Positions 1-52,412 of a stretch of 52,412 bases of DNA are shown here, piece after piece. The position numbers were made by a program, and so were the translations under genes. Origin of the DNA: Parafrankia irregularis. Lineage in GTDB: Bacteria > Actinomycetota > Actinomycetes > Frankiales > Frankiaceae. The notes beneath the pieces are model-generated. The model did no database searches, was not told where the DNA came from, and saw only the letters and a program-made list of their open reading frames with translations. The DNA is taken from assembly GCF_001536285.1 (NCBI RefSeq), contig NZ_FAOZ01000045.1, forward strand, positions 1 through 52,412. Reading direction: 5' to 3'. The stretch's first letter is position 1. The number at the start of each line of letters is the position of its first letter.

Positions 1-192
1 GAAGCCTTCCGCCTCGTCGAACAACTCCAGGGCTACCAAGGCGAAGAAGTCCTCAGCTACCTCTTCCACGCCTACGGCACCAACCTCACCTTCGAAGACA
101 ACGAATACAACTTCGTCAAAGTCCGCGCCCAACACGGCGTCAAACGCGCCTTCGAACTCCGCGACGAACACTTCGAGATCCCCGAACCGTGA
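1..192 (+). CDS. C-terminal fragment of an unknown protein (cut by window edge)
   Basis: An open frame enters from the left edge and ends at TGA 190-192, giving 63 residues that finish HFEIPEP. The fragment is rich in Glu, Phe and Tyr and looks like a soluble globular domain, with no membrane segment. I do not recognise the family. A strong GC-rich hairpin begins seven bases after the stop, which supports a real gene end here. Codon use includes many CAA and GAA codons, slightly unlike the genes that follow. Confidence 0.6.
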   Translation, partial: EAFRLVEQLQGYQGEEVLSYLFHAYGTNLTFEDNEYNFVKVRAQHGVKRAFELRDEHFEIPEP

Positions 193-198
193 GGTTCC

Positions 199-228
199 GG
201 CCCGGTGGTTCCGCGGAACCGCCGGGCC
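199..228 (+). terminator. Hairpin terminator after the first gene
   Basis: A 14-bp stem, GGCCCGGTGGTTCC against GGAACCGCCGGGCC, has one T-G wobble and a two-base GC centre. It starts seven bases after the stop of the partial gene. There is no T tract, as is common for actinomycete terminators. Confidence 0.7.
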
Positions 229-282
229 GCGCAACCGCGGTCGCCGCGCTCGCGGCCCAGGCCCGACGTCGCCCGAAGTGGC

Positions 283-311
283 TTGACGTGGCACAGTCCT
301 CTCAACATTAT
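283..311 (+). promoter_or_regulatory. Sigma-70-type promoter for the cupin gene
   Basis: TTGACG (283-288) is followed after exactly 17 bases by CATTAT (306-311). That is five of six and four of six matches to the -35 and -10 consensus. It would give a leader of roughly 95 bases before the cupin start at 413. Seen by eye only. Confidence 0.5.
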
Positions 312-412
312 CGAAGTCGACATCGACACCGAGATAGTGACCGGGAGTGACCTGGGCGTCCGCACGCGCACCCCGTGCGCGTCCGACGGCGGCCCGGCGG
401 CGAGGAGAGGCC

Positions 413-919
413 ATGTCAGCCGACGAGCGCAGCAACAGGATGTCCTTCTTCACCTCGGCGGGCGCGCCGACGCTCGACGAGGACGGGATGATGTCGCCGC
501 CGCGGATCGACCGGGAGGTCTACACCAACCTCGACATCAGCCCGATCGCGGACGGGCAGCATGTCACGGTGCCGTTCAAGGGCGAGGGGCCGAACGGGTT
601 CAGCCTCGTCCACTCGTGGTTCGGCGCGGGCTTCCGCCTGCCCCGGCACAGCCATTCGGCGGACTGCCTCTACTACGTCCTGTCCGGCGAGATCATCATG
701 GGCAGCCGCACCCTGGGCAGGGGCGACGGGTTCTTCGTGGCGGCGGACGCGCCCTACACCTACACCGCCGGTCCCGACGGTGCGGAGGTGCTGGAGTTCC
801 GCACCTCGACCAGCTTCGACATGAACGTGCGGGACCAGACCGCCGAGCGCTGGAAGCCGATCGTCGACGCCGCGCTGGCGAACCGCGAGAGCTGGGCCGC
901 CGCCCGCGCCGCCAGGTAA
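413..919 (+). CDS. Cupin-domain protein
   Basis: The product is 168 aa. The centre carries the single-domain cupin pattern: a glycine, then HSHSADCLYYVLSG with paired metal-binding histidines, then a second conserved block around GRGDGFFV and the final strand VLEFR. Cupins of this size are small metal-dependent enzymes or ligand sensors, and the substrate cannot be read from the sequence. I chose ATG 413 because a GAGGAGAGG ribosome site sits just before it; the longer frame upstream has no such site. It has its own promoter-like sequence at 283-311. Its 3' neighbour is the reductase-like gene at 1005, with a TCTAGA-centred candidate operator between them. A link to the acyl-CoA genes is inference only. 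Confidence 0.8.
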   Translation: MSADERSNRMSFFTSAGAPTLDEDGMMSPPRIDREVYTNLDISPIADGQHVTVPFKGEGPNGFSLVHSWFGAGFRLPRHSHSADCLYYVLSGEIIMGSRTLGRGDGFFVAADAPYTYTAGPDGAEVLEFRTSTSFDMNVRDQTAERWKPIVDAALANRESWAAARAAR

Positions 920-932
920 CCCACCCCTTGCA

Positions 933-958
933 ACGGTTATTACATCTAGATATTTTGA
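933..958. promoter_or_regulatory. Candidate operator, TCTAGA-centred site A
   Basis: The sequence around TCTAGA (945-950) in the cupin-reductase gap is unusually AT-rich. Read on the minus strand it matches a site at 8103-8128 at about 19 of 26 positions, including the whole TCTAGA core. It also contains TTGACA (955-960), but I see no good -10 at the right distance. It could be the operator of a TetR-type or similar dimeric regulator of the reductase gene. Confidence 0.35.
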
Positions 959-1004
959 CAGGCACCGACCGGGGTCCGATCCCGGTGAGAGACCGGAGGT
1001 GCCT

Positions 1005-2066
1005 GTGCTTAGGGTGGTCCAGTGGGGCACGGGCTCCGTGGGGCGGCACGCGCTGCGGGCCGTGCACCAGCACTCCCAGTTACAGCTGGTGGGCGCGCTC
1101 GTCTACAGCGACGCGAAGCACGGCCGGGATGTCGGCGAGCTGTGCGGCCTCGGCGACATCGGGGTCCGGGCGACCCGCGACCAGGACGAGATCCTGGCCC
1201 TCGACGCGGACTGCGTGCTGTACATGGCCCAGGGCGAGATGAACCCCGGCGGCGCGCTCGACGACATCTGCCGTCTGCTCGCCTCGGGCAAGAACGTCAT
1301 CTCCACCGCGGTGACCTCCCTCATCTACCCGCGCAGCTCCGGGCCGGCGACCGTCGCACGGCTGGAGGAGGCCTGCGCCGCGGGCGGGGTCTCCTTCCAC
1401 GGGACGGGGATCGAGCCGGGCTGGGCCGCCGAGGTCCTCCCCCTGACGATGTCGCCGCTGTTCCGGCGGATCGACTCGCTGCTCGTCCAGGAGCTGCTGG
1501 ACTACTCGACCTACGACAGCGCCCCGATGCTCTTCGACATCATGGGCTTCGGCCAGCTCCCGGACGCACCCGTCCCGATGGCCGACCCGAAGATCGCCGG
1601 TGCCGTCTTCCACGCGCCGATCATGATGGTGGCGGACGGCCTCGGCGCCACCATCGACGACTTCAGCTATGACCGGTCGGTCGCCCTCGCCCCGGCGGCC
1701 TTCGACATCACGGCCGGCCGCATCGAGGCCGGGACGGTGTCGGCCCAGCGCTTCTCCTGCACCGCCGTGATCGGTGGCCGGCACGCGCTGACCGTCGAGC
1801 ACATCACCCGGGTCGGGCACGGGCAGGCACCGGACTGGCCGACCGGGCGCGGCTGGCGGGTCAGCGTCGAGGGCCAGCCGTCGATGCGGCTCGAGGCGAC
1901 CATCGCCGTCCACGACGAGGACGAGAACGACCAGGGCTGCCTGGGCACCGCCATGCACGCCGTCCACGCGATCGCGCCGGTGTGCCAGGCGGCGCCGGGC
2001 ATCCGGACGTTCCTCGACCTCCCCATGATCCTCGGCCGGGAGGTCTTCGCTCCGGCCCTGCCGTAG
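1005..2066 (+). CDS. Dihydrodipicolinate-reductase-like NAD(P)H oxidoreductase
   Basis: The product is 353 aa. It begins with a Rossmann strand and the dinucleotide-binding loop WGTGSVG, followed by the SGKNVISTAVT region typical of the DapB-like/2,4-diaminopentanoate-dehydrogenase-like family. It is longer than true DapB, so lysine biosynthesis is unlikely. Homologues of this size are found in actinobacterial lipid and steroid catabolic neighbourhoods, usually without an assigned substrate. GTG 1005 is preferred: GGAGG at 995-999 lies five bases before it, whereas GTG 999 overlaps that ribosome site. The gene converges with the acyl-CoA synthetase operon. The stop codon lies in the first, diverged copy of a tandem repeat (2062-2128). 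Confidence 0.8.
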   Translation: MLRVVQWGTGSVGRHALRAVHQHSQLQLVGALVYSDAKHGRDVGELCGLGDIGVRATRDQDEILALDADCVLYMAQGEMNPGGALDDICRLLASGKNVISTAVTSLIYPRSSGPATVARLEEACAAGGVSFHGTGIEPGWAAEVLPLTMSPLFRRIDSLLVQELLDYSTYDSAPMLFDIMGFGQLPDAPVPMADPKIAGAVFHAPIMMVADGLGATIDDFSYDRSVALAPAAFDITAGRIEAGTVSAQRFSCTAVIGGRHALTVEHITRVGHGQAPDWPTGRGWRVSVEGQPSMRLEATIAVHDEDENDQGCLGTAMHAVHAIAPVCQAAPGIRTFLDLPMILGREVFAPALP

Positions 2067-2128
2067 CCGACCCCGGCCGCAGGAGTACGGCGGTCGCAGC
2101 CGACCGGCCGACGCAGCCGACCGGCCGC
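2062..2128. repeat. Stop-codon-spanning tandem repeat, locus 1
   Basis: Two near-identical 17-bp units (2095-2111 and 2112-2128, CGCAGCCGACCGGCCGA and the same ending in C) are related to 2062-2080, which holds the TAG stop of the reductase gene. In the downstream copies TAG reads CAG. A 14-base spacer separates the first copy from the others, so this is the weakest of five similar loci. Confidence 0.55.
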
Positions 2129-2139
2129 CGGCGGCGACG

Positions 2140-3846
2140 TCACCTCCGGGGGCCGGCCACGCCCTCTTCGGTGAGCAGCAGGCGCAGCGCGTTGATGTCG
2201 ACCTTCCCGCTGGCCAGCCGCGGCACCCGGTGCGGGTCACCCAGGACGAGCCAGCGGGTCGGGACCTTGAAGCTGCTCAGCCGGGCCCGGGCCTGCTCGG
2301 TCAGCTGGTCCGGGTCGTGCGCGGAGCTGACGACGACCGCCGCGACCTCCCGCGCACCCGCTCCACCCACTCCACCCGGGTCTCCCGCGGGCAGGTCGGT
2401 GACGTAGGCGTCGGCGACTCCGGGCAGTGCGCGCAGGGCCGCCTCGACCTCCATCGGGTACACGGTCGCGCCGCTGACCTTGAACATGTCGTCCAGGCGG
2501 CCCCGGTACCAGAGGTAGCCATCGGCGTCGAGCGCACCGCGGTCGGCGGTCCGGTAGAAGCCGTCGGCGTCGAACACCTCGCCGTGGGAGCGGCCGATGA
2601 TGCCGCGCATGACGTTCGGCCCGCGCAGCCGGATCTCCCCCTCGTCACCGGGCGGGACCGCCGTCCCGGTGTCCGGATCGACGATGCGGACCTCCACACC
2701 GGCGAACGGCTGGCCGCAGCTGCCGTGCTTGTCCGGCGGCAGGTCGGTGTCCAGCCGCGAACCGCAGTAGGGCCCGAACGTCTCCGTCATCCCGAACAGG
2801 TTCGCCCGCGCCCCCTGCGCCGGCCGGGACGCCGCCGGCAGCACCGCGGGAAGGCTCGCGGGGCGCAACGCCGACAGGTCGGTGGCCGCGAACGCCGGAT
2901 GCGCCGCGAGCCGCGCCGCCTGATCCGGCCAGCCGCGGAACAGCGTCACCCGCTCCCGTTCCAGGAACGCCAGCGTCCGCGCGGGTTCGGGGACAGCCTC
3001 CGCGAGCAGGGTCGCGCCGGCGACCAACGCCGAGAGCAGCCCACCACCGAACCCGCCCGTCCAGAAGAACGGCATCGGGATGTACAGGCGCTCACCGCGC
3101 CCGATCCGCCGGCAGTCCAGGCTCGCCGCGACCGCCCGCAGCCCGTTGCCATGGGTGTGCACGACACCCTTCGGCGTGGAACGGCTCCCCGAGGTGAACA
3201 GCACCACCAGGTCGTCGGCGGGACGGACGGCGTGCTCCAGACCGTCGACGACGTCGAGCAGCGCAGTCGATGGCACGGCCGCGCTGGTCGCGTCGGGAAG
3301 TTCGTCCGAGCGCCAGATCCGGCGCAGCGACGGGACCGCCGCGTGCCGGCGCCCGGCGCGGGCGTGGGCGACCAGCCCGGGCGCGACCGTCTCCAGCTCG
3401 GCGAGGTAGTCACGGCCGCGCAGCCGCGGCACCACGACCAGCTCGGTCACCGCGGCGACGCGCAGTTGCGCGAGCAGCTCGGGCGGCCGCAGCAGGGTGC
3501 TGAGCGGGACGAGCACGGCGCCGACCCGCATCACCGCGAGCGCCGCCGTCGCCCATTCGATGCCGTTCGCCATCACCAGCCCGACCCGGCTGCCCTTGCT
3601 GACACCCGCACCGACGAGACCCGCGGCGAGCGCCCGGCTGGCGTCGTCCAGCTCGGTGAAGGTGACCGCCTCGTCGTCGTTCACGAGCGCCTGGACCGCG
3701 CCGTCGAGCCGGCGCCGGAGCGCGAGCAGCGCCGGAATGGTCAGCTCCGCCGGCAGCACCACGCCGTCCCGGCCGCCGCCACCGGCGGGCGCGGTCTCGA
3801 CCACGGCCTCACCCACGGTCTCAGCTTCGGTCTCAACCTGCGGCAC
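2140..3846 (-). CDS. AMP-forming acyl-CoA synthetase
   Basis: The product is 568 aa and belongs to the ANL superfamily, which activates a carboxylic acid with ATP and loads it on CoA. The P-loop-like motif reads LFTSGSRSTPKGVVHTHG. The aromatic acid-binding segment FGMTETFGPYCG follows, then the hinge region YRTADRGALDADGYLWYRGR. Near the C-terminus, LASGKVD contains the catalytic lysine. The open frame extends further upstream, but GTG 3846 has AGGGAG eight bases before it and overlaps the end of the next gene by 14 bases, as expected in an operon. It is the last gene of the minus-strand run. The specific acid is unknown; a lipid or sterol side-chain acid would suit the neighbours. Confidence 0.88.
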   Translation of the reverse strand: MPQVETEAETVGEAVVETAPAGGGGRDGVVLPAELTIPALLALRRRLDGAVQALVNDDEAVTFTELDDASRALAAGLVGAGVSKGSRVGLVMANGIEWATAALAVMRVGAVLVPLSTLLRPPELLAQLRVAAVTELVVVPRLRGRDYLAELETVAPGLVAHARAGRRHAAVPSLRRIWRSDELPDATSAAVPSTALLDVVDGLEHAVRPADDLVVLFTSGSRSTPKGVVHTHGNGLRAVAASLDCRRIGRGERLYIPMPFFWTGGFGGGLLSALVAGATLLAEAVPEPARTLAFLERERVTLFRGWPDQAARLAAHPAFAATDLSALRPASLPAVLPAASRPAQGARANLFGMTETFGPYCGSRLDTDLPPDKHGSCGQPFAGVEVRIVDPDTGTAVPPGDEGEIRLRGPNVMRGIIGRSHGEVFDADGFYRTADRGALDADGYLWYRGRLDDMFKVSGATVYPMEVEAALRALPGVADAYVTDLPAGDPGGVGGAGAREVAAVVVSSAHDPDQLTEQARARLSSFKVPTRWLVLGDPHRVPRLASGKVDINALRLLLTEEGVAGPRR

Positions 3847-5488
3847 GGAGCAGCTCCCTGAGCGCCGGGACGTCGATCTTCCCGCTGGACATGGTCGGTA
3901 CCTCGTGCTCCGCCAGCAGCATGATCCGCCGCGGCACCTTGTAGGCGGACAGCTGCTCGGCAAGCTGCCGGCGCAGCTGGTCGGCGTCGACGCTGCGACC
4001 CGCGGGCACCCGCACGGCCGCGGCGACGATCTGGCCCCGGGCCTGGTCGGGCAGACCGACCACGTGCGCGGTCAGCCCGGCGACGTCCCGGATCGTCGCC
4101 TCGACCTCGACCGGCGACACGTTCGCCCCGCCCGTCTTGATGACGTCGCCGTCACGGCCCTGGAAGTAGAGGTACCCGTCGGCGTCGGCGCGGAAGAGGT
4201 CACCGCAGTGGTACCAGCCGTCGGCGTCGAAGACGTCGTGCCGCTCCCGCCCGTGGTAGCCCTCCATCAGGAACGGGCCCCGCAGCCACAGCTCCCCCAC
4301 CTCGCCCGGGCCCAGCACACGCCCGTCGGCCGGGTCGACGATCCGGGCCGCGAAGCCGGGTGCCGGCTGGCCGAACGAGCCGCGCCGATGCTCGGGCTGG
4401 TCGCCCTCGTCCTCGCTGACCAGGCAGACGGACCCGGCCTCGGTCATCCCCAGCATCTGGTGCCGCAGCTGCGGATCAGTCGGCCGGACGTCCGCCGGCA
4501 TGATCGAGTACAGGTTTCCGCGCCGGATGGACGACAGGTCCCGGCGGGCGAACGTCGGATCCGCGGGAAGCTGCGCCACCGACTGGGCGTACCCGTTGAC
4601 CATCGTCGGGCGCTCACGTTCCAGCACGTCGAGGACGTCCGCGGCCGCCGTCGCGTTCGAGCAGACCAGACGTCCGCCGGCGAGCAACGTGCCCAGCAGC
4701 GCGTAGGCGAAGCCGCCGATCCAGAAGAACGGCGAGTTCGAGAACAGCACGTCGTCCGGGGTGTAGCGGCGGATCTCGTTCAGGTTGGCCAGGTGCCGGA
4801 TCAGGGCGCCGTGGGTGTGGATCACGCCCTTCGGCGCGCTCGTCGACCCGGACGTGTGCACGATGACCATCCGGTCGCTCGCCCGCACGCCGTCCTCGGC
4901 GGCCGCCAGGACGTCCGCGCCGACCTCGGAGCCCCGCGCCAGCAGCGCCGGCACCGTCCAGGCCGGGTCGACACCCCCGACACCCCCGGCGTCCCCGGAA
5001 CCCTCGGCGGTGGGCCCGAAGAGGACCTGGCGTAACACGGGAATCGACGGCGCGAACATCGGCGGTGGGGCCTGCGCGATCTCGGGCACGGCGGCCCGCA
5101 GCGCCGCCACGTAGTCGTGGCCACGGTAGGAGGTGGCGCTCAGCAGCACCCCGACATCGGCGCGGCGCAGCAGGCCGCCCAGCTCGGCGCCGGTCGAGAA
5201 GGTGCTCAGCGGCACCGTCACCGCACCGATCCGCGCCGCGGCAAGCCAGCCGACGACGAAGTCGCTCCCGTTCGGGTACAGCAGCCCGACGTGCGTGCCG
5301 CTGCCCACGCCCAGCGCCAGCAGGCCACGCGCGAGCTCACCCGAGCGCCGCTCGGCCTCGGCGTAGGTGAGCACGTCGTCGTCGCAGCGCAGAAGCGCCC
5401 GCGTCCCGTGGCGCGCGGCCTGCTCACGCAGCAGCGCCGGGACGGTCAGCGCAAGTCCGTCGCCGGCGTCGACGGTCGTAGCGATCAT
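3833..5488 (-). CDS. AMP-forming acyl-CoA synthetase (second copy in operon)
   Basis: The product is 551 aa. It shows the ANL motif VHTSGSTSAPKGVIHTHG, the LGMTEAGSVC segment, YHCGDLFRADADGYLYFQGR and a C-terminal MSSGKIDVPALR with the catalytic lysine. It is clearly a paralogue of the downstream synthetase but not a recent copy, so the two probably activate different acids. ATG 5488 overlaps the TGA of the thioesterase gene in an ATGA arrangement, and this decides the start over an upstream extension. Translational coupling with both neighbours is likely. Confidence 0.88.
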   Translation of the reverse strand: MIATTVDAGDGLALTVPALLREQAARHGTRALLRCDDDVLTYAEAERRSGELARGLLALGVGSGTHVGLLYPNGSDFVVGWLAAARIGAVTVPLSTFSTGAELGGLLRRADVGVLLSATSYRGHDYVAALRAAVPEIAQAPPPMFAPSIPVLRQVLFGPTAEGSGDAGGVGGVDPAWTVPALLARGSEVGADVLAAAEDGVRASDRMVIVHTSGSTSAPKGVIHTHGALIRHLANLNEIRRYTPDDVLFSNSPFFWIGGFAYALLGTLLAGGRLVCSNATAAADVLDVLERERPTMVNGYAQSVAQLPADPTFARRDLSSIRRGNLYSIMPADVRPTDPQLRHQMLGMTEAGSVCLVSEDEGDQPEHRRGSFGQPAPGFAARIVDPADGRVLGPGEVGELWLRGPFLMEGYHGRERHDVFDADGWYHCGDLFRADADGYLYFQGRDGDVIKTGGANVSPVEVEATIRDVAGLTAHVVGLPDQARGQIVAAAVRVPAGRSVDADQLRRQLAEQLSAYKVPRRIMLLAEHEVPTMSSGKIDVPALRELLRAAG

Positions 5489-6270
5489 GATGGCGCCCGC
5501 CGCGGCGACACCGCCGGCAACCGGGATCGATCGCCCTTCACCGCGTCCATCGCCGCCTCGCACAGCAGGCGATCCCCGGCGAACAGCTGACCGGTCGAGG
5601 AGATCCTCGGCCCTTCGGCCGACCGGCTCAGGACGAAGTTCAGCTCGGTGAGCAGCGGAGTGGGCCGCCGGTAGCGCAGCGACAGGCCCGCCGTCTTCCC
5701 CGCCAGCCCCAGGTCACAGTTGTGATGCTGGATCACGGCGTCGAAGAACAGCGCCAGGAAACCACCGTGGACCAGGCCCGGCGGCCCTTCGTAGGCGATC
5801 GGGAAGGTGACCGTGCCCTCGGCGTGGTCGCCCGCGACCGTCAGCTCGTACTCGGGGAACATCGGGTTGAAGGCGCCGATGTTCCGCGAGTGGTCGAGGT
5901 AGACCCGGCCGCTCAGCCCCTCCCCCGCGTTCTCGGCGCTGCCGGCCTCGGCGGAAGCGGCGGACGCGCCGGACGCGCCGGCGTCAGCGGTGCCGACGCG
6001 CGGCGGCCCGCCCGCGGGGCTGTGGGGCCCGAGGCTGCGCTCCGCCTCCTCGAGCGCGGCCAGCAGGGTCTCGATCGCCGGATCCTCGTGTTCGAGCGCG
6101 AGCACCAGCCCGGTGACCCGCCGCAGCCGGGCCGCGGCCTCGGCGGTCTGCGCGAGCGGCGCGACGCCGAACACCCAGGGCTCCACCGGCGCCGGAGCGG
6201 GTACCGGCGCCAGAGCGGGTGCCGCGGCCGCGTGGGGTGCCGTCGCAGGTGCCGGTACCTGCTGTGTCAT
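5485..6270 (-). CDS. PaaI-like hotdog thioesterase
   Basis: The product is 261 aa. The first 30 residues are an Ala/Pro-rich tail. The catalytic hotdog domain lies in the C-terminal half, with GPPGLVHGGFLALFFDAVIQ as the long central helix and its preceding HGG motif. Such enzymes hydrolyse acyl-CoA thioesters. The N-terminal half contains helical sequence around ARLRRVTGLVLALEHED that I cannot assign. ATG 6270 overlaps the TGA of the upstream crotonase gene (ATGA). Its position between crotonase and acyl-CoA synthetase genes suggests release or proofreading of an intermediate CoA ester. Confidence 0.82.
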   Translation of the reverse strand: MTQQVPAPATAPHAAAAPALAPVPAPAPVEPWVFGVAPLAQTAEAAARLRRVTGLVLALEHEDPAIETLLAALEEAERSLGPHSPAGGPPRVGTADAGASGASAASAEAGSAENAGEGLSGRVYLDHSRNIGAFNPMFPEYELTVAGDHAEGTVTFPIAYEGPPGLVHGGFLALFFDAVIQHHNCDLGLAGKTAGLSLRYRRPTPLLTELNFVLSRSAEGPRISSTGQLFAGDRLLCEAAMDAVKGDRSRLPAVSPRRAPS

Positions 6271-7085
6271 CGCAGCCTCCACCCTGGGCGAGGTGCCGGG
6301 GTGCCGGCCGCGTCGGCCGCCGCGGCGGTCGCCTTGGCCGCCGCCTCCGCCTCGGCCATCCCGGCCGCGTTGCCGAGCCGGGTGTAGATCAACGACTGTT
6401 CCATCGCCGCGCGGTACGGGCGGTCCAGCGACTCCCAGATCGCCCGCACGGTGCCCTGCGTCGCCGTGGACGGATGCCGGGCGATTCCCGCCGCGATCTC
6501 ATGGGCCCGATCCCACAGCTGCGCCCGCTCGACGACCTCGGTCACCAGGCCGATCCGCAGCGCGGTCTCGGCGGACACCCGCTCGTCGTTGCCCATCAGC
6601 GCGATGCGCAGCGTCTCCCCGAGGCCGATCCTGCGCATCAGGCCGATCGGCTCGACCGCGCACACCCGGCCAAAGGTGACATGCGAGTCGAAGAAGGTCG
6701 CCTCGCTCGAACAGATCACCACGTCGGCCTCGTTCAGGAAGTAGAACGCGCCGGCGGTGCAGATGCCCTGCACCGCACACACCACGGGCTTCCAGCACTT
6801 CTGCCACTTCGGGCTGAGCATCTCGCCCGGGTCCTCGTGGTTCCACACGTCGTCGGGCTGGCCGAACGCCTTCTTCACGTCGAGGCCGGCGCTGAACGCC
6901 CGGTCGCCGGCCGCCCGCAGCACCACCGCGTTCACCGCCGGATCCAGCTTGACCCGCTGCCAGACGTCCCGGATCTCCTCGCACATCTGCCGGTCGAAGG
7001 CGTTCATCGCCTGCGGACGGTCCAGGGTGATGGTCGCGACCCGGTCGGGCCCCGTCTCGTACTGGATGGTCGAGTAGGTCGGCAT
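6267..7085 (-). CDS. Enoyl-CoA hydratase/isomerase family protein
   Basis: The product is 272 aa of crotonase fold. ITLDRPQAMNAFD begins the fold, and DRAFSAGLDVK forms the first oxyanion-hole loop. ICTAGAFYFLNEADVVI supplies the second. The position of the second catalytic glutamate is not the canonical hydratase pattern, so isomerase or another crotonase activity is possible. ATG 7085 has AGGAG six bases upstream; ATG 7088 is also possible. About 100 bases separate it from the upstream crotonase gene, and that gap is filled by a tandem repeat. Confidence 0.85.
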   Translation of the reverse strand: MPTYSTIQYETGPDRVATITLDRPQAMNAFDRQMCEEIRDVWQRVKLDPAVNAVVLRAAGDRAFSAGLDVKKAFGQPDDVWNHEDPGEMLSPKWQKCWKPVVCAVQGICTAGAFYFLNEADVVICSSEATFFDSHVTFGRVCAVEPIGLMRRIGLGETLRIALMGNDERVSAETALRIGLVTEVVERAQLWDRAHEIAAGIARHPSTATQGTVRAIWESLDRPYRAAMEQSLIYTRLGNAAGMAEAEAAAKATAAAADAAGTPAPRPGWRLR

Positions 7086-7123
7086 CATGATCTCCTGACT
7101 GACCGGGAAACGGGCTCGCACCG

Positions 7124-7205
7124 GCTGACGCCCACCGAGGTCGGCTCAACGCCCATCGAGGTCGGCAACGCCCACTTAAGTCGGCTCAGCGCCCGCTGAA
7201 GTCGG
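7124..7205. repeat. Stop-codon-spanning tandem repeat, locus 2
   Basis: Four units of 21, 21, 19 and 21 bp (7124-7144, 7145-7165, 7166-7184, 7185-7205) share the core CGCCCR..GAGGTCGG on the plus strand. The last unit holds the TGA stop (7186-7188) of the crotonase gene at 7186-7995, so the repeats extend downstream from the coding end into the operon gap. Confidence 0.8.
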
Positions 7206-7995
7206 GCTGGCGGCGCTCCTTGAACGCCAGCAGCCCTTCCTTGAAGTCGGCGGTGCGCGAGGCCAGCTCCAGGGCGAACGCCTCGTCCTGCATGGCCTCG
7301 GTCAGCCCGAGCTCCAGGCCCCGGTTGACCAGCCGCTTCGTGAGGCCGACGGCGACCGTCGCCGCCTGGCCGAGCGTCTCCACCAGGGTCGCGGCCGCCT
7401 TGTCGAGGTCGGCGTCGGAGACCGCCTGGTAGATCAGCCCCCAGGCGGCGGCCTCGGCACCGGACAGGCGCCGGCCGAGCAGCAGCAGCTCCTTGGCCCG
7501 CGCGACCCCGACGAGGCGGGGCAGCATCCAGGTCGCGCCGCTGTCCGGGCTGAACCCACGGGCCAGGAACGGCTCCCAGAACGTGCTGTCCTCGGCGGCG
7601 ACGGTGAAGTCCGCGGCGAGCGCGAGCTGGAAGCCGAGGCCGGCGGCGTATCCACGCACCGCGCAGACGACCGGCAGCTGTATCTCCGACACCAGCTGGA
7701 TCAGGCGGTGTGCCTGCAGTGCCGTGCGGCGCTGCACGCTGCCGGGGCGCGGCCGGGCAGCGCCGGCGGTGTTGGAGCTGACCCAGTCCGCCCCGGAACA
7801 GAAGTGCGGGCCGCGTGTCTCGATCAGCACCACCCGCAGCGTGTCGTCGGTCGAGGCCTCCTCCAGGGCGTCGATGATCCGCCGCACCGCCCCCGTGTCG
7901 AGGGCGTTGCGCCGCTGCGGGCGGTCCAGGCCGATCCGCAGCACGCATCCGTCGCGGTCAAGGGCGACACCCGGCTCGGGAGGCATGTCCACCAT
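7186..7995 (-). CDS. Enoyl-CoA hydratase/isomerase family protein
   Basis: The product is 269 aa. Crotonase features include LRIGLDRPQRRNALD, the oxyanion loop RGPHFCSGADWV, and VRGYAAGLGFQLALAADFTVA with the second glycine-rich loop. It ends ERRQPDFSGR, a usual crotonase tail. ATG 7995 follows GGAGGAG by seven bases; the longer upstream frame lacks support. It heads the minus-strand acyl-CoA run, with a candidate operator about 110 bases upstream. It differs enough from the next gene that the two likely act on different CoA substrates. Confidence 0.85.
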   Translation of the reverse strand: MVDMPPEPGVALDRDGCVLRIGLDRPQRRNALDTGAVRRIIDALEEASTDDTLRVVLIETRGPHFCSGADWVSSNTAGAARPRPGSVQRRTALQAHRLIQLVSEIQLPVVCAVRGYAAGLGFQLALAADFTVAAEDSTFWEPFLARGFSPDSGATWMLPRLVGVARAKELLLLGRRLSGAEAAAWGLIYQAVSDADLDKAAATLVETLGQAATVAVGLTKRLVNRGLELGLTEAMQDEAFALELASRTADFKEGLLAFKERRQPDFSGR

Positions 7996-8102
7996 CGATC
8001 CGCTCCTCCAAGGCCGTCGAACGCCCCACGGCACCATCGCCGCCTCCCCTGATGGCTGGCGTTGGCGCGGTGGTGTGTGTCGCGAGCAGCCTAGGCCGCA
8101 CT

Positions 8103-8128
8103 GGTCGAAATGTCTAGAGGTATTGCCC
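8103..8128. promoter_or_regulatory. Candidate operator, TCTAGA-centred site B
   Basis: GGTCGAAATG-TCTAGA-GGTATTGCCC matches the minus strand of site A (933-958) at about 19 of 26 positions. It lies upstream of the crotonase gene that heads the minus-strand operon. A weaker partial match, CGAAATGTTATAG, occurs at 8473-8485 before the divergent SDR gene. The rest of the 592-base gap (7996-8587) shows no gene. Confidence 0.35.
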
Positions 8129-8504
8129 CCTCGCACGCAGGGCGGTGGCCGCCTGGACGGTGACCGCTCGGCCGGACGCGGCGGTGACGCCGTCGACCCG
8201 GATGCGTTCACCGAGGTCCAGCCCATGAGATGAGCCGCGGCCGCCCTGCCCCCGCCTTACTCCACCGGCCAGGCGGCTCGGATCACACCATCCTCCCAAC
8301 CCTACGCACCGAACGCACTCCGACGCGGGAGCCCCGGACCGCGCGGACACCCACATGCGGACACGGTGCGGCGCCGACCTCGCCAGCACCGGCATCTCGA
8401 ACAGCTCCCCCGCTCGAACCGCAAACGGCCGCCTTTACCGGGCCCGGCATTCGTGATAAGCGGGCGGTATACCGAAATGTTATAGCTGACCGCCGAAAGT
8501 TGTA

Positions 8505-8535
8505 TTGGTCACAGTCGCCGACGGCGTCCTAGCAT
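8505..8535 (+). promoter_or_regulatory. Weak promoter candidate for the SDR operon
   Basis: TTGGTC (8505-8510) and TAGCAT (8530-8535) are 19 bases apart, in a locally AT-richer stretch some 55 bases before the SDR start at 8588. The spacing is long and the match is partial. Confidence 0.25.
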
Positions 8536-8587
8536 CAGGAAATCCTCGCGGCTCGACACCCACCGCCAATGCAGAGCGGAGAGATTC

Positions 8588-9460
8588 ATGGAAACGGATG
8601 ACCGTGACTGGGCGCAGGAACTGGGGCTTGACCGCCTGCCCACCCACACCATCGGGATGCGGGTTTCCGAGCTGCTCGACCTGAGCGGCAGAAAGGCGAT
8701 CGTCACCGGGGCCGGCGGCGACGGGCTGGGTCAGGCCATCGCGAATCGCCTGGCCGGCCTCGGAGCCGATGTCGCGCTGATCGGGCGCACTTTCTGGAAG
8801 GTCGAGAAGCGGGCCGCGGAGATCGAGCAAAGGTGGGGAGTGAAGGCATTCCCCGTTCTCGCCGACATGTCGGACTGGGATCAGGTGCACCGTGCGGTCC
8901 GGGAAAGCCACGAGGCACTCGGCGGGCTGGACATCATGGTGAACAACCCCGTGATGGTCGTCGGCGGCCCGTTCGAGAACCACAGCAAGGACGACATCGA
9001 CCGGACGGTGCTCGGCAGCCTGACCATGATGATGTACGGCGCCCATGCCGCGCTGGAATACCTGCTGCCGCAGGGATCGGGCCGGATCCTCAACATCGGG
9101 GCGGTCGGCGGGCGCATCCAGCAGAAGGGCCTGACGGTCTACTGCGCGTGCAAGGCCGGGGTCATCGGCTTCACCCGCAACCTCGCGCACGAGGTCGCAC
9201 CGCGCGGTGTCAACGTCCTGGGCGTGGCACCCGGAATCATGATCAATCCGACCCTGCGGCAGCGGGTGCTGGATCCGCAGAGCGAGCATGACCTGGTGGG
9301 CCGCACCGCGGTGCTGAACTCCATCACCAACCAGGTCCAGCTGGGACGGGTCTGCCTGCCGGAGGAGGTCGCCAACATGGTGGCCTATCTCGCCTCCGAC
9401 GCCGCCAACTACATGTGCGGCCAGACCATCGACGTCGCCGGCGGCCAGTGGATGGGATGA
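8588..9460 (+). CDS. SDR-family protein lacking the catalytic serine
   Basis: The product is 290 aa. A short N-terminal extension precedes the Rossmann fold with the NAD(P) loop TGAGGDGLGQA. The active-site pair YxxxK is present as Y185 and K189 (YCACK). The residue 13 places before the tyrosine, normally serine, is alanine 172 in NIGAVGG, so classical SDR hydride transfer may be impaired or may use another residue. Late in the protein, ASDAANYMCGQTIDVAGG is the usual SDR tail. The start has GGAGAG upstream. It is followed ten bases later by a second SDR gene, so the two are probably co-translated, possibly as a heteromeric or stepwise pair. Confidence 0.85.
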   Translation: METDDRDWAQELGLDRLPTHTIGMRVSELLDLSGRKAIVTGAGGDGLGQAIANRLAGLGADVALIGRTFWKVEKRAAEIEQRWGVKAFPVLADMSDWDQVHRAVRESHEALGGLDIMVNNPVMVVGGPFENHSKDDIDRTVLGSLTMMMYGAHAALEYLLPQGSGRILNIGAVGGRIQQKGLTVYCACKAGVIGFTRNLAHEVAPRGVNVLGVAPGIMINPTLRQRVLDPQSEHDLVGRTAVLNSITNQVQLGRVCLPEEVANMVAYLASDAANYMCGQTIDVAGGQWMG

Positions 9461-9470
9461 GGAGCCGGAC

Positions 9471-10244
9471 ATGCGCGGACTCGCAGACAGGTCGTTCATC
9501 GTGGCGGGGGGCGCGACCGGTATCGGTGCCGGGGCCGCGCTCAGGCTGGGCGAGGAGGGCGCCAACGTCGTCGTGGGTGACATCAACCTCGCCGGTGCGC
9601 AGGCGACCGTCGAGCGGATAACCCGGATCGGCGGCCAGGCGATCGCGGTGCACTTCGACCTCGCCGACGAGGAGTCCGTCCAGGCGCTGGTCGACGCGAC
9701 GATCGCACGCTTCGGTGCCGTCGACGGCCTGTTCAACGTCGGCGCGGACCTCTCCCCCGGCAACCTCGGGCGGGATCGGACCCTGCTCGACACCGACCTC
9801 GACGTGTGGGCCCGCACGCTCGACGTCAACGTGGTCGGCTTCGTCCGGACGGCTCGCGCGGTTCTTCCGCACCTGCTCGCGAACGGCGGCGGCAGCATCG
9901 TCAACACCTCGTCGGGTGCGTCCGTCAGCGCCAGCGACGGCAAAAGGCCCGCGTACGGGGCCTCCAAGTCGGCCGTCAACGCGCTCACCCGGCACATCGC
10001 GACCAACTGGGGCCGGGCGGGCGTGCGCTGCAACTGCGTGATGCCCGGCCTGGTCATGGGCGAGCTGCAGGAACAGCAGAACGACATCGCGCTGCAGAAG
10101 ATGTTCCTCGACCGGGTGCCCACGACCCGGCTGGGCCGCCCGAGCGACCTTGCCGCGGTGGTCGCGTTCCTGCTCTCCGACGACGCCGAATGGATCAACG
10201 GCCAGGTCTGGGCGATCGACGGCGGCGCCAACATGCGCAACTGA
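9471..10244 (+). CDS. SDR-family oxidoreductase
   Basis: The product is 257 aa, the usual classical SDR length. The cofactor loop is GGATGIGAG. VVVGDINLAGA places an aspartate after the second strand, which favours NAD(H) over NADP(H). The catalytic region is INTSSGASV-type (VNTSS, S148) with Y162 and the lysine of YGASK. The C-terminus reads NGQVWAIDGGANMRN. GAGGAG lies just before ATG 9471, ten bases after the preceding SDR. Likely a 3-hydroxyacyl or hydroxysteroid-type dehydrogenase given the neighbours; the substrate is inference. Confidence 0.88.
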   Translation: MRGLADRSFIVAGGATGIGAGAALRLGEEGANVVVGDINLAGAQATVERITRIGGQAIAVHFDLADEESVQALVDATIARFGAVDGLFNVGADLSPGNLGRDRTLLDTDLDVWARTLDVNVVGFVRTARAVLPHLLANGGGSIVNTSSGASVSASDGKRPAYGASKSAVNALTRHIATNWGRAGVRCNCVMPGLVMGELQEQQNDIALQKMFLDRVPTTRLGRPSDLAAVVAFLLSDDAEWINGQVWAIDGGANMRN

Positions 10245-10341
10245 CCCGCGGGCGAACGGCGAACAACCCGACAGACCGACAGACCGCAGGCGGACGGTTT
10301 CCCAGGCATGCACGCCCACCTGCATGCTCAAAGGAGTGATC

Positions 10342-11535
10342 ATGGCATTACATGACGAGCTGATGGACGCGGCCCGGGCGGCGACCGGGCTCGAGCACTT
10401 CGGTGAGCGGTCCTTCGAGGAAGGCCTCGAAATCCTCACCCGCGCCCTGCGGACCGAGGCACGGCTGAACGCCACCGGGCAGGCGACGCTGCGCGGGCTT
10501 CTCGTCGGTCTCCTCTCCCAGCGCCTGCAGGTCGAGGACTGGTACCGACGCCATCCGGAGATCGACGACGAGCAGATCGTCGCGCCGCTGATCGGCCTGG
10601 GGCTGCCGCGCACCGGCTCGACCGCCCTGTCCTTCCTGCTCGCCGAGGATCCCCAGGCTCGCTCGCTGCGCATGTGGGAGGCCAACGCTCCGTGCCCACC
10701 GCCTTCTGTCGGCGAAGGCGTCGAGGACCGGATCGACCGTGGCCGGACGGAGGTCGAGTTCCGCACGAAGACGTCGCCGCGCCGCGGCCGACTCGTGCCC
10801 GCCAGCGCCACCGGGCCGACCGAGTGCCAGAGCCTGATGGCGCTCGACTTCAAGGCGCACTACTTCCAGGCCTTCGCGCACATCCCCACCTATTCGAAAT
10901 GGCTGCTCGAGAGCCCGGACCTCGCCACCACGTACCGGTACGAGCTGCGCGTCCTCAAACTGCTGCAGTGGGGTTTCCCGAACCAGCCCTGGCGACTCAA
11001 GTGCCCGTCCCATCTCCTTTTCCTGGACCAGCTCGCGGAGGTCTTCCCGGACGCCCGCTTCGTCATGACGCATCGGGATCCGGCCGAGGTCATGGTGTCG
11101 GTCGCGGACCTCTACGCCGCGGTCGCCCGCTCCTACTCCGACGACATCGACCTGCCCTACCTCGGCGCGCTCAACGTCGAGCACTGGTCGGTGGGAATGG
11201 AGCGAGCGCTGGCGTTCCGGGACAAAGGTGGCGACGACCGGTTCTACGACATCGACTTCCGGTCCATGCAGCGTGATCCGATCGGTGAGGTGACCGGGCT
11301 GTACACCTGGCTGGGCGAGCCGGTCACCGCCGCCTTCGGAGCCGGAATGCGGCGCTGGTGGGAGGAGAACGCGCAGCAGCGCGAAGCCAACGTGCACCCG
11401 GACCCGGCCACCTTCGGCCTCGACATCGACGAGATCCGACCGCTGTTCGCCGCCTACACCACCCGGGCCGCGCAGTGGACCACCCGCGAGACCTCGACCA
11501 GCGGCGCAGAAGGGCACGGCCATCATGGCGACTGA
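10342..11535 (+). CDS. Sulfotransferase-family protein
   Basis: The product is 397 aa. Around residues 85-97, LIGLGLPRTGSTALS matches the 5'-phosphosulfate-binding loop of PAPS-dependent sulfotransferases. VMTHRDPAEVMVSVADLY matches the 3'-phosphate-binding region. This larger family is abundant in mycobacteria and related actinomycetes, often beside lipid genes, with few known acceptors. ATG 10342 has AAGGAG six bases upstream, which settles the start over a long upstream extension. Its end overlaps the next gene by 11 bases. Confidence 0.85.
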   Translation: MALHDELMDAARAATGLEHFGERSFEEGLEILTRALRTEARLNATGQATLRGLLVGLLSQRLQVEDWYRRHPEIDDEQIVAPLIGLGLPRTGSTALSFLLAEDPQARSLRMWEANAPCPPPSVGEGVEDRIDRGRTEVEFRTKTSPRRGRLVPASATGPTECQSLMALDFKAHYFQAFAHIPTYSKWLLESPDLATTYRYELRVLKLLQWGFPNQPWRLKCPSHLLFLDQLAEVFPDARFVMTHRDPAEVMVSVADLYAAVARSYSDDIDLPYLGALNVEHWSVGMERALAFRDKGGDDRFYDIDFRSMQRDPIGEVTGLYTWLGEPVTAAFGAGMRRWWEENAQQREANVHPDPATFGLDIDEIRPLFAAYTTRAAQWTTRETSTSGAEGHGHHGD

Positions 11536-12574
11536 CCCGTCGACTTCCTTCTCCGGCGGCCTGCCCGCCGAGCGGGAGTACTTCTTCCCGGCCCGGCCGG
11601 ACAATCCGCAGATGCGGGATTCGGCCAGCTTCTGGATCGCCGACGACAAGGGCGAGATCGGGCTGCCCCGGTTCGGGATCGAGGCCGTCGGCGCGAACTG
11701 GGACGAACACCTCGTCACGTTCAACCTGGTGTTCAGGGACGGCCGGGTCTACCGGCTGCGCGGCAAGGGCACCCCGCATTCACCGTTCAACGCCGCCGGC
11801 GAGCCGGCGATTCTCGGCGCCGGCGGGCTCGCGTTCGAGGTGATCGAACCGTACCGGACGTGGCGGGTGACCTACGACGGTCCGGCCGTCGCCACCACGT
11901 CGCAGCGGCTCATCGACGGCGACCAGACCGGCCCGACGGTCAACCTCCGCGTCGAGGTGAGCACCACGATGGCCGTGCCGCCGTGGGAGCAGGGCGCGCT
12001 CCTGGCGGACGCGGCCGCGCTGCTGCACAACACCAGCGACGGCGACATGATGGGCCACGGCCCGCGGATCGAGCAGTTGTTCACCGCCGCCGGAACCGTC
12101 GAGGTCGACGGGGAGACACACACGTTCACCGGCAGTGGCCTGCGGATCAAGCGGCAGGGTGTGCGGCATCTGGAGGAGTTCCGCGGGCACGCCTGGCAGT
12201 CCGCGGTGTTCCCCAGCGGGAAGGCGTTCGGCTACATCACCTACCCGCCGCACCCGGACGGCCGCCCCGTCTTCAACGAGGGCTACCTCTATCTCGGTGA
12301 GGGAAAGCTCGTTCCCGCCCGGGTGGTCGAGGCGCCCTGGCTGCGCCGGCTGGTCCCGGCGGGTGACCCGGTGCCGGTGGTGTTCGAGTCCGAGCTCGGA
12401 ATCACCCGCATCGAGGGTGTCACCGCGCTGACGACGCATGACACGGCCTTCCGGCCGGAGCTGCCGAACTTCCCGGTGCTGTTCCAGGGCGAATGCCGCT
12501 ACACCTGGGACGGTGAGGAGACCTACGGCATGCTCGAGCGATCCACCGTGCGCGAACTGATCGAGTGGACATGA
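11525..12574 (+). CDS. Unknown protein with lipocalin-like (AttH/CrtC-type) character
   Basis: The product is 349 aa. It has many alternating beta-strand segments and conserved-looking aromatic patches (SASFWIADDKGEIGLPRFG, EPYRTWRVTYDG, HGPRIEQLF). It has no signal peptide or membrane segment. The pattern resembles actinobacterial proteins annotated with two paired domains of unknown function, distantly like the AttH/CrtC double-lipocalin fold; I am not certain of this. It overlaps the end of the sulfotransferase gene, implying coupled translation and perhaps a shared hydrophobic substrate. Confidence 0.7.
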   Translation: MATDPSTSFSGGLPAEREYFFPARPDNPQMRDSASFWIADDKGEIGLPRFGIEAVGANWDEHLVTFNLVFRDGRVYRLRGKGTPHSPFNAAGEPAILGAGGLAFEVIEPYRTWRVTYDGPAVATTSQRLIDGDQTGPTVNLRVEVSTTMAVPPWEQGALLADAAALLHNTSDGDMMGHGPRIEQLFTAAGTVEVDGETHTFTGSGLRIKRQGVRHLEEFRGHAWQSAVFPSGKAFGYITYPPHPDGRPVFNEGYLYLGEGKLVPARVVEAPWLRRLVPAGDPVPVVFESELGITRIEGVTALTTHDTAFRPELPNFPVLFQGECRYTWDGEETYGMLERSTVRELIEWT

Positions 12575-12742
12575 GCGCGGGAGGCGCGAGAAGGCGGCGT
12601 CACCGCCGTCGTCATCTCCAGCCCGTCGGTGTCGGCCCAGGCCACCGTCGAGTTCCTCGAGGCCTTCGGCGCCACCTACCTGTTCCGACAGCCCGCGAGA
12701 CGACCGGCAACCGGAGCCTTGACCTCCATTTCGCTGCGGTGA
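12575..12742 (+). pseudogene. Possible gene remnant, start missing
   Basis: Directly after the previous stop, a frame without a start codon reads 55 residues including EGGVTAVVISSPSVSAQATV and FLEAFGATYLFRQ, then degenerates before a TGA. The composition looks like a real protein C-terminus, but there is no start codon or ribosome site. I cannot name the parent family. The remaining sequence up to 12930 holds no other gene. Confidence 0.3.
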
Positions 12743-12930
12743 GAGGCAGCTCACTGCTAGAGTCCGCCACCGTGCTGGAGTTGGGCCAGTAACGGGCAGC
12801 TGTTCGGAGCGGCCGACGAGTTCCACTCGACCGCTCCGCAGCCCGGTTCCTCGGTCCGGCGAATCATCCTGACTTCGGCACACCATGCCGACGCCCATCG
12901 ATGATTCGACCCGACCACCGAGGAGAGAAC

Positions 12931-13851
12931 GTGAAACTGGGCTTTGCCATGCCGCACCTGTTGCGGCTGAAGGCCACCTGCCAGCCGTGGGAGGCAGCCG
13001 TGACCGGCGCGGACCAGACCCGGCTGGCACGGTGGGCGGAGAAGCTCGGCTACGCCATGATCGCGGTTCCCGAGCACCACATCATTCCCAGGGCACATGT
13101 CGACCTGTCGGGGCCGCACTATTTCAGCGCCTTCCCGGCCATGGGTTACTGGGCGGGTGCGACGGAGGAGATCCGGGTCAACTCCTGCATCTCGATCCTG
13201 CCGTTACAGAATCCGATTGTGACCGCGAAGGCGATCTCCACGATCGACTGGCTTTCCAGTGGCCGGGTCACGGTGACGTTCGCGGTCGGCTGGCTCAAGG
13301 AGGAGTTCGACATCCTCGGTGTTCCGTTCCACGAGCGCGGTGCGCGGGCCGAGGAGTACATCCAGGCGATCATCGAGCTGTGGACCAGTGACACACCGGA
13401 GTTCGAAGGGCGGTTCGTCTCGTTCCGGGATGTCGCCTTCGAGCCGAAGCCCGTCCAGAAGCCACATCCGGTGGTCTGGTTCGGCGGTGACGCCGACCCG
13501 GCACTGCGGCGGGTCGCCCGCTACTCGTCCGGGTGGTGGCCATTCCTCACCAGGCCCGAGGACATTCCGGCCCGGCTCGACTTCATCAGATCCCAGCCCG
13601 ACTACAACGGCCGTCTGGCCGAGGTGTTCTACGGCCTGGGCACCGCCCGCATCGGCGAGGGCCATGCCGTCAGGAAGGACCCGCACGCCCGCCCTGGAAT
13701 GCCGAAGCAGGAGATCATCGACCGCCTCGGCTGGTTCTCGGAACTCGGCGTCACCATGAGCTCGGTGCCCGTTCCCAGCCTCAACCACATCGAGGAATAC
13801 TACGAGTACACCCAGTGGGTCGCAGAGGAGATCATGCCCGCGATTCGCTGA
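12931..13851 (+). CDS. LLM-class flavin (probably F420)-dependent oxidoreductase
   Basis: The product is 306 aa with the luciferase-like TIM-barrel pattern. KLGFAMPH starts the first strand, and AEKLGYAMIAVPEHH carries the residues that contact the cofactor. ISTIDWLSSGRVTVTFAVGWLKEEFDILGV is the highly conserved central block (read here as two adjacent segments of about 15 residues each). PHPVVWFGG precedes the last third. In actinobacteria most members use reduced F420. GTG 12931 has AGGAGAG upstream. It sits alone after the sulfotransferase pair, and the substrate is unknown. Confidence 0.85.
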   Translation: MKLGFAMPHLLRLKATCQPWEAAVTGADQTRLARWAEKLGYAMIAVPEHHIIPRAHVDLSGPHYFSAFPAMGYWAGATEEIRVNSCISILPLQNPIVTAKAISTIDWLSSGRVTVTFAVGWLKEEFDILGVPFHERGARAEEYIQAIIELWTSDTPEFEGRFVSFRDVAFEPKPVQKPHPVVWFGGDADPALRRVARYSSGWWPFLTRPEDIPARLDFIRSQPDYNGRLAEVFYGLGTARIGEGHAVRKDPHARPGMPKQEIIDRLGWFSELGVTMSSVPVPSLNHIEEYYEYTQWVAEEIMPAIR

Positions 13852-14098
13852 CGTGGCAGGCACTTTTACGCACCGGCCTGGGAGTTCAGACCGGCTGGCG
13901 GCGTGTAGGGATCGAGGGCTTGCCCCATCGCGCTCCGAAGCTCTGCCGGCTCCCTCCCCCGGGTGCAGGGCCGCCGCCGTCCCTCAAACCGGCCCGGCCG
14001 CCCTCCCAGTCGGTTAACGATCACCCCCAGCGGAACTCGCGGGCCATGCGCGCGCCGGGGCGATAAGGTCCCCCCGACGTCGACGATGGGGTAGACGG

Positions 14099-15379
14099 AT
14101 GGATACGCAACAGCCGGTGGACAGCACAGGCCCGCGCGATCGCTGGTGGGGTTCCTACGCGAGCCGGGCATCCGGGATGCTCGCCTCCGAGGTCCGGGCC
14201 CTGTTCGCGGTCGCGAGCCGGCCGGAGATCGTCTCCCTCGCCGGCGGCATGCCCGCCGTCGACGCGCTCCCCCTCGAAGCGGTCGCAGCCACCACGTCGG
14301 ACCTGATCACCCGGCGCGGGGCCGTCGCGCTGCAGTACGGCTCGGCGCAGGGCGACCCGCAGCTGCGGGCCCGGATCTGCGATGTGATGGCCATGGAGGG
14401 CATCACGGACGCCCACCCGGACAACGTGGTGGTGACCGTCGGCTCCCAGCAGGCGCTGGACCTGCTCACCAGGGTGTTCATCGACCCGGGGGACGTCGTC
14501 CTCACCGAGGGCCCGACGTACGTCACGGCGATCAACACGTTCGCCGCCTACCAGGCGCGGGTCGTGCATGTGCCGATGGACGCCGACGGGTTGAACCCGG
14601 AGGCGCTCCGGGAGACCCTGGCCCGGCTTGCCGCCGAAGGCTCCCGGGTGAAGATGCTCTACACGGTGCCGACGTTCCAGAACCCGAGCGGTGTCACGCT
14701 TACGGTCCCGCGCCGCGGCGAGGTGGTCGAGGCGTGCCGGCGCGCCGGGGTTCTGGTGGTCGAGGACAACCCGTACGGGCTGCTCTCGTTCAACGGCGAT
14801 CCGATCCGCGCGATGCGCGCGGACGCCCCCGACGATGTCGTCTACCTGGGCTCGTTCTCGAAGACGCTCGCGCCGGGGATGCGGGTCGGCTGGGCGCTGG
14901 CGCCGCCTCCGGTGGCGGCCCGCCTGGTCCTCGCCGCGGAGTCCGCGATTCTGTCGCACTCGATGTTCACCCAGCTCACAGTCGAGCAGTATCTGGCGAC
15001 CCAACCGTGGCCCGAGCAGCTCAAAGCCTTCCGGGAGATGTACCGGGAACGCCGGGACGCCATGCTCGAAACCCTCGCCGAGACCATGCCGGCCGACAGC
15101 ACCTGGACCCGGCCGGACGGCGGGTTCTTCATCTGGCTCACGCTGCCGGAAGGCGTCGACGCGAAGGCGATGCTGCCCCGGGCGATCGCGGCACGGGTCG
15201 CCTACGTCCCCGGAACCGGCTTCTACGCGGATGGATCCGGCCGGAACGCGATCCGGATCTCCTACTGCTATCCGCCACCGGACCGGGTCCGTGAGGGCGT
15301 CCGCCGGCTCGCCCGGGTACTGCGCGCCGAGCTCGACCTACGCGACACGTTCGCCCCCCGCCGTCCCAACGACCAGTGA
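14099..15379 (+). CDS. PLP-dependent fold-type I aminotransferase (2-aminoadipate aminotransferase-like)
   Basis: The product is 426 aa. VSLAGGMPAVDALP is typical of the MocR/LysN-like aminotransferase group, here without the N-terminal helix-turn-helix of MocR regulators. YGSAQGDPQLR and VGSQQALDLL follow. VPTFQNPSGVTL gives the substrate-side asparagine, EDNPYGLLSF the aspartate and tyrosine that contact PLP, and GSFSKTLAPGMRVGW the Schiff-base lysine. ATG 14099 has only a weak ribosome site. The 247-base gap before it shows no gene. The next gene, a D-Ala-D-Ala ligase homologue, begins 11 bases after the stop, so a shared role in making an amino-acid precursor or peptide bond is likely. 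Confidence 0.85.
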   Translation: MDTQQPVDSTGPRDRWWGSYASRASGMLASEVRALFAVASRPEIVSLAGGMPAVDALPLEAVAATTSDLITRRGAVALQYGSAQGDPQLRARICDVMAMEGITDAHPDNVVVTVGSQQALDLLTRVFIDPGDVVLTEGPTYVTAINTFAAYQARVVHVPMDADGLNPEALRETLARLAAEGSRVKMLYTVPTFQNPSGVTLTVPRRGEVVEACRRAGVLVVEDNPYGLLSFNGDPIRAMRADAPDDVVYLGSFSKTLAPGMRVGWALAPPPVAARLVLAAESAILSHSMFTQLTVEQYLATQPWPEQLKAFREMYRERRDAMLETLAETMPADSTWTRPDGGFFIWLTLPEGVDAKAMLPRAIAARVAYVPGTGFYADGSGRNAIRISYCYPPPDRVREGVRRLARVLRAELDLRDTFAPRRPNDQ

Positions 15380-15390
15380 AGGGCACCACG

Positions 15391-16350
15391 ATGACCGACC
15401 TGGGACGTGTGCTCGTCCTCGCCGGAGGCCTGTCCGTCGAGCGGGAGGTCTCACTGAGTTCAGGCAGCCGGCTCCACGAGGCGCTGAGCCGTATCGGGGT
15501 CGACACCGAGCTCCGTGACGTCGACGACGCGACCCTGACCGCGCTCGCGGGGGACCCGCCCGCGGTCGTGATCCCTGTCCTGCACGGAACCTCCGGGGAG
15601 GACGGCACGATCCGCGAGGTGCTCGACCTGTACGGTCTGCCGTACGTCGGCGCGGAACCGGCGGCGTGCCGATCAGCGTTCGACAAGGCCGCCGCGAAGG
15701 CGACCGTCACCGCGTCCGGGATCAGCACCCCGCGGGCCGTCACGCTGCCCCGTGAGGCGTTTCACGATCTGGGTGCGGCCCAGCTCATCGACCGTGTTGT
15801 GGGCCGGCTCGGCCTGCCGCTGGTGGTGAAGCCCCGCGCGGGCGGGTCGTCGTTCGGAGTCGGCCGGGTCGAGGAGGCCGGGCAGCTCGCCGAGGCGCTG
15901 ATGGCCTGCTTCGGCTATCACGACTGGGCGCTCATCGAGCAGGCCGTCACCGGTGTTGAGATCGCCGTCGGTGTCGTGGACACCGGCAGTGGCCCGATCG
16001 CACTGCCCGCGGTCGAGATCGAGCCGGTGACCGGCCCGTACGACTACGCCGCGCGGTATACCCCGGGCGCCACCACGTTCATCACCCCGGCCCGGCTGCC
16101 CGTCGCGGTGCTGGACGCCGCAGCGGCAGCGGCCGTCACGGCACACCAGGCGCTCGGGTTGCGTGACCTGTCCCGCACGGACCTGATCGTGGACGCCGCC
16201 GGAGTGCCGCAGTTCCTGGAGGTGAACGTGGCGCCGGGGATGACCGACACCAGCACCTGGCCGATGGGGCTGGAAGCCGCCGGGCTTGAGTTCGGGGTGG
16301 TGTGCCGGGAGCTGGCGGCAGCCGCGCAGAACCGGTCCCGGCGTCGCTGA
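15391..16350 (+). CDS. D-alanine-D-alanine ligase-like ATP-grasp protein
   Basis: The product is 319 aa, close to DdlB length. The Ddl signature HGTSGEDGTIREVLDLYGLPYVG appears in two parts around residues 66-88. KPRAGGSSFGVGR forms the ATP-binding loop, and FLEVNVAPGMTDTS is the C-terminal metal and substrate block. True Ddl usually has N-T-x-P-G in the last motif; here it is N-V-A-P-G. ATG 15391 was chosen over GTG 15376 because the latter overlaps the upstream stop. The coupling to an aminotransferase and the position away from cell-wall genes suggest an accessory ligase rather than the housekeeping copy. That is inference. Confidence 0.82.
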   Translation: MTDLGRVLVLAGGLSVEREVSLSSGSRLHEALSRIGVDTELRDVDDATLTALAGDPPAVVIPVLHGTSGEDGTIREVLDLYGLPYVGAEPAACRSAFDKAAAKATVTASGISTPRAVTLPREAFHDLGAAQLIDRVVGRLGLPLVVKPRAGGSSFGVGRVEEAGQLAEALMACFGYHDWALIEQAVTGVEIAVGVVDTGSGPIALPAVEIEPVTGPYDYAARYTPGATTFITPARLPVAVLDAAAAAAVTAHQALGLRDLSRTDLIVDAAGVPQFLEVNVAPGMTDTSTWPMGLEAAGLEFGVVCRELAAAAQNRSRRR

Positions 16351-16365
16351 CCGGCAGGCACGGTC

Positions 16366-16418
16366 CTCCGACCCCTCCGACCCCACCGACCCCACCGACC
16401 CCACCGACCCCACCGACC
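16366..16418. repeat. 9-bp tandem repeat (about six copies)
   Basis: Units CTCCGACCC (two copies, 16366-16383) and CACCGACCC (three copies plus a partial, from 16384) lie in head-to-tail order just after the ligase gene. They are noncoding on the plus strand. The repeat precedes an AT-rich stretch at 16480-16505 that probably contains the promoter of the next gene. Confidence 0.85.
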
Positions 16419-16538
16419 GACGATCACATTAGGTACGGAATCGACCCCGAAGAGCCACCCAATCGAACCCCCGAGCGGCGATTATTTGGCGTCCTATATT
16501 TTTATGGCCGCCCAGATTGCGGATCTTGAGGGGGACAT

Positions 16539-17504
16539 ATGGCGGACGGTGTCAGGCACGCGGCGCGGCCGGCCGGAACCCGGTTGCTGGGCCTCGGGGC
16601 CTACCGCCCGGCACAGCTGATCACCAGCGAGGAGCTGGGCCACCGCTTCGGCCGCACGGCCCAGTGGATCGAGTCACGCACCGGTTTCGCGACCCGGCGG
16701 GTCGCCGCGGCGGACGAGACCGTGCACAGCATGGCGACCGTGGCCGCGCAGGAGGCGGTGCACGACAGCCAGGTGTCCGCCGCGGAGATCGACCTGGTCA
16801 TCGCGGCGACCTGCAGCACCGACGGGACGGGCGGCGTCGCCGCCGAGGTCGCCGCCGCGTTGGGCGCGCCGCACGCGGGGGCCCTCGACCTCAACGCCGC
16901 CTGCGCGGGCTTCTGCTACGCGGTCGCGGCGGCCTCGGACGCGGTACGGGCCGGTTCGGCGCGCCACGTGGTCGTCGTCGCGTCCGAGAAGATGACGGCG
17001 CGGGTCGACCCCGATGACCTGGGCACATCGATCATCTTCGGGGACGGGGCCGGCGCCGCTGTGATCGGCCCGGGCGGCGACGACGCGATCGGGCCGGTCG
17101 TCTGGGGCCACGACGGCTCCCAGTCGTCGCTCATCCGGATCGACGAGACCACCGGCCGGCTGCGGATGGAGGGCCAGGCGGTCTTCCGGTGGGCCGTCTC
17201 CACCGCCCTCGACGTCGCGCTCGCCGCCTGTGCGCGTGCCGGGATCTCGCCGGCCGATCTGGCCGCCTTCGTCCCGCACCAGGCCAACCTGCGCATCGTG
17301 GACGCCGTCGCGGCCAAGATCGGCGCGACCTCGGCCGTGGTCGCCCGCGACGGCGCCGACTGCGGGAACACCTCGGCCGCGTCCATCCCACTCGCGCTGC
17401 ACGGGCTGCGCCGCCAGCGCGCGGTCGCCGCGGGAGACCTGGCGCTTCTGGTCGGCTTCGGCGCCGGGCTGAGCTGGGCCGCCCAGGTCGTCCGCGTGCC
17501 CTGA
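16539..17504 (+). CDS. 3-oxoacyl-ACP synthase III (FabH-type KAS III)
   Basis: The product is 321 aa, standard KAS III length. The catalytic triad is visible as C122 (NAACAGF), H247 (VPHQANLR) and N277 (CGNTSAAS). The HQANLR sequence is the ACP-docking helix start characteristic of FabH. The enzyme condenses an acyl-CoA starter with malonyl-ACP to begin fatty acid or natural-product chains. The start follows GAGGGGG by four bases. No other fatty acid synthase genes are adjacent, so this is probably a specialised or second FabH. A hairpin lies 20 bases after the stop. Confidence 0.9.
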   Translation: MADGVRHAARPAGTRLLGLGAYRPAQLITSEELGHRFGRTAQWIESRTGFATRRVAAADETVHSMATVAAQEAVHDSQVSAAEIDLVIAATCSTDGTGGVAAEVAAALGAPHAGALDLNAACAGFCYAVAAASDAVRAGSARHVVVVASEKMTARVDPDDLGTSIIFGDGAGAAVIGPGGDDAIGPVVWGHDGSQSSLIRIDETTGRLRMEGQAVFRWAVSTALDVALAACARAGISPADLAAFVPHQANLRIVDAVAAKIGATSAVVARDGADCGNTSAASIPLALHGLRRQRAVAAGDLALLVGFGAGLSWAAQVVRVP

Positions 17505-17523
17505 CAGCCTCCGCGTCCCGTCA

Positions 17524-17543
17524 CAGGGACAGGCGCTGTCCTG
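17524..17543 (+). terminator. Small hairpin after the KAS III gene
   Basis: CAGGGACAG and CTGTCCTG pair across a GCG loop with one bulged G, twenty bases beyond the stop. No T tract. Confidence 0.4.
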
Positions 17544-17577
17544 CACGCGGACCGGACCGGCTGACACACTTCGAGCC

Positions 17578-18312
17578 ATGAGCCTCACCGCTGCCCAGGG
17601 GCCGCTGGGCCCGACGCCCGCCGGGCGCTTCTCCGCCCCGGTGCCCGCCGGTGTCGTCTACGTCGAGCCGCACCCGCGCCGGGTCCAGGCCGTCCGCGAC
17701 GGCCAGAAGGTGATCGACACCGAGGCGGCGGTGCTCGTGCACCGGTCGATGCGGCCGCTGGCCTACGCGTTCCCGCTCGATGTGGTGGGCACGCTGCCCT
17801 GCGAGCCGCTGCCCGAGGCACCGGGCTATTTCACGATCCCGTGGGACGCCGTCGACGAATGGTGGGAGGAGGGGCGTCGGCTCGTCCACTACCCGGCGAA
17901 CCCCTACCACCGGGTCGACTGCCGGCCGACGACGCGCCGCCTGCGCGTCGAGGCCGCGGGTGAGGTCCTGGTGGACACGTCCGACACCGTGATCCTCTTC
18001 GAGACGTCGCTGAACGCCAGGCTCTACGTGGATCCGGCGCACGTCCGGACCGACCTGCTGCGGCGCAGCGGCACCACGAGCTACTGCAACTACAAGGGCC
18101 ACGCCACCTGGTGGACGGCCGTGGTCAACGACACCGTCATCGCGGACGTCGCCTGGAGCTACGACGAGCCGTTGCCCGAGAGCCTGCAGGTCGGCGGCTT
18201 CCTGAGCTTCGACCCGGAGGTCTGCACGGTCACCGCGGAACTCCCGGCCGGCTCCGTCATGCCGGAGAACATGTGCGACGGCTCGTGCGCGGTCCCCGTC
18301 CGCGTGGGCTGA
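17578..18312 (+). CDS. DUF427-family protein with two DUF427 repeats
   Basis: The product is 244 aa. Two related halves are visible. The first covers residues about 25-120, with VVYVEPHPRRVQAVRDG and the aspartate-tryptophan segment WDAVDEWWEEG. The second runs from about 120 to 240, with VEAAGEVLVDTSDTVILFET, SYCNYKGHATWW and the DVAWSYDEPLPES block that marks DUF427. The biochemical role of DUF427 is not established. The gene stands alone and converges on a secreted lipase gene, with a strong shared terminator between them. Confidence 0.85.
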   Translation: MSLTAAQGPLGPTPAGRFSAPVPAGVVYVEPHPRRVQAVRDGQKVIDTEAAVLVHRSMRPLAYAFPLDVVGTLPCEPLPEAPGYFTIPWDAVDEWWEEGRRLVHYPANPYHRVDCRPTTRRLRVEAAGEVLVDTSDTVILFETSLNARLYVDPAHVRTDLLRRSGTTSYCNYKGHATWWTAVVNDTVIADVAWSYDEPLPESLQVGGFLSFDPEVCTVTAELPAGSVMPENMCDGSCAVPVRVG

Positions 18313-18353
18313 CCGCTCCCGCTCCCCCGCGACGTATTCCCAGGAAACACAGG

Positions 18354-18394
18354 TGGTGTGCCGGGCCGACAATCGCGGCCGGCCCGGCACACCA
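18354..18394. terminator. Bidirectional terminator between convergent genes
   Basis: A perfect 15-bp inverted repeat, TGGTGTGCCGGGCCG (18354-18368) and CGGCCCGGCACACCA (18380-18394), has an 11-base loop. It lies between the DUF427 gene and the lipase gene, which point at each other, so it can serve both strands. Confidence 0.8.
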
Positions 18395-18423
18395 TCTATG
18401 CCTAGTGCTGACTGTCTGCCAGA

Positions 18424-19644
18424 TCAGCAGTCGCGGGTGAAGGGCTTGTTGGCGAAGCGGTCGGCGAGGAAGTTCACGGCGTCACTCTGCGAGGTGAAGA
18501 TGACGGTGGCGTGCTCGCCGAGATAGTCCTTCCAACGGACAGGTGCGCCCGCCGCGCAGTAGGTATCCTTCAACGCCACGCCCTGCGGCCGCGCGACCAG
18601 TTCGTCGATCGGCCAGGCGTGCCACATGAAGGTCGGCACCTTCGGCGCGACCGCGCCCAGCTTCTGCTCGTTGAGGCGGGTCTGCCAGGCCACGGTGTTC
18701 AGCGGGTTGCTCGTCGTGTAGTCGCTGATCTTCCGGAACGGGTAGATGATCAGTGATTCCACACAGTCGTCGCTGAAGTCGCCGAAGAACTTCTTGCCGT
18801 TGGCGTTGAGGTAGCTTTCCAGGTCCAGTTCGGGGTAGGCCGCGTCGAGCCCGAGGGCGGCCATCGCCAGGACGGCGAAACCGAGGCCGCCGTCAAGCTG
18901 CTTGGAGACCGCCAGCAGATCGGCGGGAATGCCGCCGGCCGAGATGGCCTTCAGGTTCAGTTCCGGGGCGTAGCTGGGCTGCAGTTCGCCGGCCCACGCG
19001 GCGGCGCCGCCACCCTGCGAGTAACCCAGCAGGCCGACGGGGTTCGCGGTGCTCAGACCGGTCTCCGGCAGCCGCTGGGCGGCGCGCACGATGTCGAGGA
19101 CCGCTCGACCCTCGGAACGGCCGACGACGTAGGTGTGTGTTCCCGGGGTGCCGAGCCCTTCGTAGTCGGTCATCGTCACGGCGAAGCCCTTGGCGAGTGC
19201 CTTGTCGATGAAGCCCTGGTTCTGGGCAACACTGACCAGCGGGTTCTTCGACGGGGCGCATCCGTCGCCCAGGCCGACGGTGCCGGAGCCGAGCGAGACG
19301 ATCGGCATGCCGACCGGGCTCTTGCCCTTCGGCACGTAGATCGTGCCGGAGACCGCGTTCGGCTGCCCCAGCGCGTTCTGGGAGAGGTACAGGACGAGGT
19401 ACGAGCTCGCGTTGCCGGAATCGGCCTGCTTGCGGTACCAGATCACGTCACCGGGATTTCCCGCGGGCAACGGGGATGGTGGGGTGTAGAAGGCATCACC
19501 GGCCGGTCCTTCGACAGCGGCGGCGGCAGGAGTGGCGATCGCGGCCGGAAGCACGACGCCCAGCGTGGCGAGTGCCAGCGCCGCCGCGAGTGAGCCGATT
19601 TTCGTTCGTGACCACAGACCTCGGCTCGATAAGTTCGGGCGCAT
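18424..19644 (-). CDS. Secreted LIP-family lipase/esterase
   Basis: The product is 406 aa. A signal peptide is clear: basic residues, the hydrophobic stretch LAAALALATLGVVLPAA, then an ATPAAAA cleavage region. The mature enzyme resembles the secretory lipase (LIP) family of alpha/beta hydrolases found in actinomycetes and fungi. The nucleophile elbow is GYSQGG, the oxyanion segment is near VTMTDYEGLG, and a late aspartate and histidine are available in WHAWPIDELV and YLGEHATV. Cysteines near GDGCAPS, DDCVES, DTYCAAG and the C-terminal DC could form disulfides outside the cell. ATG 19644 has AAGAAGG about nine bases upstream. Repeated GGTAACACCC elements lie 110-150 bases upstream. Confidence 0.88.
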   Translation of the reverse strand: MRPNLSSRGLWSRTKIGSLAAALALATLGVVLPAAIATPAAAAVEGPAGDAFYTPPSPLPAGNPGDVIWYRKQADSGNASSYLVLYLSQNALGQPNAVSGTIYVPKGKSPVGMPIVSLGSGTVGLGDGCAPSKNPLVSVAQNQGFIDKALAKGFAVTMTDYEGLGTPGTHTYVVGRSEGRAVLDIVRAAQRLPETGLSTANPVGLLGYSQGGGAAAWAGELQPSYAPELNLKAISAGGIPADLLAVSKQLDGGLGFAVLAMAALGLDAAYPELDLESYLNANGKKFFGDFSDDCVESLIIYPFRKISDYTTSNPLNTVAWQTRLNEQKLGAVAPKVPTFMWHAWPIDELVARPQGVALKDTYCAAGAPVRWKDYLGEHATVIFTSQSDAVNFLADRFANKPFTRDC

Positions 19645-19756
19645 GTCGATCAACCTTCTTTCCTTGTCCCGGTAACGGCGCGGCAGCGGCCGCGACCGAT
19701 CCCCGGAGCCGGGAGGGCTCCGGACAACAGGGCGGCCGAGCACCGCCTTCCAGCAA

Positions 19757-19797
19757 GTTACCGGTGGGTGTTACCAGCGGGTGTTACCTACCGGTAG
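19757..19797 (-). promoter_or_regulatory. Direct-repeat operator cluster upstream of the lipase gene
   Basis: GGGTGTTACC occurs twice 13 bases apart (19766-19775, 19779-19788). It is flanked by GTTACCGGT (19757-19765) and the palindrome CTACCGGTAG (19788-19797). Each copy contains TTACC, so four related half-sites are packed in 41 bases. The rest of the 644-base gap 19645-20288 shows no convincing gene. Confidence 0.5.
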
Positions 19798-20288
19798 GGT
19801 CCGGACCGTAGCAAGTCCGGCGCCTTTTGCCCATACCGAGACTGGAATCACGTCTCGAAGCGCCCTCGACAACGGTCTCCAGCTGCCCGGATCCCGGGGT
19901 CACCGGACCGGGGCACAGCCTTGCGGCGACCCGGTGAGCGAACGGTCTTCCCAGCTCAGGAGCGGTATCGACCGCTTCTCTCCCGCGCTGGAGGGGTGCC
20001 GGCGCGGGCGGGGCCGGGGCCACGCCGAGGCCGGATCCGGCGGGGTTCCGACGCGGATCACCACCTGGCACCAAAGTGGTCTTTCGTTCGGGGCGACCGG
20101 GTGATGCCGACGTCAGATGCGGGCGACGCCGGTCGGCGGGCGCCGCCGTTGACGGTGTTCCACGCTCCTCGAGGCCCAGTTCTCCCCACTCATGCACAAC
20201 CGGCCCCCGAAGTTTCACCGCGCATGATCCCCTTAGGTGACATGTGTCTTACTCGGTGCGCTCACACGGAGACGGGGGTCTGACCGGT

Positions 20289-21404
20289 ATGCCCGAGCAC
20301 CTGACCGGGAACGTCCTGGAGGCCGACTACCTCGTCGACCTCTCCAACGTCGTTCGGCGACCGGGGCCGCGAGGGCCTGGCCTCCACCGGCTTGACCAGG
20401 TCATCGACGCGCTGATCGACCGGGACCACGACCCCGACGTGGTCCTCTACCTCGTCGCAGACCGCAGCCTCCCCCATGCCGGGCTGCCGCACGCGGACAC
20501 CCGCACGCTGCGGGACTGGGAGCAGGCGGGGCTGGTCGAACTGCTCGGCGACGCGGACGTCCGGCTGCTGGAGCTCGCGGAGCTCACCGGGCTCAGCGTC
20601 ATCACCCGGGACCGCTACCGCGGCCATCGCACCGAGTTCCCCTGGCTGCAGGGCAACAAGGACCAGTTCATCGAGCCGTTCATCGAGCGCGACGAACACG
20701 AAGGGCACCACGGGTACCAGGGGCCGGACGGGCCCGAAAGCCGCCTGCTCCTACGCGACGTCGACATGGGGATCGTGGACGACTGGAACATCTCTCGTTA
20801 TGCCGAGCACGACGTCCTGAAAAAACAGGGTGTGCTGACCCGGTTCGACGTCCTCGAACGTGCGTGGCGCTGCCCGCATCACGCCTGCACCCTCTATGAC
20901 CGCGACCACGGCAGTTTCGTGCTGATCCCGCGGATCCGGGCCGGCGAGCCGACCTGCGAGCTGCACGGCTCGCGGCTGCTCGACGAAGGCCCCCGCCCCG
21001 GCGCCGCCGCGATGAAGGTCCTCGTCGACCGCAGGTGCGTCGACCGGTTCGTCATCCCCTCCGGTACCGAGGTGGTGGTCGGCCGGGCGCCGGTGGACGG
21101 CTATTCCCTCGACCCCTGGCTGGCCAACCACGAACGCCTCAAGGTCAGCCGCCGCCATTTCGCCCTGTCGTTCGCGGACGGGAACCTGACCATCCGGGAC
21201 GTCAGCACGTACGGCACCCACCTTCAGCTCGCGCCCGGTTCCCCGCTGACGGTCCTGCGCGGCACCGAACGAATCCTGGGCGTGGGCGAGAAGGTGCGAT
21301 GCACCCGCCGGATCACCCTCACCCGCAGCGGCCGCCGCTTCCCGAACGAACTACGCACCAAGCGTGCCCAGCTGACAACAGAAGACCACGAGGCCACCCA
21401 GTAA
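20289..21404 (+). CDS. NYN (Zc3h12a-type PIN) nuclease - zinc knuckle - FHA fusion
   Basis: The product is 371 aa. Residues 13-20 (DYLVDLSN) give the first acidic strand of an NYN/PIN nuclease. LYLVADRSL follows, and GDADVRLLELAELTG plus VITRDRYRGHRTEF match the Regnase-like pattern D-D-x-x-hydrophobic-LA ... S/T-x-D-x-Y/F-R. The middle has CPHHAC and later CELH, a likely zinc knuckle. The C-terminal third is an FHA domain: VVVGRAP, VSRRHFAL and DVSTYGTHL carry the Gly-Arg, Ser-Arg-His and Asn-like phosphothreonine-binding positions, with T instead of N in the last motif. ATG 20289 is chosen; GTG 20244 is a possible longer start. A Ser/Thr kinase gene follows, and kinase-dependent control of an RNase is the natural reading. 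Confidence 0.75.
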   Translation: MPEHLTGNVLEADYLVDLSNVVRRPGPRGPGLHRLDQVIDALIDRDHDPDVVLYLVADRSLPHAGLPHADTRTLRDWEQAGLVELLGDADVRLLELAELTGLSVITRDRYRGHRTEFPWLQGNKDQFIEPFIERDEHEGHHGYQGPDGPESRLLLRDVDMGIVDDWNISRYAEHDVLKKQGVLTRFDVLERAWRCPHHACTLYDRDHGSFVLIPRIRAGEPTCELHGSRLLDEGPRPGAAAMKVLVDRRCVDRFVIPSGTEVVVGRAPVDGYSLDPWLANHERLKVSRRHFALSFADGNLTIRDVSTYGTHLQLAPGSPLTVLRGTERILGVGEKVRCTRRITLTRSGRRFPNELRTKRAQLTTEDHEATQ

Positions 21405-21661
21405 GCCAGAGCTGTCGTGCTGACCGATTAACCCACAACCCGCCGACGACGACCGGCAAGCATACCCACGCGCGCGGACATACCTGTCCGCACGGGCCCG
21501 ACAGGCAAGTCCGTGGCGGGCCTGTTTGACGGCAGCCTGTACCCACGTCCGGGTGCGGCGTTCGAGTGATTAGAGTTGTGCGCCACGCGCCGGCGCAGGC
21601 GCGACTCAGAGCCGGTCACGCGCGCCTGTTGCGCATGTCCTGACAGGGGAGACACCGGGTC

Positions 21662-23773
21662 ATGCTTTTTGACCGGGCACGGGTGGCAGCGACGCTGCCC
21701 GGCTACGATCTCGGCAACGAAATCGGCGCGGGATCCTTCGGACTGGTACTGGCAGGCTGGCACCGCAACCTGCAACGCGAGGTGGCGATCAAGGTGCTGG
21801 CCCCGGGTGGGCGTCGCCGGCCCTTCGGCGCCGACGAGGCGCAGATAATGGCGAGTCTCGACCACCCGCATATCGTCCGCGTCCATGACTTCCGCCCAGG
21901 TGACGACTTCGATGTGATCGTGATGGAGATGCTGGCCGGCGGCAGCCTTTCCCGCCGGCAACGAGAAATGGGTCAGGAGGAGTTCTGCGCGGTCGGTCTG
22001 GCGGTCGCCGGGGCCCTGAGCTACGCGCATTCTCGTGGCGTGCTGCACCGTGACATCAAGCCCGACAATGTGATGTTCGATTTTGCCGGCCATGTGAAGG
22101 TGGTCGATTTCGGGATCGCGAAGCGGGTGTTCGGGTCCGCGGCCACCGCGAGCGCGGTCATCGGCACCCCGTTATTCATGGCACCTGAGCAGGTCGCACG
22201 CGGCCGGCTTGGACCGGCCACAGATCTGTACGCGTTGGGCATGATGCTCTTCCTGCTGCTCGCCGGGAAGGCTCCCTTCGACGGTGAATGGTCTGACGAG
22301 GTCTTCGGAGAACCTCACCTGGCACGGCCCGGCCACAGTATTCGGCGCCCGGCCGGGATTCCTCCATCAGTCGCCGACGTAATACTGCGGGCGCTGGCGA
22401 AGGACCCGGGGGGCCGGCCGCCGTCGGCGAAGGCATTCGCGGTCGACCTCGCCGAAGCGGCCGCGGACAGCTACGGCCCGGGCTGGCTCGGCCGCTCGGG
22501 GATCCGGGTGCATCTGGACGACGACGTCCGAGCCGCCGCCGAGGCTCGCTCCGTTCTCCCGATCGCGGTAGCGGCCGCGACCATTCCGCGAACGATCGAC
22601 CCCGGTGGCCCGACGGCGCCAGCTCCGAATCCGTCCCGGTCCGCCCGGTCTGGGCAGCAGCAGCAGCAGTCGCGCTCGCATCGCCGCTCCACACGGCCGC
22701 GATTCCGTCGGCGTGGCGTGGCGGCCGCCGGCGTGCTGCTGCTGTCCGCGGTTGCCGCACTTCTCTTCGCCACCATCAGCCGGGGGGCAGGTGACACCAG
22801 GCCCCACCAGGTGGGTCTGCTGGCGGGCCACACCGACTGGGTGACGGCCGTCGCCTTCTCTCCGAACGGGCGCACGCTTGCCAGCGGTGGTCGAGACAGA
22901 GCGGTGCGGCTGTGGGACGTGAGTGATCCCTTCCACCCGCATCAACTCGGCTCTCCGCTGCTCGGACATACCGACGGAATCACCTCGGTTGCCTTTTCTC
23001 CCGACGGGCGGACCCTGGTCTCCGCTGGCAAGGACAGCGCAGTGCGCCGGTGGGACGTCACCGACCCGTCCAGGGCTCATTCCCTCGGCGCCCCGCTGCC
23101 GGTGGCCGCCGGCTATGCGCACGCGGTGGCCTTCCCGTCGTCCGCGGGCCGCAGCCTGGATGGACGTGTCATGGCCAGCGGCGGCGCGGCCGGCATGGTT
23201 CAGCTGTGGGATCTCACCGACCGGGCTGCACCGCGACCGTTCGGGCAGCCGCTCGCCGCACACCACGACCGGGTGTGGTCGGTCGCGCTGTCCTCAGAAG
23301 GGAGAACGCTGGCCAGTGGCAGTCTGGACGGCACCGTGCGCCTGTGGGACGTGACGGATCCGGCTCTTCCTCACTCGCTCGGTGCCCCGCTGGACGGTCA
23401 CCCCGGCGGCGTCTACACGGTGGCGTTCGCACCGGATACCCGGACGCTCGCCAGCGGCGGGAAGGACGGCCTGGTCCGTCTGTGGGAGGTGACCGACCCC
23501 GCCAGTCCACGACCTCTCGGGCATCCACTGGCTGGCCACAGCAGCCTCGTCTGGTCGGTGGCGTTCTCTCCGGACGAGCGCACTCTGGCCAGTGTCTCCG
23601 CGGACCAGACTGTGCGGTTGTGGGACGTCACCGACCGGACGTCCCCGCGCCCTCTCGGGCAGCCGCTGGTCGGGCACACCGACTGGGTGACATCAGTCGC
23701 GTTCTCCCCGAACGGGCGCATCGTGGCCAGCGGCAGCTGGGACAAAACCGTCCGGCTGTGGGCGGTGCCGTGA
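21662..23773 (+). CDS. Transmembrane Ser/Thr protein kinase with seven WD40 repeats
   Basis: The product is 703 aa. The kinase has the glycine loop IGAGSFG (21-27), ATP lysine K44, catalytic HRD-type HRDIKPDN with D131, DFG at D149, and GTPLFMAPEQ. All key residues are present, so it should be active. A linker with five consecutive glutamines (a CAG run at 22655-22669) and many arginines precedes one membrane helix at about residues 352-372. The outer part from about 383 to the end is seven WD40 repeats, most ending LWDVTDP, which is exactly one closed propeller. The topology is cytoplasmic kinase and external propeller sensor. AGGGGAG precedes ATG 21662. Its neighbour upstream carries an FHA domain, a phosphothreonine reader. 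Confidence 0.92.
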   Translation: MLFDRARVAATLPGYDLGNEIGAGSFGLVLAGWHRNLQREVAIKVLAPGGRRRPFGADEAQIMASLDHPHIVRVHDFRPGDDFDVIVMEMLAGGSLSRRQREMGQEEFCAVGLAVAGALSYAHSRGVLHRDIKPDNVMFDFAGHVKVVDFGIAKRVFGSAATASAVIGTPLFMAPEQVARGRLGPATDLYALGMMLFLLLAGKAPFDGEWSDEVFGEPHLARPGHSIRRPAGIPPSVADVILRALAKDPGGRPPSAKAFAVDLAEAAADSYGPGWLGRSGIRVHLDDDVRAAAEARSVLPIAVAAATIPRTIDPGGPTAPAPNPSRSARSGQQQQQSRSHRRSTRPRFRRRGVAAAGVLLLSAVAALLFATISRGAGDTRPHQVGLLAGHTDWVTAVAFSPNGRTLASGGRDRAVRLWDVSDPFHPHQLGSPLLGHTDGITSVAFSPDGRTLVSAGKDSAVRRWDVTDPSRAHSLGAPLPVAAGYAHAVAFPSSAGRSLDGRVMASGGAAGMVQLWDLTDRAAPRPFGQPLAAHHDRVWSVALSSEGRTLASGSLDGTVRLWDVTDPALPHSLGAPLDGHPGGVYTVAFAPDTRTLASGGKDGLVRLWEVTDPASPRPLGHPLAGHSSLVWSVAFSPDERTLASVSADQTVRLWDVTDRTSPRPLGQPLVGHTDWVTSVAFSPNGRIVASGSWDKTVRLWAVP

Positions 23774-23789
23774 CCGGACGAGCGTCCGG
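23774..23789 (+). terminator. Short hairpin after the kinase gene
   Basis: CCGGACG and CGTCCGG are separated by AG immediately after the kinase stop codon. The tight loop limits its strength, but its position is right for a terminator. Confidence 0.4.
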
Positions 23790-23800
23790 CCACGAACCAG

Positions 23801-23861
23801 AACCGGCGGATCCGGCACGCTGAACCGGCGGATCCGGCGCGCTAGCCGATCCGGTGCGCTC
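23801..23861. repeat. Stop-codon-spanning tandem repeat, locus 3
   Basis: Two 22-bp units (23801-23822 and 23823-23844, AACCGGCGGATCCGGCRCGC plus two bases) differ at two positions. A shorter related copy is at 23845-23861 inside the galactokinase coding end. The TAG stop of galactokinase (minus strand, 23842-23844) is the last three bases of the second unit; in the outer unit the same place reads CAG. Confidence 0.8.
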
Positions 23862-25038
23862 CCGGGGACGGGACGGCGCGGAAGTGGGTGGGCGGCTGAA
23901 AGCCGAGCCGGGCGAACTCCCGCCTCACCTCGACGGCCACCTGGTCGGCCCGGTCCTCGTCGACGAGGGCGATGACGCAGCCTCCGAAACCACCGCCGGT
24001 CATCCGGGCTCCGTACGCCCCGGCGGCGACGGCGGCCGCCGCGGCGACGTCGAGCTGAGGGACGGTCACCTCGAAGTCGTCCCGTAGCGATATGTGGGAA
24101 GCGGTGAGCAGCGGCCCGATCGCCCGCACGTCACCGCCGCCGCCGCCGCGCAGGATCGCGGCGGTCTCAGCGACGCGGGCGTTCTCGGTCACCACATGGC
24201 GGGCGCGCCGGCGCAGCTCCGCATCGGCGAGCCCGCGGACGTCGTCCAGGGTCGCATCACGCAGGGCTGGCAGGCCGAGCTGCCTCGCGGCCCGCAGGCA
24301 GGCCTGTTGGCGGGCCGCGTACTCACCGTCGACCAGGGCGCGGACGGTCCGGGTGTCGATCACGAGCAGGGTCAGGCCGGCGGCGGCCAGGTCGAAGAAG
24401 ATCTGCTCGGATGTCTGGCTTCGGACGTCGAGCAGCAGCGCATGCCCCGCGGTGGCGAGCAGCGACGCGGACTGGTCGAGGATCCCGCACGGAACACCTA
24501 CGAAGTCGTTCTCGGCCCGCTGGGCCAGTCGGACCAGCTCCGGGCGGCTGACCGCGAGGGAGAACAGATCCCGCAGGGCGAGCGCGGTGGCGCATTCCAG
24601 CGCCGCCGAGGAGGACAGCCCGGCGCCCTGCGGAACGTCCCCGTCGACGACGATGTCGACGCCGCCGAGGTGATGCCCTGCCTCGCGCAGCGCCCAGGCG
24701 ACACCGGCCACGTAGGCCGCCCAGCCGTCGACACCGCCGGGGCTGTCAGCTCCGCTGCCCACCCTGTGGCTGCTGGCGTCGCCGGGTTCCAGCTCGTCCA
24801 GCCGAAGGGTGCGTCTGTCGTCGGGCATCTGGGCCGAGTGGATGACGAGATGGCGGTCGTCGCGGCGCGCCGCGGCGACGACGACCCGCTGGGGCAACGC
24901 GATCGGCAGCGCCAGCCCCTCGCTGTGGTCGGTGTGCTCGCCGATCACATTGACCCGGCCAGGCGCGACCCACTCCCCCTCGGGCGTCCGGCCCATGACA
25001 GTCCGGAAGATCTCGGCGGCATCCGACACGCTGCTCAC
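23842..25038 (-). CDS. galK: Galactokinase
   Basis: The product is 398 aa, standard length. The galactose-binding signature GRVNVIGEHTDHSEG is at residues 27-41. PQGAGLSSSAALE is the ATP loop of GHMP kinases, and MTGGGFGGCVIALV is the third GHMP motif. The catalytic aspartate lies in GILDQSASLL. The enzyme phosphorylates galactose to galactose-1-phosphate in the Leloir pathway. No galT or galE is adjacent. GTG 25038 begins the protein just after a GAGGATG-like ribosome site. Its stop lies in a tandem repeat shared with the gap to the kinase gene. Confidence 0.93.
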   Translation of the reverse strand: MSSVSDAAEIFRTVMGRTPEGEWVAPGRVNVIGEHTDHSEGLALPIALPQRVVVAAARRDDRHLVIHSAQMPDDRRTLRLDELEPGDASSHRVGSGADSPGGVDGWAAYVAGVAWALREAGHHLGGVDIVVDGDVPQGAGLSSSAALECATALALRDLFSLAVSRPELVRLAQRAENDFVGVPCGILDQSASLLATAGHALLLDVRSQTSEQIFFDLAAAGLTLLVIDTRTVRALVDGEYAARQQACLRAARQLGLPALRDATLDDVRGLADAELRRRARHVVTENARVAETAAILRGGGGGDVRAIGPLLTASHISLRDDFEVTVPQLDVAAAAAVAAGAYGARMTGGGFGGCVIALVDEDRADQVAVEVRREFARLGFQPPTHFRAVPSPGAHRIG

Positions 25039-25249
25039 CGATGCATCATCCTCAGGACCGCGGCCTCCTCACCGACCAGAGGGGTTCAGCCCGGTCAGGC
25101 AGGGATTTTCCCGGTCTGCCCCTGCGCGCCGTCCGACCTGCCGCGGGCCGTGGGCGGCCTGCCCAGCGCCGGCATCGCCGACGCCAGGCAGGCCGGGGTT
25201 CACCCGCCACCGGCGACGAAGCCGCGATCAGGCACCGTCGCCACGCTGG

Positions 25250-26308
25250 TCACCGCACGGCCACCCTCCGCGCGCCGGTTGTTGTGTCCGTGCCGCCGAC
25301 AGCTGCTCTCCGCGCGCCGGTTGTTGTGTCCGTGCCGCCGACAGCTGCTCTCCGCGCACCGGCGACCGGGCGCGTGTTGCCGACAGCCGATCTCACCGCG
25401 CCAGGAAATCTGGGCGCCCAGTTGTTGATGACGTCGCCGACCCAGTTGGCAGCTGTGCCAAGCCACGGCCATCTGGCAACCGCCGCCCGACCGAGCGCCT
25501 TCAACGAGTTGGCCAGTCTGGTCATGACCTCCACCCCGTGCCTTTCGACCCAGGGCCCGGCCACGCCCTCCCAGAGGCCGTTGCCGGCCCAGGCGTTCGC
25601 CAGCGCGACGCTCAGGACTTCGAACCACTCCTCACTGTTCAGCGGCCTGTTGTTGATCTTTGTCAGCATCATCTTGTAGACGAAGGTTGCGACGAAGCCC
25701 CCGAGCACCGCGCAGGTCGTCTTGGCCAGGACGCCCGCCGGACCGAGCATGGCGATCATCCCGAGCAGGCAGGTGAGCCGGACCACCACCCCCAATGCGG
25801 AGGTGCCGACCGCCAGGAGCGTGTTCTGCCACCAGGTCGTGTTTGTATGCACCTCACCCGACTCGACGGTGGCGACCAGACTTGTGCCCTTCACCGCGAA
25901 GGAGCCGTCGAAGTCGTTCACATCGACGGGACGGCTGCCCGGCAGCGCCAGCGGATAGGCGGTCAACCGCTGTTGGATTGTGTCGCTCAGCAGCGCGTTC
26001 CGCCCGTTCGTCTCGGCGACCCAGGAGTTCACCAGGCCCCGATCGAACCCCGCGGGGAGCGGTATCCTCACGGTCCCCTTGCCGTCGGCGACCGTGAAGC
26101 TGTATCCCGCTACCGCATTCGTTCCGGATCCGGCCGGCGAGGACCCGCCTGGGTTCGGCCCGGCCGGTGAGGACCCGCCTGGGTTCGGCCCAGCGGCCTC
26201 GGCGGTCCGGGTGAGTGTGCACACCAGGGCCAGCGCGAGGAGGATCGCGATCGATATCGCTCCCCGCCTGCGCCTTCGCGTGGATAAGCCGAATTCCATG
26301 CCACTCAT
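25250..26308 (-). CDS. Unknown membrane protein with signal peptide and repeat-rich ends
   Basis: The product is 352 aa from ATG 26308 (GTG 26317 and ATG 26299 are alternatives). After a run of arginines comes a signal-like stretch ISIAILLALALVCTL. A duplicated GPNPGGSSPA linker (a 30-bp direct repeat at about 26135-26195) follows. Residues 60-170 look like a soluble extracytoplasmic domain, with VADGKGTVRIPLP. Two hydrophobic segments follow, TLLAVGTSALGVVVRLTCLL and AVLGGFVATFVYKMM. The C-terminus repeats RAAVGGTDTTTGA, encoded by a perfect 42-bp tandem duplication. I do not recognise the family. It is apparently transcribed with or ahead of galactokinase, separated by about 210 noncoding bases. 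Confidence 0.65.
   Translation of the reverse strand: MSGMEFGLSTRRRRRGAISIAILLALALVCTLTRTAEAAGPNPGGSSPAGPNPGGSSPAGSGTNAVAGYSFTVADGKGTVRIPLPAGFDRGLVNSWVAETNGRNALLSDTIQQRLTAYPLALPGSRPVDVNDFDGSFAVKGTSLVATVESGEVHTNTTWWQNTLLAVGTSALGVVVRLTCLLGMIAMLGPAGVLAKTTCAVLGGFVATFVYKMMLTKINNRPLNSEEWFEVLSVALANAWAGNGLWEGVAGPWVERHGVEVMTRLANSLKALGRAAVARWPWLGTAANWVGDVINNWAPRFPGAVRSAVGNTRPVAGARRAAVGGTDTTTGARRAAVGGTDTTTGARRVAVR
25267..25389. repeat. 42-bp tandem duplication in the C-terminus of the membrane protein
   Basis: Two identical 42-bp units (25267-25308, 25309-25350) are followed by a diverged partial unit to 25389. Because 42 is a multiple of three, each unit adds fourteen residues (RAAVGGTDTTTGAR) without shifting the frame. 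Confidence 0.9.
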
Positions 26309-26555
26309 TTCAGGCACATTCCCTCCGTCTTGGTGGGCAGGTCCGAAGAGTTCTTTGGCTGGCATTGGAATGAAACCGCGAGGGCCTCGCCGGAAAGTTT
26401 CCCCCGTATGAACAGACATCGAATCCATGGTGCGCCGCCAACCATCGAGGTGATTGGCGTGAAGCAGCCAAAGCCCGCGTTTCCGGCAGACGATTACCCT
26501 CGACTGCCCGCGGAGAATCCAGGTGACCAAAACGCCTGGATTATTGGGGCGGCCG

Positions 26556-27083
26556 CTACCCGGCCATCATCGGCCTATGGCGCAACGGCTGTTCGGTCAT
26601 CTCGGCGACGGCCTCGTCAGTGATCCGGGAGATCGTGTCCTTCGACACCGACGCGCCGTAGACCTCGGCGAAACGCACGGAGATCTCGCCGGTGGTCAGC
26701 CCGCGGGCGGCCAGGGACAGCGCACGATCTGATCGATGCCGTTCAACCGGCGCTTCCTTTTACGCACGATCACCGGCTCGAAACTGGCGGCACGGTCCCG
26801 AGGAACATCGATCTCGACCGGGCCGATCTCCGTCAGGACCGTCGTCGTCCGGATCCCGTTCCGGGAGTTCCCGTTGTCACGGCCCGCAGGGTCGTGCTTG
26901 TCGTAACCCAGGCGCGCTCATCTCCGCTTCCAAAGCGGCTTCGAGCACGGTCTTCGCCAGCCCGGTCAGCAGCCCACCGGGCCCGACGAGGTCCACGCCC
27001 TCGGCACGGGCCTTCGCGATGGGCTCGGCGGCCAGCTGCTGGTGATCGATCGGGGTCGGCATGGGATCGAGCGTCTCGCCCAT
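26556..27083 (-). pseudogene. IS256-family transposase remnant
   Basis: Reading on the minus strand from ATG 27083, DLVGPGGLLTGLAKTVLEAAL and the following residues match the N-terminus of Mutator/IS256-type transposases. A first frameshift after EAEMS (about 26915) moves the frame to GYDKHDPAG...GNSRNG and TVLTEIGPVEIDVPRDR. A second near 26718 moves it to SLAARGLTTGEI and GASVSKDTISRITDEAV. Homology stops near 26570, so the whole catalytic C-terminal part is gone. No terminal inverted repeats were recognised. The gap 26309-26555 holds nothing else I can name. Confidence 0.85.
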
Positions 27084-27128
27084 GATCAGATCTCACCAGG
27101 TGGGTCGGGCGTCCGCGACGCGGCGCCG

Positions 27129-28139
27129 TCAGGTCCGTGCTGGAAATGCCGCCAGCTCGGTCACCTCCCGCAGGGTGCGGGTTCCGGGTGACAGGCGGCG
27201 TGCGTCCGCCTCGCCGAGCACCCGCTGCAGTGCGGCGTTGACCGGGGTCGGGACGCCGTGCAGCCGGCCCAGCAGCACGATCTCGCCGTTCAGAAAGTCG
27301 GCTTCGCTGGGTACGCCGCGGGCGAAGCTCTGCCAGGTGGACTGCCGGCCCGACACGACGCCCGAGTTCGGATCGATCCCGAACGTGGAGAGGTCCTCCG
27401 TGCGTTCCGCGGCGGTGTCGGCGACCGAGAGACCGGCGGCCTCGAACACGGCTCGGGCCTCCGCGACGAGGCGCTGGCCGAGGGCTGACCGCTCCTCGTC
27501 ATCGTCGCCGGCCAAGACCTCCAGCCCGTTGCGCACGCTGTGCAGCAGCTTCGCAGCCTTCCAGCGGGTGACGTCGTCCGTGAGCTGGACGATGTACCCC
27601 GCACGGCGCAGGTCGGCCGCGACGCCCTCCAGTGCCGGGTCGGTGCCACGCGGTGCGCCACCGACGGTGAGGACGCCGATCGCGTCACGCGCACCCGAGC
27701 GCACCTCGCCGACGTTGTGGTAGTGGGCACTGGTGAGGATCGTGCCGCCGAGCACCCGCGCGAACCGGCGCAGCGCGATGCGGTCGGCGTCGAGGCCGTT
27801 CTGCAGGGTCAGCAACGGAAGCTCGGCCGCGACCCCCGGCCCGCCGTCGAGGTCGACCGGCCGCCACGCCCAGGTTCGCACGGCGGCCTCGGCGTCCTGC
27901 ACCTTCGTGGCGAGCACGAGCAGGTCACCGCCGCGCAGGTCGACCTCGTCGGGGTCTGACGCGGTGGACACACGCACGGTCCGCGGTTCGCCGTGCTGCA
28001 CATACCGCAGGCCGTCCTCACGTATCCGCCGGATGTGCTCTCCGCGGCCGACCAGCACGTGGTCGATGCCCGCTTCGGTGAGCTGGGCGGCGAGCATGGC
28101 GCCCACCGCGCCCGCCCCGATGATGATGTAACGGGTCAC
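27129..28139 (-). CDS. Ketopantoate reductase (ApbA/PanE)-family protein
   Basis: The product is 336 aa. IIIGAGAVGAMLAAQL is the N-terminal NADP-binding loop. LLVLATKVQDAEAA contains the conserved lysine of the family. TLQNGLD carries the asparagine, and a C-terminal helical domain holds RWKAAKLLHSVRNGLE. Family members reduce 2-oxo groups such as ketopantoate, but many actinobacterial paralogues have other substrates. No other pantothenate genes are nearby, so panE is not assigned. The gene has its own promoter region and lies downstream of the SDR gene on the same strand after about 240 bases. It ends next to the IS256 remnant. Confidence 0.85.
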   Translation of the reverse strand: MTRYIIIGAGAVGAMLAAQLTEAGIDHVLVGRGEHIRRIREDGLRYVQHGEPRTVRVSTASDPDEVDLRGGDLLVLATKVQDAEAAVRTWAWRPVDLDGGPGVAAELPLLTLQNGLDADRIALRRFARVLGGTILTSAHYHNVGEVRSGARDAIGVLTVGGAPRGTDPALEGVAADLRRAGYIVQLTDDVTRWKAAKLLHSVRNGLEVLAGDDDEERSALGQRLVAEARAVFEAAGLSVADTAAERTEDLSTFGIDPNSGVVSGRQSTWQSFARGVPSEADFLNGEIVLLGRLHGVPTPVNAALQRVLGEADARRLSPGTRTLREVTELAAFPART

Positions 28140-28303
28140 CTGTGTGATCCTGCGTCAGGAAGATCCGCCACGTCCAACGACGAAGCCCGATGACGACCCA
28201 TCATCTTTCCCGATGGATGCGGGCCCTTCTCCCAGGCAGACACGAGGCCCCGGCGACGGCCGCCCTCCCCGGCGGACCGCCGCCCGGGCCCGCGGCCCGG
28301 GCG

Positions 28304-28383
28304 GGTTACCAGCTCAGCTGGTTACCGGCCCAGCGGGTTAGCGGCTCAGCTGGTTAGCGGCTCAGCTGGTTACCTGCTCAGTG
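28304..28383. repeat. Stop-codon-spanning tandem repeat, locus 4
   Basis: Five 16-bp units without gaps (28304, 28320, 28336, 28352, 28368) have the plus-strand consensus GGTTASCGGCTCAGCT. Units three and four are identical. The unit at 28368-28383 holds the TGA stop (28378-28380) of the SDR gene. Since 16 is not a multiple of three, the TGA carried by most copies falls in successive reading frames. Confidence 0.92.
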
Positions 28384-29241
28384 CAGCGGGTTCTTGGCGG
28401 GAACGGCCGCCGACATGTCGGTGATCTCCGCCCAGCGGTCGGCGACCTCGGCCAGAGTCGGGGGCTGCTCGAACTGCACACCGGCGTTCTGGAACAGCTG
28501 GACCCGCTGTACGAGCCCACCGCCGAGGACGAGGACCGAGCCGGTGTCGGTGCACTCATCGGTCATCAGCTGGGTCACGACGGGCGCGACGAACGCGGTC
28601 GAAAGCTTGGCGAGAAGGTCGGCGGAGGCGATGTCGGCGGTCATCCGGGTCGCGGCGATCGGGGCGATCGCGTTGGCGGTGATGTCGTACTTCGCGCCCT
28701 CGATCGACAGGGTGTTGATGAGACCGACCAGGCCCATCTTCGCGGCGCCGTAGTTGGACTGGCCGAAGTTGCCGAACAGGCCGCTGGTCGAGGTGATCAC
28801 CACGATGCGCCCGTACCGCTGCTCGCGGAAGTGCGGCCACAGCGCGCGGGTGATGTTGTAACCGCCGTACAGGTGGACCTGGATGACGGCATCCCACTGC
28901 GCGTCGGTCATCTTCGCGTATGAGACGTCACGCAGGATCCCGGCGTTGCTGACCACGCCGTGCACGGCCCCGAAGGCGTCGAGGGCCGTCGCCACGATCG
29001 CGGCCGCGCCCTCGGCGGTGGCGACGCTGTCGTAGTTGGCGACCGCCTCCCCGCCGGCCTCCCGGATCTCGGCGACGACCTTGTCCGCCATCTCCGAGCC
29101 GGAGCCCGACCCGTCACGGGCACCGCCGAGGTCGTTGACGACAACCCGCGCTCCGTTCGCGGCGAGCAGCAGGGCGTACTCCCGGCCGAGCCCACCCCCG
29201 GCACCCGTGACGATGATTACGCGACCGTCGACTCCCGACAT
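28378..29241 (-). CDS. SDR dehydrogenase of the multifunctional-enzyme-2 (hydroxyacyl-CoA dehydrogenase) type
   Basis: The product is 287 aa. It opens GRVIIVTGAGGGLGREYALLL, and VVVNDLGGARDGSG with the long insertion after the second strand is typical of the peroxisomal MFE-2 / 17-beta-HSD4 SDR domain. The catalytic residues are the serine of ITSTSG, the tyrosine and lysine of NYGAAKMG, and asparagine in VSNAG. The C-terminal tail after 225 is also MFE-2-like. The probable role is oxidation of 3-hydroxyacyl-CoA in beta-oxidation of fatty or sterol side chains. ATG 29241 follows AGGAGG by five bases. An aldehyde dehydrogenase gene lies upstream on the same strand. Confidence 0.88.
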   Translation of the reverse strand: MSGVDGRVIIVTGAGGGLGREYALLLAANGARVVVNDLGGARDGSGSGSEMADKVVAEIREAGGEAVANYDSVATAEGAAAIVATALDAFGAVHGVVSNAGILRDVSYAKMTDAQWDAVIQVHLYGGYNITRALWPHFREQRYGRIVVITSTSGLFGNFGQSNYGAAKMGLVGLINTLSIEGAKYDITANAIAPIAATRMTADIASADLLAKLSTAFVAPVVTQLMTDECTDTGSVLVLGGGLVQRVQLFQNAGVQFEQPPTLAEVADRWAEITDMSAAVPAKNPLH

Positions 29242-29394
29242 CCCATCCTCCTGACACCCACGCCCCCGAACGCACCACTGCGTTCTGGCTCGGATGTTAG
29301 TTTCCGGACGTCGAGCAGGTACCGGGGCAGCGGCGCACAGCACACGGCATACGGCACACCCGAAACGCCAGCGCACGCCCACACCGCGGCGGGC

Positions 29395-29446
29395 GTCTCG
29401 CGGAGCCGGCGGATCACGGGAGCCTACGCACTCACAGGAGCCTGCG
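29395..29446. repeat. Stop-codon-spanning tandem repeat, locus 5
   Basis: Three units of 17, 17 and 18 bp (29395-29411, 29412-29428, 29429-29446) share YCRCRGGAGCCKRCG. The last unit contains the TGA stop (29432-29434) of the aldehyde dehydrogenase gene, and a partial fourth copy lies in its final codons. The middle unit also carries a TGA. Confidence 0.75.
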
Positions 29447-30832
29447 CAGGAGGCGTCGCGCCCGCTGCGTGTACGGCGGGTAGACGAACCGGAGGTCCGG
29501 CCGGTTGCTCCGGGCGAGGACCGCCTCGCGGTGGCTGAGCGTCTGGAAGCCCCACTCACCGTGGTAGGCCCCCATCCCGCTGGCGCCGACCCCGCCGAAC
29601 GGCAGCGACGGGACGAGACAGTGCACCGCGACATGGTTGATCACCGCGCCGCCGGCGGGGACCTGATCGACGACCCGCCGGGCCAGCGCCCGCGACCCGC
29701 TGAACACGTACACCGCGAGTGGCTTGTCGCCTCGGTTGACGTACCGCACCGCCTCCTCGACCGAGTCGACGCCGAGGACCGGCAGGATCGGGCCGAAGAT
29801 CTCCTCCCGCATCAGCGGCTCGTCGGTCCCGGGATCGACGACGACCGTCGGTTCGATCGTCAGCGCCGCCTCGTCGACCGCGCCACCGCTGACGATGGTG
29901 CCCTTGGTGGACTGCAGATAGCCCGCCAGCCGGTCGAACTGACGTGCGTTGACGATGCGCAGCCCGCCGGCCGCACCCGCGCGGAACTCCGCGATCGTGG
30001 CTATGATCCGCTCGAGGAGCCGGTCCTTGACCTGCTCGTCGACAAGGATGTAATCCGGCGCGATACAGGTCTGCCCGGAGTTCATCAGCTTCACCCAGAC
30101 GACCCGGCGCGCGACGACGTCCAGGTCGGCGTCCGGTGCCACGATCACCGGGCTCTTGCCGCCGAGCTCCAGGGTGACCGGGGTGAGGGTGCCCGCCGCC
30201 CCGGCCATGATCTTGCGGCCGATCTCCGTTCCGCCGGTGAACAGCGCATGGTCGAAGCCGGCCGCGAGCAGCCCCTGGGTAAGCTGCCCGTCGCCTTCCA
30301 CGACCCTGACGGCGTCGGCGTCGAGGTATTCGGGGATAAGCCGGGCCAGCAGAGCGGACGTCGCCGGAGCCAGCTCTGACGGTTTGACGACGACACAGTT
30401 GCCCGCCGCGACCGCGGCGACCAGCGGCGCGAGGCACAGGTAGACGGGGTAGTTCCACGGCCCCACGACGAGCACGACGCCAAGCGGCTCGTACTGGACC
30501 CAGCCGGCCCCGGGCCACTGGTGCAGCGGAAGACGCTGGCGGCGCCGGCGCATCCACGACCGCAGGTGCCTGCGGGCGTACACGGCCTCGGCGCGGGACG
30601 ACCCGATGTCGGCGAGCCAGGCCTCCATCTCGCTGCGGCCCAGATCCTGCTCGAGCGCGCCCGCGAGATCGCTCTCCCGCTCGTCGAGCAGCCGGATCAC
30701 GGCATCGAGCTGGGCCAGCCGCCAGGCCACCGGCCTCGTGTGGCCGGTCGCGTGCAGGGCGCGCAGCGAGGTCACGAGCCCGGCGGGGTCCGGGGCCCCG
30801 GTGACGTCGTCGCCGAGGTGTCGGGTCGTCAT
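29432..30832 (-). CDS. Aldehyde dehydrogenase (class 3 / fatty aldehyde type)
   Basis: The product is 466 aa, the shorter length typical of class 3 and fatty aldehyde dehydrogenases. PLGVVLVVGPWNYPVYL begins the cofactor domain, LFTGGTEIGRKI is the NAD loop, and VTLELGGKSPVIV contains the general-base glutamate. NSGQTCIAPDYI gives the catalytic cysteine, and EEIFGPILPVL and PFGGVGASGMG are late motifs. It oxidises medium- to long-chain aldehydes to acids, which would supply the acyl-CoA pathways nearby. ATG 30832 has CGGAG just upstream. It is divergent from the NmrA-like gene. The C-terminus is very basic (RARRLLRRLL). Confidence 0.9.
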   Translation of the reverse strand: MTTRHLGDDVTGAPDPAGLVTSLRALHATGHTRPVAWRLAQLDAVIRLLDERESDLAGALEQDLGRSEMEAWLADIGSSRAEAVYARRHLRSWMRRRRQRLPLHQWPGAGWVQYEPLGVVLVVGPWNYPVYLCLAPLVAAVAAGNCVVVKPSELAPATSALLARLIPEYLDADAVRVVEGDGQLTQGLLAAGFDHALFTGGTEIGRKIMAGAAGTLTPVTLELGGKSPVIVAPDADLDVVARRVVWVKLMNSGQTCIAPDYILVDEQVKDRLLERIIATIAEFRAGAAGGLRIVNARQFDRLAGYLQSTKGTIVSGGAVDEAALTIEPTVVVDPGTDEPLMREEIFGPILPVLGVDSVEEAVRYVNRGDKPLAVYVFSGSRALARRVVDQVPAGGAVINHVAVHCLVPSLPFGGVGASGMGAYHGEWGFQTLSHREAVLARSNRPDLRFVYPPYTQRARRLLRRLL

Positions 30833-31082
30833 GAAGCACTCCGGGACGAGGACGAGGAGGTCACGTGGTCGGGCGCCATGCCCTCGACGCCCATCATCCG
30901 GCACGGACGTCCAGATGCCTCCGGGTGCGGGCGCACAGGGTGTTGATCAACCATTCCACAAATCGGAATCCGGGACGCGGGTTCGTCCAACCTGAGGACA
31001 GGAGCTGACCTCAGCGGGCGCCACGCTGGGTCTCGACCCCACCGAGGCGCGCCGAGGCGCACATCCACAGGAGACACAGCCC

Positions 31083-31943
31083 ATGACCATCCTCGTCACC
31101 GGTGCCACCGGCGCCGTCGGCAGCCACCTTGTCAACGCCCTGCTCGATCAGGGCGAGACCGTGCGCGCACTCAGCCGCGATCCCGGGAAGGTGTCGCTGC
31201 CCGCCGCCGTCGAGGCCGTCGCAGGTGATCTCGGCGACGCCTCCACCCTCGGCGACCTGGTGTTCGGCGGGGTGCGGCAGGCCTTCGTGTTCCCCGCCGA
31301 AAGCGGAGTGGAGGCGTTCATGACCGCGGCGATCGCCGCCGGCGTGGAACGTTTCGTCGTGCTCTCCTCACTCGCCGCGGCGAAAGAGCATGCCCGCGAC
31401 GAGGGCTCGGCGAGCCAGCTCCACCACACGGCGATCGAGGCGGCCGTGACCTCGCGCACCGATGCCTGGACGATCCTGCGCCCAGGCACCTTCGCCAACA
31501 ACCTGCTCGCCTGGGCGTGGCCGACCAGGAACGGCTGGCCGATCCGCGCACCGTACCTGCGGTCCACCCAGGCGCCGATCCACGAGGCGGACATCGCGGA
31601 CGCGGCCGCGGCGGCACTGCTGCGCGACGCCCTGATCGGCCGGGCGATCCCGCTCACCGGCCCACAGTCGCTGACCCGCGCCGAGCAGATCGCCGCCATC
31701 GGCGCGGGCATCGGCCACGAGCTGCGGTCCGTCGAGATCACCCCCGAGGAGTTCCGCGCCGACGTCGGCGAGTTCATCCCGGAGCCGATCGTCGCGATGC
31801 TGCTCGCCTACTGGCATGACACCCTCACCGAACCGGACCGCGTGCGGCCGGGCGTCACCGAGCTGACCGGCCGACCCGGCCGCACGCTCGTACAGTGGGC
31901 ACACGATCACCGCACCGATTTCGCCTCCGTCACGGAGCGGTGA
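31083..31943 (+). CDS. NmrA-like atypical SDR (NAD(P)H-binding protein)
   Basis: The product is 286 aa. The cofactor loop is ILVTGATGAVGSHLV. VVLSSLAAAKEH and TILRPGTFANNLL are hallmark blocks of the NmrA/azoreductase-type atypical SDRs, which often sense redox state or reduce quinones rather than act as classical dehydrogenases. No YxxxK is in the usual place. AGGAG lies about a dozen bases before ATG 31083. It is divergent from the aldehyde dehydrogenase across a 250-base gap. The 318 bases downstream, to the tRNA, hold no gene I can support. Confidence 0.85.
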   Translation: MTILVTGATGAVGSHLVNALLDQGETVRALSRDPGKVSLPAAVEAVAGDLGDASTLGDLVFGGVRQAFVFPAESGVEAFMTAAIAAGVERFVVLSSLAAAKEHARDEGSASQLHHTAIEAAVTSRTDAWTILRPGTFANNLLAWAWPTRNGWPIRAPYLRSTQAPIHEADIADAAAAALLRDALIGRAIPLTGPQSLTRAEQIAAIGAGIGHELRSVEITPEEFRADVGEFIPEPIVAMLLAYWHDTLTEPDRVRPGVTELTGRPGRTLVQWAHDHRTDFASVTER

Positions 31944-32261
31944 CGTCCTCCGCCGCACATCTTCGGCCAAAGGCAACGGCGACGGCGGGTGCGGTCGTGG
32001 TTCCGCGTTGCTCGACGACGAGCGACGCCGGCGGACCCGCCCACGTCCGCCACGTCGTCACCGAGCTCGTCGTCGCCGAGGTCAACGTTCACACGAGCTG
32101 CGTCCGGGACGCCCCAGGAGCACATCAACGCGCGATGTCAAGGCCCCGACGCGATCTCTGGATCGGCGCTTGATCCTCTGGTGGCCGGGCGTAGCGTCAG
32201 ACGCCCCCGCGAGCGTGTAGAGTCATCCTCGGTTCGGGCGAGCAGCCCAGAACCACCACTC

Positions 32262-32346
32262 GTCCGGGTGGCGGAATGGCAGACGCGCTAGCTTGAGGTG
32301 CTAGTGCCCTTTAACGGGCGTGGGGGTTCAAGTCCCCCCTCGGACA
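32262..32346 (+). tRNA. tRNA-Leu (GAG)
   Basis: An 85-base cloverleaf is visible. The acceptor GTCCGGG pairs with CTCGGAC (one G-T), discriminator A at 32346. The anticodon stem CTAGC/GCTAG encloses loop TTGAGGT with anticodon GAG. A long variable arm (TGCCCTTTAACGGGCG) is typical of leucine tRNAs. The T arm is GGGGGTTCAAGTCCCCC. CCA is not encoded. The 3' 19 bases overlap, antisense, the end of the serine integrase gene, so this is the insertion site of the neighbouring element. Confidence 0.95.
32328..32346. other. Probable left attachment site (attL) core in the tRNA 3' end
   Basis: The overlap between the tRNA-Leu 3' end and the integrase stop region is where an element that rebuilds the tRNA would cross over. 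I did not find a second copy of the T-arm/acceptor sequence to the right within the window, so the core length is unknown and the partner site is probably outside. Confidence 0.5.
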
Positions 32347-33998
32347 CGTTCCATTACCCCACGGTAACTTGTGTCGATCTTCATGTCGGCCCTTACCGTG
32401 GAGGTCGTGGGGTGGTAGGTCAGGCGTAGCTGGAGTGAGCGGTACAGATCCGCCTTCTCTGCCGGCTCCGCTTCCGCCAAGGCGCTGGCGATGTCGCCCA
32501 GCGACTCCACGATCTCACTGATCTCCTCGCGTGTCAGCTTCCCTGTGTCGTTCTTGTTTGCCTCACGCAGCTCCCGCTCGGCGGCGGTCTTCTCGGCCTG
32601 TGCCTGGGCGATCCATCCGGTCACGACCACCGGGTCGGCCCCCGCGTCCAGGGCGGCCCGGTACCTCGTGAGTTTGGCGTTGACTTCCTCGATCGTCTGG
32701 CGGGCGCGCTGGACGGCCCGATCGTCCTCGGAGGGACCCTCCTGCGCGGCCACCATGGCGTCCAGGGTCTCGGCCAGCCGGGGTGGCCTGAGCGTGTCCG
32801 CGAGCCACCTGTCGAGCGCGGGGACGAGGACGTCCTCGCGGACGTAGACGTTCGCCTGATGCGCGATCGTGTTGGCCAGGGCGTATTCCTGTGGGTAGCG
32901 GCACCGGTAGTAGGCCTCCCCGCGGACAGTGTGGCCCTGCATCTTGCGATCGCAGACACCGCAGTGAACCGCGCCGCGCAGGGCGTACGGCTGGCGTGTC
33001 CGCGGGGTCTTCTGGTCACCTGCTCCTCTCCCCCGGCCGGCGAGAAGCTGCTGCGCCTGGGTGAACGTCTCGATGTCGATGATCTCCGGGTGGACCGCCT
33101 CCTCCGACCAGATCCACGTCTCCGCGGAGTTCCACCGCAGCTTGGTGGTGTGGCCGAGGCTGACATCCTCGACGTCGAGGAGCACCTCGTCCTTACGCTG
33201 GCGGTTCCAGACCTGCCGCCCGGTGTAGCGGGGGTTCGTCAGGATCGCCCGGACGGCCCCCTTCGACCACGCCTTCCCGCTGCGATGGCTGTTACGGGCA
33301 GGATCATGGGCGGACGGACTGGGGATGCCGTCCCTCGTCAGTCCTTCCGCGATCGCGAAGATGCCGCGGCTGCGGAGGAACTCGACGAAGATCCGAACGA
33401 CGACGGGTACGGCCACCTCGTCCAGTGCGAGGCCGTGGAGCTGCCGGCCGTCAGCGGCCTTGGACGGGTTCGGATGCGGGCCCAGATCGATCAGCCGATA
33501 GCCGTACGGGGGTCTGCCGCCGAGGAAGCGGCCTTCCACCTTGGCCTGGGCGGCCATCGCCGCGCGCACCCGCACCTTTACCCGGTTGCGTTCCCCTTTG
33601 GACATCCCACCGAACACCGACATGATGAGGTCGTGGGCCTCGTTGTCGGGATCGATCGGCCCACCGACCTCGGGTACCCACAGGGGTACCTGGTAGTGAC
33701 TGAACAGTGGGAAGACAAGGCCGAACTGGTTACCGTAGAAGGCGCGCTGCGGCTCACCGATGACCACCGCCTCGAATCCGCGGCGAGGATCTTTAAGGTC
33801 CTGGAGGAGTTTGTTGGCCATGGGGCGCCGCTGCCAGGGAAGGGCGCGGGACTGGCCGGCGTCGAAGTATTCCGCGACGATCTCACCGCCATGTGGCTCG
33901 ATCAGCGCCTTGGCCCGGTTCATCTGCCACGCCCGCGAGGACTCGGGATCCTGGTTGTCCTCCGTGGAGCATCGACCCTCGAACGCGAACCTGATCAT
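32328..33998 (-). CDS. Large serine recombinase (integrase of the element)
   Basis: The product is 556 aa. The N-terminal resolvase domain carries S11 in GRCSTED as the likely nucleophile and arginines in QSRALPWQRRP. The recombinase domain includes GRPPYGYRL, AIAEGLTRDGIPSP and ILTNPRYTGRQVWNR. A zinc ribbon follows with CGVCDRK and YRCRYP. A coiled-coil stretch (AQAEKTAAERELREANKND) precedes the tail. These are the domains of phiC31-like integrases in normal order. The last residues RGGT are encoded by the complement of the tRNA-Leu 3' end. ATG 33998 has GAGAGAGG upstream. The gene points toward the chromosome, as element-end integrases do. Confidence 0.92.
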   Translation of the reverse strand: MIRFAFEGRCSTEDNQDPESSRAWQMNRAKALIEPHGGEIVAEYFDAGQSRALPWQRRPMANKLLQDLKDPRRGFEAVVIGEPQRAFYGNQFGLVFPLFSHYQVPLWVPEVGGPIDPDNEAHDLIMSVFGGMSKGERNRVKVRVRAAMAAQAKVEGRFLGGRPPYGYRLIDLGPHPNPSKAADGRQLHGLALDEVAVPVVVRIFVEFLRSRGIFAIAEGLTRDGIPSPSAHDPARNSHRSGKAWSKGAVRAILTNPRYTGRQVWNRQRKDEVLLDVEDVSLGHTTKLRWNSAETWIWSEEAVHPEIIDIETFTQAQQLLAGRGRGAGDQKTPRTRQPYALRGAVHCGVCDRKMQGHTVRGEAYYRCRYPQEYALANTIAHQANVYVREDVLVPALDRWLADTLRPPRLAETLDAMVAAQEGPSEDDRAVQRARQTIEEVNAKLTRYRAALDAGADPVVVTGWIAQAQAEKTAAERELREANKNDTGKLTREEISEIVESLGDIASALAEAEPAEKADLYRSLQLRLTYHPTTSTVRADMKIDTSYRGVMERVRGGT

Positions 33999-34018
33999 CA
34001 GCGGATTCCTCTCTCTAG

Positions 34019-34156
34019 CTATTCCCTCGCCGTCGAGGTTCTGTCGTTATTTTTCGGCGGACCATCCCCGGTGGCGTGCCGCCGATGAATGATTCGGATC
34101 ACCCGCAGCAGGGACAGTGCGATTTGCGGCGTCATCTGCGGCGGACTGGGTGGCAT
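34019..34156 (-). CDS. Possible small basic protein upstream of the integrase
   Basis: A 45-residue frame from ATG 34156 ends 20 bases before the integrase start and includes LLRVIRIIHRR. AAGG lies about nine bases upstream. If real it could be a small accessory to the integrase, such as a directionality factor, but nothing in the sequence proves this. Otherwise the 304-base gap 33999-34302 appears noncoding and is AT-richer than its flanks. Confidence 0.25.
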   Translation of the reverse strand: MPPSPPQMTPQIALSLLRVIRIIHRRHATGDGPPKNNDRTSTARE

Positions 34157-34302
34157 GACGACGTGAACCTTGGTTTCACATTCTCCGCTTCGTTCGCCCG
34201 TCATCGTACGCATATTTCTTTGGCGTCTACGGAAGCCGCTGCGCGAACAGGGTACTTCCAGGCGATAACTGGGTGCGGGAATCGCTCGGACGTGTTCACC
34301 GA

Positions 34303-35040
34303 TCACTTCCCGCGCCCATCCGGCGTCTCAGGGCCGAAAGAATTTTCGTCGCTACCCAGGTCGCGTCCAGGAGGGATGGGAAATTCCCAGGGCGGCAGGT
34401 GCGGGCTGATGATCGCGGCCTCGGGGGTGGTGAGGAGTTGGGCGCGGAGGAAGGTGCGGCCGTCGATGATCGGCTGGTGGGCGTGCGGGCAGACGATCCA
34501 CTGGTCGGGTGGGACGGGCTGGCCGGCGTGGGTGCGGCCCCAGACGGTGGCGCCGGTGTAGACCGGGTTGGCCAGGACGCGGGCGACGTTGGTGGAGGTC
34601 AGTTGCCAGGGCCGCCTGGTGGCGGGGCTCACCAGCGGGACGAGACGGTCGTTGTGGACGGCGCGGAGGCGGGTGGCGATGGCGCGGGGGCTGAGTTCGT
34701 CCTCGACACGCCACTGGTAGATCGTCCCGATGATGTAGGCGGGCCCGGGGGCGATGACGAGGCGGATGCCCTGGCGGACCCGCCCGTCGGTGCCGAGCTC
34801 GGTGATGCGGCGGGGGCGATAGCCGAGGGGGACGGGACCGAGGTGGAAACCGGCGCGGACCAGGTCGATCTGGGCGACGCGGGCGCGTTCGGTGGTCCAG
34901 GCGTGATGGTCCGCGAGCAGGAGTGCCCGCCGCGCGGCACGGGCGGTGCGGCGGTGGGTCAGGCGCCACCACCAGCTGGGCTGGCCGGCCGACGTAGGCG
35001 GGGCAGGCGGCAGCGCGGGAATGGGCAGCAGATCGGACAT
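34303..35040 (-). CDS. Stand-alone recombinase-domain protein without catalytic domain
   Basis: The product is 245 aa. Residues about 70-190 match the DNA-binding 'recombinase' domain of large serine integrases: LGYRPRRITELG, EDELSPRAIATRLRAVH, ARVLANPVYTGATVWGR. The N-terminal resolvase domain with the nucleophilic serine is absent, replaced by a short basic helix (HRRTARAARRALLLADHH). The zinc ribbon is absent too. ATG 35040 has GGAG six bases upstream, so the short form seems intended, not a broken start. It could be a DNA-binding partner that guides the integrase or opposes it. It lies in line with the integrase and the two methyltransferase-like genes. Confidence 0.75.
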   Translation of the reverse strand: MSDLLPIPALPPAPPTSAGQPSWWWRLTHRRTARAARRALLLADHHAWTTERARVAQIDLVRAGFHLGPVPLGYRPRRITELGTDGRVRQGIRLVIAPGPAYIIGTIYQWRVEDELSPRAIATRLRAVHNDRLVPLVSPATRRPWQLTSTNVARVLANPVYTGATVWGRTHAGQPVPPDQWIVCPHAHQPIIDGRTFLRAQLLTTPEAAIISPHLPPWEFPIPPGRDLGSDENSFGPETPDGRGK

Positions 35041-35114
35041 GCGGGGCTCCAGCCAGAGCGAGAGCCGCCCGCGGCGGCGTGAACACACCCCGCCCCGGCC
35101 AGCGGAGGGGTGGT

Positions 35115-35915
35115 CTAGGCGGCCGAGTGGGGCGAGGCGTCGAGGGCGGCGCGCGCCGGCGATGGGTCCGGCGGTCGCGGATCGTGCGCTCGCTGACCGT
35201 CGAGGCGGAAGACGATCACGTCCTGGTGGACCGGATAGGCCCGTGCTCTCAGCGGCGGTCGGTCGGTGCCGAGATCCCGTGTGTAGGGGACGGCGGTGAG
35301 CGCGACGACCCGCTGCACAGGTCGCCAGCCGGTGTCCCGGCCGGCGACGGCGACCTGACTGGCCAGATCCATCCCGCCGCCGACGTGGTACGCGGCGATG
35401 ACGACGAGGTGCCCGCCGGGCCGAAGCAGACCCTTGTACGTGGCCAGCTGTTCGCGTAGCCGGTCCCCGGCCGGACCCGCCGGGTCGGCGGGGTCGGGTG
35501 GTCCGATCGCGGTCAGGACCAGGTCGACCGGTCCGAGTCCGGTCCAGGACTCGGGGTTGGGCAGCCGGTCGAGGATCATGCCGTCGCCGCGAGCGCCGCG
35601 GTCCTTCGCCCGGGTGAGCGCGGCGCGGGCGGCCTCCCACCGGCCGGGGTCGGTAGTGATGCCGACGGCGTGACGGCGGGCGTGCACGGCCTCGGTCACG
35701 ACGGCTCCCGGCTCGCAGTCCGGGTCACAGATGGTGTCTCCGGGCCGGCTGTAGACCGCGATCGCGTAGGCGGCTACCGCCGGGGAAATCGGCGCACCCC
35801 CGGGTGGCAGAGGCGGTCCGCTGGCCTGGCCGGTGGCGATGCTGTGTCGACCGGTGGACCAGACCGTCGCCAACTGGCCGTCGTGGCGCCCTGTCTGTGG
35901 GGCCGTACCGGTCAT
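35115..35915 (-). CDS. Degenerate DNA-methyltransferase-like protein (copy 1)
   Basis: The product is 266 aa. GDTICDPDCEPGAVVTEAV followed by HAVGITTDP resembles the SAM-binding motif I and the next acidic strand of TRM11-like and amino-DNA methyltransferases. The catalytic motif IV position reads VDLVLTAIGPPD, where active enzymes have D/N/S-P-P-Y, so activity is doubtful. LLRPGGHLVVIAAYH is the usual following strand. The beginning (GQLATVWSTGRHS) is similar to the beginning of the upstream gene, so the two are paralogues. ATG 35915 overlaps the upstream stop (ATGA). Confidence 0.6.
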   Translation of the reverse strand: MTGTAPQTGRHDGQLATVWSTGRHSIATGQASGPPLPPGGAPISPAVAAYAIAVYSRPGDTICDPDCEPGAVVTEAVHARRHAVGITTDPGRWEAARAALTRAKDRGARGDGMILDRLPNPESWTGLGPVDLVLTAIGPPDPADPAGPAGDRLREQLATYKGLLRPGGHLVVIAAYHVGGGMDLASQVAVAGRDTGWRPVQRVVALTAVPYTRDLGTDRPPLRARAYPVHQDVIVFRLDGQRAHDPRPPDPSPARAALDASPHSAA

Positions 35916-36631
35916 CGGGGCACGCCCGACGTCGGCGACACAGCGGTGTACGCGGCGAAGAGCAGGAGATCGGTGTGCACCCGGCGGGCCACGCTTGCCC
36001 GTGGCAGAGGTCCGGGCGGCTGGTCGAGGTCGTCGAGGGAGACCTCCAACACGATGAACCGGTCGAGCAGCGCGAGCCCGTGGCCGCCGGCGGCGGCGGT
36101 CAGCTCGGCGGTGGGGTCGATCAGCCAGCCGTCAACGCTTTCGCTGCGGGTGATCACTGCCAGTATCCCGTCGGGGGTGAGCAAGCGGGCCCAGGGAACA
36201 CCGCGCACCCAGCCGGTCCGCGCCGGGTCCACGACCGTGATGACCAGCGGCCTGCGGTCGGTGTCCGGACCCTCGTCGGTGGAGTCGGGTCCGCGTCCGG
36301 ACCCGGACGGTGGCACCGCTCGGACGGCGGGCACGGTCCGGACCTGGACACGGCGGCCGAGTCGGGCCACGGCCCAGCCCGCATCAGCGTGCCGGTCCGC
36401 CGGTGTCTCGCGGCGGCCTCCAGCGGGCGCGTCCGGGCCGGGCGGGATCAGGAGCAGGACCGGGTCGCCGGGCCGGGTGTGGGTGGTGACGAGCTGTTCG
36501 ACGGCGGCCTGAAGCCAGCCGACAGGCGGCCGGGTGGGACTGTCGGGCGGGCACGTCCAGACGGTCGCCAGCCGTCCTGCGGGGATGACAGGGCGGCCGT
36601 CGCGGTCGGGGTCGGGGTCGGATACAGGCAT
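35912..36631 (-). CDS. Degenerate methyltransferase-like protein (copy 2)
   Basis: The product is 239 aa. It shares GRLATVWTCPPDSPT at the start with the downstream gene. A Rossmann-like core is suggested by GDPVLLLIPPG, RRPLVITVVDPARTG and LLTPDGILAVITRS, but the SAM-binding glycines are poorly kept and the DPPY-like motif appears as VDPART. It may be a structural or inactive partner of the next gene product, to which it is translationally coupled. It is the first gene of a minus-strand run reading toward the integrase, starting beside the repeat-rich control region. Confidence 0.5.
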   Translation of the reverse strand: MPVSDPDPDRDGRPVIPAGRLATVWTCPPDSPTRPPVGWLQAAVEQLVTTHTRPGDPVLLLIPPGPDAPAGGRRETPADRHADAGWAVARLGRRVQVRTVPAVRAVPPSGSGRGPDSTDEGPDTDRRPLVITVVDPARTGWVRGVPWARLLTPDGILAVITRSESVDGWLIDPTAELTAAAGGHGLALLDRFIVLEVSLDDLDQPPGPLPRASVARRVHTDLLLFAAYTAVSPTSGVPR

Positions 36632-36813
36632 CGAGAGAGGTTCCTTTCACGGCGAGCGTGTTTTCGCGGCCGTAAAGAGAGACCGTCTCCTGGGCATATC
36701 TCGGACGCCAGCCCGGCGACTTTTTCCAAGATTTTTCCTGCTGGGAAGCGCCTAGTCCGACCGGACCATTGATCGCTGGCAGATCGCTGGGCAGCACCCC
36801 GAAAGGCCGTCGG

Positions 36814-36837
36814 AATCTTCTTCAAGATTTTTTTTCT
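36814..36837 (+). terminator. AT hairpin with T tract
   Basis: AATCTT and AAGATT pair across CTTC and are followed by a run of Ts (36828-36835). It is a classic but weak intrinsic terminator shape, unusual in this GC-rich context. Confidence 0.4.
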
Positions 36838-36985
36838 GGCGCCGCCGTCCGTCGGCCACAAAGCCCGGAGGCGGTGCCCAGCGATCTTCGTGATATGCAC
36901 ATCACAGCAGGTCACGGCCCTGCTGTGCGGGCTCACGTTCCCGCTGGCGCCGCCCCGACCTTGGGGCTGGCAGGAGCATAAAATC

Positions 36986-37025
36986 AAGATCGCTGTGCGC
37001 CTTCTGGGCGCTAGCGATCTTTTCT
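36986..37025 (+). terminator. Strong hairpin inside the control region
   Basis: AAGATCGCT/AGCGATCTT and inner GCGCC/GGCGC form a nearly continuous stem with loop TTCTG, followed by TTTTCT. It could end a short leader transcript or form a single-strand recognition hairpin for transfer. Its arms also match the repeated motif of the region. Confidence 0.6.
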
Positions 37026-37120
37026 GTGCATCTACCGGAAGATCGTTCTGGCTTTTCTCTGGGCATGACATGGGTTCCTTGGTGCTGTCCGAATTTCCGT
37101 GACAGCGAAGGACGGCGGTA

Positions 37121-38002
37121 ATGCCCGAAGGAATGTCATTCTTTCCCTCCCGACCGGCCGGCCGTGGCGTATCCGCGCTGCCGCTGGTGACCTTGCGGGA
37201 CTGCTTCGGCCTCCTGGTGGCCGGGCCGGCACCGTTGGCGCTGGACGGGTCGGTGGTGGCGGGTCTGCCGGCTCGGATGGTGGCGTTGGACGAGCTGCGT
37301 GACCTGCTGCTGGCCGGCTCCTGCCCGCAGGCCGTCCGTGACACCGCGTGGGCGGTGGTGATCCGCCGTTCGCGGCGTGACGGTGGCGCGTGGACGGTCG
37401 GCGCGGCCGGGATGGCGCTGCCCGCTCTGCACGCGGTCTGCGCCCGACTCGACGGGCACAGCGACCTCGACGCCGCCGATGTGCAGGCCGAGGTGCTCAC
37501 CGGTTTCCTCGAAGCGGTGGCCACGGTGCGCCTGGACCTGCCGCGGATCGCGGTGCGGCTACGCTGGGCGGCGTACCGCGCCGGGCTGGCGCTGACCGTT
37601 CAGCAGCGGGAGGCCCCGCGTCCTGATTCGGACCTGTTCCAAACCGTCGCCGCGGCCGAGGTGGTCGAGTCCGGTTCGGGACCGGCCGGTCCCGAGCGGG
37701 TCCTCGCGGACGCGGTCGCCGCCGGGGTCCTCACCGGTACCGAAGCCGACCTGATCGCCTCGACCCGCCTGGAGGACCTCCCGGTCAGTGCCTGGGCAGC
37801 CCGCCACGCGACCGCGCCCCGCCAGGCGTCCCGGCTGCGCGAGCGGGCCGAACGGCGTCTCGTCGACCACCTCGCCGCCCCGGCGGCCCCCGGCCGGGCC
37901 CCGCATCCGCCGGCCGGCGAGCCTCCGCCCCGGCCCTATCGACCGGCCGGTGCCGCCGGTTCCCTCGCGCCGGCCCGTGCGGTCGCGGGGGTGCTGGCAT
38001 GA
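37121..38002 (+). CDS. Sigma-factor-like protein at the head of the transfer operon
   Basis: The product is 293 aa. The C-terminal part, TEADLIASTRLEDLPVSAWA and then RQASRLRERAERRLVDHL, resembles the region 4 helix-turn-helix of sigma-70 factors. The N-terminal two thirds are helical, with LPALHAVCARLDGHSDLDAADV and VRLRWAAYRAGLAL like the scaffolds of sigma-like proteins in actinobacterial mobile elements. The end is Pro-rich. ATG 37121 has AAGGA eight bases upstream. It overlaps the pilin gene by four bases. It may direct transcription of the element itself from the preceding control region; this is inference. Confidence 0.55.
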   Translation: MPEGMSFFPSRPAGRGVSALPLVTLRDCFGLLVAGPAPLALDGSVVAGLPARMVALDELRDLLLAGSCPQAVRDTAWAVVIRRSRRDGGAWTVGAAGMALPALHAVCARLDGHSDLDAADVQAEVLTGFLEAVATVRLDLPRIAVRLRWAAYRAGLALTVQQREAPRPDSDLFQTVAAAEVVESGSGPAGPERVLADAVAAGVLTGTEADLIASTRLEDLPVSAWAARHATAPRQASRLRERAERRLVDHLAAPAAPGRAPHPPAGEPPPRPYRPAGAAGSLAPARAVAGVLA

Positions 38003-38418
38003 GCCCGACCCCACCAGAAAACATCCGCGTCCCGCGTCCGGCCCGGCGGGTCGGATGGCGTCGGGTGGTCCTGCTCGTCGCTGTCGTGGGCGTGTTCGTC
38101 CTGGCCGGCGCCGTGGCGGCGTTCGCGGTGTCACCGTCACCGTCGGTGTCTCCAGGAGTACCACTGGTGCCGGCGGTGCCGGTGGCACCCGATCTGGACA
38201 CGGTCCTGACCAACGTCCGCAACTGGATCATGGGGATTCTGGCGCTGCTGGCGACGACGTTCCTGAGCGTCGGGGGCGTGCGCTACCTGATCTCCAACGG
38301 GGAGCCGAGCGAGGTCGGTAAGGCCAAGGACGCGTTCCGCAACGCTGGCTGGGGTTACGGGCTGACCGCGCTCGCACCGGTCGTCGTCGGGGTCCTCAAG
38401 CAGATCGTCGGGGGCTAG
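37999..38418 (+). CDS. Type IV secretion pilin-like membrane protein (VirB2/TrbC type)
   Basis: The product is 139 aa. An arginine-rich start precedes the hydrophobic stretch VVLLVAVVGVFVLAGAVAAF and a likely cleavage near AVSPS. The mature part has two membrane helices (IMGILALLATTFLSVGGVRY and LTALAPVVVGVLKQIV) with the short hydrophilic loop ISNGEPSEVGKAKDAFRNA between them. This matches actinobacterial T4SS pilins. ATGA overlap with the upstream gene and three bases to the next start show a tight operon. Confidence 0.78.
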   Translation: MSPTPPENIRVPRPARRVGWRRVVLLVAVVGVFVLAGAVAAFAVSPSPSVSPGVPLVPAVPVAPDLDTVLTNVRNWIMGILALLATTFLSVGGVRYLISNGEPSEVGKAKDAFRNAGWGYGLTALAPVVVGVLKQIVGG

Positions 38419-38421
38419 GCC

Positions 38422-40668
38422 GTGATCGCCGCCTCCTGCCGCCGCGTCCAGTCCTCCGGTACCCCGGGCATGCCGCCTGCCCAGACGCGCCGCCAACTGG
38501 GCTTCTCTCGGCTGCGTGACTGCGGATGGGGCCGAGGGGCGCTGCTGGTCGGGACGGCGGCGTTCGCCCTGCTGCTGGTGGTCGTGCTGCCCGCGGTTGC
38601 CTCCGCGGCCCCCGCGCCTCCGGTCCCCGCGACCGCGCCGTCCACCGACACGCCCACCCCCGCCGGTCCGACCCCGAACGCGCAGCCTGGGCCGTCCCCG
38701 GTTCCACCGGGCCGGGAAGCGCCGTCCACACCGGCTCCCTCGGGTGGAGGTGTCACGGCCGCGCCCGACACTCCGGACACCCCGCCCGACGACACCGTCA
38801 CCGACAGCGGTGTCGGCGGTCCCGCCGAGCCGTGCCCGGCCGACGACCCGGACTGCTCCACCGCCCCGGAGGTCCCGCCGCCACCGACGCCGACACCGCA
38901 GACGACCCCGGCGGCGCCGGAAACCAGCGGTGACGGCGGCGGCGGGATCGTCGGGTGGATCACTGACGCGATCAACGGCGCGATTACCGCGTTTTTCCGC
39001 GCGCTGGTGACTGCCGCGTTGAATCCGTTGCTGGATCTGCTGGGCCGCACGTTGTTGACGACGCCGGAGCCGTCGGAGCTTCCCGCGATCGGGGAACTGT
39101 GGTCGACGTCGTGGGCGATCAGCGTTACCGCCTACGGAACGTTGATCATGTTTGGTGGGATCACGGTCATGGCGCTGGGGACGGTCCAGTCCCGTATCTC
39201 GATCAAAGAAGTCCTGCCGCGGATCCCGATCGGTTTCCTCGCCGCCGGGCTGTCGCAGTTCCTCGCGACGAAAGCCATCCAGATCGCGAACGTGCTACCG
39301 GGCGCGATCCTGAGCGACGGTCTGGACCCGGACGCCGCCGCCGAGCAGCTGAAGACCATCATCCTGGCGGCGATCGTGCCGACACCCGGCGGTGTCGGTA
39401 AGAGCATTTTCGTCATCTTCCTCGGCCTGTTCCTCGCCGGATCGGTCGTGGCGCTGCTGTGTACCTATATCGCCCGGGTCGTCATCGAGGTGGCACTCAT
39501 CGGCGCGGCACCGCTGGCGTTGGCGGGGCACGGCCATCCGCTGACCGAGAAGATGGCGTTCTGGTGGTGGCGGGCGTTCTTCGGCTGCCTGGGTATCCAG
39601 ATCGCCCAGACGTTCGTCCTGATCGCCTCCTTCAAGGTGTTCTTCACCCCGGGCGGGTTCACCATGTTCGGCCCGACGCCGGACGGGGTCGTGAACCTGC
39701 TCGCCGCGATCACCCTGATCTATTTTCTGTTCAAGATTCCGTTCTGGTTGATGCCGAGGATCGGCCACGGTGGTAGCGGCATTCTTGGTCGGGTCGTGCG
39801 CGCCTACGTCATGGGCCGGGCGCTGGGCATGCTCGGTGGCCGTTTTGGACGCGGCGGCGCCGGGCGGGCGGGCGGGCGGACTGGCCGAGGCCGCGGCGGA
39901 CGTGGAAGCGGTGGCCGCGGAGGTGGTGGCCGTGGGCGGCCCCGGCGCGGTGGTCCGGGCGGGGGGCGAGGGGGCGGATCGCCGAGCCCCTACCAACATG
40001 TCGGGGCCACCGCTACCGGGCAGTTGATGCTCCCGCTGACCCAGGTGCCTCGGGTTCGCCGCCCGGGAACGGCACGGGGTGTGCCCCGCCCGGCCCGCCC
40101 GGCCCGGCCGGCGGGTCCGGTGGGCCGGGCCCGGCCGCGGCACCGCCAGCTGACCATCCCGTTCGGTCAGGCCGTCGCCCCGGGCGGGCGGTATCTGCCC
40201 CACGGCGGCGGTGCATGGGCTGCCCGGGACGGTCAGCTGCTGCTGCCGTTCGAGGTCGACCAGCCCCGCTCTCCGACCGCGGCCCCACAGCCCATGCGGC
40301 GTCCGGCCTCGGCGCGCGCTGGTGCGGGCCGGTCTGGTCCCGGCCGGCCGGCCTCGTCTCGGCCTGCGCCGTCTCGGCCAGCACCGCCGCGGGCACTGCA
40401 GCCGGAGCTCCCGTTCGACCCCTACCGGGGCATCCGCCCGGACCGCACCGGCCAGTACGCCCTCCCGCTGGAGGGCCTGCACCGCACCCCACGCCCCGCC
40501 CGGCCGGCCCCTGCTCCGCCGACGTCGCGTCCGAGTTCGCCGCCGCGGCCGGTCCCGCCGCGGCCGGTCCCGCCGCGGCCGGTTCCGCCGCGCTACCGGC
40601 AGCAGATGTTGCCGCACATGCCCCGCCGCCCCCGCCCACCCCGGAACGGAAGTGATCAGCCGCGATGA
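38422..40668 (+). CDS. VirB6/TrbL-like channel protein with RGG and QLxLPF repeat tail
   Basis: The product is 748 aa. A signal-like segment (ALLVGTAAFALLLVVVLPA) leads into a long Pro/Thr-rich linker to about residue 170. At least six hydrophobic segments follow between about 185 and 455, including VVALLCTYIARVVIEVALI and NLLAAITLIYFLF, as in VirB6/TrbL inner-membrane channel proteins. After residue 475 comes an Arg-Gly-rich tract, then a Pro/Arg-rich tail with short motifs QLMLPL (534), QLTIPF (576), QLLLPF (605), ELPF (662) and QYALPL (678), and three PRPVP units. The start GTG 38422 is three bases after the pilin stop. Confidence 0.75.
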   Translation: MIAASCRRVQSSGTPGMPPAQTRRQLGFSRLRDCGWGRGALLVGTAAFALLLVVVLPAVASAAPAPPVPATAPSTDTPTPAGPTPNAQPGPSPVPPGREAPSTPAPSGGGVTAAPDTPDTPPDDTVTDSGVGGPAEPCPADDPDCSTAPEVPPPPTPTPQTTPAAPETSGDGGGGIVGWITDAINGAITAFFRALVTAALNPLLDLLGRTLLTTPEPSELPAIGELWSTSWAISVTAYGTLIMFGGITVMALGTVQSRISIKEVLPRIPIGFLAAGLSQFLATKAIQIANVLPGAILSDGLDPDAAAEQLKTIILAAIVPTPGGVGKSIFVIFLGLFLAGSVVALLCTYIARVVIEVALIGAAPLALAGHGHPLTEKMAFWWWRAFFGCLGIQIAQTFVLIASFKVFFTPGGFTMFGPTPDGVVNLLAAITLIYFLFKIPFWLMPRIGHGGSGILGRVVRAYVMGRALGMLGGRFGRGGAGRAGGRTGRGRGGRGSGGRGGGGRGRPRRGGPGGGRGGGSPSPYQHVGATATGQLMLPLTQVPRVRRPGTARGVPRPARPARPAGPVGRARPRHRQLTIPFGQAVAPGGRYLPHGGGAWAARDGQLLLPFEVDQPRSPTAAPQPMRRPASARAGAGRSGPGRPASSRPAPSRPAPPRALQPELPFDPYRGIRPDRTGQYALPLEGLHRTPRPARPAPAPPTSRPSSPPRPVPPRPVPPRPVPPRYRQQMLPHMPRRPRPPRNGSDQPR
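40546..40595. repeat. 15-bp tandem repeat encoding PRPVP units
   Basis: About three copies of CCGCCGCGGCCGGTC (one variant with T) lie head to tail in the tail of the VirB6-like gene, in frame. Confidence 0.8.
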
Positions 40669-41957
40669 CCCATCCGGTAGTGATTCCCGCCGACGTTGAT
40701 CGTGAGGACCGGATCGTGGCGAACCTGACCGCCCGCCAGGTCCTGATCCTCACCCTCACCGGCATCGTGCTCTACCTGGCCTGGGCCGGAACCCGGGCCC
40801 TGCTGCCGCTGCCGGTGTTCGTCCTGCTCGCGGTGCCGGTCGCCGTGGGCGCCGGTGTCCTTGTCCTGGGCCAGCGTGACGGGCTGTCGCTGGATCGGCT
40901 GCTGTTCGCCGCTGTCCGCCAGCGGACCAGCCCGCGGCATCGGATCAACGCCCCCGAAGGGATGATCCCGCCACCGTCGTGGCTGGCCGCCCGCGCCACC
41001 GGCGGCCCCGATGAACGGAGATCGGCCGCCGGCGGGCAGAGCGCGGCACCGCTGCGGCTGCCGGCCCGCACCGTCACCGGCCAGGCCGGGGTCGGGGTGA
41101 TCGACCTCGGTGTGGACGGGCTGGCCGTGGTCGCCGTCGCCTCCACGATCAACTTCGCGCTGCGCACACCGGATGAGCAGGACGGGCTGGTCGCCGTGTT
41201 CGCCCGCTGGTTGCACAGTCTGACCGCGCCGGTGCAGATCCTGGTGCGGGCCATGCCCGCGGACCTGTCCGGCCAGATCCATCTGCTCGACGATGCCGCC
41301 GAGCAGATGCCCCATCCGGCGCTCGCGCGCGCCGCCCGCGAACACGCCACCTACCTGGCGCAGCTCGCCGACGAGATGCAGCTCCTCACCCGCCAGGTGC
41401 TGCTGGTCCTGCGTGAACCGCTCGCCGCCGCCGGACCGGTCGATGGGCTCGGCGGCGCCTCCCCGCTGGCCGCGCTGTCCGGCCGGCGGGCGGCGGCCCG
41501 CGACGCCCGCCACGTCGGGGCCGCTGCCCGCCGGGCCGCGCACATCCGGCTCGCCCGCCGCCTCGCCGAGGCCACCGACCTGCTCGCCCCCGCCGGGATC
41601 GTTGTCACTCCGCTGGACGCGGGCACGGCGACGAGCGTGCTGGCCGCCGCCTGCAACCCCGCCGGCCTGGTACCCCCGGCGGCGCTCGCCGCCCCCGACG
41701 AGGTCATCACCGCCGACGTCCCCGAGCCTGCCGGCGGCTACCCGGCCTACCAACCGGACATTGACGACGGCTTCCTGGATGACGCCGGGTTCGACGACCC
41801 GGGCCCGGTGGCTGACCCCGGCTACGACGACCCGTTCGACGACGCCGACGACTCCGACTTCTGGGACCCACCGGCACCGCGCCCGCCCGCCGGGCGATCC
41901 GACGACAGCTCCCGACGGCCCGCACGACCCACAACCCGGAGAGGACACCGCCGATGA
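40665..41957 (+). CDS. PrgI-family (VirB3-like) protein with extended C-terminus
   Basis: The product is 430 aa. Residues about 1-75 match PrgI/VirB3-type subunits: VVIPADVDREDRIVANLTAR, then two adjacent membrane segments (QVLILTLTGIVLYLAWAG, LPVFVLLAVPVAVGAGVLVL) and GLSLDRLLF. The long rest is soluble and contains VGVIDLGVDGLAVVAVAST, as in actinobacterial fused versions that accompany VirB4. The C-terminal 60 residues are highly acidic (DIDDGFLDDAGFDDPG, then more Asp). It overlaps both neighbours by ATGA, so stoichiometric production with the VirB4 ATPase is likely. Confidence 0.8.
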   Translation: MTHPVVIPADVDREDRIVANLTARQVLILTLTGIVLYLAWAGTRALLPLPVFVLLAVPVAVGAGVLVLGQRDGLSLDRLLFAAVRQRTSPRHRINAPEGMIPPPSWLAARATGGPDERRSAAGGQSAAPLRLPARTVTGQAGVGVIDLGVDGLAVVAVASTINFALRTPDEQDGLVAVFARWLHSLTAPVQILVRAMPADLSGQIHLLDDAAEQMPHPALARAAREHATYLAQLADEMQLLTRQVLLVLREPLAAAGPVDGLGGASPLAALSGRRAAARDARHVGAAARRAAHIRLARRLAEATDLLAPAGIVVTPLDAGTATSVLAAACNPAGLVPPAALAAPDEVITADVPEPAGGYPAYQPDIDDGFLDDAGFDDPGPVADPGYDDPFDDADDSDFWDPPAPRPPAGRSDDSSRRPARPTTRRGHRR

Positions 41958-43837
41958 GCAGACGAACCCGACGCCAGGCCCAGGCTCTCGTTCCGTCGCC
42001 AGCGGCGGTGGATGCAGCCGCGGCGGCGTTCATCCCGGACGCGCTGTCCATCGCGCCCCGCCACCTGGACGTGGGCGGGGACTTCCTGGCCACGATGGCG
42101 ATCACCGGCTATCCCCGCGAGGTCCACGCCGGCTGGCTCGCCCCGCTCCTGACCTACCCCGGCCGGGTCGACGTCGCCGTGCATGTCGAACCGATCGACC
42201 CGGTCACCTCGGCGAACCGGCTCCGCCGACAGTTGTCCAAACTCGAATCGGGCCGGCAGCTCGGTGACGAGCACGGCCGGCTGATCGACCCGCAGGTCGA
42301 GGCCGCGACCGAGGACGCCTACGACCTGTCCGCCCGCGTCGCCCGCGGCGAAGGCAAACTCTTCAGACTCGGCCTGTACCTGACCGTCCACGCGGCCAGC
42401 GAAGCCGAGCTGGCCGACGAGGTCGCCGCCGTCCGCGCACTGGCCGCCAGCCTGCTGCTCGACGCCAAACCGGTCAGCTACCGCTCCCTCCAAGGCTGGG
42501 TCAGCACCCTGCCCCTCGGGCTGGACCAGGTGCGGATGCGGCGCACCTTCGACACCGCAGCCCTGTCCGCGGCGTTCCCGTTCACCAGCCCGGATCTGCC
42601 GCCCACCGACCCGACGTCGCTGGCCCCGACCGGCGTGTTCTACGGGCTGAACGTCGCCAGTAACGGACTGGTCTACTGGGACCGGTTCGGCGACGTCGAC
42701 AACCACAACGCGGTCCTCCTCGGCCGCTCCGGCGCCGGCAAGAGCTATCTGGTCAAACTCGAACTCCTGCGCTCGCTGTACCGGGGCATCGAGATCCACG
42801 TACTCGACCCCGAGGACGAGTACGCCCGCCTCGCCACCGCGGTCGGCGGCAGCTACCTGCACCTCGGCGGCGACGGGGTACGCATCAACCCGTTCGACCT
42901 CCCGATCCAGACCACCCCCGACGGCCGGCGGACCACACCCCGCGACGCGCTGGTGCGCCGCAGCCTGTTCCTGCACACCGTCATCTCGGTGCTGGTCGGC
43001 CAGCTGACGGCGACCGAACGCGCAGCCCTCGACACGGCGATCACCGCCACCTACCAGGCGGCGGGAATCAACTCCGACCCGCGCAGCTGGGGCCGACCGG
43101 CGCCGCTGCTGGCGGATCTCGCCACCACGCTCGCCCGCTCCGACGACCCGGCAGCGGTGGCACTCGGTGCCCGCCTGCACCCCTACACGGCGGGGGCGTT
43201 CTCGGGCCTGTTCGACGGGCCGACCACCGGCAGCGGCGACGGCCACCTGGTCGTCTACTCGCTGCGCGACCTGGCCGACGAACTCAAGCCGATCGGGACG
43301 CTGCTTGTGCTCGACGCCGTGTGGCGGCGGGTGTCCAACCCCGCCGACCGCCGGCCCCGCCTCGTCGTGGTCGACGAAGCCTGGCTGCTGATGCGCCAGC
43401 CCGCCGGCGCGGACTTCCTGTTCCGCATGGCCAAGTCCTCCCGCAAACACTGGGCGGGGCTCACCGTCGCCACCCAGGACACCGCCGACGTGCTGGCCAC
43501 CGATCTCGGCCGGGCGATCGTCACCAACGCCGCCACCCAGATCCTGCTCCGCCAGGCGCCCCAGGTGGCCGACGAGATCACCGCCGTGTTCGACCTGTCC
43601 GAGGGCGAGCGGCAGTTCCTGCTCTCCGCCGACCGCGGTCAAGGACTCCTCGCGGCCGGGGTACAGCGAGTCGCTTTCCAAGCCTTGGCCTCGGACGTCG
43701 AGCACCGCCTGGTCACCACAAACCCGGCCGAACTCGCCGCCGAAACCGACGACCCGGGCGACGACAGCTTCCTCAATCTTGCCGTACCGGCTGATCCGGG
43801 CGACGACGACGGCCAGATCTACCTCGACCCCGCCTGA
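41954..43837 (+). CDS. VirB4-like T4SS ATPase
   Basis: The product is 627 aa. The Walker A motif GRSGAGKS is at about residues 257-264 after VDNHNAVLL. VLDPEDEYARLATAVGG follows, as is usual in VirB4/TraE/ConE. Walker B is RLVVVDEAWLLM, and later WAGLTVATQDTADVL and TNAATQILLRQAP are VirB4 hallmarks. The N-terminal quarter is the smaller VirB4 domain that contacts VirB3. It powers pilus assembly and substrate transfer at the inner membrane. Translation is coupled to the PrgI-like gene. Confidence 0.92.
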   Translation: MSRRTRRQAQALVPSPAAVDAAAAAFIPDALSIAPRHLDVGGDFLATMAITGYPREVHAGWLAPLLTYPGRVDVAVHVEPIDPVTSANRLRRQLSKLESGRQLGDEHGRLIDPQVEAATEDAYDLSARVARGEGKLFRLGLYLTVHAASEAELADEVAAVRALAASLLLDAKPVSYRSLQGWVSTLPLGLDQVRMRRTFDTAALSAAFPFTSPDLPPTDPTSLAPTGVFYGLNVASNGLVYWDRFGDVDNHNAVLLGRSGAGKSYLVKLELLRSLYRGIEIHVLDPEDEYARLATAVGGSYLHLGGDGVRINPFDLPIQTTPDGRRTTPRDALVRRSLFLHTVISVLVGQLTATERAALDTAITATYQAAGINSDPRSWGRPAPLLADLATTLARSDDPAAVALGARLHPYTAGAFSGLFDGPTTGSGDGHLVVYSLRDLADELKPIGTLLVLDAVWRRVSNPADRRPRLVVVDEAWLLMRQPAGADFLFRMAKSSRKHWAGLTVATQDTADVLATDLGRAIVTNAATQILLRQAPQVADEITAVFDLSEGERQFLLSADRGQGLLAAGVQRVAFQALASDVEHRLVTTNPAELAAETDDPGDDSFLNLAVPADPGDDDGQIYLDPA

Positions 43838-43874
43838 CCGCCACCCCGTCTGTAGCCGCACGGAGATCGTGACC

Positions 43875-46373
43875 ATGGACCTGTTCGCCGCGGCAGCCAC
43901 CACGCCGTCTTCACCGATCGCCACCTCCCCGGCCGACCCCTGGAGTTTCCTCCACGAGCTGGTGGACCATCTGCGGGCATCGGCGCCGGTCTGGGCACCG
44001 ATCGCTGTCCCGCTGCTCACTCTCACCGTCGTCGGCCTGCTCACCCTGCGACGGCGGCTGCGCCGCCGCTACCAGCAACGCCTCACCACCGGCGCCCGCC
44101 TCGTCACCGTCCTCGCCCCACCCACCGTCGACCCGGCCGGCGCGAACGCGCTGTGGGCGAACCTGCTCGGCCTACTCCGCCCCGGCTGGCGACGCCTGAT
44201 CGGCCAGCCACACCTGGTGTGGGAATACCAGTTCACCGCCGACGGCATCCGCATCCAGATCTGGGTCCCCGGCGTCGTCCCCGACGGCTTCGTCGAACGC
44301 GCCGTCGAAGCGGCCTGGCCCGGCGCCCACACCCGCACCATCCCCGCCCGCGCGCCACTGCCCGTACGCGCCCGGCCCGGCCGGCGGATCCTCGCCGCCG
44401 GCGGAGAACTCTGCCTCGCCCGCCCCGAAGCACTGCCCATCCGCACAGACCACGACGCAGACCCGATCCGCGCCCTGCTCGGTGCACCCGGCAACCTCGC
44501 CCGCAACCAACGCGCGACGGTGCAGATCCTGGCCCGGCCGGTCACCGGCCGCCGCGTCGCCCGATCCCGCCAGGCCGCCCGCAGGCTGCGCACCGGCGGC
44601 TCCGCACACCTAGTCGGCGGGCTGCTGGACCTGCTCACCCCCCACACCAGCCGCACCCGGCAACGCCGCCGGACAGCCACCACCACGGTGAAGACCGACC
44701 CGCAGACGTCACTGGCGCAGTCCGCGGAAGACCGCGCCATCGTCACCAAGCAACGGGGCGCGCCGTACGAGGTCCGTGTCCGCTACGCCATCGCCGCGAT
44801 ACTCGACGAACAGACCGACGAGACCACCACCGCCCAGGTGACCAGCCAGCTACGCGGCAGGGCGCACGCGATCGCGTCGGCGTTCGCGGCCTACGGCGAA
44901 CACAACTACTACCGCCGCGTCCGGCTACGCCACCCGCTGCCCGTCCTCGCCAGTCGGCAGTTCGGCCACGGCGACCTGCTCTCGGTCGCCGAACTCGGCG
45001 CACTGGCGCACCTGCCCGTGGACGAGGCAACTCCCGGCCTGCAACGCGCCGGCGCGAAAGCCGTCGCCCCACCGCCCGGCGTCTCCGGTCCGGGCCCAAA
45101 CGTCCGCCCCATCGGGCGGACCGACGCCGGGCACACGCGGCCCGTCGGTCTGCGGGTCCCCGACGCCCGCCACCACCTGCATGTCCTCGGGGCGACCGGC
45201 GCAGGAAAGTCCGAACTCCTCGCCCGCATGACCCTGGACGACGTCGCCGCCCACCGAGGGGTGGTCAACGTCGACCCGAAAGGCGACCAGATCATCGACA
45301 TCCTCGCCCGCTACCCCCTGGACGCCCTCGACCGTCTCGTCCTGTTCGACGCCGAATCGAATGCGCGACCACCCTGTCTGAACCCGCTCGACCAGCCTGA
45401 CCGGCAACGGGCCGTCGACAACCTGGTCAGCATCTTCAGCCGCGTGTACGCCGACTCGTGGGGGCCCCGCACCGAGGACATCTTCCGCGCCGGCCTGCTC
45501 ACCCTCGCCGCCCAGCCAGGCGTCCCCGTCCTCACCGACCTCCCGAAACTGCTCACCGACGCCGCCTATCGGCACCGGGCGCTCGGTGAGATCAACGATG
45601 ACATCCTGGCCGGCTTCTGGACCTGGTACGAAGCCCTCTCCGAGGCCGCCCGCGGCCACGTCGTCGCCCCGCTGATGAACAAACTCCGCGGCTTCCTGCT
45701 GAGGCCGTTCGTGCGGGCCGCGATCGCCGCCGGCCCCTCCACCGTCGACATGGACGCCGTGCTCAACGACGGCGGGGTCTGCCTGGTCCGCATCGCCCAG
45801 GACGCCCTCGGCGTCGAGACCGCCGCGCTGATGGGCTCGATCGTTGTGTCCGCGGTCTGGCAGGCCACCACCCGCCGGGCCCGCCTACCTCAAGGGAAAA
45901 GGCCAGACGCCAGCCTTTACTTGGACGAGGCGCACAATTTTCTCACTCTGCCGTACGCGTTGGAGGACATGCTCGCCGCCGCCCGTGGCTACCGGCTCGG
46001 AATCACGCTAGCGCATCAGAACCTCGTCCAGCTGCCTCGGCATCTGGAAGAGAGCATCGGCGCGAACGCCCGCTCGAAAATCTATTTCACGGTGAGCCCT
46101 GCGGACGCCAAAAGGCTCGCCCGGCACACCGAGCCCCGGCTCGCCGAGCACGACCTGGCCAACCTCGGCGTGTTCCACGCCGCCGCCCGCCTCGTCGTCG
46201 GCGGGGAGGAAGCCCCCGCCTTCACGGTCGTCACGGAGAAGCTGCCGCCACCGGTGCCGGGCCGAGCTGTCCAGATCCGCCGGGCCCTGCGCCGCCGCGC
46301 CGCCGCGCCCGCCACCCCGGCGCCCACCGGTCCGAGGCCGCAGCCCACCGCCGACCCACGCCGCGTCCCCTGA
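43875..46373 (+). CDS. VirD4/TraG-like conjugative coupling ATPase
   Basis: The product is 832 aa. An N-terminal membrane helix is present (APIAVPLLTLTVVGLLTL), followed by a large periplasmic or accessory region to about 410. Walker A is LGATGAGKSELLARM (about residues 437-451), then VNVDPKGDQIIDILARY. Walker B is SLYLDEAHNFLTLP, followed by GITLAHQNLVQLP and IYFTVSPADAKRLARHT, all typical of T4SS coupling proteins. It brings the relaxase-DNA complex to the channel. ATG 43875 was chosen with GGAG nine bases upstream; it begins 37 bases after the VirB4 stop. No FtsK/TraB-type translocase is seen, so transfer is of the single-stranded type. Confidence 0.9.
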   Translation: MDLFAAAATTPSSPIATSPADPWSFLHELVDHLRASAPVWAPIAVPLLTLTVVGLLTLRRRLRRRYQQRLTTGARLVTVLAPPTVDPAGANALWANLLGLLRPGWRRLIGQPHLVWEYQFTADGIRIQIWVPGVVPDGFVERAVEAAWPGAHTRTIPARAPLPVRARPGRRILAAGGELCLARPEALPIRTDHDADPIRALLGAPGNLARNQRATVQILARPVTGRRVARSRQAARRLRTGGSAHLVGGLLDLLTPHTSRTRQRRRTATTTVKTDPQTSLAQSAEDRAIVTKQRGAPYEVRVRYAIAAILDEQTDETTTAQVTSQLRGRAHAIASAFAAYGEHNYYRRVRLRHPLPVLASRQFGHGDLLSVAELGALAHLPVDEATPGLQRAGAKAVAPPPGVSGPGPNVRPIGRTDAGHTRPVGLRVPDARHHLHVLGATGAGKSELLARMTLDDVAAHRGVVNVDPKGDQIIDILARYPLDALDRLVLFDAESNARPPCLNPLDQPDRQRAVDNLVSIFSRVYADSWGPRTEDIFRAGLLTLAAQPGVPVLTDLPKLLTDAAYRHRALGEINDDILAGFWTWYEALSEAARGHVVAPLMNKLRGFLLRPFVRAAIAAGPSTVDMDAVLNDGGVCLVRIAQDALGVETAALMGSIVVSAVWQATTRRARLPQGKRPDASLYLDEAHNFLTLPYALEDMLAAARGYRLGITLAHQNLVQLPRHLEESIGANARSKIYFTVSPADAKRLARHTEPRLAEHDLANLGVFHAAARLVVGGEEAPAFTVVTEKLPPPVPGRAVQIRRALRRRAAAPATPAPTGPRPQPTADPRRVP

Positions 46374-46408
46374 CCACACGCCCCTCCACCGCCTTTGAAG
46401 GACTCCCG

Positions 46409-47422
46409 ATGGCCAAGCCGCTGCCGCAGCGCGCCCTCCGGGCCCCGATGCGTCCCGCCGCCCGCGTCGTCGCCGACGCCGAACACCTCACCAACCTCAC
46501 CCCCCACCTCAGCCCGCGCGACCGGTGGATCGCCCGTCTCCTCTACGAACACCGGGTCCTGACCACCCACCAGCTCGTCCAAGCCGGCTGGCCTACCCGG
46601 CGCACCGCGAACGAGAGGTTGCTCCAGCTCTACCGCTGGCGTGTCATCGACCGCTTCCAGCCGCTGAGCCCCGTGGGCGAAGGCATGCCGCCCGCGCACT
46701 ACGTCTGTGACGTCGCCGGGGCTGCGATCCTCGCCGCCGAAGACGGCGTCGACCTGGCCTCGACCGGTTACCGCCACGAGCGGGCCCTCGGGGTCGCCTA
46801 CTGGCCCCAACTCGCCCACCGTCTTGCTGTCAACGGCTTCTTCACTCATCTCATCGCCCATGCCCGCAGGCCCGACCCTGCCGGCACGCTCACCGCCTGG
46901 TGGTCCGAAACCCGCACCCGGGCCGCATTCGGCGACATCGTCCGCCCCGACGCCTACGGCCGCTGGACCAGCCGCGGCACCGACCTCGAATGGTTCCTCG
47001 AACTCGACTGGGCCACCGAACCCTACGGCCGTCTCGCCGCGAAGATCGACAAATATGGGCGGCTCGCCACCGCGACCGGCATCACCACCCCGGTCCTGTT
47101 CTGGTTCCCCACCGCCGGGCGGGAGACCCGCGCCCGCCGCGCTCTGGCCGACGCCGTCGCCGGGCTGGACCAGCCGCACACCGTCCCGGTCGCGACCACC
47201 GCCGCCACGCTCGCCCTGCCCGACGACCAGCTCGACCCAGCCCCCGCCCGCTGGCTGCCCCTCACCTCCAGCGGCGCCGGCCGGCTCACCCTCGACCAGC
47301 TGCCCCGGGCTTGGCCCCGGCTGCCCGCACCCGCGCCGGTGTCCGACCGGCCGGACGTCATCCCCGCTGGATCGGGGCTGCGCCCGCCGGCGCCGATGCC
47401 GCCCGAGAAGTACCGGGGGTGA
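46409..47422 (+). CDS. Replication-relaxation family protein
   Basis: The product is 337 aa. The N-terminal winged-helix region LSPRDRWIARLLYEHRVLTTHQL, with WPTRRTANERLLQLYRWRVI, is the start of the replication-relaxation family found in actinobacterial plasmids and elements. The centre has LAVNGFFTHLIAHAR and a nuclease-like strand pattern DIVRPDAYGRW ... LEWFLELDWATEPYGRLAAKIDKY, where D, E and K could form a PD-(D/E)xK-type active site. That would suit DNA nicking, but it is my reading, not established. The C-terminus is Pro-rich. Its stop overlaps the region where the next gene begins. Confidence 0.8.
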   Translation: MAKPLPQRALRAPMRPAARVVADAEHLTNLTPHLSPRDRWIARLLYEHRVLTTHQLVQAGWPTRRTANERLLQLYRWRVIDRFQPLSPVGEGMPPAHYVCDVAGAAILAAEDGVDLASTGYRHERALGVAYWPQLAHRLAVNGFFTHLIAHARRPDPAGTLTAWWSETRTRAAFGDIVRPDAYGRWTSRGTDLEWFLELDWATEPYGRLAAKIDKYGRLATATGITTPVLFWFPTAGRETRARRALADAVAGLDQPHTVPVATTAATLALPDDQLDPAPARWLPLTSSGAGRLTLDQLPRAWPRLPAPAPVSDRPDVIPAGSGLRPPAPMPPEKYRG

Positions 47423-47452
47423 GCGGCCACGACCAGATACCTCGCCGGAGCG

Positions 47453-48421
47453 GTGGCCGCCGTGGTGCTGCTCATCGTGATGATGGGAGCCGCCGCCGGG
47501 GCGGCGCAACGCGTCCTGTGCCTGCCGGTCGTCGGCTGGTTCCTCGGCTGCAACAGTGGTGGCAGCCCCAGCCAGACCGCACTCGACGACATCCCCGCCG
47601 ACTACCTGAACCTCTACCTGCGGGCAGCCCCGACCTGCCCCGGCCTGTCCTGGACGACCCTCGCCGCCATCGGCAAAGTTGAATCCGATCATGGTCGCAG
47701 TCGGCTGCCGGGCGTGGCCAGCGGCACCAACAGTGCCGGGGCCGGCGGGACCATGCAATTCCTCGCGACGACGTTCGCCGAGGTCGTCGCCCGCCACCCG
47801 CTACCGGCGGGCGGCGCAAACCCGCCGTCGCTCTACAACGCCCAGGACGCTGTCTACGCTGCGGCGTTCTACCTGTGCGACAATCACGTCGCAGCCGATC
47901 TGACCGGTGCCCTGTGGGCCTATAACCATTCAGACGCCTATGTCGCGCAGGTCGTCACCCAGGCCACCGAGTACAGCTCAACCGGCGGCGATTTCGGAGC
48001 CGACACCGCACCGTCCGACGCCGGCTACGCCGCCGTCATCTACGCCCAGGGCCAGCTCGGCATCCCCTACCTGTGGGGTGGAGACGGACCCCAGTTGACT
48101 GAACTACCAGATGGCCGGGTCAAGGTCACCGGCGGTTTTGACTGCTCGGGTCTGACTCGTGCTGCCTATGCGGCAGCCGGGGTCAACTTGCCCCGAACCG
48201 CCCAGCAACAGTACGAAGCGGGACCGCTGGTTCCCGCAAGCTCGGTCCTGCAGCCGGGGGACCTGCTGTTCTTCGGGACCGGGCCTGGTGATGTCACGCA
48301 CGTCGGGATTGCAATCTCGTCAACTCAAATGATTAATGCTCCTCATCGGGGTGCCGTCGTCCGCATCGACTCGATCTGGCGCAATCTTGTAGGGGTAACA
48401 CGGCCTGCGGATCGGGGATGA
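47453..48421 (+). CDS. Lytic transglycosylase - NlpC/P60 peptidase (VirB1-like cell-wall hydrolase)
   Basis: The product is about 322 aa. A hydrophobic export segment (VVLLIVMMGAAAGAAQ) precedes an SLT-type domain with the catalytic glutamate in GKVESDHGRS and the SAGAGGTMQFLATTF motif. The second domain is NlpC/P60, with cysteine in GFDCSGLTRAAYAAAG, PRTAQQQY, and histidine in VTHVGIAIS. Such enzymes open peptidoglycan for the transfer channel. The start is uncertain: GTG 47453 has a poor ribosome site. The frame is open back to 47423 without ATG/GTG/TTG but adds the more natural basic start TTRYLAG. From about 48090 on, the base composition becomes clearly less GC-rich. Confidence 0.85.
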   Translation: MAAVVLLIVMMGAAAGAAQRVLCLPVVGWFLGCNSGGSPSQTALDDIPADYLNLYLRAAPTCPGLSWTTLAAIGKVESDHGRSRLPGVASGTNSAGAGGTMQFLATTFAEVVARHPLPAGGANPPSLYNAQDAVYAAAFYLCDNHVAADLTGALWAYNHSDAYVAQVVTQATEYSSTGGDFGADTAPSDAGYAAVIYAQGQLGIPYLWGGDGPQLTELPDGRVKVTGGFDCSGLTRAAYAAAGVNLPRTAQQQYEAGPLVPASSVLQPGDLLFFGTGPGDVTHVGIAISSTQMINAPHRGAVVRIDSIWRNLVGVTRPADRG

Positions 48422-48579
48422 AGGTGACCACGGTGTGGCTGGATAGGAATAGTGATTTTCGCTGTGTGTCCGTCCACCGTCGTAACCGAAGGGCATGGCG
48501 ACAATCAGACCACTGGATCGCGTGGAGGTTCCGGCGTGGTGAGCGCCCGTTCTCTGCGTCTGTCCGCTGGAGTAGGGCG

Positions 48580-49824
48580 ATGATCGATACTGAGAATGAG
48601 TCGCGAGACTTGGCCGCGCTGGTAGTGCCTTGTGTCGGATGCCTGCGAGACACGGGCGAGCTGTTCGAGCCGTACCGTCTGCTGGACGGAACTGGGCGTG
48701 TTGTGGAGCCGGTCACGGTCTATTTGAAGGATCTGCAGGCAGCAGGCCGGTCGGCGGCAACGCAACGCTCCTATGGGCTGGACCTTCTTCGCTGGTTCCG
48801 TTTCCTGTGGGCGGTTGATGTGTCCTGGGATGCGGCGGGCAGAGTCGAAGCGCGTGACTTCTCCAGCTGGCTGAGAACTATCGACAAGCCGGCGCGGAGC
48901 CAGCGAACGAGGAAAGTATCGGGGGCGGGGCGCCCGAACCCAGTCACGGGAAGGCCGGCCCCGGGGGTGAAGTATGCGGCCCGTACAGTCGCGCATAGCG
49001 AAACCGTCCTGCGCGCCTTCTATGATTGCCACCGGCGCTGGGGTAGTGGGCCTGTCATAAATCCGTTTCCGCTGGTCCGGCAGCGGGAGGACCAGGGACG
49101 GCCCCATGCACACCATAATCCGCTGGAGCCGTTTCGCAACACGAGGGTCGGCTTGTATCGTCCGGGCATCCCGAAGCGGGTACCTCGCGCGATCCCGGAC
49201 GAGCGCTTCAACGAGTTGTTCGCGGCGTTGCTGAGCCACCGCGACCGTGCACTGGTTGCGTTTTACGTGTCAACCGGTGCTCGCGCGTCCGAGCTGTTGG
49301 GGGCTACCCAGGTTGATGCTGACCCAGGCCAGCAATTGATCAGCGTTGTGAGGAAAGGTTCCCGGACAATCCAGCGGCTGCCGGCGTCTCCGGATGCCTT
49401 CGTATGGCTTCGTCTGTATCAGCAGGAGGTTCATGATCTGGCGCCGTCCGGACCGGACTGCCCCCTCTGGTGGACATTGCGGCGGCCGGCTCGCCCCTTG
49501 ACTTATCATGCCGCCAGGGCGGCCCTCAACCGGGCGCAGGCCATGTTGGGGAGTAACTGGACCTTGCATGATTTTCGTCATACGGCCGCCTACCGTATGG
49601 CACGGGATCCCCAGGTGGCATTGACCGACGTGCAATGGGTCCTCGGGCACGCCAGCCTGACGACGACGCAGATCTACACGACACCGTTCGAAGACGAGGT
49701 CCTCGCCGGAATGCGCGCTCACCATGCCCGCCAGGCCGCGGGCCTTGTCGCGCCACCGCCTCCGCCGGCCGTGGGATACCGGCCTGACAGCCTGCAGGTC
49801 CTTTTCCCCGGGAGAACGCCGTGA
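48580..49824 (+). CDS. Tyrosine recombinase, first of a coupled pair (TnpA-like)
   Basis: The product is 414 aa. The N-terminal arm-binding/SAM-like region contains SAATQRSYGLDLLRWFRFL. The catalytic domain has R235 (GARASELL), lysine in VVRKGSR, H330 and R333 (LHDFRHTA), H357 (LGHASLTTT) and Y366 (IYTTP), a complete active site. ATG 48580 is preferred, with GGAG eight bases before it. An upstream ATG at 48418 would overlap the previous gene and add 54 residues of unlikely composition. The 158 bases between are AT-richer and noncoding. Its stop overlaps the GTG start of the next recombinase. Confidence 0.88.
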   Translation: MIDTENESRDLAALVVPCVGCLRDTGELFEPYRLLDGTGRVVEPVTVYLKDLQAAGRSAATQRSYGLDLLRWFRFLWAVDVSWDAAGRVEARDFSSWLRTIDKPARSQRTRKVSGAGRPNPVTGRPAPGVKYAARTVAHSETVLRAFYDCHRRWGSGPVINPFPLVRQREDQGRPHAHHNPLEPFRNTRVGLYRPGIPKRVPRAIPDERFNELFAALLSHRDRALVAFYVSTGARASELLGATQVDADPGQQLISVVRKGSRTIQRLPASPDAFVWLRLYQQEVHDLAPSGPDCPLWWTLRRPARPLTYHAARAALNRAQAMLGSNWTLHDFRHTAAYRMARDPQVALTDVQWVLGHASLTTTQIYTTPFEDEVLAGMRAHHARQAAGLVAPPPPPAVGYRPDSLQVLFPGRTP

Positions 49825-52331
49825 CCGAGGTCTTGGATCGGCCGGATCCATCCATCGGGTCACATTCCATTGTCAGGAAACCCGGGACGATGCGCGGCAC
49901 CGCTGGCGCTGCCGCGCGTCTGCGGATACAGTTCCCGCCGCGGGCAGTTCCGGGGTCGTGGCCGGAAACCTTCCTTGGCAGTCGTGACATCGTTGAGCTC
50001 CTTGTTCCCCCGCCCTACGGGTCTGACAAGCAGGCCGTGCAATGGAAACGACGCAGCGGCATCACCGGCGTCCTGCGGTGGCTGCAGGGCCATTCAGGCG
50101 CTACCTGGCAGCAGCGATGGCTCGCCACAGGAGTGCAGGAGATCGACGGGAAGCACTGGCGGGAAATAGCCGTGCAATGGCTGCGGGGAGTCGGCGACGA
50201 CACCAACGAGCCCTGTCTCTCGACTGGCCTGCTCGCCTTGATCTGCGGGGATGTGATCCGGCCCGGGGTGCGGTGGATGATGACCCGTCATTCCCCGCGT
50301 TTCCAAGCGGCCATGGAACGTTCCCGTGACCCCGACGGTTTCGCCCGGCTGCGGGCCTGCGCGCGGGAGAACCCTGCCGCGGCGCCGCTGATGGTCCGTC
50401 TCGCTCTCTACCGCACCGCCACGATCATGGCTTGCAAAGGCGGACTCATCGCCGATATCGTCCCCGGCGATTGCGTGGAGTTGCTGGACGTCCAAAGCTC
50501 GGTGCAGGCCAAAGGTGGAACCTGCAAGACCTATTTTTACCAGCTCCTGCACGACGCCGGGATCTTCTCTCCCGATGCGCCACCCACGATACGGGCCTTC
50601 CGCGGCGCAACCGGACAGCTCACCGTCGAGGCGCTCGTGGATCGGTTCGCTCTACGCTGCCGGCCGGTGCGGAATCTCCTCGTCGAGTATCTGCGTTACC
50701 GGCAGCCAGCAGTGGACTACGTCAGCTTGAAGGAACTCGCGGAAAAGCTCGCGGGCCTGTTCTGGGGAGACCTGGAGCGCCACCATCCCGGAATCTACTC
50801 CCTCCACCTTCCCGACGAGGTCGCCACGGCTTGGAAGCAACGCATCCAAGTGAGAACTACGAAGGCGGCCGACACTGACGGGGGTTTCGTCGACGTGGAG
50901 ACCCCGCGGGCGAACGCCAAGAGCTGCATGTTCGCAGTCCGTGCCTTCTATCTTGACATTGCGCAGTGGGCGTTGGAAGACCCAGCCCGTTGGGGCCCTT
51001 GGGCCGCGCCCTGCCCCGTCACGCCTGCCGACGTCAATCGGTGGAAAGAGCGGATGCGCCGCAAGGCGCGGATGGACCAGCGCACCCGCGAGCGCCTGCC
51101 GCACCTGCCCGCCCTTGTCCGCATTGTCGAGAAGCGTCGCCATGACACCGCGGAGCGTCTCGCCGTCGCTCGCCGCACCGACCCCGGTGAGACCTTCACC
51201 ATCGCGGACCGCACATTTCTACGGCCACTCATGCCGACCGCTGGCGGCACGAAGGTCTGGGCCGACGACCAGAACAGCGGCGTTCGCCACGACCTGACCT
51301 TTGAAGAACACGAAGCGTTCTGGGCATGGGCAACGGTGGAAATCCTGCGACACACCGGAATCCGGGCAGAGGAACTCCTCGAACTCACCCACCACAGCTT
51401 CATCCAATACCAGCTTCCCGCCACCGGCGAGCTGGTTCCCCTCCTACAGATAGCGCCGTCAAAAACTGACACCGAACGCCTTCTGCTGATCAGCCCGGAA
51501 CTCGCCGACGTCCTCAGCGCCGTGGTCTGCCGCGTCCGCGACGCCACTGGAACCGTGCCTCTCGTCCCCTCCTACGACATCCACGAATGCGTCTGGCTTC
51601 CGCCGATGCCTCTGCTGTTCCAACGACGCTGGGGCGCCGAAAACCGAGCGATACCACGCCGGTCCATCGAGAAGGCGCTCAGCAACGCCCTCGCACACTC
51701 CGGACTGACTGGACCGGACCAAAAGCCCCTCGACTTCACCCCGCACGACTTCCGCCGCATCTTCGTCACCGACGCTGTCATGAGCGGACTCCCACCCCAC
51801 ATCGCCCAGGCCATCTGCGGGCACCGCGACATCAACACCACGATGGGCTACAAGGCGACCTACCCCGAGGAAACGATCGAAGCGCACCGCGCATGGATCT
51901 CCCGACGCCGTTCCGTGCGCCCCAGCGAAGAATACCGGACACCGACGGAACAAGAATGGGAAGACTTCTTCGGCCACTTTCAACGGCGCAAAGTATCCCT
52001 CGGCACCTGCGGGCGCGCCTACAACACTCCGTGCATCCATGAACATGCCTGCATTCGATGCCCGATGCTGCGGCCTGACCCGGCCCAGCGGCCACGACTC
52101 GTCGAGGTTCATGACAACCTGCAAGCACGCATCAGCGAAGCCGAACAGCAAGGATGGCTCGGCGAAATCGAGGGCCTCACCATCAGCCTCGCCGCCGCCG
52201 AAGCAAAACTCACCGATCTCGACCGCCTCACCAACCGGCAGACCACCGTCCACCTCGGCATGCCCAGTGTCCATCACCTCGTCGCACGCACCATCACCAC
52301 CAATGCGCCCGAGAACCGGTCACCCGAGTAG
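49821..52331 (+). CDS. Large tyrosine recombinase, second of the pair (TnpB-like)
   Basis: The product is 836 aa, about twice the usual size. The catalytic domain lies late: R515 (GIRAEELL), lysine in PSKTDTERLL, H642 and R645 (PHDFRR), H668 (CGHRDINTT) and Y677 (MGYKATY), all present. After it comes a cysteine/histidine cluster (CGRAYNTPC, HEHACIRCP) and a coiled-coil-like tail. The first 450 residues are unassigned, with helices and a LTVEALVDRFALRCRP block. GTG 49821 overlaps the TGA of the first recombinase (GTGA). The length ratio and coupling resemble TnpA and TnpB of Tn554, which act together with a small TnpC. Confidence 0.85.
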   Translation: MTEVLDRPDPSIGSHSIVRKPGTMRGTAGAAARLRIQFPPRAVPGSWPETFLGSRDIVELLVPPPYGSDKQAVQWKRRSGITGVLRWLQGHSGATWQQRWLATGVQEIDGKHWREIAVQWLRGVGDDTNEPCLSTGLLALICGDVIRPGVRWMMTRHSPRFQAAMERSRDPDGFARLRACARENPAAAPLMVRLALYRTATIMACKGGLIADIVPGDCVELLDVQSSVQAKGGTCKTYFYQLLHDAGIFSPDAPPTIRAFRGATGQLTVEALVDRFALRCRPVRNLLVEYLRYRQPAVDYVSLKELAEKLAGLFWGDLERHHPGIYSLHLPDEVATAWKQRIQVRTTKAADTDGGFVDVETPRANAKSCMFAVRAFYLDIAQWALEDPARWGPWAAPCPVTPADVNRWKERMRRKARMDQRTRERLPHLPALVRIVEKRRHDTAERLAVARRTDPGETFTIADRTFLRPLMPTAGGTKVWADDQNSGVRHDLTFEEHEAFWAWATVEILRHTGIRAEELLELTHHSFIQYQLPATGELVPLLQIAPSKTDTERLLLISPELADVLSAVVCRVRDATGTVPLVPSYDIHECVWLPPMPLLFQRRWGAENRAIPRRSIEKALSNALAHSGLTGPDQKPLDFTPHDFRRIFVTDAVMSGLPPHIAQAICGHRDINTTMGYKATYPEETIEAHRAWISRRRSVRPSEEYRTPTEQEWEDFFGHFQRRKVSLGTCGRAYNTPCIHEHACIRCPMLRPDPAQRPRLVEVHDNLQARISEAEQQGWLGEIEGLTISLAAAEAKLTDLDRLTNRQTTVHLGMPSVHHLVARTITTNAPENRSPE

Positions 52332-52378
52332 GGCCATCCTCTCACACCCGTCCAGCCAACGACTCAACCGAGACAAAT

Positions 52379-52412
52379 ATGATCTGTCCGACTTGCGCAA
52401 GTTCAGAGAACC
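52379..52412 (+). CDS. Possible start of a third small gene (cut by window edge)
   Basis: ATG 52379 opens MICPTCASSEN before the window ends. The CPTC pair looks like the first half of a zinc ribbon. In Tn554-like modules a small TnpC gene follows tnpB, so a real gene here is plausible, but only eleven codons are visible. Confidence 0.2.
   Translation, partial: MICPTCASSEN

Follow-up and report, generated by a model that had tools for sequence, protein, structure and literature searches.

The analyzed window, 52,412 nucleotides of Parafrankia irregularis DNA, spans a complete contig within a 9.5-Mb genome. The region under study is a gap bounded by gene starts at 36631 (-) and 37121 (+), and these ORF starts bear out the first-pass annotation, which described a gap of 489 bases between divergent operons. 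The gap was also called AT-rich, which is correct relative to its surroundings (60% GC vs 72-82% in the nearest 250-bp blocks outside the gap) and incorrect in absolute terms. Reading from 32 kb, the left side comprises a tRNA-Leu (32262-32347), the only Rfam match at the gathering threshold, followed by a serine recombinase gene (-), a second recombinase-like gene (-) and the two genes of the left operon. To the right of the gap and of the first rightward gene are genes for a T4SS pilin, a large unassigned protein, PrgI, a VirB4-like protein, a TraG/D-like protein and a PF13814 relaxase, and 3' of the latter lie an NLPC/P60 protein gene and two tyrosine recombinase genes. Based on this gene order, the gap separates two operons that diverge within a T4SS-type ICE. 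All features are listed in Table 1.

Two further observations concern the right side of the window. The two tandem tyrosine recombinases 3' of the NLPC gene occupy positions 48418-52331, and the first of them is 100% identical (306 residues compared) to the recombinase at 18982-19899 of L047, another ICE in the same genome, where it has the same position; thus, a recent mobile insertion or exchange is suggested. ARAGORN reports a tRNA-Thr at 42998-43090 (-) within the VirB4-like gene, in disagreement with Rfam, and this tRNA is probably false because it is absent from the Rfam matches at the gathering threshold.

The first left gene, 35912-36631, had a best match with an E-value of 1.2e-3, and its top matches are mostly SAM methyltransferases. 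Matches of the second, 35115-35915, are weak (PF01555, E 0.14; a PHROG methyltransferase, E 0.0033), and its sister copies reach PF01555 (E 7.3e-8 in L042). The NCBIfam search of both left genes gave no match. In the window type both genes appear degenerate (DPDCEPGAVV vs DPMCGIGTTLVE in L018), and the methylase motif is retained by their relatives in other subtypes. On the other side of the operon pair, Replic_Relax is described as a relaxase family, and PF13814 is recognised as belonging to the MobC relaxase superfamily (PMC5357655).

The product of the first rightward gene, 37121-38002, matched nothing in Pfam, NCBIfam and PHROG at the thresholds used. Its AlphaFold model was built on a 23-sequence alignment, and the best PDB matches of this model are sigma factors, with domain 2 at about residues 14-164 and domain 4 at about residues 184-254. 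The best 50 matches in each of two structure searches are sigma factors almost throughout (the UPF0122 protein 1xsv is one VIA match among the best 50), and a single Foldseek match has an E-value below 0.001. Domain 2 superposes on RpoS domain 2 (5h6x) over 93 residues at 2.4 A, and domain 4 on the -35-binding domain of M. tuberculosis SigD (3vfz) over 62 residues at 1.9 A. Whole-chain fits are mostly poor (rmsd 10-23 A), which we read as a different placement of the two domains in the model. The predicted sigma identity is made persuasive by the consistent order of the two sigma domains, since a Z score of about 10 is by itself indecisive for a helical protein.

Table 1. Features of the gap and its flanking operons (window coordinates)
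Feature	Position	Strand	Basis or remark
Control region between divergent operons, putative cis-acting hub	36632..37120	.	ORF starts; kept in 10 sister regions
Second left gene, 266 aa, probable degenerate relative of N6/N4 DNA methylases	35115..35915	-	weak domain matches
First left-operon gene, 239 aa, methyltransferase-like Rossmann fold (low confidence)	35912..36631	-	model pLDDT 64
Predicted leader hairpin covering RBS of left gene	36643..36677	-	alignment folding
A/T tract CTTTTTCCAAGATTTTTC, copy 1	36720..36737	+	conserved
Conserved block CTAGTCCGACCGGACCATTGATCGCTGGC (dyad plus box)	36752..36780	+	recognisable in 4/8 T4SS-less places
GATCGCTGGC copy or half-copy	36771-36780		sequence match
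AGATCGCTGGGC box, exact	36781..36792	+	11 bp after preceding box (CTGG at 36776, 36787)
A/T tract, copy 2	36817..36836	+	conserved; 96 bp from copy 1
Inverted AGATCGCTGGGC box, exact	36876..36887	-	
CACATCACAGCAGGTCACGGCCCTGCTGTGCGG, counterpart of TCACAGCGT.GCAG.TCA block of ICEs and T4SS-less places	36898..36930	+	alignment
Inverted box pair AAGATCGCT...AGCGATCTT	36986..37021	+	
AGATCGCTGTGC	36987-36998		1 mismatch to AGATCGCTGGGC
AGCGATCTT (inverted AAGATCGCT)	37013-37021		
AAGATCGTT, sixth copy	37039-37047		
Promoter-like array CTGG - 11 bp - CTGG - 11 bp - ATGGGTTCCT	37048..37079	+	GTGGCGTCCT in most sisters
Predicted leader hairpin covering RBS of sigma-like gene	37073..37113	+	alignment folding
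Sigma-factor-like protein, 293 aa, first conjugation-operon gene	37121..38002	+	AlphaFold pLDDT 79.1
Conjugation operon	37999..47422	+	T4SS pilin, 748-aa protein, PrgI, VirB4-like, TraG/D-like, Replic_Relax
Replic_Relax (PF13814, MobC-type relaxase)	46409-47422	+	Pfam 150.8 bits

Repeat boxes, promoter-like end and leader hairpins

The five copies or half-copies of the repeat listed in the first-pass annotation are all present, at most 1 base from the positions given there. At zero or one mismatch, AGATCGCTGGGC has three matches in the 52-kb window, all three in the gap, and AAGATCGCT at up to one mismatch occurs five times in the gap vs at most once in any other 489-bp stretch. The most frequent 8-mer of the gap has a count of 4, reached by none of 200 dinucleotide shuffles of the gap. 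Window-wide, the AGATCGCTGGGC 12-mer at up to two mismatches is found 10 times vs 8.55 +/- 2.54 in shuffled sequence (35 of 100 shuffles reach this count), and AAGATCGCT at one mismatch 9 times vs 5.88 (13 of 100 shuffles reach 9). The repeats are real; their clustering is unusual, and their window-wide total is not. A raw count of the short CTGG/CTGTG cores in the gap gives 13 on the plus and 3 on the minus strand, and the spacing is exactly 11 bp in three pairs (36776/36787, 36993/37004, 37048/37059). The host genome contains only three exact copies of AGATCGCTGGGCA, two in the gap and one in the hitchhiker L096 described below. A host-wide regulon was considered and rejected, as AGATCGCTGGGCA at 1 mismatch has 13 genome matches vs 10 for the reversed control.

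Relatives of the sigma-like protein were identified in 23 of the 35 genomes of the family, which also make up the order-level genome set. The search gave 33 places, corresponding to 30 loci, with L022, L023 and L030 (25-26% identity) outside the region analysis. Ten sister regions (L031, L032, L034-L041) possess a gap of 488-508 bp that is 61-79% identical to that of the window; L033, whose gap sequence is the same as that of L032, was dropped from this comparison, and the contigs that carry L032, L034 and L037 are just 3.5-6.4 kb long and show only part of the element. The more distant sister gaps are those of L042 (494 bp, 50% identity) and L043 (387 bp, 48%), and no recognisable control region was found at L014, which has a partial sigma relative. 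A DNA search with the gap found matches in 15 of 35 genomes (E <=0.01, weak matches included), and related contigs are also present in Frankia gtarii, Frankia tisae and Frankia sp. R82. Among plasmids, relatives are limited to one weak sigma-like match and 13 records with partial relaxase matches. In Streptomyces sp. BHT-5-2 (NZ_CP081497.1), weak relatives of the sigma-like protein (33%, at 2181886) and of the relaxase (37%, at 2190785) are separated by about 9 kb; the range of the ICE family may thus be wider than Frankia-like bacteria.

The box is largely uniform within an element and different between elements, with five main words: GCTGGGCA, GCTGGCA, CGCTGTC, GATCTGAC and CTGACAG. The most repeated word is GCTGGGCA in L031, L032, L034, L035 and L036, with AGATCGCT and CTGGGCA as the words of the window (the count of CTGGGCA alone is reached there by 11/200 shuffles). 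The corresponding word is GCTGGCA in L037 and L042; CGCTGTC / GCACAGC in L038-L041 (strong in L041 and, when counted as 6-mers, also in L038-L040); GATCTGAC in L046, L047, L048, L050 and L027; CTGACA(G) in L017, L018, L029 and L049; and ATCTGAA in L045. L044 and L025 have intermediate box forms, and no over-represented word was detected in L043, a full sister ICE. Lack of conservation in sister elements had been named as an observation that would speak against a functional motif; the motif is in fact kept, while its exact word changes coordinately between elements.

Spacing of identical 5-mers, scored against 40 base-composition shuffles, ranks 11 bp first in the window clade (tied with 51, then 46), in the CGCTGTC clade and in the GATCTGAC-like group (22 second; 33 also), and peaks at 21 in the CTGACAG group; these scores are not independent, because members of each group are kin. 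Raw counts of GATC are 6 in the window gap, 5-7 in its five closest sisters and 2-7 in all 13 aligned gaps. GATC is present inside the GATCTGAC boxes and absent from the CTGACAG boxes, and a GATC methylation switch was set aside as a general rule for the latter reason.

Toward the sigma-like gene the boxes run into a promoter-like end. Most window-type elements have the order CTGG, 11 bp, CTGG, 11 bp, GTGG, and the GATCTGAC type is equally spaced with GTCAG in place of GTGG; in both types a common TGGCGTCCT follows. The window copy is altered (ATGGGTTCCT). The promoter core with its box-box-TGG spacing stands out clearly in the majority of rows of the window type, of the GATCTGAC type and from the T4SS-less places, whereas in the window the core deviates from the consensus (ATGGGTTCC vs GTGGCGTCC). 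Two of the four rows of the CTGACAG group have no match to the promoter-core pattern. The CACATCACAGCAGGTCACGGCCCTGCTGTGCGG block is more than 100 bp away from this end.

Of the two hairpins proposed earlier, the one at 36986-37021 has perfect outer arms in the window but is broken in several sisters, and it was rejected as a conserved feature. Retention in many elements is instead seen for two leader hairpins, which lie at the RBSs of the divergent genes. In the left leader, 95.9% of cells pair vs 34-54% when the hairpin is slid, and one pair is changed on both sides (11 of 13 window-type rows counted, with L042 and L043 left out); its shuffle control is weak (32/500). In the right leader, 84.1% pair vs 35-54% when slid, four pairs are changed on both sides, and 0/500 shuffles reach four of five measures, although the version slid by -3 has a covariation score of 0.166 vs 0.146 in register. 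This count rests on 15 hand-picked rows of the 32 folded, namely 11 window-type rows, three hitchhikers and L044. In L041, L043, L045 and the hitchhikers L092 and L096, which are weak rows or were left out of the count, folding is no or hardly better than that of shuffles.

Region copies at places without T4SS matches, and the GATCTGAC subtype

DNA searches with the gap and two distant matches identified eight places that carry the region (L089-L093, L095-L097), at which the pilin, VirB4 and VirD4 of the window have no match in the 11-20 kb fetched for each. Transfer genes further out are possible, because the visible element side is about 4.5 kb in L092 and 7 kb in L097. A serine integrase reaching or overlapping an antiparallel tRNA-Arg/Leu gene is present at seven of the eight places, and the exception, L091, may be a remnant. 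We refer to such elements as hitchhikers. The right-hand part of the region aligns between all eight places and the ICEs, the left block in 4/8, and BLAST pieces cover 110-430 bp depending on the query. After the promoter-like end, a short ORF starts like the ICE sigma gene clearly in L089, L090 and L095 (VPDEMFSLSPR, VLDETLSLSART vs MPDETSSLPVR of the ICE); the resemblance is weaker in L097, L092, L093 and L096 and missing in L091. Thus, the region was probably copied together with the start of that gene.

When nine ICE loci were compared with the eight places at the DNA level, the control region emerged as the recurrent shared DNA. Other shared sequences are the relaxase gene of L090, NLPC-like genes beyond the tRNA in L089, L090 and L097, and a short match in L096, whose region falls below the cut-off of this comparison and was found in other DNA searches. 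Both element ends are seen in the G031 copy only (L090), which measures 11.9 kb between two occurrences of GTGCCCCCGG, one at 4144551 and one at the tRNA-Arg (4156469), with a 10-bp core; its PF13814 relaxase gene (3835-4819 of L090) is frameshifted. For the window and seven small elements, no exact att-like direct repeat of the tRNA end of at least 14 bp (13 bp for the window) was found in the fetched DNA. Seven genomes contain window-type hitchhikers with an integrase, and a window-type ICE is also present in five of them, compared with 14 of 35 genomes overall (counting the partial ICE of G010). The last box of the hitchhiker equals that of the resident ICE in three of these five genomes (G000, G008, G009) and differs in G031 and G033. 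This co-residence is suggestive only.

Several other sites resemble parts of these elements. L094 (5169-5327; G028:C1:1124168) contains the left half of the region only, 22 kb from the complete copy of that genome, and is perhaps a remnant. At L065 (9116-9164), in the G012 hitchhiker, a lengthened form of the conserved block makes up an inverted repeat, TGCCAGCGATCAATA...TATTGATCGCTGGCA. In L113 (G027:C98:2357-2399, 4277-4350), a 43-bp repeat of the 3' end of a tRNA-Arg that is also used by small elements flanks a stretch of about 1.9 kb, which would be either a small element or what is left of one.

The GATCTGAC subtype has boxes at more than one place. In L047, one cluster is located upstream of the sigma gene (6273-6448) and a second (4600-4713) upstream of an HTH_17-like, excisionase-like gene (E 0.00098, below Pfam's cut-off) that is followed by a tyrosine integrase gene; a looser group of three boxes lies at 9255-9411. 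A second cluster is likewise found about 1.65 kb upstream in L048 and L046 (genes after the clusters were examined in L047 and L118-L120). Three elements, L118 (G000), L119 (G019) and L120 (G018), contain a serine integrase gene with an upstream box cluster, the control region, a sigma-like gene and a relaxase gene. Their sigma-like products are 49-58% identical over 126-208 residues and miss the end of domain 4, and their PF13814 relaxases (Pfam scan on L118 only) are 78-82% identical to that of L047. VirB4 and VirD4 have no match in the 18-20 kb at these loci. The integrase gene lies by a tRNA-Asp in L118 and by a tRNA-Phe in L119, and no tRNA was found in the fetched DNA of L120. All three reside in genomes with a GATCTGAC ICE, which 4/35 genomes possess; this co-residence may reflect relatedness, because all belong to one genus. 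The presence of boxes at both sigma and integrase genes argues for a regulatory role. No box array was found upstream of the window serine recombinase, therefore the two-promoter picture is limited to the GATCTGAC subtype.

A putative sigma/box control region and its relation to known systems

The sequence marks the gap as the conserved control region belonging to a mobile element that moves among Frankia-like soil bacteria. The earlier proposal of a switch is well supported by the adjoining sigma-like gene, the layout kept in sisters, the concerted box change and the GATCTGAC boxes before excisionase-like and integrase genes. We consider it likely that the gap is an element-specific sigma/box control region, probably with an oriT, that is copied by mobilizable hitchhikers. 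It would then be the master cis-acting control region of a T4SS-type ICE family in Frankia-like bacteria, and its repeated boxes, often phased by 11 bp, would be recognised by a regulator that the element itself encodes. The most likely candidate is the sigma-like protein, whose gene follows immediately downstream. We infer that domain 4 of this protein reads the box as a -35 element and that domain 2 reads the common GTGGCGTCC. The regulator would activate its own gene together with the conjugation operon, while the methyltransferase-like operon diverges on the other side. Through the region copies carried by integrative hitchhikers without a transfer machine, the ICE regulator would act on these elements as well, and each copy probably also holds the oriT needed by the MobC-type relaxase of the ICE to move them. 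In other words, smaller elements probably carry the region so that a larger ICE activates and moves them. The identity of the box binder, the promoter activity, the movement of hitchhikers and the oriT inside the region are thus predictions of this model.

An origin of transfer within the gap is plausible, because the tRNA-side elements without a transfer machine in the fetched DNA share mainly the region copies with the large elements. In addition, the GATCTGAC hitchhikers are built of integrase, region and relaxase genes, hence an oriT should be close by, probably in the region. That the region is primarily an oriT, with the boxes serving as relaxosome binding sites (bound by the winged-helix part of the MobC-type relaxase, for example) and lying near a promoter incidentally, appears quite unlikely to us. 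Such a role would suit the gap because, among the ORFs taken as genes, no other non-coding stretch of notable size lies from 35115 up to the relaxase gene. In other systems oriT lies between the tra operon and a leading region, and the layout here, with methyltransferase-like genes on the leading side, fits this arrangement. It would also suit the extent of the DNA kept at the T4SS-less places, often more than a simple promoter needs, the makeup of the GATCTGAC hitchhikers around integrase, region, sigma-like gene and relaxase, and the fact that an element encoding a PF13814 relaxase has its region copied by 8 window-type and 3 GATCTGAC-type places without transfer genes in the fetched DNA. 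However, the GATCTGAC boxes also precede an excisionase-like gene and integrase genes, positions that do not call for an oriT, the boxes run into a promoter-like core at fixed spacing, and no nick site was identified.

The boxes might instead be bound by another regulator of the element, such as one of the two methyltransferase-like proteins of the left operon, perhaps in a methylation-sensitive way at the GATC that many boxes contain, with the sigma-like protein serving the core only. GATC in the window gap, in sisters and in the GATCTGAC boxes points in this direction, as does the nature of the left genes, but the GATC-free CTGACAG boxes and the degenerate look of the window proteins make it unlikely, though still worth weighing. 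Free sigma factors usually do not bind DNA on their own, and together with the presence of up to 16 box cores this suggests another or an additional binder. An iteron-type replication origin of the excised element, also raised in the first-pass annotation, would explain repeats and two conserved A/T tracts in a GC-rich genome. We regard it as highly improbable, as the Pfam scan of 20 proteins (several of them matchless) revealed no initiator family, and the repeats are short, in both orientations and in front of genes (the GATCTGAC subtype has them at two such places). A resemblance due to chance or low complexity, given the high GC content of the genome, is in line with the insignificant window-wide enrichment of the 12-mer at two mismatches and of AAGATCGCT at one; nevertheless, its probability is negligible given the clustering, and conservation in sisters together with the concerted box change rules it out.

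The sigma/box model itself meets several contrary points: the ATGGGTTCC core in the window, the unclear core and 21-bp period of the CTGACAG group, the spacings of 51 and 46 that equal or approach 11 in the window clade, L043 with no over-represented box, L014 with no recognisable region, the left half kept in 4/8 T4SS-less copies, and the incomplete domain 4 of the GATCTGAC hitchhikers. A broader version of it can be offered only tentatively, with doubt prevailing. In that version, the ICE family runs both conjugation and excision from its own sigma factor, the box 'address' exists in at least five versions, which would let several ICEs share one cell without cross-talk, and two classes of hitchhikers have copied the matching address, one carrying little beyond the cis region and the other the cis region and a relaxase, its sigma copy decaying. 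The apparently new elements are the coordinated box change between ICE subtypes and the hitchhikers with copies. A title-level literature search, covering few subscription journals, found no description of this arrangement of control region and hitchhikers. Frankia is described as lacking effective genetic tools (PMC3218068). If the model is true, the region is a defined DNA fragment for trying to mobilise DNA in Frankia, and the subtypes provide a natural series of matched regulator-box pairs for studying the divergence of promoter specificity.

Seventeen T4SS-type ICEs were predicted in Actinobacteria, one of them in Frankia CcI3 (PMC3218068). The elements described here are likewise T4SS-based and belong to the same kind of bacteria, but they carry PF13814, whereas that survey was restricted to MOBF (TrwC) relaxases; in the part of the survey consulted, we found no mention of a control region or hitchhikers of such ICEs. 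Integrative mobilizable elements are known as iOriT and iMOB (PMC11389934), and the hitchhikers resemble them in being integrated, without mating-pair formation, and with or without a relaxase, except that here the oriT function is a prediction.

SXT/R391 ICEs move mobilizable genomic islands through oriT mimicry and SetCD-activated excision, and IncC plasmids act on SGI1 and MGIVchHai6 through the AcaCD regulon (PMC5397120). The parallel with SXT/R391 is an ICE with a master activator and islands that, having no transfer machine, copy the ICE cis region and use the ICE regulator. The present elements differ in their bacteria, in a sigma-like factor instead of SetCD, in a PF13814 relaxase, in serine integrases at tRNA genes and in boxes that vary between ICE subtypes, with the oriT and activation predicted from sequence. 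The parallel with IncC is that sites of the helper's activator precede island excision genes. The bacteria, proteins, relaxase and integrases differ as for SXT/R391, and, unlike in IncC, the control region of the helper itself can be aligned to the hitchhiker region, in stretches of 110-430 bp depending on the query. For SXT and IncC helpers, conjugation of hitchhikers by way of copied cis sites is already known (PMC5397120), and Frankia-like actinobacteria appear to use such a scheme with different proteins and a sigma-like regulator.
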